64,000 nucleotides of DNA. Source: Sedimenticola thiotaurini. GTDB taxonomy: Bacteria; Pseudomonadota; Gammaproteobacteria; Chromatiales; Chromatiaceae. Both the position numbers and the translations under genes were made by a program. Below are positions 1 through 64,000 of the stretch, piece after piece (positions within the stretch are counted from its first letter, which is position 1; each line of letters begins with the position of its first letter). The stretch lies in the NCBI RefSeq assembly GCF_001007875.1, contig NZ_CP011412.1, forward strand, positions 3,782,001 through 3,846,000, in the 5' to 3' direction. Below the pieces are notes generated by a model. The model did no database searches, was not told the origin of the DNA, and saw nothing but the letters and a program-made list of their open reading frames with translations.

Positions 1-746
1 GGGCCACCACCCGCACCCTGCGGGAAGAGGTGGGCAGTGTACGTATGAACGTGGGCGATGTGCTGTTGGTACAGGGCAGTCGTGAGCGGATTGCGGAGCT
101 GAAGCGCAGCGGCGAGCTGCTGGTACTGGACGCCACCAGCGACCTGCCCACCACCAAGCGGGCGCCGCTGGCGCTGCTGATCATGGCGGCCATTGTGACA
201 GTGGCGGCGTTTGGCCTGCTGCCCATTGCCATCAGCGCCACCTGCGGTGTCCTGTTGCTGATTATTACCCGCTGCCTGAGCTGGCGCGATGCGGCCCAGG
301 CGCTCAGCACCCAGGTGATTCTGATCGTGGTGGCCAGTCTGGCACTGGGTATGGCGCTCTCCAGGACCGGCGGGGCGGAGTATCTGGCCCAGCTGTTTGT
401 GGGGCTAACCACCGGTAGCTCTCCCACGGTGATGCTCAGTGGATTGATGCTGGTGATGGCGGTATTGACCAACATTGTCTCCAACAACGCCGCGGCGGTG
501 ATCGGTACCCCTATTGCAGTCAGTATCGCCCAGCAGCTGGGGTTGCCGGCGGAGCCGTTTGTGTTGGCGGTACTGTTCGGGGCCAATATGAGTTATGCCA
601 CCCCCATGGCGTACAAAACCAATCTGCTGGTGATGAATGCGGGGGGATACAAATTCAACGACTTTGTCCGGGTCGGTATACCCCTGACCCTGATCGTCTG
701 GTTGGCGCTCTCCTGGCTGCTGCCGCTGATGTATGAGATCGGGTAA
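1..746 (+). CDS. SLC13-type permease with RCK_C domain, C-terminal part
   Basis: The reading frame is open from the first base, so the N-terminus lies outside the window. The first ~40 residues (ending VGDVLLVQGSRERI) look like the end of an RCK_C/TrkA-C regulatory domain. The rest is hydrophobic, with about six membrane segments. It carries the second-half SLC13 (DASS) signature: a TNIVSNNAAAV turn, then a SYATPMAYKTNLLVMNAGGY segment. Proteins with central RCK_C domains between two permease halves are common in proteobacteria and are usually annotated as sodium/sulfate or anion symporters. The substrate cannot be told from this part. The gene converges on the GGDEF-EAL gene downstream with only ~30 nt between them, so each may rely on a shared terminator region. 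Confidence 0.85.
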   Translation, partial: ATTRTLREEVGSVRMNVGDVLLVQGSRERIAELKRSGELLVLDATSDLPTTKRAPLALLIMAAIVTVAAFGLLPIAISATCGVLLLIITRCLSWRDAAQALSTQVILIVVASLALGMALSRTGGAEYLAQLFVGLTTGSSPTVMLSGLMLVMAVLTNIVSNNAAAVIGTPIAVSIAQQLGLPAEPFVLAVLFGANMSYATPMAYKTNLLVMNAGGYKFNDFVRVGIPLTLIVWLALSWLLPLMYEIG

Positions 747-777
747 CGGTTATCCGGTCGGCCCGGCCAGCACCACC

Positions 778-3621
778 TTAGATGCGTAACCTTATACCGG
801 TCAGGTTATCCGACAGGAGCCGGGTCGCCGCATCGGCCGCCATGGGGCGCTGAATGAAATAGCCCTGCGCATAACTGCATCCGCGGCTCTTGAGATACGC
901 CATCACCTCTTCGGTCTCCACCCCTTCGGCGATCACCGAAATGCCCAGCTCCTGGGCCAGCAGCACCATCATATTGACCAGCTGTTTCTTGCGCTGGTCA
1001 CTGGCCAGGCCACTGACAAAAGAGCGGTCGATCTTGATGGCATCGATCGGGAAACTGTTCAGGTAACTGAGCGAAGAGTAGCCGGTGCCGAAATCGTCCA
1101 GGTAAATCAGGATGTCCAGCGCCTGCAACTGTTGCAGATACTTCTGTACCACCTGCTTGTCACTGAATATGGCGGTTTCCGTCAGTTCTACGGAGATGTT
1201 GGACGGTTTGGCGCCGGTCTCTGCCATGGTCCGGTTGAGCTTGTCGATCAGGCGGGTATTCCCGAACTGCTGGGGTGAGAAGTTAACCGCAACCCGGAAC
1301 CGTTCTGGCAGGACGAACAGCCGCTGCCAGAGCGCAACTTGTTGAGCCACTTGTTGAAAAATCCAGTCGCCCATGGGCTCGATCAACTGGGCCTCTTCGG
1401 CCACCGGAATGAACTGCTCCGGCGATATGGTACGGGTTGGATGATTCCAGCGCAGCAACGCTTCGAATCCCACAATGCTGTCATTGGACAGGTCCAGGAT
1501 CGGCTGATAGTACATCTCCAGCTGCTGCTCCTTGAGCGCCACGATCAGCTCATGCTCCAGCGTGGTGCGTTCCAGCAGCAGCCTGCGCATCTGGTCATCA
1601 AAGATCTCGTAACGCCCTTTGCCCTCAGACTTGGCCCGGTACATGGCGGTGTCGGCATCCCGCAGAATCTCTTCAGCATTCCGGTAACCCGATTTGGAAA
1701 AGGCGATGCCGATGCTGGCGTGGGTTTCGTACCGATGGGAGTTGAGCTGAAAAGGTACGGCGATCTCCCTGACCAACCGCTCGACCACTATCACGGTATC
1801 GGAGCTGCTGATTTCCGGTAGCAGCACGATGAACTCATCACCCCCCAGCCGGGCCAGTGCGTCCCCCGGGCGCAGGCAGGACTCTATCCGTTCCGCCATC
1901 TGGATCAGTAACAGATCGCCTGTGCTGTGGCCCAGGGTGTCGTTGAGTGTCTTGAAGTTATCCAGGTCAATGAAGAAGACCGCGAAGCTCTTCTCCTGCT
2001 CGGCGTTACTGCTCTGTATTTCCCGGTCGATTCGCTTGATCATCCAGGTGCGGTTATGCAGGCCGGTCAGGGGATCGTGGGAGGCGTCGTGATGCAGGCG
2101 CTGTTCGACACTCTTCTGGGCGCTGATGTCCTGAATTGAACCCACGGTGCGGATCACTCTGCCGTGCTCATCCCGCACCGCCCGGCAGTTGTTGCGCAGA
2201 TAGGCGGAGCTACCGTCCGGCCTGAGAATACGGTATTCGAGCTTGATGACGGTGTCGTTGGATTTTAGGAAAGCGGTGTAGCTGGCTTTGATGCGAGCCT
2301 TGTCATCGGGATGCATCATCTGGAAAAAGATGGCGGGTGATGCTGTGTCATCCTGGCAGTTCAACCCGGTGATCTGCTGGAACCGGTCAGAACAGTAGAT
2401 AGTATCCGAGCTGTTGTCGTAGTCCCAGATGCCCTCCTGGGTGGCGTGGGTGGCCATTTCGTAGCGCTCTTCGCTGATGCGCAGGGCCTCTTCATACTGA
2501 TGTTTGACCTTCAGTTCATCCAGGAACAGATTGAACCACTGGGCCAGTTGCGATATCTCGTCATTGCCGGCAACCGGCAGCTTGGGAATATCGCTTGCGC
2601 CCGATTTCAGGCGCCGGAAAGCGTCCGTAACCTGCTGGATATGGACAATCACGGTACGTGAAAAGATGATCGCAAACAGGGCTGCGATCAGCAGGGCGAT
2701 GGTGAAACTGAGCACGCTGACATCACGAATCAGGTTGGCCGCCTGGTTGGTGGCGCTGACCGGAATGGTGGAAATCAGTTTCCATCCGGTGTGATCCAGG
2801 GGTTCGCTCACCATGTAATAGTCCTGGCCATCGATTCGGCTGGGTTGGCTGCTGGTGCTCTTCTGCTGCAGTTCAGTACTGGCTGGTTGGCCCACCATGG
2901 CGGGATCCGGATGGACAATAAAGCGGTCCTGCTGATCGATCAGGAATACCGGAAAGCCGCTCTCCCTGGCCCGCTGACTGAACTTGTCAAGCAGTCCCTG
3001 AATGCTGTAGTTGGCCACCACCAGGCCGATCCGCTCCCGCTCCAGGCGCTGGCGGTTAAACCGATACAGGGCTTTCACCGCCGGTAACACAAAAGCCTCA
3101 CGGGAGCCGGCGTTCAGGTTGGGGATGACCCCCGGCCAGTAGATCCAGGACTCCTGCTGCTCAAGTGTCGCCAGGATCTGCTCCCTGACGCCGGGCTGAT
3201 CGCGGACGGTCAGGGTATCTCCAACCTGAAAGTGGCTATCTCCGTTGCCCAGGACGTGGATTGAAACCAGGCCTTTGACATTGATATAGCTGTTGAGGAT
3301 GTGGCCGACCTGGGCCTGGGTGGAGAGTCGCTGGTAGCTGGATGAGACGACGCTGTTCTGCTGCAGTTGCAGTACCTGGTTGATGGTCTGGTCGCTGGCA
3401 ATGTTGGCCACCAGGTTTTCTATCTGCTCCTGGGTCAGTTCCAGCTGTTCCCGGTAGTTGATCAGCAACTCCTGCTGCTGGGCCAGAAACTGTTCAATCA
3501 AAGCGCTTTGGGTGGTGTGGTAGGAGACCAGACCGGCCCCGAGCAGCGGCAGCACACCGGCCACAAGCAGGGCAATAGTGAAGCGATGGGTGATCTTGAG
3601 ATGGTGAAAGATGGGAATCAC
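778..3621 (-). CDS. Membrane receptor with dCache, HAMP, PAS, GGDEF and EAL domains
   Basis: The 947-residue protein should make and/or degrade c-di-GMP in response to a periplasmic signal. In order: TM1 (about 15-35), a large periplasmic dCache-like sensor (about 40-300), TM2 (about 305-325), HAMP, PAS (around EGIWDYDNSSDTIYCSDRF), GGDEF (about 515-675) and EAL (about 690-935). The GGDEF site (RLGGDEF) is intact. EAL catalytic landmarks are also intact: EALLRW, LTETAIF, DDFGTGYSSLSYL and IAEGVET. Both activities are therefore possible, though one often dominates in hybrids. It starts 3 nt after the stop of the upstream periplasmic binding protein gene, so the two are almost certainly co-transcribed and the binding protein is a candidate ligand-bound partner of the dCache domain. 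That pairing is inference. Confidence 0.93.
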   Translation of the reverse strand: MIPIFHHLKITHRFTIALLVAGVLPLLGAGLVSYHTTQSALIEQFLAQQQELLINYREQLELTQEQIENLVANIASDQTINQVLQLQQNSVVSSSYQRLSTQAQVGHILNSYINVKGLVSIHVLGNGDSHFQVGDTLTVRDQPGVREQILATLEQQESWIYWPGVIPNLNAGSREAFVLPAVKALYRFNRQRLERERIGLVVANYSIQGLLDKFSQRARESGFPVFLIDQQDRFIVHPDPAMVGQPASTELQQKSTSSQPSRIDGQDYYMVSEPLDHTGWKLISTIPVSATNQAANLIRDVSVLSFTIALLIAALFAIIFSRTVIVHIQQVTDAFRRLKSGASDIPKLPVAGNDEISQLAQWFNLFLDELKVKHQYEEALRISEERYEMATHATQEGIWDYDNSSDTIYCSDRFQQITGLNCQDDTASPAIFFQMMHPDDKARIKASYTAFLKSNDTVIKLEYRILRPDGSSAYLRNNCRAVRDEHGRVIRTVGSIQDISAQKSVEQRLHHDASHDPLTGLHNRTWMIKRIDREIQSSNAEQEKSFAVFFIDLDNFKTLNDTLGHSTGDLLLIQMAERIESCLRPGDALARLGGDEFIVLLPEISSSDTVIVVERLVREIAVPFQLNSHRYETHASIGIAFSKSGYRNAEEILRDADTAMYRAKSEGKGRYEIFDDQMRRLLLERTTLEHELIVALKEQQLEMYYQPILDLSNDSIVGFEALLRWNHPTRTISPEQFIPVAEEAQLIEPMGDWIFQQVAQQVALWQRLFVLPERFRVAVNFSPQQFGNTRLIDKLNRTMAETGAKPSNISVELTETAIFSDKQVVQKYLQQLQALDILIYLDDFGTGYSSLSYLNSFPIDAIKIDRSFVSGLASDQRKKQLVNMMVLLAQELGISVIAEGVETEEVMAYLKSRGCSYAQGYFIQRPMAADAATRLLSDNLTGIRLRI

Positions 3622-3624
3622 CGT

Positions 3625-4611
3625 TCAATGATCATCGCGGGTAATCAAAAGGGCGTCGATCAGTGTCTCCTGGGGAAGTTTTTCCCCATTGATGGCACGG
3701 ATCGCAAATTGAATGCCGAGATAACCCTGTTCAGCGGCCTGCTGGTCGATGGTCGCCTGCAGAATCCCTTCATCAATCGCCTGGCGGGCTTCCTTGATCG
3801 CGTCGTAGCCGGCGATCAGGATATCGCTGCGCCCTGCCTCACCCACTGCCTTGATGATGCCGAGTGCCATCATGTCATTGGCCGCGAACACCAGCTGTAC
3901 ATCCGGATAGGTTGCCAGCCACTGTTGCATCAGGTGGTAACCTTCGTCGATCTTCCAGTTGGCGCTCTCACTGGCCACCAGTTCGATGTGGGGGTTTTCG
4001 CGAAACGCCTGCATGGCCCCCTGCATCCGCATGTCGGCGTTCTTGGCGGTGCGGATGCCTTCCATCAGGAGTGCCTTGGCGGGACTGGTGATCTGGTCGG
4101 CAATGTATTTGGCGCTCCGGTAGGCGGCCAGGCGATTATCCACGCTGATGAAGGGGACATCCTGTAGATCGCTTTTTCGGGAGAAGTCGGGGTCGAGCTG
4201 GTTATCGATGTTGATAACGGTGATCCCCATCTCCTGCGCCTTTTTCAACACCGGGATCAGCTCTATGGAGTCGCCCGGCGCAATCACAATGGCATCGACC
4301 TGGTCCCGTATCAGGCTCTCAATAATACCGATCTGTTGCAGAATCGAGGTCTCCTGGGCGGCAGTTTTGACCACCAGGTGAATGGCAAACTCCTGTTCCG
4401 CTTTCCGGGCACCCTTCTCCATTTCGACAAAGAACGGATTGGTGAGGGTTTTCATCACCAGGGCGATAGTCAATGTCTTCTGTTCGGTGGCCGAGAGCTC
4501 ATTGTCCCGTTGGTCGGACGTTGAATCGGGACTACAGGCGGTCATCAGGAGTGCCATGATGCCAAACAGCAGCGTCCCCAGGGCACGTCTGTATACCGGA
4601 CAATCTCTCAT
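3625..4611 (-). CDS. Periplasmic sugar-type substrate-binding lipoprotein (RbsB/LacI fold)
   Basis: 328 residues. The N-terminus has a signal peptide ending in a lipobox (LMTAC), predicting a lipid-anchored periplasmic protein. The mature part has the type I periplasmic binding fold of RbsB-like proteins: LTIALVMKTLTNPFFVEMEKG at the start, DAIVIAPGDS and VINIDNQLD in the N-lobe, and FAANDMMALGIIKAVGEAG in the C-lobe. Family members bind sugars, polyols or autoinducer-2. No ABC permease or ATPase gene lies beside it. Instead it is followed 3 nt later by a dCache-GGDEF-EAL receptor, an arrangement reminiscent of LuxP/LuxQ in which the binding protein acts as sensor rather than transporter. Ligand unknown. 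Confidence 0.88.
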   Translation of the reverse strand: MRDCPVYRRALGTLLFGIMALLMTACSPDSTSDQRDNELSATEQKTLTIALVMKTLTNPFFVEMEKGARKAEQEFAIHLVVKTAAQETSILQQIGIIESLIRDQVDAIVIAPGDSIELIPVLKKAQEMGITVINIDNQLDPDFSRKSDLQDVPFISVDNRLAAYRSAKYIADQITSPAKALLMEGIRTAKNADMRMQGAMQAFRENPHIELVASESANWKIDEGYHLMQQWLATYPDVQLVFAANDMMALGIIKAVGEAGRSDILIAGYDAIKEARQAIDEGILQATIDQQAAEQGYLGIQFAIRAINGEKLPQETLIDALLITRDDH

Positions 4612-4952
4612 GTTGCTCCCTGGTGAGTCGACGCATCACACCTGATGCGATTAAATCCGTACAGCGCTGTTTGGATAATCAGTCCGGCGATCCTACACGA
4701 CAATGGGGGAATAACCCACATTGACCCGATAGATGGAACGATTTCCCAAGCCGGTGTGGGGCTATACAGGTAACAGGCGGCCCGGACAGTAAAAGCGTGG
4801 TTCCTGAATTACCATTATAGATATAATCCCGTTTTCTGCTTCTTAACCTTGGAGAACAATCGGTATGAGCCTTCCATCGGCCAGACTTTTTTATGCTTCG
4901 GGTAGCCGTGCTCCGGGGTTACCGTTCGGACCGACAGAGGGGGAGGGTTGCG
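4612..4952. other. Divergent intergenic region, with a possible 31-codon leader ORF
   Basis: Region between the binding-protein gene (minus) and the GNAT gene (plus). It must hold both promoters, but no clear -35/-10 pair stood out. On the plus strand an ATG at 4865, preceded by TTGGAGAA, opens a 31-codon frame that ends at a TGA (4958-4960) overlapping the first codons of the GNAT gene (ATG 4953). It could be a leader peptide coupled to the acetyltransferase or chance. Confidence 0.3.
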
Positions 4953-5447
4953 ATGCCTGAACTGCGTGATGCCAGTGCCGATGACTTCGCCGTTATTCTT
5001 GAACTGAACGACGCTGAAGTGCAGCAGACCAGTCCCATGGATCTGGAGCGGTTGGAGTTTCTGCACCGTCTCTCCAGCTTCCACCAGGTGGCGCTGGTCG
5101 ACGGTCGGGTGGCCGGTTTCCTGCTCGCCATGCGTGAGGGCGCCGCCTATCCGAATGACAATTACGACTGGTTCCGTTCCCGCTACCGGCAGTTCATCTA
5201 CATCGACCGTATCGTGGTGGGGGCTGAATTCGCCGGCCAGCGGGTTGGCAGCACACTGTATCAGGCGCTGTTCGCCCGGGCCCGGACCGAGGGCATCTCC
5301 ATGATCACCTGTGAGTATAACCTGGAACCCCCCAATCCCGCGTCGGCTGCCTTCCACGCCCGGTTCGGTTTCACGGAAGTGGGTCGGCAGCAGGTGGCGG
5401 GCGGGAGCAAGCTGGTCTCCCTGCAACGGCTGGAGCTGGCAGGGTAG
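4953..5447 (+). CDS. GNAT family N-acetyltransferase
   Basis: 164 residues from the ATG at 4953, which has a GGGAGG ribosome-binding site just upstream. The frame is open further upstream to about 4893, but those residues look non-coding. The protein begins MPELRDASADDF, typical of GNAT domains. It contains the beta4 segment YIDRIVVGAEFAGQRVGSTL, in which the acetyl-CoA pyrophosphate-binding loop reads Q-R-V-G-S-T, and ends with the FHARFGFTEVG beta-bulge region common to this fold. The substrate cannot be inferred. It stands alone, facing a convergent ABC-2 permease gene 35 nt downstream. Confidence 0.85.
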   Translation: MPELRDASADDFAVILELNDAEVQQTSPMDLERLEFLHRLSSFHQVALVDGRVAGFLLAMREGAAYPNDNYDWFRSRYRQFIYIDRIVVGAEFAGQRVGSTLYQALFARARTEGISMITCEYNLEPPNPASAAFHARFGFTEVGRQQVAGGSKLVSLQRLELAG

Positions 5448-5482
5448 GGAGAAACATCCCCACAGCCAGGCCCGGCGCGGGA

Positions 5483-6484
5483 CTACTCCCAGCGGAAACT
5501 GCGTGCGCCGATAGCCATGAACAGGGCGCTCATGGTTAACAGGATCAGCAGGTGGGGGTAGATCTCCGCCAGCCCGGCGCCATCGATCATGATGGCCCGG
5601 GCCGCGTCGATCATGTGGGTCAGGGGAAAGATCTGGGCAGCCTGCTGAATAATCGCCGGTGAGCCCTCCAGGGAGAACCAGACCCCGGACAGCATCATCA
5701 TGGGCCAGCTGATCATGTTCAGCAGGCCGTTGGCGGTCTCCTCGTTGGAGAGGCGGGCCGCCACCGTCAGGCTCAGGCAGATCATGCTGAAGGTGCCGAG
5801 CACCAGCACCAGCAGCAGGTCGAGATAGGAGCCGTACATGCGAAAACCCACCAGCAGATTGGTGCCTACATAGACCAGGCTGGTGACGCCGACGATCAGC
5901 CAGAGCCGCGACATCACCTGGGCAGCGAGAAACTCCAGTGCGGTCAGCGGTGTCGCCTTGAGCCGTTTCAACACCCCGTTCTTGCGATAGCGCACGATCA
6001 CATAGCCGACCCCGAACAGGGAGCTGAACATGACATTCATGCCCAGCACGCCGGGGATCAGCCAGTCCACGTAACGGATCGGCTCCCCACTCACCGTCTG
6101 TTTGGTAAACCGGTTTGCAGCGCCGTTCAACAGCTGTTCCAGCAGGTAGCCGTTGGCCGACTGGTCATTGATCCAGTAACGACCGCTGCTGTCCAGCAGC
6201 ATGTCCAGCTGGTGACGTTCCACCTTGGTAATGGCGGCGGGGATATCGGTCACCGGGATGAACCGGATATGTTTCAGCGCCAGGAACCGATCCATGCCGG
6301 GGGCCTGCGCCTGTTGCTGGTATAGCCCGACCTTGAACAGGGTCTCGCCGCCGGTGGTGAAGGCGAAGGCGAAACCGAACACGATCAGTACCGGCAGCAC
6401 AATGTTCCAGGTGAGGGCGCTGCGATCACGGATAAACTCCAGGTTACGGGCGGAAAATACAGCCAGAAAGCGGCGTAATCCCAT
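5483..6484 (-). CDS. ABC-2 type export permease
   Basis: 333-residue membrane protein with an N-terminal membrane segment (TWNIVLPVLIVFGFAFAF), a periplasmic loop of about 140 residues and five further membrane helices in the second half. Features typical of ABC2_membrane proteins are LIPGVLGMNVMFSSLFGVGYVIVRYR and RLKATPLTALEFLAAQ. It follows its ATP-binding partner after 3 nt on the same strand, so they form one half-size exporter of the drug or polysaccharide resistance type. The cargo is unknown. Confidence 0.9.
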   Translation of the reverse strand: MGLRRFLAVFSARNLEFIRDRSALTWNIVLPVLIVFGFAFAFTTGGETLFKVGLYQQQAQAPGMDRFLALKHIRFIPVTDIPAAITKVERHQLDMLLDSSGRYWINDQSANGYLLEQLLNGAANRFTKQTVSGEPIRYVDWLIPGVLGMNVMFSSLFGVGYVIVRYRKNGVLKRLKATPLTALEFLAAQVMSRLWLIVGVTSLVYVGTNLLVGFRMYGSYLDLLLVLVLGTFSMICLSLTVAARLSNEETANGLLNMISWPMMMLSGVWFSLEGSPAIIQQAAQIFPLTHMIDAARAIMIDGAGLAEIYPHLLILLTMSALFMAIGARSFRWE

Positions 6485-6487
6485 GCT

Positions 6488-7375
6488 TCAGCTCCTCAGT
6501 GCGCGGCCGGTCAGTTCGAGAAACAGATCCTCCAGGGTGCGGGAGCGGATCTGCAGGTGGGTCAGGGGTACCTGTTGGGCCATCAGCTGCCTGATGGTCA
6601 GGTTGATATCGTCACTCAGGATCTCCACCTGCCCGTTGGCGCGGCGCAGATTCAGCTGCGGATCCAGGTCGAGTGACGCCGGGACATCCTGGGCCGGCAG
6701 GCAGATCACCGAGTGGTCAAAGTGCTTCTTCAGCAACGCCCGGGGGGAACCCTGGGCGATGATCCGGCCGTGGTCCATGATGGCGATCTCGTCGCACAGC
6801 TCGTAGGCCTCCTCCATGTAGTGGGTGGTGAGCACCAGGGTTTTCTGCTCCTGCTTGATATCATTCACCAGCTGCCAGAAGTTGCGCCGTGCCTGGGGAT
6901 CCAGACCGGTGGTGGGTTCGTCCAGGAATACGATCTGGGGGTCATTCACCAGGGCGATGGCCAGCAGCAGACGCTGGCGCTGGCCACCGGAGAGACGCCG
7001 CACATCCCGGTCGAGAAACTCCGCCAGTGCACAGCGTTCGATCAGTTCATCCAGTGGACGGGTGTGGGTGTAGAGACGGCTGAACAGCTCCAGGGTTTCG
7101 CCGACCCGGATAAACTCCTGCAGCGAGGTCTCCTGGAACATGATGCCCGCTTCCTGCCGGAAGGTGGCACCGGTCGGCTCGCCCTTGTAGCGGATGCTGC
7201 CACTGGTGGGTTGGATGATCCCCTCCAGCATCTCCACCGTGGTGGTCTTGCCGGCCCCGTTGGGACCCAGCAGGCCGAAGCAGCTGCCGCGCTGGATGGC
7301 GAAGCTGACCCCGTTCACCGCCTGGACTTGGTGGAAATGCTTTACCAGGTTATCGACTTCAAGCAGCTTGTTCAT
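6488..7375 (-). CDS. ABC exporter ATP-binding protein
   Basis: 295 residues from the ATG at 7375; a GTG five codons upstream is also possible and neither start has a strong ribosome-binding site. It has the complete ABC cassette: Walker A GPNGAGKTTT, signature LSGGQRQRL, Walker B VFLDEPTTGLDP and the switch histidine in LTTHYMEEA. The DrrA/CcmA-like C-terminus (RSRTLEDLFLELTGR) is usual for ATPases serving ABC-2 permeases such as the next gene. It begins only 34 nt after the P-type ATPase gene ends, so read-through from the metal cluster is possible. Confidence 0.92.
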   Translation of the reverse strand: MNKLLEVDNLVKHFHQVQAVNGVSFAIQRGSCFGLLGPNGAGKTTTVEMLEGIIQPTSGSIRYKGEPTGATFRQEAGIMFQETSLQEFIRVGETLELFSRLYTHTRPLDELIERCALAEFLDRDVRRLSGGQRQRLLLAIALVNDPQIVFLDEPTTGLDPQARRNFWQLVNDIKQEQKTLVLTTHYMEEAYELCDEIAIMDHGRIIAQGSPRALLKKHFDHSVICLPAQDVPASLDLDPQLNLRRANGQVEILSDDINLTIRQLMAQQVPLTHLQIRSRTLEDLFLELTGRALRS

Positions 7376-7409
7376 GGGATGTCTCGGCACTCGGGACGGC
7401 TATTGTATG

Positions 7410-10073
7410 CTATCCGGATCTGGTCTGAAGCGGCTTTTGGCTGTCGCGATAGATCACGTCCCGGCGTATCAGCAGTTTCTCGCACTCCACCGCCAGCAGG
7501 GTCAGGGAGGCGATGGCGAAACAGATCAGCAGATCCGCCAGCGGCAGGGGGGCGGTATTGAACAGGGCATTCAGGGACGGGAGATAGATCACCGCCAGTT
7601 GCAGCACCACTGTCAGCATCACTGCCCCCAGCATGGCCGGATTGCTGAACAGCCCCTGGCTGAAGATTGACCGCTGGTCACTGCGTACCGCCATGGCGTG
7701 GAACAGCTGGGAAAAGGTCAGCACCGTCAGCACAATAGTCTGCCAGTTGGGGTCATCCTGTCCGATCGCCCAGGCCATGGAACCGATGGAGGTGGCACCG
7801 ATGAACAGTCCCACCCAGAGGATATGCTGCCACATGCCGTGGGCGAAAATGCTCTCCTCCGGCGGTCGGGGTGGACGCTGCATGCTGCCCGGCTCCTCCG
7901 GCTCCAGGGTAAAGGCCAGGCCCGGCAGTCCGTCGGTCACCAGGTTGATCCAGAGAATATGGATCGGCAGCAGCGGCACCGGCAGGCCCAGGAAGGGGGC
8001 GAGAAACAGGGTCCAGATCTCGCCCGAGTTGGAGGTCATGGTGTATTTGATGAACTTGCGGATGTTGTCAAAGATGCGCCGCCCTTCCCGGACCGCTTTG
8101 ACAATGGTGGCGAAGTTGTCATCCAGCAGCACCATGTCGGCGGCCTGGCGCGCCACATCGGTGCCGTTGTCGCCCATGGCCACACCGATGCCGGCCTGTT
8201 TCAGTGCCGGGGCGTCGTTGACCCCGTCACCGGTCATGGCGACAAACTCACCCTGTTGCTGCAACGCCTGCACGATGCGGATCTTCTGCTCCGGGGAGAC
8301 CCGGGCATAGACCCTCACCTCCCTGACCTGCTGCTGGAATTCATCCTCTGACAGTTGATCGAGCTGCTGACCGGTCAGCACCCGGGCCTGCTCCTGCACA
8401 ATACCCAGTCTGACCGCGATCGCTTTTGCCGTACCGGGGTGATCACCGGTAATCATCACCGGGGTGATCCCGGCCCGGCGACATTCGTCCACGGCAGCCC
8501 TGGCTTCGGCACGGGGCGGGTCGATCAGGGCGACCAGTCCCAGCAGGGTCAGGTGCTGATCCGCATCGTCCAGACTCTCCTCCGGTTCGGTGAAACGGCG
8601 TTGTGCCACGGCGATAACCCGGTATCCCTGGTTGGCCAGGGCCTCCGCCTGATCCAGCCAATCCCGGTTATGCAGTGCTTCAGGCCCCTCTGCCCCCCAC
8701 TGGTGATGACAGCGGGCCACCACCACCTCGGGGGCCCCTTTCACATAGGCGATGCTCCCGGTTCCGTCGGGGTGCAGGGTCAGCATCAGCTTGCGTTTAC
8801 TGTCGAACGGGATTTCTCCCCGTCGCGGCGCCTGCTGTTCCAGCGTCTGCTTCTGGAATCCGGCCGCTTCAGCCGCCTGGTACAGGGCCAGTTCGGTGGG
8901 CTCGCCCTGCGCTTGCTGCTGCTGTCGGGTGACGTCATTACAGAGTGCCAGCGCCTTGCCCATCTGGTGTGCGGCGGGTAGCGCCAGCGCCTCGGTCAGG
9001 GTGGAAAAGGGGCTGCCGGCAATCACAAAACGCTCCGCTGTCATGCGGTTTTGTGTCAGGGTGCCGGTCTTGTCGGAGCAGATGTAGGTCACTGAGCCGA
9101 GGGTTTCCACCGCCGGCAGGTTGCGCACCAGGCTGTTGTGCCGGCTCAGCCGCCGTGCCCCCATGGCCAGAGAGATGGTGATCACCGCCGGCAATGCCTC
9201 CGGGATGGCCGCCACCGCCAGGCTGATGGCGGTCAGCAGCATCAGCATCACCGGTTCTCCCTTGAACAGCCCGGTAATAAAAATCAGTGCACAGATCGCC
9301 AGGATGGCCAGGGCCAGGCGTCGGCCGAAACGGGCCATGCGGATCTGCAGAGGCGTCTGTACCGGTTTCTGCTCGCTCAGCAGCCTGGCGATCTGGCCGA
9401 TCTCGCTCTGCATGCCGATGGCGGTCACCACCCCTTCGCCCCGTCCCCGGGTGATGTGGCTGCCGCGAAACACCATGTTGTGCCGGTCCCCGGGTGGCAG
9501 GTTGGGGGTGGTGATCACGTCGCTATGCTTCTGGGCGGCCTGGGACTCACCGGTCAGCATGGATTCGTCGCTCTCCAGCCCCGCCGCTTGCAACAGGCGC
9601 ATGTCTGCCGCCACCAGGTTACCCGCCTCCAGCGAAACGATATCACCGGGTACCAGGTCGGGTGCCGGGACCGACTGCCGCTCTCCGTTTCGGCGTACCG
9701 ACACCTGGGGGATATCCATGGCCCGCAGGGCGGCTACCGCCTGCTCGGCACGATACTCCTGCACGGCACCGATCAGGCCATTGAGTGTCAGGATCACCAG
9801 TATGGCAATGCTGTCCTCCACTTCACCGATAATGCCGGAGACGATCGCGGCGGCGATCAGCACCAGGATCATGAAATCGGTAAACTGGTGCAGCAGCAGG
9901 AAAATCGGCGATTTGCGTTTTCCTTCACTGAGCAGGTTGGCGCCGTACTCTGTCCGCCGCTCCGCCACCTGCTGATCGGTGAGCCCCTGTTGCCGGTCAG
10001 AACCGAGGCGTGCCACAACCGCCTCCGCTGTCTCCTGGTAGCAGGCAGCGGCGCGATGTTGTGGTGTGTTCAT
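7410..10073 (-). CDS. P2-type cation-transporting ATPase (Ca2+/Mn2+-like)
   Basis: 887 residues with all landmarks of an active P-type pump: actuator loop MLTGESQA, phosphorylation site CSDKTGTLTQNRM, nucleotide-binding KGAPE and hinge TGDGVNDAPALKQAG. The TM4 motif IPEALPAV matches the PEGLP/PEALP ion-binding site of SERCA/PMCA-like pumps rather than the CPx site of heavy-metal pumps. It has an N-terminal cation-ATPase domain and about ten membrane segments, with TM6 WINLVTDGLPGLAFTLEP. This predicts export of Ca2+, Mn2+ or a similar hard cation from the cytoplasm. It starts 4 nt after the VIT-like gene, within an operon with that gene and the DUF211 gene. Confidence 0.93.
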   Translation of the reverse strand: MNTPQHRAAACYQETAEAVVARLGSDRQQGLTDQQVAERRTEYGANLLSEGKRKSPIFLLLHQFTDFMILVLIAAAIVSGIIGEVEDSIAILVILTLNGLIGAVQEYRAEQAVAALRAMDIPQVSVRRNGERQSVPAPDLVPGDIVSLEAGNLVAADMRLLQAAGLESDESMLTGESQAAQKHSDVITTPNLPPGDRHNMVFRGSHITRGRGEGVVTAIGMQSEIGQIARLLSEQKPVQTPLQIRMARFGRRLALAILAICALIFITGLFKGEPVMLMLLTAISLAVAAIPEALPAVITISLAMGARRLSRHNSLVRNLPAVETLGSVTYICSDKTGTLTQNRMTAERFVIAGSPFSTLTEALALPAAHQMGKALALCNDVTRQQQQAQGEPTELALYQAAEAAGFQKQTLEQQAPRRGEIPFDSKRKLMLTLHPDGTGSIAYVKGAPEVVVARCHHQWGAEGPEALHNRDWLDQAEALANQGYRVIAVAQRRFTEPEESLDDADQHLTLLGLVALIDPPRAEARAAVDECRRAGITPVMITGDHPGTAKAIAVRLGIVQEQARVLTGQQLDQLSEDEFQQQVREVRVYARVSPEQKIRIVQALQQQGEFVAMTGDGVNDAPALKQAGIGVAMGDNGTDVARQAADMVLLDDNFATIVKAVREGRRIFDNIRKFIKYTMTSNSGEIWTLFLAPFLGLPVPLLPIHILWINLVTDGLPGLAFTLEPEEPGSMQRPPRPPEESIFAHGMWQHILWVGLFIGATSIGSMAWAIGQDDPNWQTIVLTVLTFSQLFHAMAVRSDQRSIFSQGLFSNPAMLGAVMLTVVLQLAVIYLPSLNALFNTAPLPLADLLICFAIASLTLLAVECEKLLIRRDVIYRDSQKPLQTRSG

Positions 10074-10077
10074 ATGA

Positions 10078-10653
10078 TTATCCGACCAGCAGTATCAGGG
10101 CAACGGTGGCCAGGGCGATGGTGCTGGTCTTGAGACCGCTCAACAGCCAGTGGGTACCGCCGATATTGCCCAGGAATGCACCGAGGCCGAAGATACAGGC
10201 GAATGCACAGAGGATGGAGGCGAGCAGGGGATCCATAGCCAGATCGATGCCGCCGCGGGCCAAACCCAGGGGCAGAATGATGAGCAGGGACATCAGCAAG
10301 GGGGCCGCGCCATTGACCAGGGCGATGATCAGTGGCATGCCCCGCGCCGCGCTGGCGTGGGCGCTGTCGGACAGGTCATGGACCATGGCCTGTTCCAGAT
10401 CCGCCAGTGCCTTGCGGCGTTCTGCGCTCTCACTCAGGTAGGCGCTGGAGAGGCCGCTGATACCGAGAGCGATGGCGGCACCCAGGCAGGCGCTGATGAC
10501 CAGACTGAGTACCGCATCGCCACTCAGATAGAAGCCGGTTATCAGCCCCAGCATGGTGAGGGCGCCATCGAAACCGTTGACCACGAAGTAGCGGCGAATA
10601 ATCCCCTGGGACTTGGTCAGGTGCAGCCAGAGTGTCAGTTTGTCGAAAAACAT
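10078..10653 (-). CDS. VIT1/CCC1-like membrane transporter
   Basis: 191 residues with about five membrane helices. The N-terminal helix FVVNGFDGALTMLGLITGFYLSG resembles the ion-path helix of VIT1/CCC1 transporters, which move Fe2+ or Mn2+. A charged cytoplasmic segment (SESAERRKALADLEQAM) follows helix 2, as in that family, although the metal-binding domain of plant VIT1 is reduced here. Co-location with a P2-type ATPase and DUF211 suggests a metal-handling operon. The metal specificity is not readable from the sequence. Confidence 0.8.
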   Translation of the reverse strand: MFFDKLTLWLHLTKSQGIIRRYFVVNGFDGALTMLGLITGFYLSGDAVLSLVISACLGAAIALGISGLSSAYLSESAERRKALADLEQAMVHDLSDSAHASAARGMPLIIALVNGAAPLLMSLLIILPLGLARGGIDLAMDPLLASILCAFACIFGLGAFLGNIGGTHWLLSGLKTSTIALATVALILLVG

Positions 10654-10677
10654 CGTGGGTTCAATTCCCTATTGGCC

Positions 10678-10947
10678 TCAATCGCGGTCCGCTGCGTTGT
10701 GTTCCACCTCCACCACATCGATACTGTGGATCGAGGCGCCCATCTCGGCGATGGCGGCCTGGATCTGCTCATAATCGATGCTGTCGCCTTTGATCTCCAC
10801 CTGCAGGGTTTCGGTGCGGGCGTCGATCTCGGCCACCGTTAAGCGGACCTGGCAGTTCCCGGTGCGGGCCAGCGCCTTGCTGAAGTCGATCACGTCCGGG
10901 TGGTGAGGTTTAAGGATATCCAGCAGCAGGCGCTTGATATGCGTCAT
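10678..10947 (-). CDS. DUF211 protein
   Basis: 89 residues from the ATG at 10947, chosen because a GGGGAC ribosome-binding site lies just upstream and because the family begins with a (M)xxIKRLLLDILKPHHP motif, seen here as THIKRLLLDILKPHHPDVI. A ferredoxin-like alpha/beta pattern follows: CQVRLTVAEIDARTETLQVEIKG, then SIDYEQIQAAIAEMGASIHSIDVVEV. DUF211 is known mainly from archaea and some proteobacteria as a small oligomeric protein without a defined role. Here it is the first gene of an apparent operon with the VIT-like and P-type ATPase genes (25 and 4 nt gaps), suggesting a regulatory or chaperone role in cation export. The role is inference. Confidence 0.85.
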   Translation of the reverse strand: MTHIKRLLLDILKPHHPDVIDFSKALARTGNCQVRLTVAEIDARTETLQVEIKGDSIDYEQIQAAIAEMGASIHSIDVVEVEHNAADRD

Positions 10948-11327
10948 GTGATTGTCCCCTGGGGTTGTTGGTGATTCTGTCCGGTAACTGGCCGTGGGAG
11001 ATCCCTGAATGGCAGGTGGCTCCTGATAAAAACCTGTGTCCATTGTACGCTATTTGTATCGGGTTAGGGATGATCCGCCGGATGTCTCAGCCGCTACTAA
11101 TGGTGCATATGGATGACTGGCTGAACAGTCGGCTGGCTGAGTGATCCGGTCACACTGCCGGTCTTGCCCGGTCAATCCGCAGCCCGGATACGCCGGCAGG
11201 AACATCGCGCTTATGGGAGGTCGATTGGGGGTCGGCGGTGTGGCGGAGGCCAATTCGGTTATATTTCAACCTGAGGGATGGTATTTTTTAATCCATCCCA
11301 GCAGGGCCAGATAACCGGGAGAGCAGC
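10948..11327. other. Divergent intergenic region upstream of ald
   Basis: Holds the promoters of the DUF211 operon (minus) and ald (plus). No convincing gene was seen. The only clear structure is the inverted repeat at 11275-11299, listed separately. Confidence 0.5.
11275..11299 (+). promoter_or_regulatory. Inverted repeat in the ald leader
   Basis: GGGATGG, 11 nt AT-rich spacer, CCATCCC: a perfect 7-bp dyad ending 28 nt before the ald start codon. It may be an operator or a leader hairpin. Upstream, TATATT at about 11260-11265 could be a -10 box. Confidence 0.35.
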
Positions 11328-12446
11328 ATGCTGATTGGCGTACCGAAAGAGATTAAAAACAATGAATACCGGGTGGGACTGACCCCGGCCAGTGCCGGCG
11401 AACTGATCCGCCATGGCCACCAGGTGATGGTGGAGAGCCAGGCGGGGGCGGGCATCGGCATGGATGATGCCGCCTACCGGATGGTCGGTGCGGAGATCCT
11501 GGACGATCCCCGGCAGATCTTCGAGCGGGCCGAGCTGGTGATCAAGGTGAAAGAGCCGCAACCGGCGGAGTGCCGCCAGCTGCGGGAGGGGCAGTTGCTG
11601 TTCACTTACCTGCACCTGGCCCCCGATCCGCAGCAGACCGAACTGCTGGTCAGCTCCGGGGTGACCGCCATTGCCTACGAGACAGTCACTAACCGGCGCG
11701 GCGGGCTGCCGCTGCTGGAGCCGATGTCGGAGGTGGCGGGGCGTATGTCGATCCAGGCAGGTGCCATGTGCCTGGAGAAATCCCACGGTGGTGCCGGGCT
11801 GCTGCTGGGGGGCGTGACCGGAGTGGCATCGGCCAACGTGGTGGTGATCGGCGGTGGCGTGGTGGGTACCAATGCCATCCGCATGGCGATGGGCCTGGAG
11901 GCCCGGGTGACGGTGCTGGATCGCTCCCTGGAGCGTCTGGCGGAACTGGATATGCAGTTCGGCGGCCGGCTCAATACCATCTACCCAACCCGGGAGGCGC
12001 TGGAGGCGTACGTGCTGGATGCCGACCTGGTGATCGGTGCGGTACTGGTGCCGGGGGCGGCGACGCCCAAGCTGGTGACCCGTGACATGCTGGGGCGTAT
12101 GCGACCCGGCTCGGTGCTGGTGGATGTGGCGATTGACCAGGGCGGCTGTTTTGAGACCTCCCGTCCCACCACCCATGCGGACCCGACCTACATCGTGGAT
12201 AATGTTGTGCACTACTGCGTGGCCAATATGCCCGGTGCGGTGGCCCGCACCTCCACCTTTGCGTTGAATAACGCCACCCTGCCTTTTGCACTGGCCCTGG
12301 CGGACAAGGGCTTTCCCCAGGCGCTGGCGGATAATCCCGGTCTGCTGGACGGGCTCAACGTGCACCGGGGTCGCATCACCCATGAGGCGGTGGCTACGTC
12401 GCTCGGTTACGACTACCTGCCGGCCCGGGAGGCGCTGGCGCTCTGA
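11328..12446 (+). CDS. ald: Alanine dehydrogenase
   Basis: 372 residues, the usual length of the family. It catalyses NAD-dependent oxidative deamination of L-alanine to pyruvate and ammonia, or the reverse. The N-terminus (MLIGVPKEIKNNEYRVGLTP) is the family signature; K and H residues of the substrate site lie in VIKVKEPQ and FTYLHLAPD. The Rossmann dinucleotide loop reads VVIGGGVVGTNA, followed by the acidic VTVLDRS strand that selects NAD. The C-terminal NMPGAVARTSTFALNNATLP is also characteristic. GGGAGAGC upstream of the ATG is a good ribosome-binding site. The gene appears monocistronic, with a dyad in its leader. Confidence 0.96.
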   Translation: MLIGVPKEIKNNEYRVGLTPASAGELIRHGHQVMVESQAGAGIGMDDAAYRMVGAEILDDPRQIFERAELVIKVKEPQPAECRQLREGQLLFTYLHLAPDPQQTELLVSSGVTAIAYETVTNRRGGLPLLEPMSEVAGRMSIQAGAMCLEKSHGGAGLLLGGVTGVASANVVVIGGGVVGTNAIRMAMGLEARVTVLDRSLERLAELDMQFGGRLNTIYPTREALEAYVLDADLVIGAVLVPGAATPKLVTRDMLGRMRPGSVLVDVAIDQGGCFETSRPTTHADPTYIVDNVVHYCVANMPGAVARTSTFALNNATLPFALALADKGFPQALADNPGLLDGLNVHRGRITHEAVATSLGYDYLPAREALAL

Positions 12447-12473
12447 GTGGTGGAGCAACCGGGGGACAAGGGG

Positions 12474-13595
12474 TCAGCCGAGGGTGACCGATTTACGGAA
12501 CCGGGACAGGGCCACCAGAAAAAACACCACCCCCATCGCCAGCAGGGCAAAGAACTGGGGCCAGACCGCTGTCCAGCCGGCTCCCCGGTAGAGAATCGCC
12601 TGGGCGAACTGAACGAAGTGGGTGGTGGGTGCCAGCTGCATAATATCCTGTACCAGGACGGGCATGCTCTCCCGGGGTGTAATACCCCCTGACAACAACT
12701 CCAGGGGCAGGAGGATCAGGATCATCAGCAGTCCCAACTGCGGCATGGAGCGGGCCACTGTGCCGAGGAATATGCCCAGTGAGGTGGTGGCGAACAGATG
12801 TACCGAGACGCCAAACAGGAACAGCGCGATGGAGCCCTGGATCGGCACCTGGAGCAGACCCTGGATCACCAGCAGCAGAGAGAGGGCGGTGGCAGACAGG
12901 ATGATCGCGCCATTGGCCCAGATCTTGGCACAGACAATCTGCAGTGGCGTGATCGGCATCACCAGCAGATGCTCCAGGGTGCCGTGTTCCCGTTCCCGGA
13001 TCACCGCAGCGCCGGTCAGGATGATCGAGATCATGGTGATCACATTCATCAGCTCCATGACACTGCCGAACCAGGCGCTGGTCAGGTTTGGATTGAACTT
13101 GATATGGGTGGTGAGGGCGATGGGGTACTGGTACTCGGCCCGGTAACCCTGGAGCGCTTCGCTGATCTCGCCGCTGATGATGTACTGGATATAGTTGTCA
13201 CCGATAAAGGCCTGGCCCATACGGGTAGCGTCGATATTGACCTGGATATCGGGTTGCTTACCGGCCAGCAGATCGCGCTGGAAGCGATGTGGTATGTAGA
13301 TGACAAAGGTGTATTTTCCGTTGTCCATCATCCGGTCCACATCCTGCGTTGAGATCAGGTCCGGGGTCTTGAAGTAGGGGCCGTAGAAGGCCTGGATGAT
13401 GCGCTTTGAGATGATCGACTGATCCTCATCCACCACCGCGATAGGGGCGTTGTGCAGCTCCATGGAGGTGCTGGATGAGACGCTGTAGATCATACCGCTG
13501 AAGGCGAACAGGACAAAAATCAGCAGCACCTTGTCATGCAACAGGCTGCGCAGCTCCTTGATGCCCAGTTGAAAAATATTGCCGCCGAAACCCAT
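12474..13595 (-). CDS. ABC-2 export permease (YhhJ-like)
   Basis: 373 residues from the ATG at 13595, one base after the TAA of the upstream RbbA-like gene. It has an N-terminal helix (VLLIFVLFAFSGMIYSV), a periplasmic domain of about 130 residues and five C-terminal helices, with the ABC-2 motif EREHGTLEHLLVMPITPLQI. The order HlyD-like, RbbA-like, ABC-2 permease matches the yhiI-rbbA-yhhJ locus of E. coli. Together with the permease half of RbbA it would complete a heterodimeric exporter. Substrate unknown. Confidence 0.92.
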   Translation of the reverse strand: MGFGGNIFQLGIKELRSLLHDKVLLIFVLFAFSGMIYSVSSSTSMELHNAPIAVVDEDQSIISKRIIQAFYGPYFKTPDLISTQDVDRMMDNGKYTFVIYIPHRFQRDLLAGKQPDIQVNIDATRMGQAFIGDNYIQYIISGEISEALQGYRAEYQYPIALTTHIKFNPNLTSAWFGSVMELMNVITMISIILTGAAVIREREHGTLEHLLVMPITPLQIVCAKIWANGAIILSATALSLLLVIQGLLQVPIQGSIALFLFGVSVHLFATTSLGIFLGTVARSMPQLGLLMILILLPLELLSGGITPRESMPVLVQDIMQLAPTTHFVQFAQAILYRGAGWTAVWPQFFALLAMGVVFFLVALSRFRKSVTLG

Positions 13596-13596
13596 C

Positions 13597-16335
13597 TTAC
13601 CGGTCCTGTTTGCGCAGAAAGAGCACACTGGCGATGGTCAGTACCGGAATAAAGGCGGCCAGTGGCAGAAAATGTTGTGACAGGCTGGGAAAACCGAGCG
13701 CCTTGGTGAAGGCGCCGCGACTCGCCTCCAGGAAGTAGGTGGTCGGGAACAGCCGGCCGATGATCGCCCCCGCACCCTCCATGGAGCTGACCGGGTGGGT
13801 CAGTCCGCAGAAGTTGATGGCAATCATCAGGGTCAGCACCGAGGTGCCGGCCAGTGCCGCGACCTGGGTCCGGGTGAACGCAGACATCAGCAGCCCGAGA
13901 CCGGTGGTGGCGGTCACATACAGCAGTGCCGCCAGGCTGAGGGCTGTCAGGCTCCCTTTCAGGGGTACCCCCAGCACGAATACTGCCAGAGCGACCAGGC
14001 CGATAAAGCTGATCATGCTGCCCAGGATGTAGGGTAGCTGCTTGCCGATCAGAAACTCCAGCCGGGTCACTGGCGTCACGTAGAGGTTGGTGATCGAGCC
14101 CAGCTCTTTTTCACGTACCACACCCAGGGCCATCAGGATGGCCGGGATGAACACCAGCAACAGGGGGATCACCGCCGGCACCATGGCATCCAGGCTTTTG
14201 AAATCCTGGTTGTATCGATAGCGGGATTTGATATCCACCGGTACCACGGTGGGGATGATGCCGTAGGTGCGCAGTGACAGGTCGGTCAGGTAGGCCAGGT
14301 GGGTGCCCTGTATGTAGCCGTAGATGGTTTCCGCCCGAAACGGCATGGCACCATCGATCCATACCGCCACCTCCGGTTGTCGGCTGCGCTTCAACTGCCG
14401 TCCGAAGCCCGGCGGAATCTCGATGGCCAGGCTCAATTCACCCCGGGCCATGCGCTGCTCCAGCTCTTCGGTACTGTGGATATCCGGGCGCTGGATGAAG
14501 TAGCGGGAGCCGGCAATGTTCTGAATGTAGTCCCGGCTCTGCGGGGTCTGGTCCCGGTCCAGCACGGCGAAGCGCAGATCCTCCACATCCAGGGTGATAC
14601 CGTAGCCGAGGATGAACATCAGGATCACCGAGCCGAGCAGGGCGAAGGTGAGCCGGATCGGGTCACGCAGCAGCTCCAGGGTTTCCCGGTAGGCATAGGC
14701 GAACAGGCGTTGCAGACTGAACCGGCTGGGTGGTTGCTGCGACCGCCGCTCCTCCGATGGCGCTGTGGTCGCCGGCGCGGTGCTCTCCGTCAGCGGTGTT
14801 GCGGTGGCCTCCTCCAGGTAGCCGATGAATGCCTGCTCCAGGTTGTCCACACCCCGTGCCCGGCAGAGTCCTTCCGGGGTGTCGCTGGCCAGCACCCGGC
14901 CGGCATGCATCAGGGAGATGCGGTCGCAACGGGTCGCCTCATCCATAAAATGGGTGGAGATGAAAATGGTCACCGATTCCTTGCGGGACAACTCCACCAG
15001 CAGTTGCCAGAAATTGTCCCGGGCCACCGGGTCAACACCGGATGTGGGTTCGTCCAGGATCAGCATCTCCGGGCTGTGCACCACCGCAACCGCCAGTGAC
15101 AGACGCTGGCGGATACCCAGTGGCAGGTCGCCCGGCAGGTTGTGGCGGTAGTGCTCCAGCTTGAAGCGTTGGGTCAGTTCATCGACGCGTGCCCCGATAT
15201 CCTTTTCCGGCAGATGGAACAGTCGGGCGTGCAACTCCAGGTTCTGCTGTACAGTCAGCTCGTTGTAGAGAGAGAACGCCTGGGACATGTAGCCGACCCG
15301 GTTACGGGTCGCCATGTCGTGGGTGTCCACCTTGTGGCCGAACAGCTTGCCTTCGCCTTCGCTGGGGGGCAGCAGGCCGGTGAGCATCTTCATGGTGGTG
15401 GTCTTGCCGCAGCCGTTGGAGCCGAGGAAGCCGAAAATCTCGCCCCGTTCGATCTCCAGGCTGACATGATCCACGGCGGTGAAATCACCAAACCGCTTGG
15501 TCAGGCCGCTGGCGCTGATGGCCGGTTCGCCAGCAACCGCTTGCCGGGGTGGCACCACCAGGCGTTGATGATGATGCCGCTTCTGCTCCGGCAGCAGGGC
15601 GATAAAGACATCGTTCAGGGTCTCCTGTCCGGTGCGCTGTTTCAACTCCATCGGTGCACCGCTGCCGAGTACCTGACCCTCATCCATGGCTACCAGCCAG
15701 TCAAACTGCTCCGCCTCCTCCATGTAGGCAGTAGCCACCAGCACGCTCATGTTGCGCTGACGTTGGCGAATCCGGTCGATCAGTTCCCAGAACTGACGCC
15801 GGGAGAGGGGGTCGACGCCGGTGGTGGGTTCGTCCAGGATCAGCAGCTCGGGATCATGGATCAGGGCGCAACAGAGACCCAGTTTCTGTTTCATGCCACC
15901 GGACAGCTTGGCCGCCGGGCGATCGGCAAAAGGGGTCAGTCCGGTGCTCTGCAGCAGGTCGTGAATACGCTGGCGCCGCTCCTGGCGGTCCTGTCCGAAC
16001 AGCCGGCCGAAGAAGTCCACATTCTCATACACCGACAGGGTGGGGTAGAGGTTCTTGCCAAGACCCTGGGGCATATAGGCGATGCGGGGGGAAACGACGG
16101 CACGGAAATGGCTGTCGCTCATCTCTCCGTCCAGCACCTTCAACTGGCCCTGCTGTAGCGAGCGGGCCCCGGCGATCAGCGCCAGCAGGGTCGACTTGCC
16201 GACCCCGTCCGGGCCGATCAGGCCCACCATCTGACCGGCGGGCAGGGTCAGGTCGATCTGACTCAATACCTGGTTGCTACCGTAGCGGTGGGTCAACCCG
16301 GAGATGCTGACAACGTTGGCGGACTGAACGGTCAT
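13597..16335 (-). CDS. rbbA: RbbA-like fusion of two ABC ATPase domains and an ABC-2 permease
   Basis: 912 residues. ATPase domain 1 has Walker [10 protein letters not shown], signature LSGGMKQKL and Walker [14 protein letters not shown]. ATPase domain 2 has Walker [11 protein letters not shown] and Walker [13 protein letters not shown], but its signature is LPLGIRQRL instead of LSGGQ, so one composite ATP site is probably weak. After a linker rich in T, A and S comes an ABC-2 permease domain with six helices (for example [20 protein letters not shown]). E. coli RbbA was first described as a ribosome-bound ATPase; its domain make-up and operon point equally to an exporter. Gene order with HlyD-like and permease genes is conserved. 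It starts 2 nt after the HlyD-like stop. Confidence 0.93.
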
Positions 16336-16337
16336 GT

Positions 16338-17327
16338 TCAGGGCAGCCTGACCTGCAGTTCAGCTGGCCACTCGGCGTCTGACTTCAGCAGCACGTAGGC
16401 CATGCCCGGCAGGCCGGTTTTCACCTTCTCCACATGCTGCTTCAACAGCTTGGAATCGATTTTCACCTTGACCCGGAACATCAGCTTCTCCCGTTCTGAA
16501 CGGGTCTCCACCGCTTTGGGCGTGAACTGTGCCCGGGGCGCCACAAAAGAGATCCTGGCCGGGATAGTGTACTGGGGGATGGCATCCAGAATAATGCGCG
16601 CTTCCGATCCCACGTCCAGGTTGCCCACCTCGGCGGTGGGCAGGAAGATGGTCATGTAGACATCGGTCAGATCCAGCACCGACAACACCTTGCCCCCCGC
16701 CGCCAGCACTTCGCCCGGTTCGGCCAGTCGGTAGAGCACCCGGCCACTGATCGGGGTGGTCAGTTGACTGTCGGCGATATTGCCCTGCAGCCGTTCAATC
16801 CGCGCCTCCGCCGCCTCGATACCCGCTTCCGCCTGTACCACCTGGATCTTGGCTGCCTTCAGGGCGGCCTGGGCGGAACGCAGAGCCGTGCGCTGCTGGT
16901 CCACCGTCTCCTGTGAGACATGGCCCTGGTCAATCAGCTTCAGTGAACGGTTCAGTTCAGCCTGGGCGAAGCTGAGTTCCGACTCCCGCTGCAACACGAT
17001 GGCCGCGGCGTATTCCCGTGATTCCCGTGCTTCGCGCAAGCCCGCCTCGGCTTCACGCAGTTGCGCCTGCAGGTCGACCGTGTCCATGGTGGCCAGCACC
17101 TGGCCCGCTTCCACCATGTCACCCTCCTGTACCAGTACGGTCTCGACCCGGCCGGCATACTTGGTGGCGATATCGTACTCGGTCGCTTCGATGCGGCCAT
17201 TGCCGGATGCGACGTTGTCCGGCAGTTGGGAGGCGTACTTGGTGGTCCAGAGATACCAGCCCGCCCCGCCGGCCAGGGCAACGACGATGAGTATGATAAG
17301 GATCTTGTTTAAGGCTGTGTCTCGCAT
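16338..17327 (-). CDS. HlyD-family membrane fusion protein
   Basis: 329 residues from the ATG at 17327 (GGAG upstream); a longer frame exists but its extra residues look non-coding. An N-terminal anchor ([19 protein letters not shown]) leads to a biotinyl-lipoyl-like beta domain ([24 protein letters not shown]), a long coiled-coil hairpin (about 90-190, many E, A and Q) and a second lipoyl half ([23 protein letters not shown]). This adaptor links inner-membrane ABC exporters to an outer-membrane channel. It is the first gene of the HlyD-RbbA-permease operon. Confidence 0.93.
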
Positions 17328-17499
17328 GGCGGGAAGCTCCGGACCTGATTCGAACAGATTGGAAGATGTGTCCTGATGTTTGCTGGTTGCGTAACCGGGA
17401 GAGTCGGTTGTTTGTCTCTTTCGGATACAGTGATTATACCGTTGTGGGCCGGTCAATCAGTTGATCCAGCGCACCCTTAGCGTGCTATCGCCCATGGCG

Positions 17500-17530
17500 C
17501 AGGGTGGGCATCTCGTCCGTGCCCACCCTG
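17500..17530. repeat. Perfect inverted repeat of the GGGTGGGCA type
   Basis: CAGGGTGGGCA, 9-nt loop, TGCCCACCCTG: an 11-bp perfect dyad that extends imperfectly outwards (ATGG / CCAT). It lies between the 3' end of phaC and the start of the HlyD operon, where it could stop phaC transcription. Similar GGGTGGGCA / TGCCCACC palindromes occur as dispersed extragenic repeats in many proteobacterial genomes, so it may be a REP-like element. Confidence 0.5.
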
Positions 17531-17550
17531 CCATGAGGCAATTCTACTCC

Positions 17551-19359
17551 CTACCGGATGTGTACATATTCGCCCGGGGCGTCGCACAGGGCCGGATAGT
17601 GGGCGTTGCCCATGGCGGGAGGTGCGGTCATATCCGATGAATAACCGGCCAGCCAGTTCTGCCAGGCGGGCCACCAGGAGCCCTCGCTGACCGGCGTGGT
17701 CTGCTGCCAGATATCGGGGTTGATGTAGCACTCGCGCTCCCGGTGGGTCCGCATCTGGTAGCGCCTGCGGGGGTGACCCGGTTCGCTGACGATGCCCGCG
17801 TTGTGTCCGCCGCTGGTGAGCAGGAAAGTGATCTCGTCGGTATCCGCCAACAGGTGGATCTTGTAGACCGATTTCCAGGGAGCGACGTGATCCTTCAGTG
17901 TGCTGACCACAAACATCGGCGCACGGATGTCATTGATCACCACCGGGTGACCCTCCACCTGGTAGCGACCGCTGGCCAGGTCGTTGTTCAGGAACAACTG
18001 GCGCAGGTACTCCGAGTGCATCCGGTAGGGCATGCGGGTCAGGTCGGCGTTCCAGGCCATCAGGCTGTTCATGGGCTGGCGTTCCCCCAGCAGGTAGGCG
18101 TGAATCATGTGCGACCAGATCAGGTCGTTGGAGCGCAGGATCTGGAAGGCCCCCGCCATCTGGTAGCCATCCAGGTAGCCCTGTTTCCACATCATGCTCT
18201 CCAGGTAGTCCACCTCACTCTCGCCGATGAACAGCAGCAGTTCACCCGCTTCGGAGAAGTCCACCTGGGTGGCCAGGGTGGTCAGGGAGGCGAGACGCCC
18301 ATCCCCATCCCGGGCCATGGCGGCCGCCGCGATGGACAACAGGGTGCCGCCGAGACAGTAGCCTACCGCATGTATTTTCTGTCCCGGTACAATGCTGGAG
18401 ATAGCGTCCAGCGCCGCCATCGGTCCCAGTTTGCGGTAATCTTCCATGCCCAGATCCCGGTCTTCCGAGTCCGGATTGCGCCAGGAGATCATGAACACCG
18501 TATGGCCCTGGTCCACCAGGTACCGGACCAGGGAGTTGTGCGGTTCCAGGTCCAGTATGTAGTACTTCATGATCCAGGCCGGCATGATCAGCACCGGCTC
18601 GGCATACACCTGTTCGGTGGTGGGGCTGTACTGAATCAGCTCGATCAGGCGGTTGCGGTAGACCACTTTGCCGGGAGTGATGGCGATATTCCCGCCTGGC
18701 TGGTAGGCCTCGGTGCCAACCGGTGGCAGGCCGGTGGCCATCCGTTGCAGATCTTCCTGCAGATTCTGCCAGCCCCTGACCAGGTTCATACCGCCGCTGG
18801 CCAGGGTCGCCTGGCTGATCTCGGGGTTGAGCCAGGGGATGTTGGAGGGGGAGCAGTGATCCAGCAGCTGGCGGGTGATGAATGAGACCACCCGCTCACT
18901 GCCGGGTGACAGGCCATCAATGCCGGTGGTGGCGTTGTGCCACCACTGCTGGTTGAGCAGGAAATACTGGTAGTAGAGGTTGTAGGGCCAGCTTTGCCAG
19001 GCGCTGTCGGTGAAGCGCCGGTCCTGGGGCAGTGGTTCGATGGTGGGGGGCGTATCGGGATCGATCGCCGCCTGGGTGGCGTAACGGACAAACCGGGTCA
19101 GTTTTCGCAGGCCCTTGTCGGTCAGCTCCAGCTGTTTACCCGGTGACAGGGCCAGATGGGCCAGCCAGTCGAAATAGACCCGGGCCAGGCCGGCCGGGGT
19201 GATGCCCGCGGTCATACGGGCCAGGTTGCCTTTGAACGCCTTGTCCAGGGTCACCGCCAATTCATGGATAGTGGCCGGGTCGATGGCGGGTTGATCCCGG
19301 TCAGGCGCCGCTTGGGCTGCGCTGGCCAGGGGGGTGGGAGTGTCGGGCTCTGTTGTCAT
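17551..19359 (-). CDS. phaC: Class I poly(R)-hydroxyalkanoic acid synthase
   Basis: 602 residues from the ATG at 19359 (AAGGAA ribosome-binding site); upstream in-frame residues are rejected. It polymerises (R)-3-hydroxyacyl-CoA into polyhydroxyalkanoate storage granules. The lipase-like box is GYCLGG with the catalytic cysteine, followed by the general-base region LKDHVAPWKSVYK (Asp) and TSGGHNAGIVSEPG (His). Conserved PHA-synthase segments FMISWRNPD and GSWWPAWQNWL are present. Length fits class I enzymes that work without PhaE or PhaR. No phaA or phaB gene is visible nearby, so monomer supply is encoded elsewhere. The gene is divergent from the sigma-54 activator. Confidence 0.95.
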   Translation of the reverse strand: MTTEPDTPTPLASAAQAAPDRDQPAIDPATIHELAVTLDKAFKGNLARMTAGITPAGLARVYFDWLAHLALSPGKQLELTDKGLRKLTRFVRYATQAAIDPDTPPTIEPLPQDRRFTDSAWQSWPYNLYYQYFLLNQQWWHNATTGIDGLSPGSERVVSFITRQLLDHCSPSNIPWLNPEISQATLASGGMNLVRGWQNLQEDLQRMATGLPPVGTEAYQPGGNIAITPGKVVYRNRLIELIQYSPTTEQVYAEPVLIMPAWIMKYYILDLEPHNSLVRYLVDQGHTVFMISWRNPDSEDRDLGMEDYRKLGPMAALDAISSIVPGQKIHAVGYCLGGTLLSIAAAAMARDGDGRLASLTTLATQVDFSEAGELLLFIGESEVDYLESMMWKQGYLDGYQMAGAFQILRSNDLIWSHMIHAYLLGERQPMNSLMAWNADLTRMPYRMHSEYLRQLFLNNDLASGRYQVEGHPVVINDIRAPMFVVSTLKDHVAPWKSVYKIHLLADTDEITFLLTSGGHNAGIVSEPGHPRRRYQMRTHRERECYINPDIWQQTTPVSEGSWWPAWQNWLAGYSSDMTAPPAMGNAHYPALCDAPGEYVHIR

Positions 19360-19766
19360 GACGGTTTCCTTATTGATCCGTGGCCGACCACAGGCAAGCA
19401 GGTTGCCGGGCCGGGACAGAAAACAGATTTGAATAGATCGGGTGTTGATCCGGTGCTGCGTGATTACCCGGGTGTGGCGGACGCATGTCCCGGAATGGTT
19501 GGCACGGCCCTGATTATATACCGCTGTCCCAGCATCGGGCGCTCCGAACACGATTGAATGAGCCTGCCCTGATCTGTCTCAATGGAAGGCTATACCAATA
19601 ACCTGACCGATCCCGGTCGGGTGTACCGGTACGTTCCACAACACCCGCTGGATTTAATGTGGGGTTGAGCAAATCCCGGTTCAATAGACTACATTTGATA
19701 ATTACGGTAGCGATCTGGTACGGATCTTTTTTTCCGGGTATGGATGATCTGCAGGGAAACCGATAG
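19360..19766. other. Divergent intergenic region, phaC / sigma-54 activator
   Basis: 407 nt without a credible gene. A short GACCG / CGGTC dyad near 19600 is the only structure noted. A TGGCAC at about 19499-19504 lacks a matching -12 element. Promoters for both flanking genes must lie here. Confidence 0.4.
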
Positions 19767-21167
19767 ATGAGCGAAAGCAACAGTATCAAGTCTTCCATGT
19801 TTGATTCACTTTTCGATATCTTTGAGGAGATCTGCGAAGGCGCCATTTCGGTGGACGAGAAGGCGCGCATCGTCTGGATCAACTCAAAATATATGGACCT
19901 GCTGGGTATCAGGGACGAGGATGAGGTGCTGGGCAGGGATGTGGCGTCGGTGATCCCGGAGAGCCTGCTGGCCCATGTGATCGAGACCGGGCGGCCCATT
20001 CTGCTGGACATCATGCGCTTCGACAGTCGCCACTTCGTGGTCAGCCGCCTGCCACTGCACGATGAGGAGGGTGCGGTCATCGGCGCAGTGGGCTTTGTGC
20101 TCTACAACAGTCTGGATTACCTGAAACCGCTCATCTCCAAGTTTGAAATGCTGCAACAGCGCCTCACCAGTGCCGAAGCCAAACTGGCGGCGGCGCGCCA
20201 CGCCCGCTACAGCATCGCCAACATTATCGGCCGCAGCCAGCAGATCAATGATTTGAAGGAGCAGGCCCGGGCGATTGCCCGGCACAGCAGTCCGGTGCTG
20301 ATCCTGGGTGAGACCGGCACCGGCAAGGAGCTGCTGGCCCAGTCGATCCACTCCGCATCGGTACGTCGCGAAGCGCCGTTTGTGGCGGTTAATGTGGCGG
20401 CCATCCCCGACAGCCTGCTGGAGGCGGAGTTCTTCGGCGTCAGTCCCGGCGCCTATACCGGTGCCGATAAACGGGCCAGCAAGGGGAAGTTCGCCCTGGC
20501 TGATGGCGGTACGTTGCTGCTGGATGAGATCGGCGACATGCCGCTGCAGTTGCAGGCCAAGCTGTTGCGTGTGCTGGAGGAGCAGGAGTTCGAGCCGGTC
20601 GGTTCCAACACGGTGCAGCGGGTGGACGTGCGCATAATCGCCGCCACCTCCCGGGATCTGAAAGCGAAAGTGCGGGAGGGCAGTTTCCGCCGCGATCTCT
20701 ACTACCGGCTGAATGTGCTGCCGGTGGCGGTACCGCCGCTGCGGGAGCGGCTCGATGACATCAAGCCGTTGAGCGAATATTTTCTTGAGACCATCGCCTC
20801 GCGCAGTGGTGAGGCCCTCAAGGTGATCGACCGTGACGGCCTGGCGCTGCTGGAATCGTTCAGCTGGCCCGGTAATGTGCGGGAACTGAAGAACACCCTG
20901 GAGCGGGCCTGCCTGATGTGCAACAGCCCCAGCCTTACCGCCGATACCATCCGACCCTTTATGCCCGCCACGCTCGATTTTCCCGATAGCCCGATTACCA
21001 CCGATGCCGGGCTGTCTCTGCCGGCGCGTATCGCCAGTGTGGAGCGGCACGCCATCAGCCGGGCGCTGGAGATGACCGGCGGCAAGAAGGCGCCCGCCGC
21101 GCGCATGCTGGGGATCTCCCGTTCCCAGCTCTATGACAAGATCCGGGACCATCAACTGTCCGGATAA
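19767..21167 (+). CDS. PAS-containing sigma-54-dependent activator
   Basis: 466 residues. The N-terminal ~130 residues form a PAS sensor (GAISVDEKARIVWINSKYMDLLG). The AAA+ domain (about 150-390) has Walker A GETGTGKEL, the sigma-54 contact loop GAYTGA (a natural variant of GAFTGA), Walker B LLLDEIGDMPL and the arginine-finger region LYYRLNVLPV. A Fis-type helix-turn-helix closes the protein (APAARMLGISRSQLYDKI). The PAS domain suggests a cytoplasmic ligand or redox signal rather than phosphorylation. It stands directly upstream of the TRAP operon, whose promoter region has a sigma-54 box and a dyad UAS, so it is very likely its activator. Confidence 0.95.
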   Translation: MSESNSIKSSMFDSLFDIFEEICEGAISVDEKARIVWINSKYMDLLGIRDEDEVLGRDVASVIPESLLAHVIETGRPILLDIMRFDSRHFVVSRLPLHDEEGAVIGAVGFVLYNSLDYLKPLISKFEMLQQRLTSAEAKLAAARHARYSIANIIGRSQQINDLKEQARAIARHSSPVLILGETGTGKELLAQSIHSASVRREAPFVAVNVAAIPDSLLEAEFFGVSPGAYTGADKRASKGKFALADGGTLLLDEIGDMPLQLQAKLLRVLEEQEFEPVGSNTVQRVDVRIIAATSRDLKAKVREGSFRRDLYYRLNVLPVAVPPLRERLDDIKPLSEYFLETIASRSGEALKVIDRDGLALLESFSWPGNVRELKNTLERACLMCNSPSLTADTIRPFMPATLDFPDSPITTDAGLSLPARIASVERHAISRALEMTGGKKAPAARMLGISRSQLYDKIRDHQLSG

Positions 21168-21175
21168 CCGACACT

Positions 21176-21194
21176 TTCTGTCCTGATTCCAGAC
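21176..21194 (+). promoter_or_regulatory. Degenerate activator half-site, distal UAS
   Basis: TTCTGTC followed by CTGATTCCA and GAC: a full left half plus three matching bases of the right half of the proximal UAS at 21244. It sits just after the activator stop codon. A second weak UAS copy is usual for enhancer-binding proteins. Confidence 0.4.
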
Positions 21195-21214
21195 GTTTGA
21201 ATTTAATTCATAAA

Positions 21215-21227
21215 AATCAATAACTAA
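21215..21227 (+). promoter_or_regulatory. Possible IHF site
   Basis: AATCAA, 4 nt, TAA in an AT-rich stretch; one base off the IHF consensus (WATCAA N4 TTR). It lies between the two UAS-like repeats upstream of the sigma-54 promoter. Suggestive only. Confidence 0.2.
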
Positions 21228-21243
21228 GCCTATTACCTGGTAA

Positions 21244-21266
21244 TTCTGTCTGATTCTACGACAGAA
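21244..21266 (+). promoter_or_regulatory. Activator-binding dyad (UAS) for the TRAP operon
   Basis: TTCTGTC, 9 nt, GACAGAA: a perfect 7-bp inverted repeat about 76 bp upstream of the sigma-54 promoter, the expected place for an enhancer-binding site. The left half and the following TGATTC recur at 21176. Confidence 0.6.
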
Positions 21267-21341
21267 GCCTGCCCGGGCCGGTTTTCCGCTGGCTCCATTT
21301 AACCTCTTGTAAAGACGAAAAAATCTCCCTGGCTTTCGGTA

Positions 21342-21357
21342 TGGCACAGGGCTTGCT
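21342..21357 (+). promoter_or_regulatory. Sigma-54 promoter of the TRAP operon
   Basis: TGGCAC, 5 nt (AGGGC), TTGCT: matches the -24/-12 consensus TGGCAC N5 TTGCW at all fixed positions. Transcription would start near 21368, leaving a leader of about 200 nt before dctP. Confidence 0.8.
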
Positions 21358-21574
21358 CACCAACAGGGTTAGCGATAAGCGGTCGGCCACCTGGTGGTAC
21401 GGCTGCAGGAGAGTGAGGAGGAGTGGATGACCCGGATCGGGTTCATCAGGCTTAAGTCAATCGACGGACATGGTTATGTCCGGAGGCTCCTGTCGTGGTT
21501 CGCTGCCACTCTCATGCCGGGTTTTGAGGGTGTGTTCCGACTTTCTACCAACAACACCAGTATGGAGATGCGAG

Positions 21575-22663
<1,089 letters not shown>

Positions 22664-22719
22664 TCGCTTCGCTCACATCTGAGAGGCCAACGTAAACGAT
22701 GGGTTCATGGGGGTAGATC

Positions 22720-23349
22720 ATGACGGAACCGGGAACAACTCAACAATCCAGTGCGGGCAAACCCGGGGAGCATGATCTCCTGCATGAACTCATCCATCAC
22801 GTTGAACTGCCCCATACCGCCTTTTCCCGCCGTATTGACAAAATGATCCGGGTGATCGGCGCGTCGATCTCCTGGATCTGGCTGCTGCTGGTGGCGATCA
22901 TCATCACCAACGTGACCATGCGTTATCTGTTTGGCCAGGGACGTGTCGAGTTCGAGGAGATTCAGTGGCACCTCTACTCGATCGGTTTTCTGCTCGGGCT
23001 CTCCTACTGCATGGAGTCGGACGATCATGTGCGGGTGGATGTGCTGTATGAGCGTTTCAGTCTCAGGACCAAGGCGTGGGTGGAGCTGTTCGGTACCCTG
23101 TTCCTGCTGCTGCCGTTCCTGATCCTGGTGCTGCGGTTCAGCATCCCTTTCTTTATCTACTCCTGGTCGATCAACGAGGTGTCGGATGCGCCGGGGGGGC
23201 TGCCGTGGCGCTGGGCGATCAAGTCGTTCATGGCGATTGGCATGATCCTGTTGCTGGTGGTGAGCCTGTCCCGTCTCTCCCGGGTAACCGCCTACCTGTT
23301 CCGCTGGCCGAAGGCGCTCATCACCACCCCTGAGCAGAGGGAGGGTTGA
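22720..23349 (+). CDS. dctQ: TRAP transporter small membrane subunit DctQ
   Basis: 209 residues with four membrane helices. The first (SWIWLLLVAIIITNVTMRYLFG) contains the NxxxRY feature of DctQ proteins, and the next has EEIQWHLYSIGFLLGLSYCMESDDHVRVDVLY, the family hallmark with HVRVD. It is fused to a soluble N-terminal extension of ~45 residues. It forms the membrane complex with DctM, whose gene begins 3 nt downstream. Confidence 0.93.
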   Translation: MTEPGTTQQSSAGKPGEHDLLHELIHHVELPHTAFSRRIDKMIRVIGASISWIWLLLVAIIITNVTMRYLFGQGRVEFEEIQWHLYSIGFLLGLSYCMESDDHVRVDVLYERFSLRTKAWVELFGTLFLLLPFLILVLRFSIPFFIYSWSINEVSDAPGGLPWRWAIKSFMAIGMILLLVVSLSRLSRVTAYLFRWPKALITTPEQREG

Positions 23350-23352
23350 CCG

Positions 23353-24720
23353 ATGCCGTTCAATGAAATCCTCTGCATCCTGATGTTCGTCAGTTTTATC
23401 GCACTGCTGTTCACCGGTTTTCCGGTGGCCTGGGTGCTCGGTGGCCTGGCCTTTATCTTTACCGTGATCGGTTGGGCCACCGGCCAGTTTACCGATCTCA
23501 TGACAGACTCTTTCTACTCGATCGACTGGGCCTACACCTCCGCCGTGGTGGATCGGATCTGGGACGTGATGAAGAACTGGGTGCTGGTGGCCCTGCCCAT
23601 GTTCATCTTCATGGGGTTGATGCTTGACCGGTCGGGTGTGGCCGCCCAGCTGATGGGGAATTTCGTCAAGCTGTTCGGACGTATGCGCGGCGGTTACGCG
23701 GTAACTGTTGCCCTGATCGGCATCCTGCTGGCCGCCTCCACCGGTATCATCGGCGCCTCGGTGGTGCTGTTGTCGCTGCTCGGCCTGCCGGTGATGCTGG
23801 AGAACAAGTACCGACCCTCCTTTGCCGCCGGCACGGTCTGTTCAGTCGGTACACTGGGTATCCTGATCCCCCCCAGTATCATGTTGGTGCTGATGGCGGA
23901 CCGGCTCGCCATGTCGGTGGGTGACCTGTTTCTCGGTGCGCTGATCCCCGGGGTGCTGCTGGGCAGTATCTATATCATCTACATGGTGGTGTTTGCGGCC
24001 CTGGTGCCGGGGGCGGCACCGGCACCCCGGCAGAGCGAACCGATCACCTGGCGACTGGTGCTGGGTGTGTTCTGGGCGGTACTGCCGCCGGCCGGACTGA
24101 TCCTGGCGGTGCTGGGCAGTATATTCATGGGGCTGGCGACGCCCACCGAGGCCTCCGGAGTGGGCGCATTCGGTGCCATCATACTGGCGGCGATCAACCG
24201 CAAACTGAACCTGCAGGTGTTCCGGGAAGTGTGTCAGCAGACCACCCGGACCACCGCCTTTATCTTTGCCATCTTCCTCGGTGCCACCGCCTTCTCCCTG
24301 GTGCTCCGGGGGCTAGGGGGTGACGAGCTGATCGAATCCGCATTGACCTCCCTGCCGTTCGGCCCCACCGGTATCGTCATCACCATCCTGGTGTTCACCT
24401 TCCTGCTCGGTTTTTTCCTGGACTGGATCGAGATCACTCTGATCGTGCTGCCCCTGGTGGGCCCGGTGGTGCAGGGCCTGGGCTTCGACCTGGTCTGGTT
24501 CACGGTGCTGTTTGCCGTCTGTCTGCAGACCTCGTTCCTGACCCCGCCGGTGGGTTTTGCGCTGTTCTACCTGAAGGGGGTGGCGCCCAAAGAGGTGACC
24601 GTGGCCCATATCTACAAAGGGGTGCTGCCGTTCATCGCGCTCCAGCTGTTGGGCCTGGTGCTGGTGTTTGTCTGGGAGGACCTGGTGACCTGGCTGCCGC
24701 GCGTCGCCTACGGCAACTGA
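23353..24720 (+). CDS. dctM: TRAP transporter large membrane subunit DctM
   Basis: 455 residues with about 12 membrane helices; this is the Na+-driven transport subunit. Family features are LVALPMFIFMGLMLDRSG near residue 80, the GILIPPSIMLVLMAD re-entrant loop, GLATPTEASGVGAFGA and the C-terminal QTSFLTPPVGFALFYLKG. Follows dctQ after 3 nt, and a universal stress protein gene follows after 88 nt. Confidence 0.95.
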   Translation: MPFNEILCILMFVSFIALLFTGFPVAWVLGGLAFIFTVIGWATGQFTDLMTDSFYSIDWAYTSAVVDRIWDVMKNWVLVALPMFIFMGLMLDRSGVAAQLMGNFVKLFGRMRGGYAVTVALIGILLAASTGIIGASVVLLSLLGLPVMLENKYRPSFAAGTVCSVGTLGILIPPSIMLVLMADRLAMSVGDLFLGALIPGVLLGSIYIIYMVVFAALVPGAAPAPRQSEPITWRLVLGVFWAVLPPAGLILAVLGSIFMGLATPTEASGVGAFGAIILAAINRKLNLQVFREVCQQTTRTTAFIFAIFLGATAFSLVLRGLGGDELIESALTSLPFGPTGIVITILVFTFLLGFFLDWIEITLIVLPLVGPVVQGLGFDLVWFTVLFAVCLQTSFLTPPVGFALFYLKGVAPKEVTVAHIYKGVLPFIALQLLGLVLVFVWEDLVTWLPRVAYGN

Positions 24721-24808
24721 AGGGCGAATCGCTGTTTACCGGTTCGGCCTGCGCTTATTGAATCGGGCGCGATTCTATCTACTATCTATTGAAAGCAGGG
24801 GAACGACC

Positions 24809-25303
24809 ATGTTGGCCTCAATCAAGAAGATTCTCTATGCCACGGATCTGGGCAGCAACTCACCGACGGTGTTCAACTATGCGGTGAGTCTGGCCATCAG
24901 CTGCCAGGCGGAGATCCATCTGCTGCACGCCATCGAACCCCTGGGGGCCACCGGCCGTACCCTGATGCGCAGCGCCATGCCGGAAAATCAGCTCGACCAG
25001 CTGGAGCGTGAAGGGCTGAAGCGGGTGCATGAGTCGATCCATCAGCGCCTGACCGAGTTTGCCCGGCGGGAACTGGACAGCGGCGATGAAGCGGCCACCC
25101 TGGTGAGTCAGATTATTATCGCCGAGGGGCGGCCCGAGACGGTAATTCTGGAACAGGCAAAGAAGATCGGTGCCGACCTGGTGGTGATGGGACCCCACAG
25201 CCAGTCCACGCTGGATCGGGTACTGTTGGGATCGGTGGCCCGCAAGGTGACCCACCTCTGTCCCGTCCCGGTACTGCTGGTACCGATCCCGAGAGACGAT
25301 TGA
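24809..25303 (+). CDS. Universal stress protein (UspA family) linked to the TRAP operon
   Basis: 164 residues from the ATG at 24809 (GGGGA upstream). It has the UspA start IKKILYATDLGSNS and the ATP-binding C-terminal motif GPHSQSTLDRVLLGSVARKVTHL, a variant of G-2x-G-9x-G(S/T) that should still bind ATP. In Halomonas the homologous TeaD gene sits with a TRAP transporter and modulates its activity; gene order here suggests the same kind of partnership. Confidence 0.92.
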   Translation: MLASIKKILYATDLGSNSPTVFNYAVSLAISCQAEIHLLHAIEPLGATGRTLMRSAMPENQLDQLEREGLKRVHESIHQRLTEFARRELDSGDEAATLVSQIIIAEGRPETVILEQAKKIGADLVVMGPHSQSTLDRVLLGSVARKVTHLCPVPVLLVPIPRDD

Positions 25304-25318
25304 TTCAGGGGGGGGACG

Positions 25319-25675
25319 ATGTCCAAACTGGTGCTCAAAACAGAAGTGGCGGCGTCACCGCCGGTGACCTGGCAGGTGCTGAGCCGATTCATTGCCAATG
25401 TCAGCTGGCACCCTTTTGTACGGCAACACTATCTCTGTGACGACGCCAACCAGGTGATTGTCTGTACGCTGCGCAGTCCGCTGCCGGTGGGTGTGTGCAC
25501 CATAGAGATCGGTATTACCGCCCGGAACCCTGAGGCTGCCACCGTCTCCTGGACCGGCACATTTCCCGCCGCCAATGAGCACGAAATGGCGGCGGTCAGG
25601 CAACTGCACCGGACACTGCATGGCCGGGCCAGCCAGTTTGAGGCGCTGTTCAAAGATATAGATCCAGACTGTTAG
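25319..25675 (+). CDS. Small SRPBCC-like protein
   Basis: 118 residues, starting 15 nt after the usp gene behind a GGGGG ribosome-binding site. It shows the pattern of a START/SRPBCC (Bet v1-like) fold: opening beta strand KLVLKTEVAASP, the VTWQVLSRFIANVSWHPF helix-W motif, alternating strands and a C-terminal helix (HEMAAVRQLHRTLHGRASQFEALFK). Such domains bind hydrophobic ligands. It is shorter than the usual ~140 residues. Family assignment is tentative; its position suggests it belongs to the TRAP-usp transcript. Confidence 0.6.
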   Translation: MSKLVLKTEVAASPPVTWQVLSRFIANVSWHPFVRQHYLCDDANQVIVCTLRSPLPVGVCTIEIGITARNPEAATVSWTGTFPAANEHEMAAVRQLHRTLHGRASQFEALFKDIDPDC

Positions 25676-25790
25676 ATCCGGTGGGACAGGGGCACCCGCT
25701 ATGATACTCTGATCGGGAGGCCGGCGTTATAATCTTGCCGGTTGTTGATTACCATACCTTCTTGATCAGAATTGCAAACAGCCACACGGG

Positions 25791-28700
25791 GTGTCTACAG
25801 TGGTTCAGGATCGGCGTAAAGACCGACGTTTCAAGTCCAGCCATTCCGCCCGTCTCGTGGTTACCGGTACCAACCCGATCGACTGCCAGATCAACAACTA
25901 CTCCCGGGGCGGGCTCTCCCTCTCCATCGGCAGTGCGGCGTTAAGCGCCATCAGGGCCGCCAGCCAGGCGGACACGCCCGACGATGTACAGGCCGAAGTA
26001 CTGCTGGGACCGGACACCGACGGTACCGAGTACCGGATACCGGTGCGTATCCGCTTCGCCTCTGAGCAGGGTGTGGGAGCCATCTTTCTGCGCCCGGATG
26101 CACGGGTGATTCGCTACCTGTCCCGCACGTCGGTGGTGGAGCGACACGGGCCGGCGGTTAACCGGTCGTTCGAAGTGTTGCATCAGGCAGAGGCGCTGCT
26201 GGAGCAGGCCCTGGCCAGCCGCTATGACGACTTTATCAAAATTCTCACCGAAACCTTCCTGGAACTGGAAGACCAGGCGTCTTTTCAGGTGCAGCCGGAG
26301 CTCCGTTTCGGGCGACAGGCCATTGAAGCGGATGCAGTGGATCTGCAGCGGCGTCTCCTGGCCCAGATCGCCGGGAACTGGCGGCAGCTGGAAACGGTAC
26401 AGATCGGCGCAGACCCGTCGCAGGCGGAGAGTGAGAACCTGGAGCTGGTGGATCAACAGGAGTTTGATGAATGGGCCGAAGTGGTGGCCATCGCCCGCCG
26501 GCTGGAGGGACGCCTGTCCCAAACCCTGTTCATGATCTCCCAGGCTATCGCTTACATGATCAAGGTCCCGGTCAACAATGAGAACAACCCTGTCTCCCCC
26601 TATTGCGTGCTTTGGGCGCTCAAGAAGTCACTGGACGGGATGCAACTCGGCACCAAGGTCAGAAATACCGTCTATCAGGTGTTTGCAGAGCGGGTGCTGG
26701 CGAACATGGACCCTACCTACCATCAGATCTATGAGCTGTTGGAACAGCACGGATTCACCGCCCGTGAAAAGAGGCCAAAGTCGCAACCACCATCCAGGGA
26801 GAAGATGGAGGCCCGGCCATTCCGACCCGGTCCCCGCTCCTTGATCGAAACCTTGTCATCCTGTGCCCAGAGAAAAAAGGCACCCAACGTATCCCCGACC
26901 CGTGCCACCACCAGTAACCGGACCGTGCTGCATGCGCTGGATGACATGGTGCAGGGCGATCACCGTAATCTGGCGGACCGGATTGAACAGTCCCTGGGCG
27001 GACATGCCGGCGTCGATGGCGGGGTGGAACTATCCGGTGAGAGCCGCCAGATCATCGACGCCACGGAACAGCTGCTGCGCACAGCGCAACAGGATCCGCG
27101 CCACAACGCCACCATGCGGCGTATTCTGCGTCAGGTGCAGTTGCCACTGGCCAAGGCAGCCATCAACGATCCCGCAGTCCTGAACGACACCGGGCACCCG
27201 GCCCACCAGTTACTGAACGATCTGGATCAGCTGGCCCTGTTCACGCCGACGGATCCAGGGAGTGTGCTGTCCAAGAGCATCAATGAACGGCTTGAGTCGG
27301 TGCTGGGGTCACTGGAAGTGGCCGGTGGCAAGGCGGATCTGGATGCGGTTGCCCACCAGGTCGAGGAGCTGCTGGAAGAGCAGAAATCGCGATTCACCCA
27401 CAACCTGGAACAGGTGCGTGCGGCCAGTGCCCGGGAGCGCCAGACAGTTGCCGCCAGTCGGGAGATCCGGGCATTTCTGGAGCAGGAGTTGCAGGGCTCC
27501 ATCTCCATCCTGGTGGACCAGCTGCTACAGCTGGGTTGGGCCGGGCTGTTGATCCAGACCGTCTCCGAGGGGGAGCATAAGGCAAAACACCTGGAGAGTT
27601 ACAAGAATGTTCTGGTGCTGCTTAATCAGGCCCTGCAACCGGGTGCCCGGCACGCCTATCTGAAACCGGAAAAGTGGGACCGGGTGCGGCAGGTGCTGCT
27701 GAATGGCCTGGAAGCCTACCCGGTCTATATCGAGCAGTCCCACCGGCTGATTGAACAGTTGGCCGAGTGTCTGAAACAGGGCAGCGACAGTTTCAGTCGT
27801 TATAGCGAACAACGTATCGGCGTGGACAAGGACTATTTCGACCAACTGATTCCCATGACTGCCGGCAGTGCGGCGGAGGATGATGGAGAGACCGGGGGCG
27901 ATGCCCGCTCTCTGCGCCAACTGGAGCAGCTGCGGGTCGGTGACTGGGTGGCCGAACAGCGCCAGCGGGGACATGTGCGGATGCTCAACCTGGCGCTGTA
28001 TGAAGCGACAGATCATCGTTACCTGTTTGTTGATAGCTACGGTGTCAAGGCACTGGACTGCAACCGACGGGAGCTGTTGCAGCGCCTCCAGTCGGGACAG
28101 ATCGCCCTGATGGAGGATGCCGGACTGCCCATGGTGGAGCGGGCGGTTGAACAGGCGCTCAGGCAGAGTTTTGAACAGTTGCGCGAGCAGAGTGACCTGG
28201 ATCCGGTCACCGGACTGATGAATCGTCGGGCCTTCCGGCGGGCGTTGGAGCAGTTGCTGAAAGAGAGTCGTCATAGCGCGGATCGCCACTCCCTGATCTG
28301 CCTGGATGTGGACAAATTCACCCTGGTTAACGAGTTGTGTGGTACCGATGGAGGCGACCAGTTCCTGGTTAATCTGGGCCAGATCTGCCAGAACGCCCTG
28401 GGGCCTGGCAACAGCCTGTCCCGAACCGGGGATAATGAATTCACTATTCTGCTGAAACAGTCCCGCCTGGATGAGGGTTTTATCTTTGCCGAGAGCCTGC
28501 GCAGGGCGATACAGCAGTACCATTTCCAGTGGGGGGATGAACGGATCTCGGTGACTGTCAGTATCGGTCTGACGGAGATCAACCGGGATAGCGGTTCTGC
28601 CGATGAGCTGACTCAGGCGGCCCAATCGGCCTGTGAGGAGGCCAAGCGGGAAGGTCGAAACCGCTGCCGCTGCTACCAGCATGAAGATGTGGTCTATACC

Positions 28701-29474
28701 CAGAAAAAACGCCTGATCAAATCGGTTCCACTGATTGAAAAGGCGCTGGAAACCGATCAACTCGAACTGTTCGCCCAGCTGATCCAGCCGCTGTTTGTGG
28801 ATGATGGTCTGTCGGAGCACCATGAAGTGCTGCTGCGCCGGATAGACAGGCAGAATGCCCCGGCCAGCCCGGACCAGTTTATCGAGGCGGCGGAACGCTA
28901 TGAGCGCATGCAAGCGGTGGATCGATGGGTGGTGCAGCACTTTTTTGAGTGGGCCAACCAGACGCTGATCGGTAGCCGTGGTAAGGAGATGGGTGGCTTC
29001 AGTATCAATCTGTCCGGCCAGTCGATGGCCAACGACAGTTTTATCCGGTTTCTGAAAAAGCAGATTGAGCACTCGGTCATCCCGCCGCAGAAGCTGGCGT
29101 TTGAAATCACCGAGACCGCCATGGTCAGTCAGATGGGGCAGGTGACCTCCATGATGCAGGAGATACGGGCACTGGGGTGCCAGTTTTTCCTGGATGACTT
29201 CGGCACCGGCTACGCCTCCTACTCCTATCTGAAGGAGTTTCCGGTGGATGTGGTGAAGATTGACGGGATCTTCGTCAAGGAGATGCACCAGGATCCGGTC
29301 AGTTATGCGATGGTCAAGTCGATTACGGAAGTGGCTCACCACATGGGCAAACGGGTGGTGGCGGAATTTGTCCACGATGAGGCCATACTGACCGCCCTGC
29401 GCGTACTGGGCGTGGACTATGCCCAGGGCTTCTGTGTCGGTCGGCCGGCACCGTTGAAACTGCTGGCCGGTTAA
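25791..29474 (+). CDS. PilZ-DUF1631-GGDEF-EAL protein
   Basis: 1227 residues from a GTG at 25791; a GTG at 25800 has better spacing to the GGGG at 25788. The N-terminal PilZ domain has the c-di-GMP box RRKDRR and NYSRGG. A long helical DUF1631 region (about 100-790) follows. The GGDEF domain (around 800-960) is degenerate: RTGDNEF replaces GGDEF, so cyclase activity is unlikely. The EAL domain reads EVLLRR, EITETAMV, DDFGTGYASYSYL and VVAEFVHDE; the first Glu and the DD pair are kept, but the last segment departs from AEGVE, so activity is uncertain. Such proteins are thought to be c-di-GMP effectors linked to surface behaviour. It is soluble, with no membrane segment. Confidence 0.92.
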   Translation: MSTVVQDRRKDRRFKSSHSARLVVTGTNPIDCQINNYSRGGLSLSIGSAALSAIRAASQADTPDDVQAEVLLGPDTDGTEYRIPVRIRFASEQGVGAIFLRPDARVIRYLSRTSVVERHGPAVNRSFEVLHQAEALLEQALASRYDDFIKILTETFLELEDQASFQVQPELRFGRQAIEADAVDLQRRLLAQIAGNWRQLETVQIGADPSQAESENLELVDQQEFDEWAEVVAIARRLEGRLSQTLFMISQAIAYMIKVPVNNENNPVSPYCVLWALKKSLDGMQLGTKVRNTVYQVFAERVLANMDPTYHQIYELLEQHGFTAREKRPKSQPPSREKMEARPFRPGPRSLIETLSSCAQRKKAPNVSPTRATTSNRTVLHALDDMVQGDHRNLADRIEQSLGGHAGVDGGVELSGESRQIIDATEQLLRTAQQDPRHNATMRRILRQVQLPLAKAAINDPAVLNDTGHPAHQLLNDLDQLALFTPTDPGSVLSKSINERLESVLGSLEVAGGKADLDAVAHQVEELLEEQKSRFTHNLEQVRAASARERQTVAASREIRAFLEQELQGSISILVDQLLQLGWAGLLIQTVSEGEHKAKHLESYKNVLVLLNQALQPGARHAYLKPEKWDRVRQVLLNGLEAYPVYIEQSHRLIEQLAECLKQGSDSFSRYSEQRIGVDKDYFDQLIPMTAGSAAEDDGETGGDARSLRQLEQLRVGDWVAEQRQRGHVRMLNLALYEATDHRYLFVDSYGVKALDCNRRELLQRLQSGQIALMEDAGLPMVERAVEQALRQSFEQLREQSDLDPVTGLMNRRAFRRALEQLLKESRHSADRHSLICLDVDKFTLVNELCGTDGGDQFLVNLGQICQNALGPGNSLSRTGDNEFTILLKQSRLDEGFIFAESLRRAIQQYHFQWGDERISVTVSIGLTEINRDSGSADELTQAAQSACEEAKREGRNRCRCYQHEDVVYTQKKRLIKSVPLIEKALETDQLELFAQLIQPLFVDDGLSEHHEVLLRRIDRQNAPASPDQFIEAAERYERMQAVDRWVVQHFFEWANQTLIGSRGKEMGGFSINLSGQSMANDSFIRFLKKQIEHSVIPPQKLAFEITETAMVSQMGQVTSMMQEIRALGCQFFLDDFGTGYASYSYLKEFPVDVVKIDGIFVKEMHQDPVSYAMVKSITEVAHHMGKRVVAEFVHDEAILTALRVLGVDYAQGFCVGRPAPLKLLAG

Positions 29475-29673
29475 CAGCGGCTGAGTCGCACCAATCCTTC
29501 CCGGGCAACATTTCCCGCACTGACCTGACTTACCTGGCGAGGCGCCATCCCCGACCCACGGAGATCAGTACATCAGTAACCACCCTATCGGGCCGGTGGG
29601 GTCATGGCAGGACCAACAGGATGTGATAGAGTGCCGGACCCCAGTTACCGGAGCGCCATCGGGAGACGACAAG

Positions 29674-30669
29674 ATGCATACAAGAACAGTGGGGCCATTC
29701 ACGGTTTCGGCCGTTGGATTGGGTTGCATGAGTATGTCATGGGGCTATGGGCAGGCGGACGACGCCACCTCGGAGCGATTGCTGCAGGAGGCGCTGGACG
29801 CCGGGTACAGCTTCCTGGACACCGCCGCCATGTACGGCATGGGACATAACGAGTCCCTGATCGGCCGCAGCCTGAGCCATCGACGCGACGAGTTCATCCT
29901 GGCCAGTAAATGTGGTATTGCCCGGGGCGAGGACGGTAATCTGAGTGTGGACGGGCGTCCGGAGATTATCAAACGGACCTGTGAGCAGAGCCTGCAACGG
30001 CTGCAAACCGATGTGATCGACCTCTATTACCTGCATCGCCTCGATCCCGATGTGCCGGTGGAGGAGAGTGTCGGCGCACTGGCGGAACTGGTGGCCGAGG
30101 GCAAGGTGCGTACCATCGGGTTGTCGGAGGTCTCCAGCGACACCCTGCGACGAGCCCACGCCGTGCACCCCATAACCGCCGTACAGTCGGAGTACTCCCT
30201 ATGGGTTCGGACACCGGAGCGACGCATGCTGGCCACCTGTCGGGAGCTGGGCGTCAGCTTTGTCCCTTTCTCGCCACTGGGGCGGGGATTCCTCACCGGC
30301 TGTGCCCGGGACCTGAATCACCTGGAAGAGGACGATATACGCACCAACGTGGCCCGGCCCCGTTTTGAACCGGATAATTTCGCTGCCAACCAGCAGCTGC
30401 TGGCGCCTTTCGGGGAGATCGCCCGGCAACAGGGCTGCAGCATGGCCCAGCTCGCCATCGCCTGGGTGTTGGCCCGGGAGGCCGGAACGCTGGTACCGAT
30501 TCCCGGTACCAAGCATATCGAGTACATGCGGGAGAATGCCGCAGCCGGTGACATCCGGCTGGAGCCGGCAGTGGTGGCGCAACTGGATCAACTGATCAAC
30601 GAACAGACCGTGCAGGGGGAGCGCTACAACGCCCAACTGATGGCTACGATCGATTCCGAACGGGATTGA
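29674..30669 (+). CDS. Aldo/keto reductase
   Basis: 331 residues from the ATG at 29674 (GGGAG nearby). NADPH-dependent oxidoreductase of the AKR superfamily, closest in style to the YajO/Tas-like group: VSAVGLGCMSMSWGYG at the N-terminus, catalytic tetrad in FLDTAAMYG (Asp, Tyr), ILASKCG (Lys) and YLHRLDPDVPVEESV (His), and the cofactor-binding LVPIPGTKHIEYMREN at the C-terminus. The usual substrates are aldehydes and ketones. Apparently a single-gene unit; a TTCCCCTA / TAGGGGAA dyad lies just downstream. Confidence 0.95.
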   Translation: MHTRTVGPFTVSAVGLGCMSMSWGYGQADDATSERLLQEALDAGYSFLDTAAMYGMGHNESLIGRSLSHRRDEFILASKCGIARGEDGNLSVDGRPEIIKRTCEQSLQRLQTDVIDLYYLHRLDPDVPVEESVGALAELVAEGKVRTIGLSEVSSDTLRRAHAVHPITAVQSEYSLWVRTPERRMLATCRELGVSFVPFSPLGRGFLTGCARDLNHLEEDDIRTNVARPRFEPDNFAANQQLLAPFGEIARQQGCSMAQLAIAWVLAREAGTLVPIPGTKHIEYMRENAAAGDIRLEPAVVAQLDQLINEQTVQGERYNAQLMATIDSERD

Positions 30670-30677
30670 GCGCCGTT

Positions 30678-30718
30678 TTCCCCTATTCCCAGGACCTTAA
30701 CGTGAACCGGTAGGGGAA
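30678..30718. repeat. Inverted repeat downstream of the aldo/keto reductase
   Basis: TTCCCCTA, 25-nt spacer, TAGGGGAA: a perfect 8-bp dyad. The loop is long and there is no T-run, so it is a weak candidate for a transcription end. Confidence 0.3.
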
Positions 30719-30755
30719 TTTGGTGCAATCGACTGAAAAAAACAGAAAAAGTCGC

Positions 30756-30784
30756 TTGTCTTTTAAATGAGTTTTCAATAGAGT
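30756..30784 (+). promoter_or_regulatory. Putative promoter of the cold-shock gene
   Basis: TTGTCT, 17 nt, TAGAGT: 4/6 matches to each sigma-70 hexamer. It would give a leader of about 120 nt before the ATG, in keeping with the long thermosensitive 5' UTRs of cspA-type genes. Confidence 0.35.
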
Positions 30785-30910
30785 GCGTTACATTGCAGTG
30801 TACTTGTAGTTTTTCGGCAGTGATCCTCTCGCAGTTCGTGACAGATTCTTCCGTAAGCGCCTGGCAAGCGTCTGCATGTCAACGATCAATTTTGTATAGA
30901 GGATAGCAAC

Positions 30911-31114
30911 ATGGCTACTGGAACAGTTAAATGGTTTAGCGACGAAAAAGGCTTCGGTTTTATTACCCCGACCGATGGCACCAAGGACGTATTCGTTCAT
31001 CACAGCGCAATTCAGGGCACCGGCTTCAAGTCGCTGGCTGAAGGCCAGAGCGTATCGTTCGACGTTGAGCAGGGTCAGAAAGGCCCCAGCGCGACTAACG
31101 TCGTCGCCCAGTAA
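30911..31114 (+). CDS. CspA-family cold-shock protein
   Basis: 67 residues, the family's standard size. It has [20 protein letters not shown] with RNP1 (KGFGFI) and RNP2 (DVFVHHSAI), the aromatic RNA-binding face of the OB fold. It binds single-stranded RNA/DNA and melts mRNA structure after cold shock or during growth. GAGGATAG precedes the ATG, and a strong intrinsic terminator follows. Confidence 0.98.
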
Positions 31115-31123
31115 AATGGGATA

Positions 31124-31176
31124 GGGATGCCTGGCATCCCCGGAAAAGCCCCGCCATCAGGCGGGGCTTTTTTTTG
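31124..31176 (+). terminator. Terminator of the cold-shock gene
   Basis: AGCCCCGCC, ATCA loop, GGCGGGGCT (31147-31168) followed by eight Ts: a textbook intrinsic terminator. A second small dyad (GGGATGCC T GGCATCCC, 31124-31140) lies just before it. Confidence 0.92.
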
Positions 31177-31267
31177 TCTGGAGTTCTTGATCCGGTTGCC
31201 GTCGGAACCTCTCATCGATCATGGCGGCTGAGGAAGCCGGGGGACCGATCAGGGTGTGACAGGGCGA

Positions 31268-31876
31268 CTACCCGGGCCTCTCCTCCACCGAAGGATCGAA
31301 TGGCCGATTGGCCAACCAAGCCAGTGCCAGGGCGCTCCAGAGTGAAACGGCTTGATGCCGGGGTAGAGCCAGCGCCTCGGTCCGGTCCAGTACAAGCGGG
31401 CGTATGTCCTCTCCCTCATGGGCCAATCCATGGTATCCCCCGACTGAAGTGGCATCCACCGTGGCGATGTAGAGATGGATCTGCTCGCTGGACAGGTGGG
31501 GGGCGGTGAGATAGGTGCCGATCGGTTCAAGGGTGTCAGGTTTCAGCCCAGACTCTTCCACAATCTCCCGTCTGATCGCCTCAGCGGGGGGCTGGCCGTT
31601 CTCGATCCGTCCGGCCACGATATCGATCAACCAGGGAGAGACACCGGCGACGTGGGCCCCGGCCCGGTACTGTTCCACCAGCACCACTTTGTCATGCCCG
31701 GGATCGTACAGCAGGGCCGCCACCACATCACTTCGATGCAGTACTTCCCGCTCCACCGGTCCGATGCTGCCACCGTCGAAACGGTCGTGTTCCACGGTCA
31801 GGCACTGCAATTGAAAAAAGCCCTTGTAGCCGACCTGGGTGTGGAGAATCTTCGCCTTCAGTTTATTACTGGTCAT
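31268..31876 (-). CDS. nudF: Nudix ADP-ribose pyrophosphatase-like hydrolase
   Basis: 202 residues. Layout follows NudF: an N-terminal strand region (KILHTQVGYKGFFQLQCLTVEHD), then VLVEQYRAGAHVAG and the Nudix box GRIENGQPPAEAIRREIVEESGL with the metal-binding REIVEESG intact. The first Glu of the GX5E part is Gln here, a tolerated but unusual change. It hydrolyses ADP-ribose or related nucleoside-diphosphate sugars to AMP and a sugar phosphate. The gene is monocistronic and convergent with the cold-shock gene. Confidence 0.9.
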   Translation of the reverse strand: MTSNKLKAKILHTQVGYKGFFQLQCLTVEHDRFDGGSIGPVEREVLHRSDVVAALLYDPGHDKVVLVEQYRAGAHVAGVSPWLIDIVAGRIENGQPPAEAIRREIVEESGLKPDTLEPIGTYLTAPHLSSEQIHLYIATVDATSVGGYHGLAHEGEDIRPLVLDRTEALALPRHQAVSLWSALALAWLANRPFDPSVEERPG

Positions 31877-32028
31877 TACCCGATTATTACCTGATTTTTT
31901 CCCGTCTGCAGCTCCAGGTAGAAAAATATCGGCGCTACTGGTGGGAAAACGACACGCTGTTTACAAGCAGTTCCGTTGTGAATGGCGCGGGTTGTTCAGC
32001 TTTTACTGTACGATCGCCAGCTTTCTGT

Positions 32029-32142
32029 TTAACCCCCGGCCAACAACCAGGTGATCTCCTGATTGAAGATGCTGATAACGGGTATTATCAGGCCAACCAG
32101 GATTATGCCGCTGTCCACCATACGCCTCGTTTTGTTCCACAT
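32029..32142 (-). CDS. Possible 37-residue membrane microprotein
   Basis: ATG at 32142 preceded by GAGGAA with 7-nt spacing, a very good ribosome-binding site; stop TAA at 32029-32031. The peptide starts MWNKTRRMVDSG, with three positive charges, and continues into a hydrophobic stretch of ~20 residues (IILVGLIIPVISIF) before NQEITWLLAGG. Positive-inside topology predicts a single-span inner-membrane protein. No family recognised. Short ORFs of this kind are often missed by gene callers; the ribosome-binding site and composition argue for it, but there is no independent evidence. Confidence 0.45.
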   Translation of the reverse strand: MWNKTRRMVDSGIILVGLIIPVISIFNQEITWLLAGG

Positions 32143-32330
32143 GATCTGTTCCTCTTAATGATTCGGTTTTGAGTCTGTTAATCGGCGGAGTGTTAAACAT
32201 CCGCGTGTGGATCAGCCTAGTGTCTCCGCATTAAATGAAACTGAACCGGTGTGCAGCTGTGTCTGCCGGGCAGAAAAGAGAGATGGGGAAGAATAGTTTC
32301 CGGATGACGCATATCAACGGCTATCAGGTG

Positions 32331-32350
32331 GTTTTCATCATGATGAAAAC
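32331..32350. promoter_or_regulatory. Perfect 20-bp palindrome upstream of cytochrome b561
   Basis: GTTTTCATCA joined directly to TGATGAAAAC. Located 131 nt before the cytochrome b561 ATG. A perfect, gapless dyad of this length in an intergenic region suggests a dimeric repressor operator. Confidence 0.45.
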
Positions 32351-32480
32351 TTTTGGATATTCGATCTTTATCGGTATGTATGGCGGGCATCCATGGCCGC
32401 CCAACGGCTGGCTTTTTCATCTTTGTTTCAGGCTGCGCCGATAGAGTGGCACCACAAATCCATCGGAACAGGTGTTACTT

Positions 32481-33044
32481 ATGAATCAATCAGAAGATAA
32501 AAAGATCTGGGATCTGTTTGTACGTTTCTTTCACTGGAGTCTGGTCGCCGGCTTCTTTATCGCCTACCTGACTGAAGACGAGTTGGCCGGTCTGCACATC
32601 TGGGCCGGTTATCTCGTATTCAGTCTGGTGGTGTTGCGAATTGTCTGGGGCGTGGTGGGCAGCAGGCACGCCAGGTTCAGTGACTTTGTGTATGGCCCGA
32701 GCCAGGTGATCGGTTTTCTGAAACAGACCCTGGCGTTCAAGGCACCACGCTATCTGGGGCACAACCCGGCGGGTGGCGCCATGGTGGTGGCCCTGTTGTT
32801 AAGTGTGTTGATCACCGCTGCACTGGGCATGCTGCTGTTCGGTACCGAGACCCAGGTAGGCGCACTCGGCACAGTGGCGGCAACTGCCGGACTGAACGGT
32901 GAACTGTTGGAGGATCTCCACGAGTTCTTTGCCAACTTCACTCTGTTTCTGGTCGCGGTGCATGTGGTGGGGGTGCTCTTTGAAAGCTACGTGCACAGGG
33001 AAAACCTGGTCCGCTCCATGCTGACCGGCCGTAAACAGGCGTGA
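32481..33044 (+). CDS. Cytochrome b561-family diheme membrane protein
   Basis: 187 residues from the ATG at 32481. Four membrane helices carry haem-ligand histidines in the usual places: FFHWSLVAGFF (helix 1), LHIWAGYLVFSLVVLRIVWG (helix 2) and LHEFFANFTLFLVAVHVVGVLFE (helix 4). The end (VHRENLVRSMLTGRK) is typical of the NiFe-hydrogenase / thiosulfate-reductase-like b561 group. It should transfer electrons between membrane quinone and a periplasmic partner. A PepSY-domain protein follows 29 nt downstream; this pair commonly occurs with a c-type cytochrome, which is not visible here. Confidence 0.92.
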   Translation: MNQSEDKKIWDLFVRFFHWSLVAGFFIAYLTEDELAGLHIWAGYLVFSLVVLRIVWGVVGSRHARFSDFVYGPSQVIGFLKQTLAFKAPRYLGHNPAGGAMVVALLLSVLITAALGMLLFGTETQVGALGTVAATAGLNGELLEDLHEFFANFTLFLVAVHVVGVLFESYVHRENLVRSMLTGRKQA

Positions 33045-33073
33045 TTAATCCAGCGAGTTATGGGAGGTAACAG

Positions 33074-33421
33074 ATGATGCAACAGAGCAAAGGTGGCGTT
33101 CTGTCCATGTTGATCGTGGCCGCACTGCTGACCGGGTTCGGTTTCTGGCAATTTGGCACAGTCGGGCTGGGTGACGGTGAATTTGAACATGAGGAATCTT
33201 TCTACCCAAGCGACCGTTACTCCGGTCAGGCCGGACCGGGCAGTGCGGCCGCCATGTTGAACGGCATTGCGGAACAGCGTGGCTGGCGCATTGTTAAACA
33301 GGAGGCCGAGCGGAAAAACGGTCGACCGGTGTATGAGCTGAAGCTGCTGGACGGGGCCGGTGGACGGCACAAACTGGTGGTGGATGCCCGCAGCGGCGAG
33401 GTGATCGAGGAGCGCCATTGA
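33074..33421 (+). CDS. PepSY-domain membrane-anchored protein
   Basis: 115 residues: one N-terminal membrane anchor (VLSMLIVAALLTGFGFW), a short acidic linker (GDGEFEHEESFY) and a C-terminal PepSY-like domain with alternating strands (GWRIVKQEAERKNGRPVYELKLLDGAGGRHKLVVDARSGEVIEE). The domain probably faces the periplasm. It follows cytochrome b561 in the same operon, where PepSY proteins are thought to assist redox-complex assembly or regulation. Functional role is inference. Confidence 0.85.
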   Translation: MMQQSKGGVLSMLIVAALLTGFGFWQFGTVGLGDGEFEHEESFYPSDRYSGQAGPGSAAAMLNGIAEQRGWRIVKQEAERKNGRPVYELKLLDGAGGRHKLVVDARSGEVIEERH

Positions 33422-33485
33422 TCGCCAGGCTGTTCTGGCAGAGTGGTGTCGCCCGGCCCCCGATGCGGCTTTTCAGCCGACCGGG

Positions 33486-34403
33486 TTACAGCAACAGCAG
33501 CGCCACCAGGGGCATAATCAGAAAGGCCAGTATGGTCTGGAAAGTGATAATCGATGCCATGGTGGCGGTATCGCCGCCGAGCTGCCGGGCCAGGATATAG
33601 GCCGAGGGGGCAGTGGGTACCATGAGACAGATAATCAAAGCGCCAGCCGGGACGCCGGAGAGACCCGTGACCGAAATGAGCAGAGCGGCGGCAACCGGCT
33701 TGATCCCGAACTGCACCAGCGAAGAGACCAGGATGGGGTTGATGTGTCCCCGGACCGCCTCCGGTTTCAGGGCGGCACCCACGGCCAGCAGGCCGAAGGG
33801 CAGGGCGGCCCGGCCGATGATCTCCAGAATATCTTCCGCCATGCCGGGGACTCCGATACCGCTCAGACTGAGGAACCAGCCAATGGCGCAGGCGATGATC
33901 AGCGGGTTGCCGATCACATCCCGAATGATCGGCTTCAATCCCTTGCGGGAACGCTCGCCCCAGATGGCAAAGGCGGAAATACACAGCAGGTTGATCAGTA
34001 CGATCATGAACCCGGCGGACACCGCCGCCATCGCCAGTCCGTCCATTCCATAAAAAGCCTGGGCCACCGCCAGAGCGATATAGGTATTAAAGCGGACGCC
34101 ACCCTGGAAGATGGAGGTGAAAGTGGGGCCACTGGTTGAAGCGCCGAGCTGTTGCCAGACAATCAGCAGTGCAGCAGCGGTCAGTATGGTACCGAGCACC
34201 ACCAGCAGCATGGCCGACCAGGGCGCACCGGCCAGGCTTTGATTGCCCAGGGTGCGAACCAGCAGGGCGGGAAACAGGATGAAGTAGGTGAGCTTCTCCA
34301 TCCCTGACCAGGCTTCGTCGGATAGAAACCGGCTGCGCTTCAGCCCGTAACCAATAACAATCAGGACCAGAATAGGGGCCAGGGCTGTTGCGATATCGCT
34401 CAT
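33486..34403 (-). CDS. AEC-family transporter (auxin efflux carrier / malonate permease type)
   Basis: 305 residues from the ATG at 34403 (AGAGGA upstream), which gives the standard length; an upstream extension is not credible. It has ten helices, starting ALAPILVLIVIGYGLKRSRFLSDEAW and including GNPLIIACAIGWFLSLSGIG and LPFGLLAVGAALK, diagnostic of the AEC fold with its two five-helix repeats. Family members export or import organic anions such as malate and malonate. Single gene with no informative neighbour. Confidence 0.93.
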   Translation of the reverse strand: MSDIATALAPILVLIVIGYGLKRSRFLSDEAWSGMEKLTYFILFPALLVRTLGNQSLAGAPWSAMLLVVLGTILTAAALLIVWQQLGASTSGPTFTSIFQGGVRFNTYIALAVAQAFYGMDGLAMAAVSAGFMIVLINLLCISAFAIWGERSRKGLKPIIRDVIGNPLIIACAIGWFLSLSGIGVPGMAEDILEIIGRAALPFGLLAVGAALKPEAVRGHINPILVSSLVQFGIKPVAAALLISVTGLSGVPAGALIICLMVPTAPSAYILARQLGGDTATMASIITFQTILAFLIMPLVALLLL

Positions 34404-34535
34404 GGGTCCTCTGTGATTGGGTGGTTTTGCTGAGGGGTGGGGATTATTCCGCTTTTTCGTCGGGTCGTCCAGTTGGCGGGTTATGCCTTTTGGTCCCGGG
34501 CTCCCTGAGCGATCCTCCAAACTGGTTGTCACATG

Positions 34536-34578
34536 CAAAACGGGGCCGGTCGCCACAGACACCCTGACGACCGGCCCC
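34536..34578 (-). terminator. Terminator of the DUF533 gene
   Basis: On the minus strand GGGGCCGGTCG and CGACCGGCCCC form a perfect 11-bp stem (34542-34552 with 34568-34578, 15-nt loop) followed by GTTTTG. It lies 65-100 nt downstream of the DUF533 stop and upstream of the AEC gene. Confidence 0.7.
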
Positions 34579-34642
34579 GGTATTAAGATTGTGCGGCTGC
34601 GCCCCGGCAGTCCCCCAATCTGTTCCTAATCTTTAATGCGAC

Positions 34643-35278
34643 TCAACTGGCCGGATTGCCCATCGCCTCAGCCTCCAGGCGCTGCTTCAGGTCTGCATCC
34701 AGACCGAGTTCAGTGGCCAGTTGGTCGAGATAGCTTCTTTCCAGAAAACCGGCTTCGCCAATCACCAGGGCGCTGGCGAGATAGACCTCGCTGGCCAACA
34801 GCTTGTCTCCGCCCGCTTCCGCCGCAATCGCACCGGGATCGAGGGGCGCGTTCAGCTCTGCCTCCATCCAACTGCGCAGTGCCGCATCACCGCCGTGCCG
34901 GGAGACCTCCTGGTCGATCAGGGCGCGTTCCCGCTCATCAATATGACCATCCACCCGGGCCGCCGCCAGCACGGCACGCAGCACGGCGCGACTCTCTGCC
35001 GGGTTGTTCATGGCGGGTATCTGCGGCTGTTCGCTGCCAGCAGTTTGGGCGCGATTCTGATTGTAGGCGCGCCAGGCCATGGTACCGAGTGCCGCAAGGC
35101 CGCCAAAGGTGGCCATCTTGCGCCCCGTCTTGCTGCCCAGCAGCAGGCCAATCAATCCGCCGGTGGCGGCACCCTTGCCAAAATCGGTAACACCTCCTTG
35201 TGGATTGGTTACCCCGGCATCGTTGAGAAACGACTTCCCGGCGCCAAGCAGTTGGTCAAGTAAACCTCGGGTATCCAT
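34643..35278 (-). CDS. DUF533 / YebE-like TerB-fold protein
   Basis: 211 residues with AAGGAG before the ATG. The N-terminal half is glycine-rich (GVTDFGKGAATGGLIGLLLGSKTGRKMATFGG) with one likely membrane-associated helix. The C-terminal half is a TerB-like helical domain (VLRAVLAAARVDGHIDERERALIDQEV, with metal-site-like D/E residues). E. coli YebE belongs to the same family and is membrane-stress induced; its function is unknown. Confidence 0.9.
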   Translation of the reverse strand: MDTRGLLDQLLGAGKSFLNDAGVTNPQGGVTDFGKGAATGGLIGLLLGSKTGRKMATFGGLAALGTMAWRAYNQNRAQTAGSEQPQIPAMNNPAESRAVLRAVLAAARVDGHIDERERALIDQEVSRHGGDAALRSWMEAELNAPLDPGAIAAEAGGDKLLASEVYLASALVIGEAGFLERSYLDQLATELGLDADLKQRLEAEAMGNPAS

Positions 35279-36010
35279 TATGTACTCCTTACATTCAGAT
35301 GGGTGAGTTTAAATCGCTAATTGTTGCTCGCATGACTGAACTGAAACTGAATTATAAAGCAGATCGTCGCGTGCAAGGTGTTTGAGTTGCGATTCCGAGA
35401 GCAGTTCCTTATCCCATCCAGAAAGCGGGTGAGTGCCGCAAAGTTCCCGGCAGATCCCTTCTGCCGGCGCTGTGGGGCCTGACATATAGATCCAGTTTAT
35501 AAAGTGGTACGGCCACTCCATGAAGAGTCGGCACTATTCAGCCTGGAGGGGTGACCCAAGTCAATTTCGTGAGCGGTGCTCAACCCGCTGGGAAGGGATG
35601 GGCGGGACACAATGCCGCCATGTTTGACCTGCTTAACTCGATCGTCAGCATGCCGGAAGTCGGTATTAATAATCCTGTAAACCTGTCTTTTTAAAGTGGT
35701 ATCCAGCGGTGTCATCCAGCTTTGTAATACCGAATTTTGTACAGCGTACTTTCTGCCATCATGCGGATGGAAAGTCCGAAGAAAAGCAGGGAGTCAGCTC
35801 GTTCGATTATATAAAAATTGGTGATTTGTAGCCCGCTGTAAAGAGGCGTATAACAATGTTGTTGGTACGTGTTCACCGCGTTAAATCCGCTCCAAACTAC
35901 GATGTACCATCGTAACAGCATTCCGCGACTGGCATTACTTCAGCTTCTCTTCTGTGCGTGATGCCAGAAGCCAGATTACTTCTGTTTTGACAACGAGTTG
36001 GGAGAAAACC
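35279..36010. other. 730-nt intergenic region without a clear gene
   Basis: No recognisable protein family, RNA or repeat. One minus-strand frame (35309-35521, with an internal ATG giving 58 residues starting MSGPTAPAEG) has three cysteines and reads like possible protein, but it has no homology clue and no strong ribosome-binding site, so it is not called. Confidence 0.4.
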
Positions 36011-36358
36011 ATGAAAAACTTTCCTGAACACTATAAAGAGATCAATGAGTGGATGAAGAAGCTGGGAATGGATATCCCGGAAGTCATGCAGGGCTTTGGC
36101 ATGTTGCATAAATCCGCTACTAAGCCAGGCGCACTGGATGGCAAAACCAAAGAGCTTATTGCGCTGGGTATTGCGGTAACCGTCCGTTGTGATGGCTGTA
36201 TCACATTCCATGTACATGATGCGCTGAAGGCCGGCGCAAGCAAACAGGAGATTGCCGAGACTGTGGCGGTCGCCATTCTTATGGGAGGCGGCCCATCTGT
36301 TATGTATGGTGTTGAAGCAATGCAGGCGCTCAGCCAGTATGAAGAGCAAGGCTTATAG
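36011..36358 (+). CDS. Carboxymuconolactone decarboxylase-family protein (AhpD-like)
   Basis: 115 residues from the ATG at 36011, with GGGAGA 6 nt upstream. It has the CMD/AhpD core: a helix rich in K and E, then KTKELIALGIAVTVRCDGCITFHVHDALKAG, where the CxxC pair plus HxxxA is the peroxidase/disulfide-reductase motif. AhpD-type enzymes reduce partner proteins using this pair, often in defence against peroxides. It stands alone, so no partner can be named. Confidence 0.93.
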   Translation: MKNFPEHYKEINEWMKKLGMDIPEVMQGFGMLHKSATKPGALDGKTKELIALGIAVTVRCDGCITFHVHDALKAGASKQEIAETVAVAILMGGGPSVMYGVEAMQALSQYEEQGL

Positions 36359-36513
36359 CACAGTGACAATGGGACTATCCCGGTAAGTCCTTAACAGATG
36401 TCCGGGAGATTGCGTGGTCTGGCGACCGCTATCCATGTAGGGTCGCCAGCTGCGGTAGGGTGCTTCCTGTTCAATACGTCGGCCAAACCGGGCGTGGTGC
36501 ATGTCGGCACATT

Positions 36514-37416
36514 TTACGGTTCGCCCAGGCTTAAACTGTGCCGTATCTCCGGCAACATCCTCTGTACGCATGCTTCCCCCTCGCTGATGGCCTCACTCGC
36601 CCGGTAGAACTCCAGGAGTCCGATATGGGAGAGCTTGGGTGACAGCAGAATATCCGGTGGATCTCCCGCCATACGACTTCTTGTGATCCGGTCCTGGGTG
36701 ATATTCACCGAGCTGGCGATGGCTTCAAACAGGCTTGGCGGCTGGTCCTTGGATCTGGAGTTGGAAAAAACCGAGGCGCGGTACTCTGTCACGAAGTCGG
36801 TGATGATGCCGGCCACACCTTTATTGCGTTTGGGAACGTTATTGGATTTCTGAAAATGCTTGCCAACGATGTCGTAGTTCAGGTTAACGGCGATAACCAC
36901 ATCAGCCCCCAGTGCCCGGCAGACCGATATGGGAACGGGATTGACCAACCCACCATCCACCAGCCACTTGTTATGGTTTCGGATGGCTGGAAACAGGCCG
37001 GGTAGGGAGATGGATGACCAAACGGCATTCAGCACAGCACCTTCGGTTAACCAGATCTCCCGGCCTGTTTCCAGGTCGGTAGCGACGGCGGCATACTTTT
37101 TATCGAACTCTTCGATCAACGCGTTATCATCCGCCACATGGGTGCTTAAGAAATGGCGTAGTCTTTCTGTGTTGACGAAACCTTTCAAAGAGGGACTGAT
37201 TTCCAGGAAGCGGGCGGTCTCAAACTTGGTCAATGAACGTACCCACTGTTCCAGATTATCCAGATTGCCCGACACATAGGCCGCACCCACCAGTGAACCG
37301 ATCGAAGTGCCGCAGACAATATCGGGAACTATGCCATGCGCAGCCAGCGCTTTGATGACCCCGATATGGGACCAGCCGCGCGACGAACCGCTCCCAAGGG
37401 CTAAACCTATCTTCAT
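36514..37416 (-). CDS. Patatin-like phospholipase (RssA/YchK type)
   Basis: 300 residues from the ATG at 37416 (GAGGAA upstream). The oxyanion loop GSGSSRGWSHIG, nucleophile elbow GTSIGS and catalytic DGG (LVDGGLVNPVP) form the Ser-Asp dyad of bacterial patatins. It lacks a signal peptide, as in RssA. It should hydrolyse acyl esters of lipids; the physiological substrate is unknown. A ~48-residue in-frame N-terminal extension lacks protein character and was left out. Confidence 0.94.
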   Translation of the reverse strand: MKIGLALGSGSSRGWSHIGVIKALAAHGIVPDIVCGTSIGSLVGAAYVSGNLDNLEQWVRSLTKFETARFLEISPSLKGFVNTERLRHFLSTHVADDNALIEEFDKKYAAVATDLETGREIWLTEGAVLNAVWSSISLPGLFPAIRNHNKWLVDGGLVNPVPISVCRALGADVVIAVNLNYDIVGKHFQKSNNVPKRNKGVAGIITDFVTEYRASVFSNSRSKDQPPSLFEAIASSVNITQDRITRSRMAGDPPDILLSPKLSHIGLLEFYRASEAISEGEACVQRMLPEIRHSLSLGEP

Positions 37417-37501
37417 CCGTTCCTCGTTCAATTCAGGGGGGCGGCGTACCGCGGGGAGCCTGCGGCTCTTTATGCGCAGCCTGTCCGGCAGGGCGGGCCG
37501 A

Positions 37502-37846
37502 TTAACCGGTTTCCCTGTGAGACGTATTGATTTTAAGCCAGAAACTCTCCTGACACGCATTCACAAAGACCTTTCTTTTCGGAACAATGTTCAAATCGGC
37601 TGGCTCGGCCACTACCTTATAGCTGATCCAGCACTCAGGACAAGCGCTGCTCTGCACGGTGTTATCCAGATCCACCTCAATGCTCTGCTGGATAGTCACA
37701 CCGTTGACAAATCGGACGGTCTGCTCCCGGTACTCGGTAACTAAGTCATCGTCCTTAACACGCTCTTCCTTGAGCTGCCGGTCGGCAATGAGTTTATCAG
37801 GAGTGCCGTTTTTGATGGCGGATATGTAGGTGGCCAGTTTGTTCAT
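37502..37846 (-). CDS. Hypothetical 114-residue protein
   Basis: Family not recognised. The sequence is charged in its first half (PDKLIADRQLKEERVKDDDLVTEYREQ), then has a beta-rich stretch and a cysteine pair (SACPECW) with a third Cys later. No signal peptide or membrane segment. The ribosome-binding site is weak. It lies 86 nt downstream of the DUF3861 gene on the same strand and may share its transcript. Codon composition is similar to neighbours, so it is probably real. Confidence 0.55.
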   Translation of the reverse strand: MNKLATYISAIKNGTPDKLIADRQLKEERVKDDDLVTEYREQTVRFVNGVTIQQSIEVDLDNTVQSSACPECWISYKVVAEPADLNIVPKRKVFVNACQESFWLKINTSHRETG

Positions 37847-37932
37847 GGATACTCGGATTCAACCGGCACAGCCGGGAATATTGACGATTACACCAAGCCG
37901 GTGCCTGGTCGCGGTGATACCGGCAGCACCTG

Positions 37933-38229
37933 TCATGGGTTGCTGTTCCCGGCCTTCAGGGCTTTCATAAACCGACTGAAGTCCTTCATAAATGCAGCGA
38001 ACAGCGGGTTGTCCCGGTTGTCCAGCATCACTTCACCGAACAGTTTTATTCCGATGGCCAGGGCGGCGGCATCATTTTGGCCAAGATCGTCCCGATTGCG
38101 CATCAACTCGACTATCTTAAATATATCGTCGTGGTTATCCACCTCTATCTGCAGTGGCGAATGGTTCGATATTTCACCTTTCGGATTGCTCAGATGCTCC
38201 AGAGTGACCCGGTACTTGTGCTTTGCCAT
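37933..38229 (-). CDS. DUF3861-family small protein
   Basis: 98 residues. It begins MAKHKYRVTLEHLSNPKGE and continues with PLQIEVDNHDDIFKIVELMRNRDDLGQNDAAALAIGIKLFGEVML, the pattern I recognise as DUF3861, a short cytosolic family of unknown role. It has alternating strands followed by two helices. It sits beside the IS3 element but is not part of it. Confidence 0.75.
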   Translation of the reverse strand: MAKHKYRVTLEHLSNPKGEISNHSPLQIEVDNHDDIFKIVELMRNRDDLGQNDAAALAIGIKLFGEVMLDNRDNPLFAAFMKDFSRFMKALKAGNSNP

Positions 38230-38413
38230 GAAATGGAATCCCTAAGTTAACAGTATAGGTAGGCCGGTAGATTGGGGTGACTCCCGAAAACTCAATGTGT
38301 TGAGGCGGCTATTCTTGTAGTTATTTCAGGGGGGGCTCCTGTCGTCTCCCGGTCTGAGCCTGATGAAGCTCGTGGGTAATCCCCCCATTTTTAATGACGT
38401 TCAAAAGTAGAGG

Positions 38414-39246
38414 TCATGCAACCTGGGTTAACTTCTGAATCGGGGTTATTCCACCAAGTGCCATATTAGGCCGTTCGTTATTGTAGCTCCAGAGCCATTT
38501 CGTTGCCGTCTCCTGGGCGTGAGCAATGGACTCAAACAGATGCTGATCTAACCACTCATGCCTGACCGTCCGATTGAATCGTTCCACATAGGCATTCTGT
38601 TGTGGCTTGCCTGGCTGAATATACTGGAGCTGGGTACGCTGCTTGTCGGCCCATTCCACCAGTCGACCGCTCAGATATTCTGGACCATTGTCGCACCGGA
38701 TCGCCTTGGGCTTTCCTCGCCATTCGATAATCTGCTCCAGGCTCCGGATTACTCGCAACGTCGGGAGTGACAGATCCACTTCAATACCCAGTCCCTCCCG
38801 GTTGTAGTCATCGATCACATTGAAGGTGCGGAAGCTACGCCCATCTCTCAATTTGTCATGCATGAAGTCCATTGACCACATATCATTGATCTGGCGTGGC
38901 ACGGCCAGTTCATCCGGCCTATCCCGCCTCAAGCGCCGTTTTGGCTTGATTCGCAGGTTGAGTTCCAACACCCGGTAGACCCTGTACACACGCTTGTGAT
39001 TGTAGCCATAGCCCTTCACATTGCGCAGATACAGAAAACAGAGCCCGAAGCCCCAGGTCCGGTGAGTGGTCGTCAATCTCAGCAGCCAGTCCGCTATATG
39101 GGAATTTTCACCCGAAAGCTTGGCCTAGTATCGATAGCAGGTTTCACTGATACCGAACAGGCGGCAGGCCATACGGATCGAAATCTGTCGCTGTTCAACC
39201 GCTTGCCTGGCCATCTCCCTGCGGCGAGATGGCCTTACCACTTTTT
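38414..39246 (-). pseudogene. IS3 transposase orfB, interrupted by an amber codon
   Basis: In the frame reached by -1 slippage from orfA the protein reads VRPSRRREMARQAV through FGISETCYRY and then meets TAG (39125-39127) before [15 protein letters not shown], where related elements have Gln (CAG to TAG). After the stop the rve catalytic domain is complete to 38414: [10 protein letters not shown] and VIDDYN (Asp residues), [10 protein letters not shown] and [15 protein letters not shown] (Glu). Unless suppressed, full OrfAB transposase cannot be made. Confidence 0.9.
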
Positions 39247-39501
39247 TTCAAGCGCTTCCTGGATAATCTCCGCCTTCAGCCGCTCTTCAGCGTACATCTT
39301 CTTCAGGCGGCGGTTCTCTTCTTCCAGTTCTTTCATGCGCTTTATCATGGAGACATCCATGCCCCCGAATTTGGAGCGCCAGTTATAGAAGGTAGCGTCG
39401 CTCATTCCGTGTTTTCGGCAGAGTTCAGCAACTGGTATACCGTTCTCGGCTTCCTTCAGGATGCTGATGATCTGGGACTCACTGTAGCGGGATTTCTTCA
39501 T
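39235..39501 (-). CDS. IS3 transposase orfA
   Basis: 88 residues. It has an N-terminal helix-turn-helix (SESQIISILKEAENGIPVAELCRKHGMSDATFYNWRSKFGG) and a leucine-zipper-like coiled coil (MKELEEENRRLKKMYAEERLKAEIIQEAL), the standard OrfA architecture for DNA binding at IS ends and dimerisation. At its 3' end seven As followed by G (39241-39248) form a slippery site that would shift ribosomes by -1 into orfB. Confidence 0.93.
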   Translation of the reverse strand: MKKSRYSESQIISILKEAENGIPVAELCRKHGMSDATFYNWRSKFGGMDVSMIKRMKELEEENRRLKKMYAEERLKAEIIQEALEKKW

Positions 39502-39573
39502 GTAGATTCTCCTTCAATCTCTATATTGGAAAATTCTACTTATAAACGCCACCATTTTTCGGGGGGATTACCC

Positions 39574-39635
39574 CCGCTCTGCGGCAAATTTGGAGCGCAG
39601 CAGAAAATTTGTGCGACAGCAGCGCCTTGTTATAC
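39574..39635 (-). repeat. Truncated attC site of the Gabija-like cassette
   Basis: On the minus strand the inverse-core box GTATAAC (39629-39635) exactly complements the cassette's own 5' boundary (GTTATAC at 42333-42339), as expected for a cassette and its attC. The following bases can pair imperfectly (CAAATTT with AAATTTG), but the site is cut at about 39574 by the IS3 element, so the terminal GTTRRRY box is missing. Confidence 0.7.
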
Positions 39636-39693
39636 GGGACGTATGTAATGGCCTTATCTATTCATTGTCGATTAAAATATAGCGATCAACAAA

Positions 39694-40728
39694 TTATATC
39701 CTGTACTTCTTTAATATTTTTTCGCTTACAAAGTACAAGTTACCTTTAGCTCTGGTACAGGCTACATAAAGTTTATTTCTAGTAGTTGGAGGCAACTGAG
39801 CTAGCTGACCAGACTCAAAGGCTTTAAAAGTCGTCGGGTTAAGTACCACGCATACGTCCTGAAAGTGATCAAGACCTTTAGTATTCCCCCAATTTTCATT
39901 GTATCCATAGTAGGAATTGCTTTTCTGATAAAACAGCTTAACTATGGAATCATTAAAATAGATATCTTCAACCTCCTGACTGTTGTCAACGAGGCGAACT
40001 TCTACTTGATCTTTACGATGAGACTGAATTTCAATTGCCAACTCGTTTTCCACAAAAGAACATACGCTTGGGCTACAACGATAACTGTGAGACAGTGATT
40101 CCAAGTCAATAGCAAATCCGGCATTAGATATCTTTTTACAATATTTACCGAAGCAGCTGTGTAGATTTTTTTGAGTATTTCCGTCTCTGCTGGTATCGAA
40201 TGTGTGTTGATAGAAATCCCCTACAAGAAGCATCTCGACATTGACATTAGCTAGGGCGCATATAAAGTTAAAATCGTTAGCTGCAAAATCCTGAACTTCG
40301 TCGATGCATACGAGATCAAAAAATGTCTCTATTCGTTCTATCACTTCAGGAACAACGTCAAATTCGATTAACAATTTTGCTATACGGCTTGCAAAAAGTC
40401 GATCGTTTTTGTCAAAGTAGTGTATCCTAGTATTTTTAGCGCTTCGCTGAGAATTTATTGGTAATGGATAGTTAAAGTTGATCCCTTTTGTTTTCACTTC
40501 GTAGCCGTATAAAGGTCTATAGCAAAATGAGTACAAAAATGTAAAATAAGAATATATTCGAACTCCTGCCGGAATTTTTCCTAACTTTTGAATTATTCTG
40601 TTTCTAAGGTGCTTAGTATTATTGTCTGTATACGTCACAATGAGACATCGACTGTCTTCTTCTACTCTATCAATTATGCTTGATGTTTTACCTGAACCAG
40701 CGACAGCAAAGACTACTCGTTTATCCAT
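39694..40728 (-). CDS. gajB: GajB-like UvrD-type helicase of a Gabija-like defence system
   Basis: 344 residues, much shorter than the ~490 of the described GajB. All main SF1 motifs are visible: Walker A AVAGSGKTS (8-16), motif II LVCIDEVQDF (139-148), motif III LLVGDFYQHTF (167-177), SHSYRCS (213-219), NTKGLDHFQDV (282-292) and VACTRAKGN (322-330). The missing length corresponds to reduced accessory 1B/2B domains. Its ATG lies inside the 3' end of the upstream gene (16-nt overlap), implying coupled translation. In Gabija, GajB senses DNA termini and activates GajA. Assignment rests on pairing and motifs; activity is not demonstrated. Confidence 0.8.
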   Translation of the reverse strand: MDKRVVFAVAGSGKTSSIIDRVEEDSRCLIVTYTDNNTKHLRNRIIQKLGKIPAGVRIYSYFTFLYSFCYRPLYGYEVKTKGINFNYPLPINSQRSAKNTRIHYFDKNDRLFASRIAKLLIEFDVVPEVIERIETFFDLVCIDEVQDFAANDFNFICALANVNVEMLLVGDFYQHTFDTSRDGNTQKNLHSCFGKYCKKISNAGFAIDLESLSHSYRCSPSVCSFVENELAIEIQSHRKDQVEVRLVDNSQEVEDIYFNDSIVKLFYQKSNSYYGYNENWGNTKGLDHFQDVCVVLNPTTFKAFESGQLAQLPPTTRNKLYVACTRAKGNLYFVSEKILKKYRI

Positions 40729-42278
40729 GCAATGGCCTGCTTAATATAGCTTGGTATATCTAAATTTTCTTCATAATGTTCTACAAGTCTAAATGCAGCC
40801 TCAGCCTTATTGTCTAGCATGAACTCAATAGGTTTCTTTTTTATGTTTCCTCCTGAAAACAATTTATCACAAATAGATTTATTGTCTTGATACATGCAGA
40901 CTTCAAATGTGTATCGGGTATTATCTGTATCTGAAAATACCTTGATATGGTCAGCAACATGATCCACATAATTGTCTACACAATTGGATTGATAATCTTC
41001 GTCATTATCCCGAATCACTGCGACTCTTATCCCCAAAGTTTTTGCTAACTCCATGTACCGTTTAAAACTAGTCCCGCCAACAGAAATTACATGAACAGAG
41101 TCTTCATCGAGACTTCTACCCGTTTCTCGTGAATAAAGTGCATCCAACAGCATGTATTCGGCATCGCCTTCTACCAGGATAACCTTGACTGAAAGAACAA
41201 ACTCTAGAATATTATTGTCAGGCGCCTTCATAAAAAACTTGGCTGTTGATTCTGAAAGGTTTTTAAGCATCAGAGGGCTATCACTAGAGCTATTGAGTAG
41301 TATCGAATAACGCAAATCTAAGCGTGTGCTGATTAGGCTATTGTGTGTAGCAATAATGATTTGATTTTTGTGAGAGCCCGATATTTTTGAGATCAGCCTC
41401 TTCATGTTCGAATGACTTAAATGATTTTCAGGTTCTTCTAACAACAGGGTGTCTATAGATTTCTTGTCTGCATTTCTACTTAACGCGAACTCGGTTTTTA
41501 TGAAGCATTGCTGCCCCTTTCCTCTTTCATCTATCGGAATTTGATCTTGAATAAGAGTTATATCAGTCTCTAAATTATACTTTGACCCTGAGCGAACTGA
41601 AAAGTCATAGTCCCCTAGCCTATCGTTAACATCTTTCAAATTGTTTTCTTTAAACTGAGCCTTATGATGGCGGTATTCGTTTTTTAGCCTAACTCGAGTT
41701 GCATGATCAACAGTTGAATCATACACAGACTTTGTATATTCCCTGTTTGCATATTCGCTATTGATTTGTGAGCTATCAATAGTTAAACACTTTAGGAAAC
41801 GGCGATATCCAGAATAGGCCTCTCCATTGAATGTCACAAACTTGACCACATAATATTCAAACGGAAAATTTTCGTTTCCTTCAGCAAGGACCTGATTTAT
41901 CTCGGCAGCGAGATCTTCACTCGGATGGCAAATCATGTGCAATCCGCTTAAGCTAGCATTATCTGAATTGTGTTTTCCCACGAGATCTGGATTGCCATCA
42001 TTATTTAAATAAATTTCTACGTGTATTTCTGGAAGCTTCTCAAAAGACTTGTCGGTAGTAAAAAATTCAGCGATAGCATCTTTATTTAGGATTGACTCAA
42101 TACCAATAGTCTCAACCTTATTTCGACTGCCACTCGCCACTAGCTCTATCGCTTGAAGAATCGAGCTTTTTCCTGACTCATTATCACCAATTATCGTATT
42201 AGTCTCAGAGCTAAACTCAACCTCAAATTGTCTAAATCTTTTAAAGTTGAAAAGCTTGAGCTTTTTAATATATTGCAT
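40713..42278 (-). CDS. gajA: GajA-like OLD-family ATPase/TOPRIM nuclease
   Basis: 521 residues. The N-terminal ABC/SMC-type ATPase has Walker A GDNESGKSS (31-39), a central insertion, Walker B LLLEEPENHL (278-287) and the switch IIATHNSLIST. The C-terminal TOPRIM domain has the catalytic Glu in VILVEGDAEY (366-375), VGGTSFKRYME and the Asp pair in VIRDNDED (422-429). An OLD protein followed by an overlapping UvrD-like helicase is the class 2 OLD / Gabija arrangement. The usual GajA length is ~580, so this one is somewhat compact. In Gabija it nicks DNA when nucleotides are depleted during phage replication. It is the first gene of the cassette; PARIS and retron OLD systems are less likely because of the helicase partner. 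Confidence 0.85.
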   Translation of the reverse strand: MQYIKKLKLFNFKRFRQFEVEFSSETNTIIGDNESGKSSILQAIELVASGSRNKVETIGIESILNKDAIAEFFTTDKSFEKLPEIHVEIYLNNDGNPDLVGKHNSDNASLSGLHMICHPSEDLAAEINQVLAEGNENFPFEYYVVKFVTFNGEAYSGYRRFLKCLTIDSSQINSEYANREYTKSVYDSTVDHATRVRLKNEYRHHKAQFKENNLKDVNDRLGDYDFSVRSGSKYNLETDITLIQDQIPIDERGKGQQCFIKTEFALSRNADKKSIDTLLLEEPENHLSHSNMKRLISKISGSHKNQIIIATHNSLISTRLDLRYSILLNSSSDSPLMLKNLSESTAKFFMKAPDNNILEFVLSVKVILVEGDAEYMLLDALYSRETGRSLDEDSVHVISVGGTSFKRYMELAKTLGIRVAVIRDNDEDYQSNCVDNYVDHVADHIKVFSDTDNTRYTFEVCMYQDNKSICDKLFSGGNIKKKPIEFMLDNKAEAAFRLVEHYEENLDIPSYIKQAIAWINE

Positions 42279-42332
42279 TTCTCACTTCCTCATCAGTCAT
42301 CAAGGCAATACACGCACATTTTTCGGTTGTCC

Positions 42333-42380
42333 GTATAACGCCGCAATCAGCGGCTTGTCCGCTGGATTGCGGCGTTAGAG
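42333..42380 (-). repeat. attC site of the 314-residue-protein cassette
   Basis: Minus strand: CTCTAAC (R'', 42374-42380), GCCGCAATCCAGCGG, 5-nt loop, CCGCTGATTGCGGC, GTTATAC (R', 42333-42339). The arms pair perfectly except for one extra C in the 5' arm, the kind of extrahelical base that orients attC recombination. R'' is the exact complement of the cassette's own 5' boundary GTTAGAG at 43304-43310. Confidence 0.85.
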
Positions 42381-43309
42381 CACTCTCCAAACTTTGATAT
42401 TATATCTACCAAGTACGCTAGGTCATGAGCCGCTTGCCAGTCGATCATGGATTTTCTACGTTTAGAGAATTCAATTGCAAACTTCCCTAACTCTAGAGCT
42501 GCAACACTTGATATTCCGACCATAGGTCCGCCAAAAAATGCTGCGCCAATACCTGCTGCTGCTACAGACTGTATATTTTTTGAATCAAGGATTATGGATA
42601 GTGACGAAACGATAGTGTCAAATCCGTGTTTCTTTCTGGCGATGTTATAATCCTCTAAACCCTTTGATATATCGTCCTCAATGTAACTGGCAGACTTGTT
42701 CGAGTAATTGCTGGAGAGAAAAACTCTAAGTCTTTGCAGCTTTTTCCTGGAATCGATGTCATTTCGTAGTTCGACAATTTGTTCCCAAGAGGCTTGTCCA
42801 ACATCAATTAGCTCCAAATTTGTCAAGCTAAGAATAGCTTCAAATGGACCGGTTTCATTGTTGCCCACTTCTGTAGGAAGAAGAATGTCACTAGATTTCA
42901 ACCCTAACGATCGCGCATATTCTTGGAAATGTGTCCTAATCGGCCCCAGCGTTTGGTGATAGCGATTTTCGAGGTACGCGGTAGAAAGATCATCGTAGTT
43001 TTCATCTTTCGAACTCTCAGATGATGGACTCCAATAATCTGAAGTTTTCTTGCGAAATACATCCCACTGGTCAATCACTTGACCAATAGCGTTGTATCTC
43101 TGTTTCTCTGAATAGTTGATTGCACTGTCATCAAAGACAATATCTACCATTGCCCTTGAAGGGATCTTCTCAGGAAACTCAAACACTATATCTGTTCCGG
43201 TTCCCTGCATACTGCGAAATGAAACTGGGAGTATTTTGTCAAAGTAAAGAGCAGCCTGCTTTACGTCCTTAAAACATACAACAGATGTCATTCTAGCTCC
43301 TTGCTCTAA
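42339..43309 (-). mobile_element. Integron-type gene cassette with one ORF
   Basis: 971 bp, from TTAGAGC at 43309 to the G of GTTATAC at 42339. It has typical cassette economy: the ORF starts 18 nt after the boundary behind AAGGAG and stops inside the attC. AT-rich compared with the core genes on both sides. Confidence 0.82.
42347..43291 (-). CDS. Cassette-encoded protein of unknown function, 314 residues
   Basis: Not recognised. The first ~90 residues are mixed alpha/beta; a Ser/Glu/Asp-rich stretch follows (SPSSESSKDENYDD); the middle is helical with charged segments. A hydrophobic, glycine-rich segment near residues 245-275 (VAAAGIGAAFFGGPMVGISSVAAL) could be a membrane hairpin. After it come KFAIEFSKRRKS and a final helix. 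The last ten residues (SNAAIQRTSR) are encoded by the attC and probably carry no function. The AAGGAG ribosome-binding site is strong. Its place upstream of a Gabija-like cassette makes a defence role possible, but cassettes are independent units and nothing in the sequence proves it. Confidence 0.85.
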   Translation of the reverse strand: MTSVVCFKDVKQAALYFDKILPVSFRSMQGTGTDIVFEFPEKIPSRAMVDIVFDDSAINYSEKQRYNAIGQVIDQWDVFRKKTSDYWSPSSESSKDENYDDLSTAYLENRYHQTLGPIRTHFQEYARSLGLKSSDILLPTEVGNNETGPFEAILSLTNLELIDVGQASWEQIVELRNDIDSRKKLQRLRVFLSSNYSNKSASYIEDDISKGLEDYNIARKKHGFDTIVSSLSIILDSKNIQSVAAAGIGAAFFGGPMVGISSVAALELGKFAIEFSKRRKSMIDWQAAHDLAYLVDIISKFGECSNAAIQRTSR

Positions 43310-43362
43310 CCTTTAAGCATTTATGCCGCGTGACTTTCATGTGGCATAAATGCCTGTTGAAC
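43304..43362 (-). repeat. Upstream attC site without a recognisable cassette gene
   Basis: Minus strand: GTTCAAC (R'', fits RYYYAAC, 43356-43362), stem arm GGCATTTATGCC..., loop, ...GGCATAAATGC, then GTTAGAG (R', 43304-43310). The arms GCATTTATGCC (43317-43327) and GGCATAAATGC (43343-43353) pair perfectly over 11 bp. The cassette it closed should begin with TTGAAC further right, but no such boundary or gene is seen. Confidence 0.75.
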
Positions 43363-43676
43363 TGAGCCGCCCTCGATAGGGTTGCCCAACTCTATTAATA
43401 AGAAATTGTTTTTTACCGGCTGCCCGGCGGTTTGCTATTTGGGGTGACAGCGCAGGAAGGTCTTCGGTGTTGTGCATTCCGGCCCCGCTTCCTGAAGGCT
43501 AGCCGCCCGTCTTTCTAACGATTTTTCTTCATAATGCCTCATTTTCCAGCCCGTGACCACTGCCTGCCCGTCAGACCCGTCGGGTCTGTTGATTGCCTAC
43601 ATCTTCCCCCGTGCAACGGGGCCAGCGTCACCCGCCGCCAGGGCGTCGCGGTGGTAACTCCACCACTATCCGCTTC
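43363..43676. other. 314-nt non-coding stretch between the attC and the HerA-like gene
   Basis: No gene. It contains a CAGACCCG T CGGGTCTG dyad (43572-43588) and a GTTAGAAA box on the minus strand near 43515. Neither gives a clear attI or integrase remnant. This is the right junction of the accessory region with core DNA. Confidence 0.4.
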
Positions 43677-45152
43677 TTACCGCTTACCCATAATCGAGCC
43701 CAGTATGCCCCTTATGATCTGCCGGCCGATGTTGCTGCCGACGGCCCGGGCGGCGCTTTTGAAAAAGGATTCCATCACGCTCTGTCGGCCGCGACCGCTG
43801 CTGCTCTTTTTGGCTTTGGCGACCTCTTTTTGCCGGGTCTGTTCCACTTCGGCGGTCTGCTGTTCTTCGGCCAGCTTGGCGGCGCGCTGGGTGAGGATTT
43901 CGTGGGCGGATTCCCGGTCCACCGCCTTTTCATAGACGCCGGCAACCAGGGAGTTGTTGATAATGCTTTTCCGCAGCGTTTTGGTGATGGGGCCGATCTG
44001 GCTCTCCGGGGGGCGGATCAGGGTCCGTTCCACCACGGTGGGGCGGCCCTTCTCATCCAGCGTGGAGACCAGTGCTTCGCCCAGGCCCAGTTCGCTGATC
44101 ACCTGTTCGGTATCCAGTGCCGGGTTGTCCCGGAAGGTCTGGGCGGCGGCACGCAACGCCTTCTGATCCTTGGCAGTGTAGGCGCGCAGGGCGTGCTGGA
44201 TGCGGTTGCCGAGCTGACCCAGTACGCTGTCAGGGATGTCCAGTGGATTCTGGGTGACGAAATAGACCCCGACCCCCTTGGATCGGATCAGCCGGACCAC
44301 CTGTTCGATCTTGTCCAGCAGCGCCTCCGGGGCGTCGTCGAACATCAGGTGAGCTTCGTCGAAGAACAGTACCAGTTTCGGTTTCTCCTGGTCGCCCACT
44401 TCGGGCATCTGTTCGAACAGTTCCGAGAGCAGCCAGAACAGGAAGGTGCTGTAGAGTTGGGGCGCGTTCATCAGCTGGTCAGCGGCCAGGATGTTGATCA
44501 CTCCCCGGCCATCCTGGTCGGTCTGTAGCAGGTCCGGGAGATTGAGGGCCGGTTCTCCGAACAACTTGGTACCGCCCTGATCCTCCAGGCTGATCAGGCG
44601 GCGCTGGATGGCGCCGACGCTGGCGGCGGAGACGTTGCCGTAGAGGGTGCGGAACTCCTTAGCGTTCTCAGCGACAAACTGCAGCATGGCGCGCAGATCC
44701 TTGATATCCAGCAGCAACCAGCCGTTCTCGTCGGCGACCCGGAACACCAGCGCCAGCACGCCCTGCTGGGTGTCGTTCAGGTTAAGCAGGCGCGCCAGCA
44801 GCAACGGCCCCATCTCCGAGATGGTGGTGCGTACCGGGTGACCCTGCTTGCCATAGATATCCCAGAAGGTGACCGGGAAGCCTTTAAAAGTGAAATCATC
44901 CAGGGGCATGCGGTCGAGCCGCTCCTGCACCTTGGGATGGGGTTTGCCGGGCTGACTGAGACCGGACAGGTCACCCTTCACATCGGCCAAGAATACCGGT
45001 ACCCCGAGGCGGCTGAAGGATTCCGCCAGCCCCTGCAGGGTAACGGTCTTGCCGGTGCCGGTGGCGCCGGCGATCAGGCCGTGGCGATTGGCCATCTTTG
45101 GCAGCAGTCCCACATCTTTATCGCTGCACCCCAGATAGATTGTCTGTTCCAT
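43677..45152 (-). CDS. HerA/FtsK-like ATPase, DUF853 (YjgR family)
   Basis: 491 residues, the normal YjgR size. Walker A GATGTGKTVT lies close to the N-terminus (GLIAGATGTGKTVTLQGLAESFSRLG). Then come VFLADVKGDLSGL, Walker B LVLFFDEAHLMFDDAP, the sensor VYFVTQNPLDIPDSVLGQLGNRIQHALRA and an arginine-containing C-terminal helix. The C-terminal ~70 residues are basic and coiled (KLAEEQQTAEVEQTRQKEVAKAKKSSSGRGRQ). HerA-fold ATPases pump DNA, but the YjgR family's role is not known. Core gene adjoining the cassette region. Confidence 0.92.
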   Translation of the reverse strand: MEQTIYLGCSDKDVGLLPKMANRHGLIAGATGTGKTVTLQGLAESFSRLGVPVFLADVKGDLSGLSQPGKPHPKVQERLDRMPLDDFTFKGFPVTFWDIYGKQGHPVRTTISEMGPLLLARLLNLNDTQQGVLALVFRVADENGWLLLDIKDLRAMLQFVAENAKEFRTLYGNVSAASVGAIQRRLISLEDQGGTKLFGEPALNLPDLLQTDQDGRGVINILAADQLMNAPQLYSTFLFWLLSELFEQMPEVGDQEKPKLVLFFDEAHLMFDDAPEALLDKIEQVVRLIRSKGVGVYFVTQNPLDIPDSVLGQLGNRIQHALRAYTAKDQKALRAAAQTFRDNPALDTEQVISELGLGEALVSTLDEKGRPTVVERTLIRPPESQIGPITKTLRKSIINNSLVAGVYEKAVDRESAHEILTQRAAKLAEEQQTAEVEQTRQKEVAKAKKSSSGRGRQSVMESFFKSAARAVGSNIGRQIIRGILGSIMGKR

Positions 45153-45233
45153 TTATGCTGTTTCCTTGTCGTCGTTCATATTGCCATGATGGTCGCTATG
45201 GCGCGGGTGTCAAATAACGCCCCTGTCCCGGGA

Positions 45234-47153
45234 CTACCAGCCGCCGCCTCCGCCGCCGCCTCCACCGCCACCGGAGGAGCCACCGCCGCCGCTGCCGGAC
45301 GAGGAACCCGGTGGGCTGGAGGAGGATGAGATGGCGGAGCCCATGGCGCTGCCCATGGTGCTGGTAAAGCCGGTCAGATTGTGGCTGTTCCAGCTTTTAC
45401 CGCTGTACCAGCCTGGATGGTAGCTGTGTCCGTCCTGGCCAGCCCCGGCCAGCACCTGGCTGAAGCGCTCCGCCCACTGCTGTTCCACGCCCAGCGCCAG
45501 AGCGTAGGGGAGATAGGCCTCGAACAGCTCCGGTGTCTTGTCCGGCGGGTGCTTGAAATTGAGCTCATCCTGTTCAGCGACGCTGAGATACTGCCGGAAG
45601 CCCTCCACCTGCTGCAGCAGTCTCTGGCCCGCCAGGGTCGGCGCCTTGAGCCATTCGTAGAACATCACATTGATGGCGATGGCGAGCAGCAGCGTCAGGG
45701 TGAAGGGGAGCGAAATCGCTTCGGTGAGTATGATGATGCCGGCCACTTCACCGGCAAAGAAGGGCAGGGCAAACAGGGCGCTGCTGACTACCGTGGTGTA
45801 GCTGCCGATACTGCTACTGCGTGCATCACGCCAGGCCCGGTAGAGATGGACCGATAATGTGAACACCCCCATGCTCCAGATGGAGAGCCACACTATAATA
45901 AAGGCGCCCAACATCCACTTCTCTTCTGAACCAGCGCCCCATAATCCGATCCCGAGCAGCGCCAGGGTGATCAGCACACCGGGGATGATGAAGCTGCTGT
46001 TAGTAACGAAATAGCGTTTTTCGTAGTCCCGCTGGAGGGAGTTTTTATGGGCCTCCAGCGCCTTGGCGATTTTCTTGTGGTTGGTGTGGTGCAGTTTGAT
46101 CTTGTGGTCGCTGGTGCCGAACAGGGCACTGGCGATAGCCCCTTCCCCGGGGGCCAGTGTCGGGCTTTTGCCGGTCTTCTCCAGGGTGAATTTACCCGCC
46201 TTGTCCTCCTTGATTTTCAGGTAACCTTTCACCGCCATGTTGACCACGGCGGCGGCGAAGGTCTGGTGGTCGTAACCCATCCGCCGGACGAAGCGCATGG
46301 AGGCGGGCGAGTAGCCCTTGGGCGGCGTATAGAGGGGAATAATCACCCCCAACTCCGGATCGCGCCCGACCCGGTACCAGACCACCGTGAAGTAACCCAG
46401 CAGCAACAGAATGCCGCCGCCCGCGATCAGAACGCCCTGGTTGTCGGACAGAAACCAGTTCAGGTGCTGTTGTGCGTCCGGTTCGGTCACATGGCCCTTG
46501 GGCCAACTGGTCACCAGGGTGAGCCCGTGACGGGGCGGCAGGGGCGCTGTGGTCTCGAACAGGGCGGTGCCGTTTCCGTCCACCCGGGCGTTGTACTGTT
46601 GGTCCTGGCCGCCCTGGGCGCCGGTATAACCCTCCACCCGGATAGCATCGGTCGGTACGCCCGGCGGCAGGGTGACCCGGGCGCCGGCCCGTTCGATGGG
46701 GAAGTCCCAGCCGTTACCAGTGACGTTCCAGTAGAGTTCATCGTGATCGGCGAAGAACCCCAGCTGGCGATTGGTGCGGTAGCGCAGGGTATAGCGGTAG
46801 ACGCCGGGTTGCAGGATGACGTTCTTGTTGCCGACATAGATACGGATGCCGTTGCTCTGGTCCTCGGTGTGGTAGGGCTCGCTATGGCCGTCCCGGCGCA
46901 CCTCCAGCAGCTCGAAATCGACCCGGTAACGGTTGCCCAACCGGTCTTTGTACTCGGTGGGGAAGTCGCGGAAGATGCCCCGTTTGATCTTGTTCCCCTC
47001 GGCTTCCACTTCGATCTGCTCTTCCACCAGCAGGCTGCCATCGCCTGCCACCTGGATGTCACTGAAGTAGTCAAGGATGCGTTCCCGGGCAAACCCTGGA
47101 TTGGACAGGGCCAGCAACAGCAGCAGGCCGAGTTGCAGTATGGTCTTTGGCAC
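45234..47153 (-). CDS. DUF2207 membrane protein with glycine-rich tail
   Basis: 639 residues from a GTG overlapping the lemA stop by one base. Signal peptide (ILQLGLLLLLALSNPGFA), then the DUF2207 extracytoplasmic beta domain (about 25-225; ERILDYFSDIQVAGDGSLLVEEQIEVEAEG) and a transmembrane segment near 240-260. A cytoplasmic winged-helix-like part follows (FAAAVVNMAVKGYLKIKED), then more membrane helices and a low-complexity tail of Ser and Gly ending in Trp. Partnership with LemA is widespread; the function is unresolved. Confidence 0.92.
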   Translation of the reverse strand: MPKTILQLGLLLLLALSNPGFARERILDYFSDIQVAGDGSLLVEEQIEVEAEGNKIKRGIFRDFPTEYKDRLGNRYRVDFELLEVRRDGHSEPYHTEDQSNGIRIYVGNKNVILQPGVYRYTLRYRTNRQLGFFADHDELYWNVTGNGWDFPIERAGARVTLPPGVPTDAIRVEGYTGAQGGQDQQYNARVDGNGTALFETTAPLPPRHGLTLVTSWPKGHVTEPDAQQHLNWFLSDNQGVLIAGGGILLLLGYFTVVWYRVGRDPELGVIIPLYTPPKGYSPASMRFVRRMGYDHQTFAAAVVNMAVKGYLKIKEDKAGKFTLEKTGKSPTLAPGEGAIASALFGTSDHKIKLHHTNHKKIAKALEAHKNSLQRDYEKRYFVTNSSFIIPGVLITLALLGIGLWGAGSEEKWMLGAFIIVWLSIWSMGVFTLSVHLYRAWRDARSSSIGSYTTVVSSALFALPFFAGEVAGIIILTEAISLPFTLTLLLAIAINVMFYEWLKAPTLAGQRLLQQVEGFRQYLSVAEQDELNFKHPPDKTPELFEAYLPYALALGVEQQWAERFSQVLAGAGQDGHSYHPGWYSGKSWNSHNLTGFTSTMGSAMGSAISSSSSPPGSSSGSGGGGSSGGGGGGGGGGGW

Positions 47154-47695
47154 TAATGTATCTCCGGTGGATCGGCTTCCACGCTGCTCTCCAGTTCGAA
47201 GAAAGCAGCCGGGCGGAAGTGGAAAGCTCGGGCAATTAGCAGGTCGGGAAAGGAGTCGATGCGCACGTTCAGGTTGCGCACGGCACCGTTGTAATAGCGG
47301 CGCGCATACTGGATGTGATTCTCCACATCGCTGAGCTGCCGCAGCAGGTCCAGGTACTGCTCGCCGGCCTTGAGATCGGGATAGGCCTCGGCGATCAGCA
47401 GCAGGGAGCGCAGCTGTTCACTGAGTCCGCTCTCCAGCCGTTCCCGTTCGGCCGGCGTGGCGGTGGCTGCGGCGGCGCTGCGCAGGTGGGTGATGTGATC
47501 CAGGGTGGACTGTTCGTAGTGACTGTAGCTCTGTACCGCCGTGACCAGTTTGGGAATCAGGTCGTGACGGCGCTTCAGCTGGACGTCGATATCGCTCCAG
47601 GCCGCCAGAACCCGGTTTTTATCCCGGATCAGCTTGTTATAGATGATGATTGCCCAGGCAATGAGGGGCAACAGCAGCAACAGCAGTATCTCCAT
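47153..47695 (-). CDS. lemA: LemA family protein
   Basis: 180 residues. An N-terminal membrane anchor (ILLLLLLPLIAWAIIIYNKLI) is followed by the LemA helical domain with its signature RVLAAWSDIDVQLKRRHDLIPKLVTAV and YPDLKAGEQYLDLLRQLSDVENHIQYARRYYNGAVRNLN. It probably sits on the periplasmic face of the inner membrane. Translationally coupled to the DUF2207 gene. Confidence 0.95.
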   Translation of the reverse strand: MEILLLLLLPLIAWAIIIYNKLIRDKNRVLAAWSDIDVQLKRRHDLIPKLVTAVQSYSHYEQSTLDHITHLRSAAAATATPAERERLESGLSEQLRSLLLIAEAYPDLKAGEQYLDLLRQLSDVENHIQYARRYYNGAVRNLNVRIDSFPDLLIARAFHFRPAAFFELESSVEADPPEIH

Positions 47696-47871
47696 CGCGC
47701 CAGGAGTCCTTTTTTATCTTGTTCTGGTTGGTGCAACCGGTGACAGATCGACACCGGAACTCAGTGTGCTTGCTCCATGGCGGGATTTCAAATTTTTCTT
47801 GTTTGCGCGGGACAGGGTGCAGGCGCTGGGCGCTGGGTCTGTCCACGGGGCGAGGGGGGAAGTGGCAGGAT

Positions 47872-49392
47872 TCAGCTGAACTGCAGTTCGAAGCCCCGTC
47901 CGGCCAGCTGTTGTGCCTCCCGTTCCAGTTCCGCCCGGGGCAGGGTGTGGGTATCGAGCCACTGGGGCGGAAAGGTCAGCTTCAGGTCGTTGTCGGCCAC
48001 CTCCAGCGCCACTTTCACCTGGGTAGCGGCGGAGCGGGCCCGGTGCAGCAGTACGGAGAGGCGCAGCAGGATACAGAGCCGCAGGGTGGCCAGGGAGATA
48101 TCCTGGGGCAGGTCGTTGAACACATCGAAGGGGAATTTGCGCCGGTGGCCCCGGATCAGGGCCGACAGCACCCGCTGCTCCTGGCGGGAGAAGCCCTGCA
48201 TATCGGAGTTGGCGATCAGGTAGGCACCATGTTTGTGGTACTGGCTGTGGGAGACGGTCAGGCCGATCTCATGGAGACGGGTGGCCCAGCCGAGCATCTC
48301 CAGGTATTCCCCTTCGCGCAGGTTCCAGGCGTCCATCGCCTGGTCAAACAGGGCCCGGGCGGTGGCCTCGACCCGGCGGGCGTGTTCCATATCCACGTCA
48401 TAGCGGCGGCACAGGGCGCGCACGGTGCTCTCCCGGACATCCTCGTACTGGGTGCGTCCCAGCATCTCGTAGATCAGCCCCTCCCGCAACGCCTTGTCCG
48501 AGACCCGCAACTGCTCGATACGCAGGGCCTTGAACACGGCCCGCAGCACCGCCACACCACCGGCAAATACCGGTTTGCGTTCACTGCTCAGCCCCTCCAG
48601 CTGGATGCGATCCACGTGGCCGGTATCGATCAGCACATTGCGCAGCTTCTTCAGCGCCTGGTTGGTGATGCCCTCTTTTTCACCGGCCCAGCCGGCGGCC
48701 CGGATCACCTTGTTGATGGCCCGGATAGTGCCCGAGGCGCCCACTGCCACCTCCCAGCCGGCGCTGCGGTATTCGTACTTGACCGGCAGCATCTCCAGAG
48801 CACCGTTCAGTTCGGCGGAGCGCATGGCCTCGGCGCTGATTTTGCCGTCGCCGAAGTGCCAGCGGGTCATGTTGACACAACCCATGTGGATACTCTCGGT
48901 GCGGCGGGGCTGGAAACCATCCCCCACGATCAATTCGGTACTGCCGCCACCGATGTCGATCACCAGTCGGCGTTCGTTGCCGGCGGCCAGGCCGTGGGCC
49001 ACACCCAGGTAGACCAGGCGGGCCTCTTCGCGGCCGGCGATGATCTCGATGGGATGGCCCAGTACCGCTTCGGCCTCGGCCAGAAAGCGGGCGGAGTTGC
49101 GTACCTGGCGCAGGGCGCTGGTGCCTACCGCCCGCACGCTGCCGGGCGGTAGGGATTTCAGGCGCTGGCCGAATCGCTCCAGGCAGTCCAGGGCACGGGC
49201 CTCGGTTTCGGGGGTCAGCTCCTTGTTCTCCTGCAGGCCGGCCCCCAGGCGCACCATCTCGCGCAGCCGGTCAACGACCTGGAAATTGCCGTTGTCCACC
49301 TTGGCTACGATCATGTGGAAGCTGTTGGAGCCGAGGTCCACCGCCGCAACGGTATCCGACTGGTTGGCGATGTTGGCGATAAAACGGAGCAT
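47872..49392 (-). CDS. ppx: Exopolyphosphatase / pppGpp phosphohydrolase (Ppx/GppA)
   Basis: 506 residues. Actin-like N-terminal domains contain VAAVDLGSNSFHMIVAKVD (phosphate 1) and LVIDIGGGSTELIVG (phosphate 2), and a C-terminal HD-like domain includes RLHEIGLTVSHSQYHKHGAYL. The enzyme removes terminal phosphate from polyphosphate or converts pppGpp to ppGpp. Length fits full Ppx with the C-terminal domain. Linked genes are sixA on the same strand upstream (~150 nt) and lemA downstream. The choice between Ppx and GppA cannot be made from motifs alone. Confidence 0.94.
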   Translation of the reverse strand: MLRFIANIANQSDTVAAVDLGSNSFHMIVAKVDNGNFQVVDRLREMVRLGAGLQENKELTPETEARALDCLERFGQRLKSLPPGSVRAVGTSALRQVRNSARFLAEAEAVLGHPIEIIAGREEARLVYLGVAHGLAAGNERRLVIDIGGGSTELIVGDGFQPRRTESIHMGCVNMTRWHFGDGKISAEAMRSAELNGALEMLPVKYEYRSAGWEVAVGASGTIRAINKVIRAAGWAGEKEGITNQALKKLRNVLIDTGHVDRIQLEGLSSERKPVFAGGVAVLRAVFKALRIEQLRVSDKALREGLIYEMLGRTQYEDVRESTVRALCRRYDVDMEHARRVEATARALFDQAMDAWNLREGEYLEMLGWATRLHEIGLTVSHSQYHKHGAYLIANSDMQGFSRQEQRVLSALIRGHRRKFPFDVFNDLPQDISLATLRLCILLRLSVLLHRARSAATQVKVALEVADNDLKLTFPPQWLDTHTLPRAELEREAQQLAGRGFELQFS

Positions 49393-49544
49393 GGGGCAGG
49401 AGCTTTATGGTAACTGGGACCGGCATGCTACCACCGGGTCGGGGGGATTGAAACTGCGGTTTTGTCTGTTTCTGGTTGACCTTCCCGGAGCTTCGGTTCG
49501 CCCTCTGCCCCGGTTCGGGCTGATTTCCCGGCGGTAGCGCCGAA

Positions 49545-50057
49545 TCATTTTTTCTGTCCCAGGCTGCGCAGTTGTCTGGGGGGCAGAAGCCAGATCATTT
49601 CCGCCGATGCCGGTTCCGGGCTGCCCTTGAATTCCAGCAGGCAGGCGGCACCCCGTTTCAGTTGCAGGAAGTTGAAGTGGGAGCCGTTGGTGTACCAGGA
49701 GATCAGTTCGGACAGGTCCGGCTCGTGACCGATCAACAGAATGGTGCTATCCGGCGGCAGCTCCGCCAGCCGTTTGTTGAGCTTGGCCGGATTCGAGCCC
49801 GGATTCAGTTGGCTGATGGCTTTGCGCTCGGCCTCCGGATAGACTTCACTGATCAGGTCGGCGGTCTGGATGGCACGCATCAGCTCACTGCTGATGATAT
49901 AGTCGGCGACCGGCTCCACCCGTTGCAGCCCCTGGCGTGACTGTTCCATGCGTTTGATACCCTTTTCGGAGAGTGGACGGAGGGCGTCACTCTTTCCGCT
50001 CTTGGCAAAGGTGGTCCGATCTTCGGCGATAGCGTGTCTGATGAAGATAATTTTCAT
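49545..50057 (-). CDS. sixA: Phosphohistidine phosphatase SixA
   Basis: 170 residues of the histidine phosphatase superfamily. The nucleophile loop is FIRHAIAEDR, the second catalytic histidine is in LLIGHEPDLSELI, and YIISSELMRAIQTADLI holds the phosphate-binding Arg. The protein is short and lacks the cap domain, as in SixA, which removes phosphate from His of phosphorelay or phosphotransferase proteins. Possibly transcribed with the ppx gene. Confidence 0.92.
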   Translation of the reverse strand: MKIIFIRHAIAEDRTTFAKSGKSDALRPLSEKGIKRMEQSRQGLQRVEPVADYIISSELMRAIQTADLISEVYPEAERKAISQLNPGSNPAKLNKRLAELPPDSTILLIGHEPDLSELISWYTNGSHFNFLQLKRGAACLLEFKGSPEPASAEMIWLLPPRQLRSLGQKK

Positions 50058-50225
50058 AGCTGTTCAGTCGATCTGTCCGGTTCCCCCGGGAATATCAATC
50101 AAGGTTCAAGATTACACCGGTTGTGACCCCTGTGGCACCTGTTTGTCAGTGCCGGATTGTCACTCTATTGTCAGGATAGCTTTATACTATGGGATCATGA
50201 AACTTTGGTGATAGTGGATAACAGC

Positions 50226-50798
50226 ATGAACTATTGCAGTCAGTGCGGCAACAGCGTCGAAATCAAGGTACCCGAGGGAGACAACCGGGAGCGCCATGTC
50301 TGTGACAGCTGTGGAACCATCCATTACCAGAATCCCAACGTGGTGACCGGCTGCATTCCCGAGTGGGAGGGCAAGATACTGCTCTGTCGACGTGCCATTG
50401 AGCCCCGCAAGGGCTACTGGACCCTGCCCGCCGGCTTCCTGGAGAACGGCGAGTCGACCCAGGAGGGGGCGCTGCGGGAGACCCTGGAGGAGGCCAATGC
50501 CCGGGTGGCGGTGGGGCCGCTCTACAGCTTGTTCAGCCTGCCCAGCATCAGCCAGGTCTATATGCTGTTTCGTGGTCCCCTGCTGGATCTGGACTTCTCA
50601 CCGGGTGAAGAGAGTCTGGAGGTGCGGCTGTTCGAGGAGGCGGAGATTCCCTGGGACGAACTGGCCTTCCAGGTGATTGTGGAGACCCTCAAGTGCTACT
50701 TCCAGGATCAGCGCAGCGGCGAGTTTCGTCTCCATTCCGGTGTCATCGAGCGACTGCCGGGGGAGCAGCGTCGCTACCGCACGACACTGCATGAATAG
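50226..50798 (+). CDS. Nudix hydrolase with N-terminal zinc ribbon
   Basis: 190 residues from the ATG at 50226. The zinc ribbon is YCSQCG ... HVCDSCG. The Nudix box is [25 protein letters not shown], in which the usual Gly after EE-x is Asn. The mixture of ribbon and box resembles NudC-like and other small Zn-Nudix enzymes, but it lacks the NudC NADH motif SQPWPFPxS, so the substrate is a generic nucleotide derivative. Divergent from sixA and convergent with the NYN-CSD gene (6 nt apart). Confidence 0.9.
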
Positions 50799-50804
50799 CC
50801 CGGC

Positions 50805-51623
50805 TCAGGTCGGCGCATAGACCAGTCGCACGTTGGTGGCGATCAGGCCGTCGTCCACATCGCTCTCCTTGAGGTGGAACTCCACCACTGTCTCCCGGTT
50901 CATCATCATTTCCGGGGTCAGCTCCTCGGCCAGTTCATTGATGTGACAGAAGACGCTCTCGTAGGGGGATTCCGGGTCCCGTGGATCGGTGATCCAGAGA
51001 TTGGGTGACACATCCCGGATAAAACGCAGAAAACCGTAGCCCTTGTCGGGGAACCACTTGGTGCAGACGCCCCGGACACAGGAGCCGGTTTTGCCCCATT
51101 CGTTGCGGGGCTCGTGGGGAAAGGGCAGCAGATCCGGTATCAGATAGCCGCGATAGAAGGCGTCCACCTGGCGCTGCAACTGCTTGGAGACGTTCTGGAA
51201 ACCCAGCAGCTCCACCCGACAACCCCGGTTCTGCAGCGCCGTCACCACCTGCAGGAAGTCACCGTCACCGGTCACCAGCAGGATCAGATCCAGGTTCTCC
51301 GCCTGCAGCATGGCATCCACGGCCAGATCCAGGTCGGCATTGGCCTTGGTGGTGATGTTGCCCTCTTCATCGGTGTAGCGTTTGACGTTCTTGACTATGA
51401 TCTTCCAGCCGTAGTCCCGCACCATCTGCTGGTAGATATAGGATTTTTTGGCGTATTCCGGGTCATCCCGGGCGCGCTCCTGGTCGAAGGCGAGATAGGT
51501 GTTGAGCCGTAACAGGGTACCGTTGGCGCGGGCCGCGAAACGGCGCAGGATGTCGTAACGGAGTTGGTAGCCGCCGTTGAACTTGATGTTTTCCGCATCG
51601 ACAAAAACACCGACTTTAAGCAT
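50805..51623 (-). CDS. NYN (PIN-like) nuclease domain fused to a cold-shock-like domain
   Basis: 272 residues. The N-terminal NYN/LabA-type domain has the acidic site FVDAENIKFNGG, ANADLDLAVDAM and LLVTGDGDFLQVV, as in metal-dependent PIN-fold RNases. The C-terminal ~95 residues look like a cold-shock/S1-type OB fold (GVCTKWFPDKGYGFLRFI with an RNP1-like GYGFLRF, then YESVFCHINEL). Together they suggest an RNA-binding nuclease that acts on single-stranded RNA. Stand-alone gene. Confidence 0.88.
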   Translation of the reverse strand: MLKVGVFVDAENIKFNGGYQLRYDILRRFAARANGTLLRLNTYLAFDQERARDDPEYAKKSYIYQQMVRDYGWKIIVKNVKRYTDEEGNITTKANADLDLAVDAMLQAENLDLILLVTGDGDFLQVVTALQNRGCRVELLGFQNVSKQLQRQVDAFYRGYLIPDLLPFPHEPRNEWGKTGSCVRGVCTKWFPDKGYGFLRFIRDVSPNLWITDPRDPESPYESVFCHINELAEELTPEMMMNRETVVEFHLKESDVDDGLIATNVRLVYAPT

Positions 51624-51772
51624 CTTTGAGATCCATGGTTTTGACTAGAGTACGATTTCGCAGGCCTGTGGGTCCGCACCATTCGCTTGGCCGGATAGGG
51701 CGCAGACTGCCGGAGAGATCATCGGCAGGGTGTCGCATCGGTGGCTCTGCTGTCACTGCGTGCCATGTTACA

Positions 51773-54118
51773 TCAAATCGTCAGTGGTGGCTCGATCACC
51801 GGTAGGGTCGCCGGTTTGGCCGGGTCGCTGGCCAGATCCGCCTCCAGCATCTGCAGGTACTCAATAATCTGCCCCCGGGTGTGGTCGATATCCTCATTCA
51901 GAATGCCGTGCCGGCTGGAGCTGACAAACTTGAGTTCCTTCCACTTGCTGCTGATCTTTTTGTATACCCGGTTGGCGCTGTCGGGCACCACCACCGGATC
52001 CTCGTCGCCCTGGAGAATCAACGCCGGGCAGTGGATATCCGGCAGCCGCTTCACCAGCTCCCCCACCATCAGACGCAGCTCAAACAGGGCGTGCACCGGC
52101 ATGGTGCTGTAGTTGATGTCGGGGTGTTCCGTGTCGGTGGGCCGAAACGGCATGATCCCCTCATAGGCGCGCAGCCAGCTGACCAGTTTATTGGCGTGGT
52201 GCACCAGGGGCACGAAAATCATGTTCTTGTTCCGGAACTTGATTGGGGTGGAGATGGCCACGATTCCGGCCAGTCCGTCCGGCTGCTCCGCCGCCAGCAG
52301 CAGTGACAGGGCCGCACCGGTGGAGAAACCGATCAGACAGACATCATCACAATAGCCCTGCATAATCCGGTAGGCCCGCTGTACCGACGCCAGCCAGTCC
52401 GTCCAGCTCCGCTCCCGCAGATCCCAGGGCGACGTGCCATGGCCCTTGAGGCGCGGTCCGATGACGGCAAACCCCAACTGCCCCAGCTGTTCGCCAAACG
52501 ACTGCACCTCGGCGGGTGAGGCCAGGAAACCGTGCACCAGGACAATGCCCAACCGGTTGCGCTGCTGGGGCAGGATCAGGAACGGCTCTCCGCTGTGGGT
52601 GGCGGTCTCGCGGCTGTTCAGCTCCTGGTGTCGGGGTTTGGAGAAGCTGGCCTTGTCCCACCGGTAGGCGATCCGTTCATCATCGAACAGGTATTCCGCA
52701 ATCTCCAGCGGTGTGGTGGCGGCAGCATGGTCGATGACCCGGTAGATCATGGCGTTGATGCCGGATACCGGGCGCGCCTCATTGGCGTAAACCTCGACCA
52801 TGTTCTCCAGTCGGATCTGGTCAAATTCATGCTCTTCACAGAGCTTGGGCATGAACAGGTAATGGCCCCCCTCCTGTTCGATCAGCTCCAGCTGGGCGGC
52901 GGTGTGAAAGAACTGGTCGAGACCGGCACACTGGCCCAGCAGCAGCTCGCCATAACTATCCGGGTTCTGCAGACTCCGTTGCAGGTTGATCCGGGGCAGC
53001 TTCTGGGCCCATTTTACGGCCAGGTAGAGCATGCGATGGAAGCGGTCGACCTCGACCGCCTGTTGGCCCTGTTCCAGCAGAGCGTAGATGATCAGGGAGG
53101 CCAGGTGACTGAGGTTGATGGTGACCTCGTTATAGATCGCCTCCATGTAGTCATTACGCAGGCGCAGGGCATTGTGGCGCAGCCGCCGATTGAGCAGGCG
53201 CTGTTTCAGAGACTGTTCATCGGCCTGCCGTTTTAACAGCTCGTCCAGTGAATCCATCTCCCCGGCCAGTTGCCGGATGATCGGGCGTACCCACCAGCTC
53301 CAGTACTCCCGGCTGTAGAGAATATCCCCCAGGTGGATATCCATATCGGTGTTTTTCAGCAGGATATTGCCTTCGATCAGCAGCTCTTCCGAGAGGCGGC
53401 GGCTGAGACCGCGGTTGATCAGCTCGAAGCCGCTGTGCAGCAGGTTGTCGCTGACCCGCATGGGATAGAAGGTGATATTGGCCGGGACGATGGTTGAGGG
53501 GCGCTCCGCCGCCTCCTGCAACGCTTCCGGGGTGGCGAACTCCAGTTTCTCCATCCAGTGGCGGATGCGCGCCTGGTCGCCCTTCTCGAACGCCAGCAGC
53601 ACCGACTGCTTGAGGATATCCACCGCCAGGGATAATACGGCGGCGCCGGTGTGGTGTTTTCTGCGCTCCAGGGAGGTGCGTGAATAGATGCTGTAGCCCC
53701 CCTGATTGTCCTGGGAGCGGCGGTCCTTGACCATGCCCCCTTCCGGAAAAATAATCACCTTGCGTCCACGCAGTATCTCTTCCGCCAGTAAGGGGATCAG
53801 GCGCGGATGGTTGTTGGGAACCGCTCCCACGTTGCGCAGATAGTTGGCCAGGGCGTCGTCCCGGGCAAAGAACTCGCTGGCGGCGATGGCCCGGCAGTAG
53901 GCGCCGGTTTCCTGGTAGATCAGGTATTGGGGAATAAAGGTTTCAAAGCGGGCGAAGTGATTGAACAGAAAGATCTCACCCCGGGCGACCTGACCGTGAT
54001 CATGGTGCATCTTGATGTTGACGCTTAACAGCCGTTTGAGAGTGGAAAAGAGACGTACGGACCACTGGTAGGTGGAGATGTTGAGCTTTACTTCCTCTTG
54101 GTCTTGCCGATCAGTCAA
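51773..54118 (-). CDS. Fusion of a GPAT-type acyltransferase and an alpha/beta hydrolase
   Basis: 781 residues. The N-terminal acyltransferase has FLFNHFARFETFIPQYL (an HxxxxE variant of HxxxxD) and KVIIFPEGGMVKDRRS. A ~250-residue helical middle follows. From about 500 comes an alpha/beta hydrolase: VLVHGFLASPAEVQSFG, GPRLKGHGTS, nucleophile elbow LIGFSTGAAL, Asp in LQGDEDPVVVP and His in SSSRHGILNEDI. Both active sites look complete apart from the Asp-to-Glu change. The fusion suggests coupled lipid acylation and hydrolysis or remodelling. No close known function; the substrate is unknown. No neighbour in operon. Confidence 0.88.
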   Translation of the reverse strand: MTDRQDQEEVKLNISTYQWSVRLFSTLKRLLSVNIKMHHDHGQVARGEIFLFNHFARFETFIPQYLIYQETGAYCRAIAASEFFARDDALANYLRNVGAVPNNHPRLIPLLAEEILRGRKVIIFPEGGMVKDRRSQDNQGGYSIYSRTSLERRKHHTGAAVLSLAVDILKQSVLLAFEKGDQARIRHWMEKLEFATPEALQEAAERPSTIVPANITFYPMRVSDNLLHSGFELINRGLSRRLSEELLIEGNILLKNTDMDIHLGDILYSREYWSWWVRPIIRQLAGEMDSLDELLKRQADEQSLKQRLLNRRLRHNALRLRNDYMEAIYNEVTINLSHLASLIIYALLEQGQQAVEVDRFHRMLYLAVKWAQKLPRINLQRSLQNPDSYGELLLGQCAGLDQFFHTAAQLELIEQEGGHYLFMPKLCEEHEFDQIRLENMVEVYANEARPVSGINAMIYRVIDHAAATTPLEIAEYLFDDERIAYRWDKASFSKPRHQELNSRETATHSGEPFLILPQQRNRLGIVLVHGFLASPAEVQSFGEQLGQLGFAVIGPRLKGHGTSPWDLRERSWTDWLASVQRAYRIMQGYCDDVCLIGFSTGAALSLLLAAEQPDGLAGIVAISTPIKFRNKNMIFVPLVHHANKLVSWLRAYEGIMPFRPTDTEHPDINYSTMPVHALFELRLMVGELVKRLPDIHCPALILQGDEDPVVVPDSANRVYKKISSKWKELKFVSSSRHGILNEDIDHTRGQIIEYLQMLEADLASDPAKPATLPVIEPPLTI

Positions 54119-54677
54119 ATTTGTCTTCTCCTCACACCGATGCTCTGGCGATTGAACGCCGGCATATCCTGTAATTTTGTAGCAAAAGTATAGGCGCTGA
54201 CAGGGGGGCTGTCTGCTATCGTGACGCTATTGGTCTTGGGACGACTGGGTCTGCCCGGAGTCCGGGACGGACAGGATAGGGCGCCCGGATGGGTCGAACG
54301 GCGGCACGGTGCGTTTTGACTCCGCCCCGCCTGACGGTCTTGGCGACGGGGTTTTGTGGCCAAAAGTACCCAAAAGCCTTTCCCGGTCAGCCTGCCAATC
54401 GGTTTGTTCATCATAAACAGGTCATTCGGAGTTCAGAGCCTGCGGAATGAGCGATTTTCGCGCTACCGAGGATCGCGGCCGGCTGTAGCTAACGGCGCGC
54501 ATTTGTTTGAGTGCAGCACGTTATACAAGCCCTGTCGCGGGGGAGAATTGCAAGGGGGGCGGGGTGGAACGGAGGCTGCTTTTATCACAACGCCGCTCCT
54601 ATACAGCCCTGTGCTTCCCGGTATAAAAAAAGGCGGCCCCGTTGCCGGGGTCGCCTTGTTTGCCGGTTAGACCGCTA
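54119..54677. other. 560-nt intergenic region, acs terminator side
   Basis: No gene. It contains the acs terminator (54625-54655) and a run near 54356 (GGCCAAAAGTACCCAAAAG) resembling a dispersed GTACTTTTGG-type repeat fragment seen between genes in many proteobacteria; a single copy cannot establish that. Confidence 0.4.
54625..54655 (-). terminator. Intrinsic terminator of acs
   Basis: Minus strand: GGCGACCCCG, loop, CGGGGCCGCC, followed by seven Ts. A 10-bp stem with one mismatch, 22 nt after the acs stop codon. Confidence 0.9.
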
Positions 54678-56618
<1,941 letters not shown>

Positions 56619-56673
56619 GGTTTGTCTCCTTATGCTTTTAATTAAAGGCCAACTGAACGGCCATCTCTCTCTC

Positions 56674-56701
56674 ATCTTAGTTTAGTTGCATTGTCGCGCA
56701 A
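56674..56701 (-). promoter_or_regulatory. Putative acs promoter
   Basis: Minus strand TTGCGC, 16 nt, TAAGAT (4/6 matches to each hexamer). A small GGCC / GGCC dyad lies between it and the start codon. Weak evidence. Confidence 0.3.
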
Positions 56702-56741
56702 CCTGGGATGCTCCATGGATCATCCGTGTTTGGGCAGAATA

Positions 56742-57470
56742 TTAAAAATGCCCTAATTCATATTGCTGATGAATCAGCTTGTGCACCGGTTTATCGTACT
56801 CCGATAACACAGGTGCGATGCGCTTGAAGACCTCTGCCGTCGTAATGGCGTCCCCCCGCGCTGTATGTCTTCCCTGTACCTCTACCCGGGCGTGGTCGGC
56901 TACCTCCTCCAACGTATAGTGACCAACCCGGCCGGTGTGAACCAGGTAGAGTAGCATGGTATCTAACCATGGATGTTTCAAATGGCAAAGCAGCTCTTGT
57001 CGAAGCAGCTTGTTTAAAAAGCGCATGTCGAAGCCGATATGGTGACCGACCAGCACACTCTCGCCAATGAAATCAATAATCTCCTCCATCACCTCTTCAA
57101 TAACCGGGGCATTCTGCACGTCCGCATCCGTCAGGTGATGTATCCGACTGGAGGCGGCCGGAATGGACCGGCCTGGAAATATCAGGCTGTTGAACTCCCG
57201 TCCGGTACGTTCCAGGCCCCGCATCTCGATCAGGGCGATGGAGCAGATCTCATCACCCGCGTAAGCCTGCAACCCGGTGGTCTCGGTATCCACCACCACA
57301 AACCGGGTTTCCCGCAGTGGCTGGTTTTGCAGTTTTTTCGGATCCACCGACAGTAATCGTTGATGCAGTGTCAGCATCGCGGGATCGGACAGCAGGGCGC
57401 CCTTGCCCAGCGTGCGCCGGAATCCTGCGTGTATTCTTCCGAGTAGATCACCAAGTTGTTCACTTGCCAT
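56742..57470 (-). CDS. DEDDh 3'-5' exonuclease (DnaQ-like)
   Basis: 242 residues from the ATG at 57470; the frame is open 32 codons further, and GGAGG lies 13 nt before this ATG, so the start is not certain. DEDDh motifs: Exo I VVVDTETTGL, Exo II VGHHIGFDMRFLN, Exo III HTARGDAITTAEVF with its His. It resembles the epsilon subunit of DNA polymerase III but is stand-alone, and the same gene type is often found between acs and CBS-DUF294 genes. The role there is unknown; it may be a partner of the DUF294 protein. Confidence 0.92.
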   Translation of the reverse strand: MASEQLGDLLGRIHAGFRRTLGKGALLSDPAMLTLHQRLLSVDPKKLQNQPLRETRFVVVDTETTGLQAYAGDEICSIALIEMRGLERTGREFNSLIFPGRSIPAASSRIHHLTDADVQNAPVIEEVMEEIIDFIGESVLVGHHIGFDMRFLNKLLRQELLCHLKHPWLDTMLLYLVHTGRVGHYTLEEVADHARVEVQGRHTARGDAITTAEVFKRIAPVLSEYDKPVHKLIHQQYELGHF

Positions 57471-57742
57471 ATCGCTTTGGCATCCTCCGATCACTTCGGT
57501 GCAATTGCCTCGTGACAGTTCCATGCCGGACCGCTTGCAGCCACGTCGGGGATTTTTGGACACCAAAGAAAAATGCTTAATTATTGGTTTTAAGTAGGGT
57601 CGACGGATGTTGCCATCAACCAGGGTGCTGCTCCTCCTGCCGCAGTGGCGGCGCTGTTATCCATGTGCTTGTCTGTATCTGCCAATGAGTGAACCAGCCG
57701 GATTCCACCGGATAGATCATGGCTGTTTTCTACGCCCTGTTT

Positions 57743-59623
57743 TTAAAATATATCCGTGGCGTAATCATCTTTCAGTTGTTCCTGGAATCGTTTCACCGCC
57801 CGCATCGCCATACGCAGGGTGCTGCGGGACTGGGGCGAGAGCCGTTCCGGGTTGATCAGTTTGTTTAACTCCCTGCCCGATCTGGCCTGTTCTATCTGAT
57901 GGGTCAGCAACAGGTCCAGCAACTCTTCGAACGCCTCCTGCACCGAGTCCTTGAAATCGCCGGACAGCTTCCCTACCCGCTGCAGTGCATTGAGGCGGTC
58001 GGTGGTGTTCTGTGCCGCGATTCCGTTCTGCAGGGCGAAGATGCGTGCGGCGTCGGCAATCAGCCGCAGGCCGTTGCGCTTGATGTCGATATATTCGCCC
58101 TGGTTATCCTTCATGGTAACCAATTGATTAAAGAAACCGATAGCGGGTTTTCCCTCAGCATCGTGATCGGCCATCATTTTCAGCAGACGCGGCTTCTCCT
58201 TCAGTTCCGCCAGAGCGTGTCGACGCAGCTCGGTGGTCAGGGCGTCGTCGCCATACAGGGTGTCAAAATCGAATACCACGTTGGACCAGCGCGCCGCCTT
58301 CTCGGTGGGCTGGTTGACGATGTGGCTAATCTGCTGCTTCCACTTGGAGAGGGTTTTGTTATAGAGCGAGTTACGCGCCATGATGGCGCCGGGGCAGAGT
58401 GGATAACCGATCCGGTCCAGGTTCATGTTGAGCCGGTTGCAGAAACTGTCGAACCACTCCCGTACCGGTTTGCTTTCACTGATGTCGCTGTCCTCGATAA
58501 TGATGCCGTTGTCCTGGTCCGGATTGAGCAGCATCTCCAGGCGGCCGCCGGACCCCATGATCAGCACACTGAAACCGACCGGTGGCTGGCCCATTCCCCG
58601 CTTCTCCATCCAGCGCAGGGTCAGCTCCACTGCCCGGCGCTGGGCGATCAGGTGGTACTCACTGAGCAGCCTGACGGCACTGCTGGGCCGGTGATTGGTC
58701 TCCTGAATGTCGTGTGCAGCCTCGCTCAACTGGGCAGTGAGTCCGGCCAGTTCCCGGATGCTGTCGGCGGCACGGAAGCGGTTGGTGAGGGTGCTCGGGC
58801 GGGAGATCAGGACCCGCAGAATGTCGGTCTGGGAGACGATGCCCAGGGGGTGCTGCTCCTCCAGTACGATCAGGTATTTGGCGCCGTGCCGTTTCATGAT
58901 CTCCTCCGCCTCCCACAGGGCGGTGTCCGGATCAATGGTCCGGGGTGTCTCCGCTGCCACCTGGGCGATCCGGTGATCCGGTCTGGCGCCGTGCAGCAGC
59001 AGCGCTTCCGCCAACCCGGCAAACGTGAGCACGCCGCGCAGCCGACCCTGGTCGTCTGTTACCACCAGGCTGCCGATCTTGCGTGCCTGCATGGTGTTGA
59101 AAGCTTCGTTCAAGGTGGTTTCGGGACTGCAGCTGGCCACCGGCGTGTGCATCACCCGGGTGACCGGCTGGGCCAGTACACCGGTGGAGATGGAGCGGTC
59201 CGGGCTGCGTTCCCGCAGTTTGGCGGCGATCACCCGGTTGAGGACATTGAACAGCTCCGGCTGGGCCTGTTCCAGGGCCTTGAAACGCTCCTCCGGGATG
59301 GCCAGAAACTCCGACTGACTGGTGGCGATGGTCTTGGTGGTGTAGTCGTTTTTGTCCAGGTAGTTGGCCAGGCCGATCAGATCACCGGGCATCACCGTAT
59401 CCTGGCGACCGGTGGGGCGGTGCATCACCACGTCGCCTTCCAGCAGAATATAGACCTCTTTCCGGTACGTCTCGCCCGGTTCAAACAGGGTGGCTCCACC
59501 GGGCAGGGTACGCCGGCCGGCACTGGCCACCAGGGCCTGCAGGGTCGCCAGCGGCACGTCCCGGAAGGTACGGGTGGCGGCGAGTCGCTGCTCGATGCTG
59601 AGGGATGCTTGCTCCTGTTTCAT
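57743..59623 (-). CDS. cNMP-binding / CBS / DUF294 nucleotidyltransferase-like protein
   Basis: 626 residues. Order: cyclic-nucleotide-binding domain (about 20-140, FEPGETYRKEVYILLEGDVVMHR), two CBS domains (about 155-275, MQARKIGSLVVTDDQGRLRGVLT and GAKYLIVLEEQHPLGIVSQTDIL), then DUF294 with the nucleotidyltransferase-like MGSGGRLEMLLNPDQDNGI (about 345) and a helical C-terminal DUF294_C. GlnD/GlnE-like signal transduction has been suggested for this family. Position between acs/exonuclease and the symporter suggests sensing of energy charge for acetate use. Function unproven. Confidence 0.9.
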   Translation of the reverse strand: MKQEQASLSIEQRLAATRTFRDVPLATLQALVASAGRRTLPGGATLFEPGETYRKEVYILLEGDVVMHRPTGRQDTVMPGDLIGLANYLDKNDYTTKTIATSQSEFLAIPEERFKALEQAQPELFNVLNRVIAAKLRERSPDRSISTGVLAQPVTRVMHTPVASCSPETTLNEAFNTMQARKIGSLVVTDDQGRLRGVLTFAGLAEALLLHGARPDHRIAQVAAETPRTIDPDTALWEAEEIMKRHGAKYLIVLEEQHPLGIVSQTDILRVLISRPSTLTNRFRAADSIRELAGLTAQLSEAAHDIQETNHRPSSAVRLLSEYHLIAQRRAVELTLRWMEKRGMGQPPVGFSVLIMGSGGRLEMLLNPDQDNGIIIEDSDISESKPVREWFDSFCNRLNMNLDRIGYPLCPGAIMARNSLYNKTLSKWKQQISHIVNQPTEKAARWSNVVFDFDTLYGDDALTTELRRHALAELKEKPRLLKMMADHDAEGKPAIGFFNQLVTMKDNQGEYIDIKRNGLRLIADAARIFALQNGIAAQNTTDRLNALQRVGKLSGDFKDSVQEAFEELLDLLLTHQIEQARSGRELNKLINPERLSPQSRSTLRMAMRAVKRFQEQLKDDYATDIF

Positions 59624-59768
59624 TAACTACCGTCTTGGTGCGTGCTACCTGTGAAAAGGGTGGCGGATTCAACCGTTCCCCTGTGCCTGTGTCGCTGTTG
59701 TGAGCGACAAAAAACTGTTATTTTCTCTGCCCGTGAAACTGACCGCTCCTATTTAACAAGGTCCTCCG

Positions 59769-59933
59769 TTGATTGACTGGATATTCCTGCTGGTTACTGG
59801 CCTGATCGCCTGGCACGCCCTGACCCATCGCAATGAGGATGGGGGGAACGATATCGGCCATCTGTTATTCGGCGCCATCGCGCTGCTGTTTTTTGTCCGG
59901 GTCCTGTTTGTCGATATTCTCCAGCTGATCTAG
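59769..59933 (+). CDS. Possible 54-residue two-span membrane protein
   Basis: TTG at 59769 with AAGG 7-9 nt upstream; TAG at 59931. The peptide begins (M)IDWIFLLVTGLIAWHALTHR and continues NEDGGNDIGHLLFGAIALLFFVRVLFVDILQLI, a hydrophobic N-terminus, a charged turn and a second hydrophobic segment. It lies on the plus strand, convergent with the TPR gene. The TTG start and small size lower confidence, but composition is strongly protein-like. Confidence 0.5.
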   Translation: MIDWIFLLVTGLIAWHALTHRNEDGGNDIGHLLFGAIALLFFVRVLFVDILQLI

Positions 59934-59950
59934 ATGCCAGTTTCTCCTGG

Positions 59951-60643
59951 TCAGTCGAGCCGATAGGCGCGCTGTTCCATGTCCCGTTCCGGCAGACGCA
60001 ACAGCCGCTCGGATGCCGGTTTCGCCAGCTGCTCGGCGATATAGCGGGCACGATCGGCGATACTCGGTGGCCGCTCCGCCTGGTTGCGCAGAAAACGGGT
60101 CAGCAGTCCCGGCCCTTCCGCCAGCTTCGGCTCCAGCCGCAGCGCCTCCCGGTAGTCGGCCAGGGCGCCGGCATAGTCCCCCAGCTGATCCCTTACAATC
60201 CCCCGGTTAGCCAGTGCAACCCCCTGGGCGCGCCGGTTTTTTTCGTCCACTCCACGGGCTGCCTCCTGCTCAATGGCCTGGTCATACAGGGCCAGGGATT
60301 GACGCAGTCGCTCGCTTGCCTGCTGTTGCAGCGCGGCGATCTGTTCCGCCTGCCCGGCCGGGTCCAGTCTGCCGGCCTCGGCGGACTGGCGAATGCCCAT
60401 CCGCATCAGCGCCTGGGCCTGTCCCCGCAGGGCACCGGTGTTGTCCGGCTGTTCCCGGTACACGCTGCTAAAGATATCCAGTGCCTGACGCAACTGGCCA
60501 TCCTCCAGGTATCGGGTTGCGGCAGCCAACTCCTGCTCAGCAGCCGACGGTTTGGGGCCGCTGGCGTACAGGGTCCAGCCGACCCAGGCGATGGTGAGCA
60601 CGATCGCGCTGTTACGCAGTAGCCGGTAGCCCTTCTCATCCAT
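59951..60643 (-). CDS. Membrane-anchored TPR protein
   Basis: 230 residues with an N-terminal membrane anchor (SAIVLTIAWVGWTLYAS) and two TPR-like regions: AATRYLEDGQLRQALDIFSSVYREQPD and LANRGIVRDQLGDYAGALADYREALRLEP. An Ala/Gln-rich helical spacer separates them. It starts 3 nt after the small membrane protein stop, so the two are co-translated. Such proteins act as scaffolds; no partner can be named, although the acetate-symporter context is conserved in related bacteria to my knowledge only loosely. Confidence 0.85.
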   Translation of the reverse strand: MDEKGYRLLRNSAIVLTIAWVGWTLYASGPKPSAAEQELAAATRYLEDGQLRQALDIFSSVYREQPDNTGALRGQAQALMRMGIRQSAEAGRLDPAGQAEQIAALQQQASERLRQSLALYDQAIEQEAARGVDEKNRRAQGVALANRGIVRDQLGDYAGALADYREALRLEPKLAEGPGLLTRFLRNQAERPPSIADRARYIAEQLAKPASERLLRLPERDMEQRAYRLD

Positions 60644-60646
60644 CCT

Positions 60647-60868
60647 CTATCCCGCCATCGACAGATTGAACAGCCAGGAAAAGAGCGCTACCAGCGGCAG
60701 GCTGATAAACCGCGCCCGGCTCTTTTGTCCGCGCAATTCGTCTTCGGCCAGGGGCCTCTCCAGCTTGCGCTGCAGCCGCCGCACACTGGTTACCCAGATG
60801 ATGTTGCTGACGGGAAAGAACAGCATCACGGCCAGCAGTATCACCCACAGATAGAAGATTGGATTCAT
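60647..60868 (-). CDS. Small two-span membrane protein
   Basis: 73 residues from the ATG at 60868. Membrane segment 1: NPIFYLWVILLAVMLFFPVSNIIWV; a basic loop VRRLQRKLERPLAEDELRGQKSRARF; segment 2: ISLPLVALFSWLFNLSMAG. No family recognised. It sits upstream of the TPR gene with a 3-nt gap and downstream of the SSS symporter (119 nt). Confidence 0.75.
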   Translation of the reverse strand: MNPIFYLWVILLAVMLFFPVSNIIWVTSVRRLQRKLERPLAEDELRGQKSRARFISLPLVALFSWLFNLSMAG

Positions 60869-60987
60869 TGTCTGTTCAGCACTGGCCGTTGACCGGTTAT
60901 CCGGTTCTGTTCGGCATCGTCCTTCCACGCAAAGTTTTCTGTCTCAACTCCGTTAGTCCCAGCGCACGGCACCCCATACCCGGGTGC

Positions 60988-62973
60988 TCAACCCGGTTTG
61001 TCCAGATCCAGCTGGATATCGCCAATATCCTCGTGCAGGGCCACCACCTCCTTGTGCGGCACCGTGGAGAGTTCCATGTGGTAGGCGAGGAACCACATCA
61101 TGCCCACGCCCAGTGCCCACCAGAGCAGTTGCCAGGCCCAGATCGACGGTATGCCGAAGGTCCAGTCGGCGGCGTTGGTCGGATCGCCGAAGATCCAGTT
61201 CCCGATCACCGCGCCGGGGCCGACACCAAAGAAGAACCAGATCAGTGTGATGATCCAGGCTGCCGGGATCAGACCGCGCTTGCCGACGGAGAGGGAGGCG
61301 TGGTCCCGCAGGAAGTTGTGGAACACCATGCGATGCTCCCGCTCGTCACTGTTCTGGGTCAGGGCGGAGATGATAATCGCCAGGCTCAGGTTACACAGGA
61401 TGCCCCAGAAGGCCGAGTGCAGGGTCAGGGGCCAGCGGCCCCAGGGCATGTACTGGGCACCGATATTTTCCGTCAGGGTCACCGCGATCAGACCCGCGAT
61501 CAGGCCGACAACGACTCCTTGCCGGGTCAGGAAGGGCCACCAGCAGACCGCAATCAGGGAGGGCCACATCTGGAATCCGTAGGCCACCGCCAGGCCACCC
61601 ATCAGCACCAGGGCGTCGTTGGAGGTGGTGGCGACCATCAGGGCCGCAATCACGATCAGCACCACCCCGAGGCGGCCATAGAGTTTCTGCTGGCCATGGC
61701 TGGCGTTGGGGATGATGAAGCGTTTCAGCAAGTCCCGGGTCAGCATACCGCCGGCGGTGGACATGTAGGCGGCACCGGTGGATTGCATGGCCGCCAGTGC
61801 GCAAACCGCCAGCAGTCCCACCAGCCAGGGTGCTGTCTCGGACAGCAGGTAGACCAGTTGCGGCACCAGCATGTCGCCCTGGCCCTCGGACTGCAGCAGA
61901 TCGATACCGGCCAGCCCGGTAGCCATGACGTTGTTGACCAGTTCGGGGTAGCGGGCCATGAATTCGGTGTCGGCACCCAGGAAGTGGGCGCCGATGCCCT
62001 GGATGGCGGTGAAGAACATCAGGATGAATCCGATCACCATGGCGGAGGCCCAGACCTGTTGCGGCGCAAACGGCTCCGGGCTTCGGTTGCCGAAGGCCCA
62101 CATGGAGAAGGCCGGTGTCGACTGGACACCCATCAGGCCCATCAGGTAGGTGAGGATCATGACGCCGGTCCAGATGCCGCCGGTGGGTGCGCTGTCGGTA
62201 CCCAGCCCGGCACTGAACTGGATCACTCCCGGAATGGCGATATAGGAGCTGTAGCCGTCCGGGGTGGTGGTGCCGAACAGGGCCTTGCCGGTGTTCGGGT
62301 CGATCTGGGTCAGGGCGGCGATGCCATCACTGAGACGGGATAAACCACCGATATCGTGCAGGGTGACAATACCGATCACCACGATACCGCCGCCCAGCAG
62401 GATCGCCTGGACAGAGTCCACATGGGCCACGGCCCGCAGACCACCGGAAGCGACATAGATGATCACCACGATGGAGAGCAACCACATGCCGACTGTGGTG
62501 CCCAGCATGTTGTCGGTGAGTACGTTGAACAGGAAGCCGGAGGCGCGCAGCTGGATGCCCAGGTAGGGTATGGAGAAGATCAGCGCCACCAGGACTACCA
62601 GTATACGAATCAGGTCGGAGCGGAAATAGTAGGCCAGCATCTCGCCTGGGGTGATAAAGCCGAACCGCTTGCCCAGCATCCATTGCCGTTTCAGGAACAG
62701 CACACCGGTGAAGGGGATGGCGATGGCGTAGAAGGAGGCGTAGGCGTATTGAAAACCGTCCCGGTAGATCAGGCCGGGGTGTCCCATGAAGGTCCAGCCC
62801 GAGAAGGAGGTGGCGGTGGCAGCGAGGATGAAAACCCACAGGGATATCTGTCGGCCGGCGATGAAATAGTCGCTGGCGGTTCTGGCGGACAGTGCGCCCT
62901 TGATGCCCCAGAAGATGCAGTAAGACCAGTAAAGTGCAACGAATACAAACAACCAGACAACTTTTGCATCCAT
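60988..62973 (-). CDS. Sodium:solute symporter (SSS family), probable acetate/monocarboxylate type
   Basis: 661 residues with about 13 membrane helices. SSS signatures: YFIAGRQISLWVFILAATATSFSGWTFMGHPGLIY, SIPYLGIQLRASG, IYVASGGLRAVAHVDSVQAILLGGG and AALAAMQSTGAAYMSTAGGMLTRDL. The extended C-terminus (HMELSTVPHKEVVALHEDIGDIQLDLDKPG) and length match the VC_2705-like group that pairs with Acs. Transports a small organic acid with Na+. The gene is preceded by a sigma-54-like promoter and operator-like repeats and by a sigma-54 regulator gene, all on the same strand. Confidence 0.92.
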   Translation of the reverse strand: MDAKVVWLFVFVALYWSYCIFWGIKGALSARTASDYFIAGRQISLWVFILAATATSFSGWTFMGHPGLIYRDGFQYAYASFYAIAIPFTGVLFLKRQWMLGKRFGFITPGEMLAYYFRSDLIRILVVLVALIFSIPYLGIQLRASGFLFNVLTDNMLGTTVGMWLLSIVVIIYVASGGLRAVAHVDSVQAILLGGGIVVIGIVTLHDIGGLSRLSDGIAALTQIDPNTGKALFGTTTPDGYSSYIAIPGVIQFSAGLGTDSAPTGGIWTGVMILTYLMGLMGVQSTPAFSMWAFGNRSPEPFAPQQVWASAMVIGFILMFFTAIQGIGAHFLGADTEFMARYPELVNNVMATGLAGIDLLQSEGQGDMLVPQLVYLLSETAPWLVGLLAVCALAAMQSTGAAYMSTAGGMLTRDLLKRFIIPNASHGQQKLYGRLGVVLIVIAALMVATTSNDALVLMGGLAVAYGFQMWPSLIAVCWWPFLTRQGVVVGLIAGLIAVTLTENIGAQYMPWGRWPLTLHSAFWGILCNLSLAIIISALTQNSDEREHRMVFHNFLRDHASLSVGKRGLIPAAWIITLIWFFFGVGPGAVIGNWIFGDPTNAADWTFGIPSIWAWQLLWWALGVGMMWFLAYHMELSTVPHKEVVALHEDIGDIQLDLDKPG

Positions 62974-63083
62974 TGCCGTATTCCCCCCTCTATATCAAAA
63001 ATCAAGTGGCGTTCAATTAATGCTGCGTATTGAATCCGTGCTGGCGCGGCGAGTTGGTCCGTGATTCAAGCCAGACCCTGTTA

Positions 63084-63099
63084 TGCGAAAAATGTGCCG
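63084..63099 (-). promoter_or_regulatory. Sigma-54-like promoter of the symporter gene
   Basis: Minus strand CGGCAC, 5 nt, TCGCA: the invariant GG and GC are present with the required 10-nt spacing; two other positions differ from consensus. Transcription would begin about 100 nt before the ATG. Confidence 0.5.
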
Positions 63100-63147
63100 G
63101 TAATTATATCCATATAATTCAATGGGTTGATCTATTTTAATTCACCT

Positions 63148-63200
63148 CTGTTACCACGGTTCGTTACCATTGGTGACACTGCCGTGTGGTTAGGTAACAG
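63148..63200. promoter_or_regulatory. Interrupted inverted repeats (candidate UAS)
   Basis: CTGTTACC (63148-63155) and GGTAACAG (63193-63200) are exact complements; between them GTTACC (63163-63168) faces GGTGAC (63172-63177) across 3 nt. The cluster lies 50-115 bp upstream of the sigma-54-like box, the position of an enhancer, just after the stop codon of the regulator gene. Confidence 0.5.
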
Positions 63201-63206
63201 CCAATC

Positions 63207-64000
63207 TCAGTTGCCGCCCTTTTTGCTGCGCGGAATACCGAACCGCTGGCGTCTCTCCCACAGCGCCTTGCGGCTGATCCCCAGCCGTTTGGCCAGCTCG
63301 GTTTCGGTCATCTGATCCTGGTTCTCCAGCACAAACTGGCGGAAATACTCCTCCAGTGACAGGTCGGCTGAAGCCGCTGTCGGGGTCGCTGGCTGACTGG
63401 CGGCCGAGTGGGCGCTGTCAATCGCCAGCAGATCCGGCGTGATCTCATCCTCCTCGCACAGGATGACGGCCCGTTCCAGGGCGTTCTCCAGCTCCCGTAC
63501 GTTACCGGGCCAGCCGTAGGTGGTGATGGTTTCAACGGCGGCCGGGTTCAGCTTCATGGGGGAGCGGTTGAGCTGCTTGCGGGTTTTCTCAAGTAGGAAC
63601 TCCGCCAACTCCACCACGTCCTGACCCCGCTCCCGCAGGGGTGGCAGGTTGAGTTCCACCACCCGCAGGCGGAAATAGAGATCGCTGCGGAACTCCCCCT
63701 CCTGTACCCGCTGTTTCAGATCCCGGTGGGTGGCGGCGATCAGACGCACATCCACCAGCCGTGACTGTTCGGAACCGACCCGGCGGATCTCGCCGTTCTG
63801 CAGAACCCGCAACAGCCGCGCCTGGGCGGCCATGGGCAGTTCCCCGATCTCATCCAGAAACAGGGTGCCGCCTTCAGCCGCCTCGATCAGGCCGGTGCGG
63901 GCACTGTCGGCTCCGGTGAAAGCCCCCTTTTCATGGCCGAACAGCTCCGATTCGATCAGGGTCTCCGGGATCGCCGCGCAGTTGACAGTGACGATCGGGG
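63207..64000 (-). CDS. Sigma-54-dependent regulator (NtrC family), C-terminal part
   Basis: The frame is open to the right edge, so the receiver or sensor domain lies outside. Visible: [27 protein letters not shown] with a complete GAFTGA loop, Walker [51 protein letters not shown] (arginine finger) and the Fis-type helix-turn-helix [23 protein letters not shown] at the end. Upstream of the SSS symporter on the same strand, it is the likely activator of the sigma-54-like promoter at 63084. Confidence 0.95.

Follow-up and report, generated by a model that had tools for sequence, protein, structure and literature searches.

A compact Gabija gene pair carried as an integron-type gene cassette in Sedimenticola thiotaurini

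In the Gabija systems studied, GajA and GajB assemble into a 4:4 complex. Integron gene cassettes carry a signature of their own, as the cassette start (TTRRRY) can pair with R'' of the attC site that belongs to that cassette, a consequence of closure of the cassette circle, and clusters of attC sites without an integrase are known as CALINs. A preprint proposed that Gabija acts against phages with end-binding proteins that block RecBCD (PMC12407980), and both sedentary and mobile integrons with defence cassettes have been described (Darracq 2025, Kieffer 2025 and Getz 2025, as presented in PMC12409362). In the literature searched, where these three studies are represented by the account in PMC12409362, we found no report of a Gabija cassette, nor did we find experiments or phage assays on the compact Gabija clade treated below. 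Here, we analysed a Gabija-like gene pair in a 64,000-nt stretch of the Sedimenticola thiotaurini genome (hereafter the window). Its locus is very probably a CALIN that comprises an IS91-family end, a first cassette (cassette A), the site attC1, a two-gene Gabija cassette presumably captured via an IntI-type integrase, and a truncated attC2, with a GajAB defence function suggested by homology.

All features of the array lie on the minus strand. The array starts at attC0 (43304-43362), a hairpin resembling attC at the end of an IS91-family element, which has the R'' box GTTCAAC, the junction G^TTAGAG and a fold z of -4.1 against shuffles. It is followed by cassette A (start TTAGAGC at ~43309, end GCTCTAAC), whose gene (42347-43291) encodes a 314-aa protein with a hydrophobic segment and without a match in Pfam, PADLOC or NCBIfam or a plasmid relative. 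The segment is rich in glycine and alanine, and by position this is a candidate defence gene. The left border of the Gabija cassette is formed by attC1 (42333-42380; R'' CTCTAAC at 42374-42380, R' GTTATAC at 42333-42339), an 18-bp imperfect hairpin with an extrahelical base that folds as single-stranded DNA at -22 kcal/mol (z = -9.0 against shuffles). The cassette itself (39574-42338, ~2.77 kb) starts with TTATAC and ends in attC2 (39574-39635), the sole copy of this site in the genome, which retains the R'' box GTATAAC and most of the arms and lacks the R' end at the boundary of an IS3-family element. This element (38372-39573; orfA 39235-39501, orfB 38414-39076), which truncates attC2, has three further genome copies at 95-97%. 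The region at 39-43 kb is a low-GC island (36-46% versus ~60% around it), which hints at a foreign origin. No integron integrase is encoded within the window, and the sole IntI above the cut-off in the genome (2,526,309-2,527,235) is intact, lies ~1.3 Mb away and has its own array; with attC0 and attC1 and no neighbouring integron integrase, the locus corresponds to a CALIN. An Rfam scan of the window returned a single match, to the cspA thermoregulator element at 30787-31174 on the plus strand.

Both gajA and gajB are under purifying selection relative to a closely similar copy in Halomonas rhizosphaerae, with dN/dS values of 0.13 and 0.35, respectively. By homology, the two proteins would assemble into one complex, in which GajA would act as an ATPase-gated Toprim nuclease cutting invading phage DNA, and GajB, an SF1 ATPase, may sense, engage or process DNA ends, or engage single strands, and thereby license the GajA nuclease. 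Because promoter-like sites occur in the array at chance level, expression of gajAB is uncertain. An alternative explanation is that the pair forms a real cassette that is a silent passenger, intact in sequence and unexpressed at its present position. Such a state would fit the chance-level promoter scan, an array that starts at an IS remnant with neither an integrase nor a known Pc promoter upstream, and the presumed silence of distal cassettes (PMC12409362). However, both reading frames are intact, dN/dS is below 1 (though selection elsewhere may account for this), and internal promoters are compatible with a chance-level scan. Silent carriage is thus possible, if somewhat doubtful, and a defensive role remains our preferred reading.

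The gajA-like gene (40713-42278) encodes a 521-aa OLD-family ABC ATPase with a Toprim nuclease domain (Walker A GDNESGKS; EEPENHLS; Toprim E370 and D424/D426; Pfam PF13175 and PF20469, OLD-type ABC ATPase and OLD-like Toprim), and the gajB-like gene (39694-40728) a 344-aa UvrD/SF1A helicase (Pfam PF00580, UvrD-like helicase). The genes overlap by 16 nt (40713-40728), which suggests translational coupling. A preliminary description of this DNA had read an OLD ATPase/Toprim gene before a UvrD-like helicase gene, with this overlap, as the Gabija order, and the reading frames and Pfam matches agree with it. The profile comparison proposed there as a check was run with PADLOC, and both proteins were matched over their full length: the best model was GajA PDLC00102 (532 positions) for the former, with 361.9 bits over residues 3-518 of 521, and GajB PDLC00148 (a compact model of 369 positions) for the latter, with 181.9 bits over residues 1-336 of 344. 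AlphaFold models built from 31 relatives (mean pLDDT 87.4 for GajA and 93.3 for GajB) had as their top PDB folds 8sm3_A (GajA, E = 3.7e-17) and 8tk1_F (Gabija complex, E = 6.5e-11). The full-length PADLOC matches and the predicted folds together support the Gabija identity of the pair.

The superpositions on the Gabija structures are loose (TM 0.4-0.5), as would be expected at 12-17% identity between flexible proteins of several domains. The GajA profile gave no significant sequence match to the structure of B. cereus GajA (BcGajA) or to the Gabija structures, so residues were matched by motifs and fold, and the kinship to BcGajA rests on the PADLOC profiles and the fold. The Toprim residues of BcGajA are E379, G409, D432 and D434 (PMC10781630), with E370, G401/G402, D424 and D426 as their counterparts by motif; all 31 sequences compared share E370, G402, D424 and D426. 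A further GajA relative with 50% identity (L050:1435-2700) has a frame that stops near residue 420 and is probably a decayed copy. The Toprim domain of class 2 OLD proteins typically bears a ~50-aa helical insert (PMC10568477), a feature examined here by loose superposition, and the GajA-like protein is class 1-sized (521 aa versus 528 aa for class 1 OLD). This size, together with some profile similarity to Old, AriA and PtuA, could be taken to indicate another OLD system (class 1 OLD, PARIS AriA, a retron or Septu) or a DNA repair function. Yet the GajA model scored 362 bits against 84 for class 1 Old and 80 for AriA, the gajB partner is constant in 81 loci, and GajA ranked first in the PDB fold search. 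Assignment to an unrelated OLD system, which would have spoken against the preliminary description, was not seen, and we consider such an identity very unlikely.

The helicase motifs (Walker A AGSGKT; DEVQD; YVACTRA) are all conserved among relatives, as the preliminary description had stated for the core motifs, while its view that accessory domains had been lost applies to one of them. The GajB profile alignment to B. cereus GajB ends at residue 298 of the latter, shortly ahead of where the Cacc/2B subdomain begins (residues 314-416; PMC10681800), and the structural model has four helices at the 1B position and nothing sizeable at the 2B position. From the profile alignment and the secondary structure we infer that 2B is missing, whereas a shortened 1B remains. 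The four-subdomain organisation (1A, 1B, 2A, 2B) of the solved B. cereus protein was thus not found, as 2B is absent from the model. Subdomain 2B is seen in the solved protein and forms no part of the PADLOC definition of Gabija, and its loss could alter the mode of action of GajB.

Both proteins are shorter than the described B. cereus GajA and GajB, as had been remarked, and their sizes are nonetheless those usual within the clade to which they belong. A scan across genomes found 80 relatives, distributed over Pseudomonadota, Bacteroidota, Campylobacterota, Acidobacteriota and a single Spirochaetota bin. Across 81 loci, GajA ranges from 517 to 528 aa, with a median of 521, and the median GajB length is 343 aa; the genes overlap by 16 nt in 76 loci and by 19 nt in the other five, all from Bacteroidota. 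The plasmid collection held 2,338 matching records, mainly from Klebsiella and Escherichia, 1,665 of which cover at least 80% of the protein. Examples from E. coli and Klebsiella plasmids encode proteins of 520/340 aa with a 16-nt overlap, and the E. coli plasmid pair of pRHB41-C14_2 is 49% (GajA) and 43% (GajB) identical to that of the window. The plasmid copies examined adjoin VapBC genes; those tested showed no cassette borders (L079 and L080 are absent from the closure matches given below), and a megablast search of the Gabija cassette DNA against plasmids gave no match. The 521/344-aa form is thus the standard, fixed architecture of a widespread clade of class 2 OLD (Gabija) systems, inside and outside integrons, which PADLOC already models, and the notion of an unusually reduced or 'minimal' Gabija is not supported. 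Shrinkage of Gabija through life in an integron was likewise ruled out, since the compact lengths are identical outside cassettes.

That the pair occupies one cassette, as initially proposed, is borne out by attC hairpins at either end (truncated at the downstream end), by core-site closure and by the borders of the Halomonas copy. The Gabija cassette starts with GTTATAC, complementary to the downstream R'' box GTATAAC, and cassette A shows the same relation between its start GTTAGAGC and R'' GCTCTAAC. In a test for such closure over 7 bases, 11 of 76 loci matched, compared with 43 of 5,590 mismatched upstream/downstream pairs (0.77%), a strong contrast that falls short of an exact probability, as related loci are partly non-independent. 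The best single evidence comes from H. rhizosphaerae (L081), whose DNA is 96.0% identical over window positions 39572-42339, with nothing beyond on either side: the limits of homology coincide with the recombination point of attC1 and the IS boundary within attC2, and the flanks are unrelated. In this genome attC2 is intact (GTATAACAAGGCGCTGCTGTCGGACAAATTTTCCGCTGCGCTCCAAATCTGCCGCAGAGCGCGGCGTTAACT; ending in ...GCGGCGTTAACT), and its arms, aligned by eye, pair GCGCT-(G)-CTG-(T)-CGG with CCGCAGAGCGC, leaving the two extrahelical bases typical of attC, while the minimum-energy program favours a different fold (z = -1.1). A Gabija system of a conventional chromosomal defence island, flanked by hairpins that arose by chance, would suit the lack of an integrase in the window, the mere two complete attC-like sites at the locus and the position of most clade homologues outside cassettes, but is most improbable given closure of both cassettes and its excess over mismatched pairs, the fold z values of attC1 and attC0 against shuffles, and the exact end of the Halomonas homology at the recombination points.

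With the cassette reading thus favoured, the pair would have been captured as one circular cassette by attC recombination, presumably by an IntI-type integrase, and the cassette may then have spread between marine and halophilic Gammaproteobacteria. Since the same cassette, 96% identical, sits in a Halomonas genome with other neighbours, the sequence comparison supports past movement of the Gabija pair between bacteria by integrons. The present copy is a different matter: because the R' box of attC2 was lost to the IS3 insertion, the cassette should no longer be excisable alone, and the pair has probably lost its mobility as a unit. The mobility in the 'mobile phage-defence unit' of the preliminary description is therefore supported for the past and improbable for the present, when the R' box is gone and no integrase is nearby.

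Closed cassettes were found at seven gammaproteobacterial loci, namely the window, H. rhizosphaerae, a Thiotrichaceae bin (L082), Halovibrio variabilis (L083), Shewanella sp. AS1 (L085), Halomonas sp. ML-15 (L094) and Vreelandella zhaodongensis (L096), all of which fall into one 18-row clade of the GajA tree; two further loci (L084 and L089) retain the upstream border only. In Halomonas sp. ML-15, the homologous pair lies within an array of several attC sites, and an ApeA-type HEPN defence cassette (L094:9091-10479) is located two attC sites downstream of Gabija in the same array. In the Thiotrichaceae bin, the cassette next to Gabija (L082:3198-4558) has genes for a TIR (ThsB-like) protein and a caspase-like protein and is apparently a two-gene Thoeris-like cassette, which would mean that Gabija is not the only system carried as a two-gene defence cassette. 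The closure test is also passed by four Bacteroidota loci (L106, L142, L143 and L146), and a comparable site lies downstream at two others (L139 and L148). At L139, L142, L143, L146 and L148, compact Gabija is bordered by GTTGTAAAC / GTTTACAAC boxes together with attC-like hairpins, and no integron integrase was recognised in these genomes. The fold z reached -3.6 for L148 and -3.2 for L143, whereas that of L139 (0.41) is no better than shuffles, and a second, Bacteroidota lineage of Gabija cassettes is for this reason likely but provisional. None of 11 cassette-bearing or cassette-like genomes tested encodes an IntI above the cut-off, and broken fragments occur in Vreelandella alone; this speaks against the reading given here, although several of these genomes are drafts or metagenome bins.

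Of the points left open, the association between IS91-family elements and attC sites is the most interesting. Upstream of cassette A lies a 362-bp IS91-like 3'-end remnant (43307-43668, minus strand) that is 97% identical to two other genome copies. We also considered this block as an attI site, which was ruled out by comparison with these two copies and with relatives in favour of an IS91-like end. The intact genome copy of the element encodes a transposase matching NF033538 with 396.5 bits, and all three genome copies (2523275, 3456110 and window 43304-43668) terminate at a cassette start. The terminal hairpin is kept across the family of this element, between transposases that are ~55% identical, and nearly every copy whose end is complete has a GTTA core after it. 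A matching R'' box was present downstream of 11 of the 19 distinct GTTA-core ends, many with flanks of just 1.5 kb, against an estimated chance expectation of ~1 to 2 (7 bases in 1.4 kb). The other end of the elements, GTTGAACTAAACCGC, adjoins attI-like repeats (L009, beside intI) or attC (L058 and L094). At L009, L012, L058 and L094, IS91-family elements encoding an HUH transposase and a tyrosine recombinase occupy the position between an attI or attC site and the cassette that follows, an arrangement seen in several genera. Moreover, the first bases of the elements, GTTGAAC, pair with the R'' box GTTCAAC of their own terminal hairpin, which fits a gene cassette, although a rolling-circle element that targets the GTTA boxes of attI and attC would look alike. 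We tentatively propose, at close to even chances, that IS91-family elements either are cassettes or target attI and attC, that they seed integrase-less arrays in which defence cassettes such as Gabija gather, and that compact Gabija moved into cassettes on at least two occasions, in the Gammaproteobacteria and in the Bacteroidota. If true, the IS91 link would help explain the origin of such arrays.

The cassette adds a common nuclease-helicase defence system to the genes that integrons shuffle as one unit, and suggests that a two-gene system that must act as a complex can travel as a single cassette. The Halomonas copy, being intact, offers a cassette for direct tests of capture, excision and phage protection. 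When compared with the Gabija system of B. cereus VD045, the window pair shares the gene order, the combination of an OLD ATPase/Toprim protein with a UvrD-like helicase, the Toprim E/G/DxD residues and the helicase motifs; its GajA and GajB, however, are ~57 and ~150 aa shorter, its GajB is without 2B (Cacc), and the distance is too large for a GajA sequence match to the solved structure. From the compact clade modelled by PADLOC (GajA PDLC00102/PDLC00098, GajB PDLC00148/PDLC00140) it differs neither in protein lengths nor in the 16-nt overlap, but the plasmid copies examined lie near VapBC, whereas the window pair lies in an attC-bounded cassette. With CALINs, the locus has in common attC sites without a neighbouring intI, although its array starts at an attC-like IS91-family end. 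Finally, anti-phage genes as cassettes are shared with the known integron defence cassettes, while here a single 2.77-kb cassette holds two coupled genes that belong to a large system already known. As the compact form was already known, the novelty lies in the recurrent carriage of Gabija by cassettes.

Follow-up and report, generated by a model that had tools for sequence, protein, structure and literature searches.

The window examined here is a stretch of 64,000 nucleotides of the Sedimenticola thiotaurini genome (contig NZ_CP011412.1). Within it, an ORF of 314 codons, P0001, runs on the minus strand from an ATG at 43291 to a TGA at 42347 (42347-43291), and an AAGGAG Shine-Dalgarno sequence lies 5 nt before the ATG. 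The first-pass annotation of this DNA had given these coordinates and the length of 314 residues for a real ORF, with no mention of the minus strand. P0001 lies in an inserted segment (35279-43676) flanked by two core genes, one herA-like (43677-45152) and the other DUF533/TerB-like (34643-35278). In the reading direction of P0001, the order of features is a remnant of an IS91-like element (43668-43307), the boundary sequence GTTAGAGC, AAGGAG, P0001, an attC site, gajA, gajB and an interrupted second attC; the insert also holds patatin-, CMD- and DUF3861-type genes. The GC content and GC3 of P0001 are 42% and 39%, versus 62% and 80% for the neighbouring core gene herA, and the full window is 58% GC; for the cassettes the GC content is 37-42%, versus the 62% of herA. 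Promoter-like sites near the P0001 ORF did not rise above the chance level, so that native expression is uncertain.

P0001 sits in a genuine integron gene cassette, here called cassette A. The 5' end of a cassette is complementary to the first box of its own attC, because the circular form joins the two. The 5' boundary of cassette A, GTTAGAGC (G|TTAGAGC, 43303-43310, minus strand, with the G at 43310), is the exact reverse complement of GCTCTAAC, the R'' box of its own attC at 42381-42374, with all 8 of 8 letters matched. The attC itself (42332-42381, minus strand) is an attC-like palindrome, short at about 50 nt, which consists of the R'' box, palindromic arms and the R' box GTTATAC, and its recombination point lies between 42339 and 42338. 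As single-stranded DNA it folds at -22 kcal/mol (z = -8.2), and none of 200 shuffled sequences was as stable. The same complementarity is found for the Gabija cassette, where GTTATACGG at 42339 pairs with CCGTATAAC at 39637 (9/9 letters), and for a third array of this genome, where GTTATAAATC pairs with GATTTATAAC (10/10 letters). The 5' core of cassette A, GTTAGAG, is one letter off GTTRRRY, and the site has the boundary type and the palindromic arms of an attC; a regular-expression scan for canonical attC sites did not pick it up, because its boxes deviate from the strict consensus by one letter. The cassette structure proposed in the first-pass annotation thus stands, with both boundaries exact in a test that was independent of that first reading, and so does its placing of the stop codon within attC (42349-42347 inside 42381-42332). 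Its ribosome-binding site 18 nt after the boundary was misplaced: it is the ATG that lies 18 nt past the boundary, while the AAGGAG lies about 7-12 nt past it. The sole integron integrase above the family cut-off in the genome (G000:C1:2526309, at 2.526 Mb) is 1.3 Mb from the window, and no integrase with attI adjoins cassette A; the two cassettes therefore form an array without an integrase of its own, that is, a CALIN-like array.

The upstream border of cassette A, the boundary of the first-pass annotation, is not the end of another attC but that of a truncated IS91-like element (43307-43668, minus strand) that abuts the cassette 5' boundary. Judged from the position of the transposase 3' end, this is the oriIS side. 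Over the 362 bp upstream of cassette A, identity to the ends of two full IS91-like elements located elsewhere in this genome (L012 and L026) is 97%, and the terminal 21-mer occurs 3 times in the genome. Elsewhere in the genome the element additionally encodes a tyrosine recombinase. The two other copies also directly precede cassettes, namely the first cassette of the integrase-side array (L012) and a cassette of the third array (L026). At all three places the end of the element falls exactly at GTTA, the integron cassette 5' core (window 43307-43668; L012 about 7278-9700; L026 about 2111-4500), and two related copies in the sister species G844 (L049 and L055) likewise abut GTTA. Cassette recombination sites may be what the IS91-like element targets; alternatively, its end may serve in place of an attI.

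The cassette next to P0001 carries a compact Gabija system on the minus strand. GajA (40713-42278, 521 aa) has an ATPase and an OLD-like TOPRIM domain (PADLOC GajA, E = 1.2e-108; Pfam OLD-like_TOPRIM, E = 1.6e-21), and GajB (39694-40728, 344 aa) is a compact UvrD-like helicase (PADLOC GajB, E = 4.4e-54). The first part of the Gabija attC (39573-39637, minus strand), with CCGTATAAC as its R'' box and exact complement of GTTATACGG, is similar to a 58-bp stretch elsewhere in the genus (93%, in G850). At about 39572 this attC is interrupted by an IS3-type insertion sequence (38375-39572, minus strand), of which the genome holds three further full-length copies at 95-97%; because the element splits the site, excision of the Gabija cassette should be blocked. 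A compact Gabija of the same type is present in G845 (L063, G845:C10, 2607-6489; GajA 522 aa, GajB 343 aa), where it adjoins conjugation-like genes and is directly followed by a 427-residue ORF.

Across the genus, the stretch separating the herA-like gene from the DUF533/TerB-like gene is a site of variable insertion (window; L058, L059, L064). It is empty in the sister species G845, in which the herA-like gene is followed directly by the DUF533/TerB-like and AEC transporter genes, the pair that starts at 35278 in the window. In G844 it is occupied by genes for a type III restriction enzyme and its methyltransferase, together with those for a Fic protein and a zeta-toxin-like ATPase. Ordinary genes adjoin herA in G846, G848, G849 and G850, so the site is variable and not exclusively defensive.

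No family match to P0001 was found in Pfam, NCBIfam, PADLOC or PHROGs, in agreement with the earlier statement that the protein has no recognised family. Nothing in the PDB was significant; the single match of P0001, to a type VI secretion protein, was rejected at E = 0.87, and the sole match of the P0001 family profile was rejected at E = 0.25. No relative turned up when the single sequence of P0001 was searched against genome contigs, viral contigs, plasmids and phage records. Iterated searches yielded relatives, five in total, one from the whole-genome search and the others from small profiles, and the resulting homologue set of six sequences spans 22-52% identity. Weak matches were rejected as chance in G195, where the match is an unrelated long frame inside a murD-like gene, and in G655, G697 and G707, where unrelated long frames were matched. 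A 16S pattern search aimed at Enterobacterales genomes found none. By profile search, two genomes among 369 of the class carry the family, and two among 210 of the order, with the query genome counted in each figure; the family is thus rare and patchy.

The relatives were found in the following settings. L016 (343 aa), which is 26% identical to P0001 over residues 3-296, comes from a P2-like prophage, where it is found in the stretch from gpA (PF05840, E = 2.8e-119) to the portal gene gpQ. It is the first gene after gpA and is monocistronic, being followed by a terminator-like hairpin and then about 0.9 kb to the next gene. A second unannotated gene lies in this gpA-gpQ hotspot (L016, 6940-7842), encoding 300 aa with a hydrophobic N-terminus; it matches nothing in PADLOC and nothing significantly in Pfam. 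L020 (342 aa), 52% identical to L016, lies in a second prophage near integrase and exonuclease genes. L002 (249 aa), in G288, adjoins a 129-residue ORF that matches the C-terminal part of ThsB (a ThsB/TIR fragment, E = 1.1e-11) and is within 9 kb of a type IIG restriction-modification gene and both PD-Lambda-5 genes; as the fragmentary ThsB indicates, this neighbourhood is decayed. The G288 defence island (L014, 525-10366) is inserted beside an oxidoreductase operon and contains two more ORFs without assignment (7045-7584 and 7809-8426). L031 (341 aa), in G956, which is of the same family as the organism of the window, is 36% identical to P0001 over 144 residues and is inserted between nuoM and nuoN beside a BrnT gene and a CopG-type antitoxin gene (a BrnT/BrnA pair). 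In G956 (L035, 6400-9679) the end of nuoM is present twice around the L031 insertion, as if the gene end had been duplicated or regenerated. L018, from an acidobacterial MAG, is a truncated relative of 235 residues. PADLOC found nothing in P0001, L016 or L002.

The family thus recurs in defence hotspots and islands, namely the gpA-gpQ locus, the island with PD-Lambda-5 and type IIG restriction-modification genes, and the Gabija-containing array, in what is a plain tally from a small sample. With the second prophage and the BrnT/BrnA neighbourhood, these settings bear out the defence association suggested in the first-pass annotation. Neither of the outcomes that it had named as refuting arose: the homologues are associated with mobile DNA, and no housekeeping match to P0001 was found.

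In the alignment, the invariant positions (P0001 numbering) are K11, A14, F17, L156, W169, E170, Q171, D178, D206 and Y215. They fall in an N-terminal DxKQAALYFxKxxP box, a WEQI(V/M/I)E(L/F/I)RxD box and a helix-like YIxDDI...Y stretch; no catalytic motif was found in P0001. The family consensus aligns through its C-terminal half with DUF6236 (PF19749), at profile positions 160-323 (E = 3.5e-5, 23.6 bits), and L031 matches at 171-323 (E = 4.7e-4, 19.9 bits), in each case below the cut-off of 26.2 bits; both matches are colinear to the profile end. P0001 itself gave no match to DUF6236 at E <= 1. Because the matches are colinear but under the 26.2-bit cut-off, the family was filed as remotely similar to DUF6236, and not as a member of it. 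The two are of similar length (the profile has 324 positions), but the N-terminal half is unmatched, and the function of DUF6236 is itself unassigned. DUF6236 was not found above its cut-off in 185 genomes, and a literature search found no mention of it. Matches of the consensus to the HrcA C-terminal domain (E = 0.006 and 0.0009) were rejected, as they score under DUF6236 and below that domain's own cut-off. By these profile comparisons, P0001 is one member of a small and very divergent family that shows a remote relationship to DUF6236 in its C-terminal half. AlphaFold was run twice, on 4 and on 3 sequences, and the mean pLDDT values of 37 and 39 were too low for a confident fold.

A hydrophobic hairpin near residues 245-275, with a possible membrane-disrupting or membrane-anchoring role, had also been proposed for P0001. 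A Gly/Ala-rich hydrophobic stretch does exist, at about residues 243-275, but the membrane-disrupting role is a weaker point of that reading: the 19-residue maximum is marginal, and the stretch is absent from L018. The best 19-residue Kyte-Doolittle mean of P0001 is 1.64, a value reached by 25% of shuffles of the same protein; the corresponding maxima in relatives are 1.46, 1.47 and 1.85 (1.46-1.47 being those of the prophage relatives), values that 18-63% of shuffles attain. Over 40 residues the hydrophobicity of P0001 is more unusual, being reached by 2.7% of shuffles. The stretch is hydrophobic in all full-length relatives, without conservation of its sequence. It would fit a buried hairpin and a membrane-inserting one equally well, and it is marginal as a transmembrane segment.

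P0001 is a single gene within its cassette, and it and its relatives lie in mobile and defence contexts. A single gene, a tiny and rare family, and occurrence in an integron, a prophage hotspot and a defence island together have the look of the known single-gene anti-phage systems, and for this reason we read P0001 as stand-alone. From these contexts P0001 probably has a role in defence; by a smaller degree of confidence, we favour the fuller reading that it is a mobile, stand-alone accessory gene on a promoterless cassette whose product is a single-protein anti-phage defence. Counted against defence is that the contexts are guilt by association, which is weak for integron cassettes and prophage accessory genes: most integron cassettes have functions that are not known, and prophage accessory genes can serve other purposes. 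The small homologue set, the decay around L002, the want of a catalytic motif and of a confident fold, and the marginal hydrophobic stretch weigh against it as well, whereas the type III restriction system at the same chromosomal site in G844 and the share of V. cholerae cassettes with anti-phage activity speak for it. P0001 might instead be a prophage- or integron-borne accessory gene for lysogenic conversion, stress or metabolism, caught by chance near defence genes. Besides the general lack of assigned functions among cassette genes, this would fit the capacity of the P2 hotspot and of the herA-DUF533 site to hold non-defence genes, as with the patatin-, CMD- and DUF3861-type genes of the insert, and the ordinary genes next to herA in the four other genomes named above. 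The repeated defence or prophage contexts at four unrelated loci and the lack of any metabolic family match argue the other way, and we consider a non-defence role unlikely.

Toxin-antitoxin cassettes are common in chromosomal integrons, where they stabilise the arrays, and P0001 could similarly be a cassette gene with a selfish or stabilising function, such as a toxin or an addiction module of its own, in place of a defence gene. The BrnT/CopG-type pair next to L031 and the hydrophobic Gly/Ala-rich stretch would suit such a gene; the cassette, however, has one gene only, with no ORF for a partner antitoxin, the prophage relatives are likewise single genes, and proteins of 314-343 residues would be long type I or II toxins, all of which makes this explanation quite improbable. 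The position of P0001 upstream of gajA, which the first-pass annotation had correctly described, and on the same strand raises the further question of whether it serves the adjacent Gabija as an accessory or regulatory subunit. P0001 has no GajA or GajB domain (no PADLOC match), both gene sets are enclosed by complete cassette boundaries of their own, and none of the relatives adjoins gajA or gajB. Further, G845 carries a GajA 54% identical to that of the window, together with GajB, in a different setting and without P0001. A Gabija subunit, already disfavoured, is thus very improbable; there is no sign of a functional tie, and the neighbourhood is explained by two independent cassettes.

If P0001 is indeed a stand-alone anti-phage protein, a soluble, mostly helical product might sense an infection-associated cue, perhaps through the DxKQAALYFxKxxP box and the variable middle part. 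The signal would then pass through the C-terminal WEQI(V/M/I)E(L/F/I)RxD and YIxDDI helices, and the outcome could be a response of growth arrest or membrane perturbation that employs the Gly/Ala-rich hairpin, by which phage growth would be stopped. The membrane step is speculation and, even granted a defence role, somewhat doubtful. We suggest only tentatively that P0001 founds a single-protein anti-phage family that travels as a cassette, as a P2-hotspot gene and as a defence-island gene, with a fold and trigger absent among known systems. The anti-phage idea lends itself to a direct test, as full-length members of the family are at hand from three carriers (integron, P2-like prophage and second prophage) for expression side by side. 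If P0001 protects, a small family that neither PADLOC-DB 2.0.0 nor Pfam contains would join the single-gene systems exchanged by integrons and prophages, and its role would be the first functional lead for proteins near DUF6236. The protein family would be undescribed as judged against PADLOC-DB 2.0.0 and Pfam.

Among known systems, Gabija resembles P0001 as its immediate neighbour in the same orientation, but it occupies a separate cassette, shares no domain with P0001 and is not co-inherited with it. Another likeness is to the systems of one gene each that occupy the P2-like hotspot, among them old, tin and the DUF4238 protein (Rousset et al. 2022, PMC9122126). The gpA-gpQ locus of E. coli P2-like phages is an antiviral hotspot, with old-tin in P2 itself and many tested defence systems (PMC9122126), and L016, a lone stand-alone gene, has that same gpA-gpQ position; P0001, L016 and L002, however, have no sequence similarity to any named system that PADLOC could detect. 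Defence genes in integron cassettes are likewise an established kind, and about 10% of V. cholerae integron cassettes have anti-phage activity on expression (review, PMC12409362). Cassette A resembles the anti-phage cassettes of Vibrio chromosomal integrons and of mobile integrons (Darracq et al. 2025; Kieffer et al. 2025; reviewed in PMC12409362) in being small and promoterless, in its attC and in adjoining a compact defence system, and the host genome of P0001, like those integrons, has an integron integrase. Unlike those cassettes, the P0001 cassette is not part of the array that bears the integrase but is 1.3 Mb away from it, behind an IS91-like remnant.
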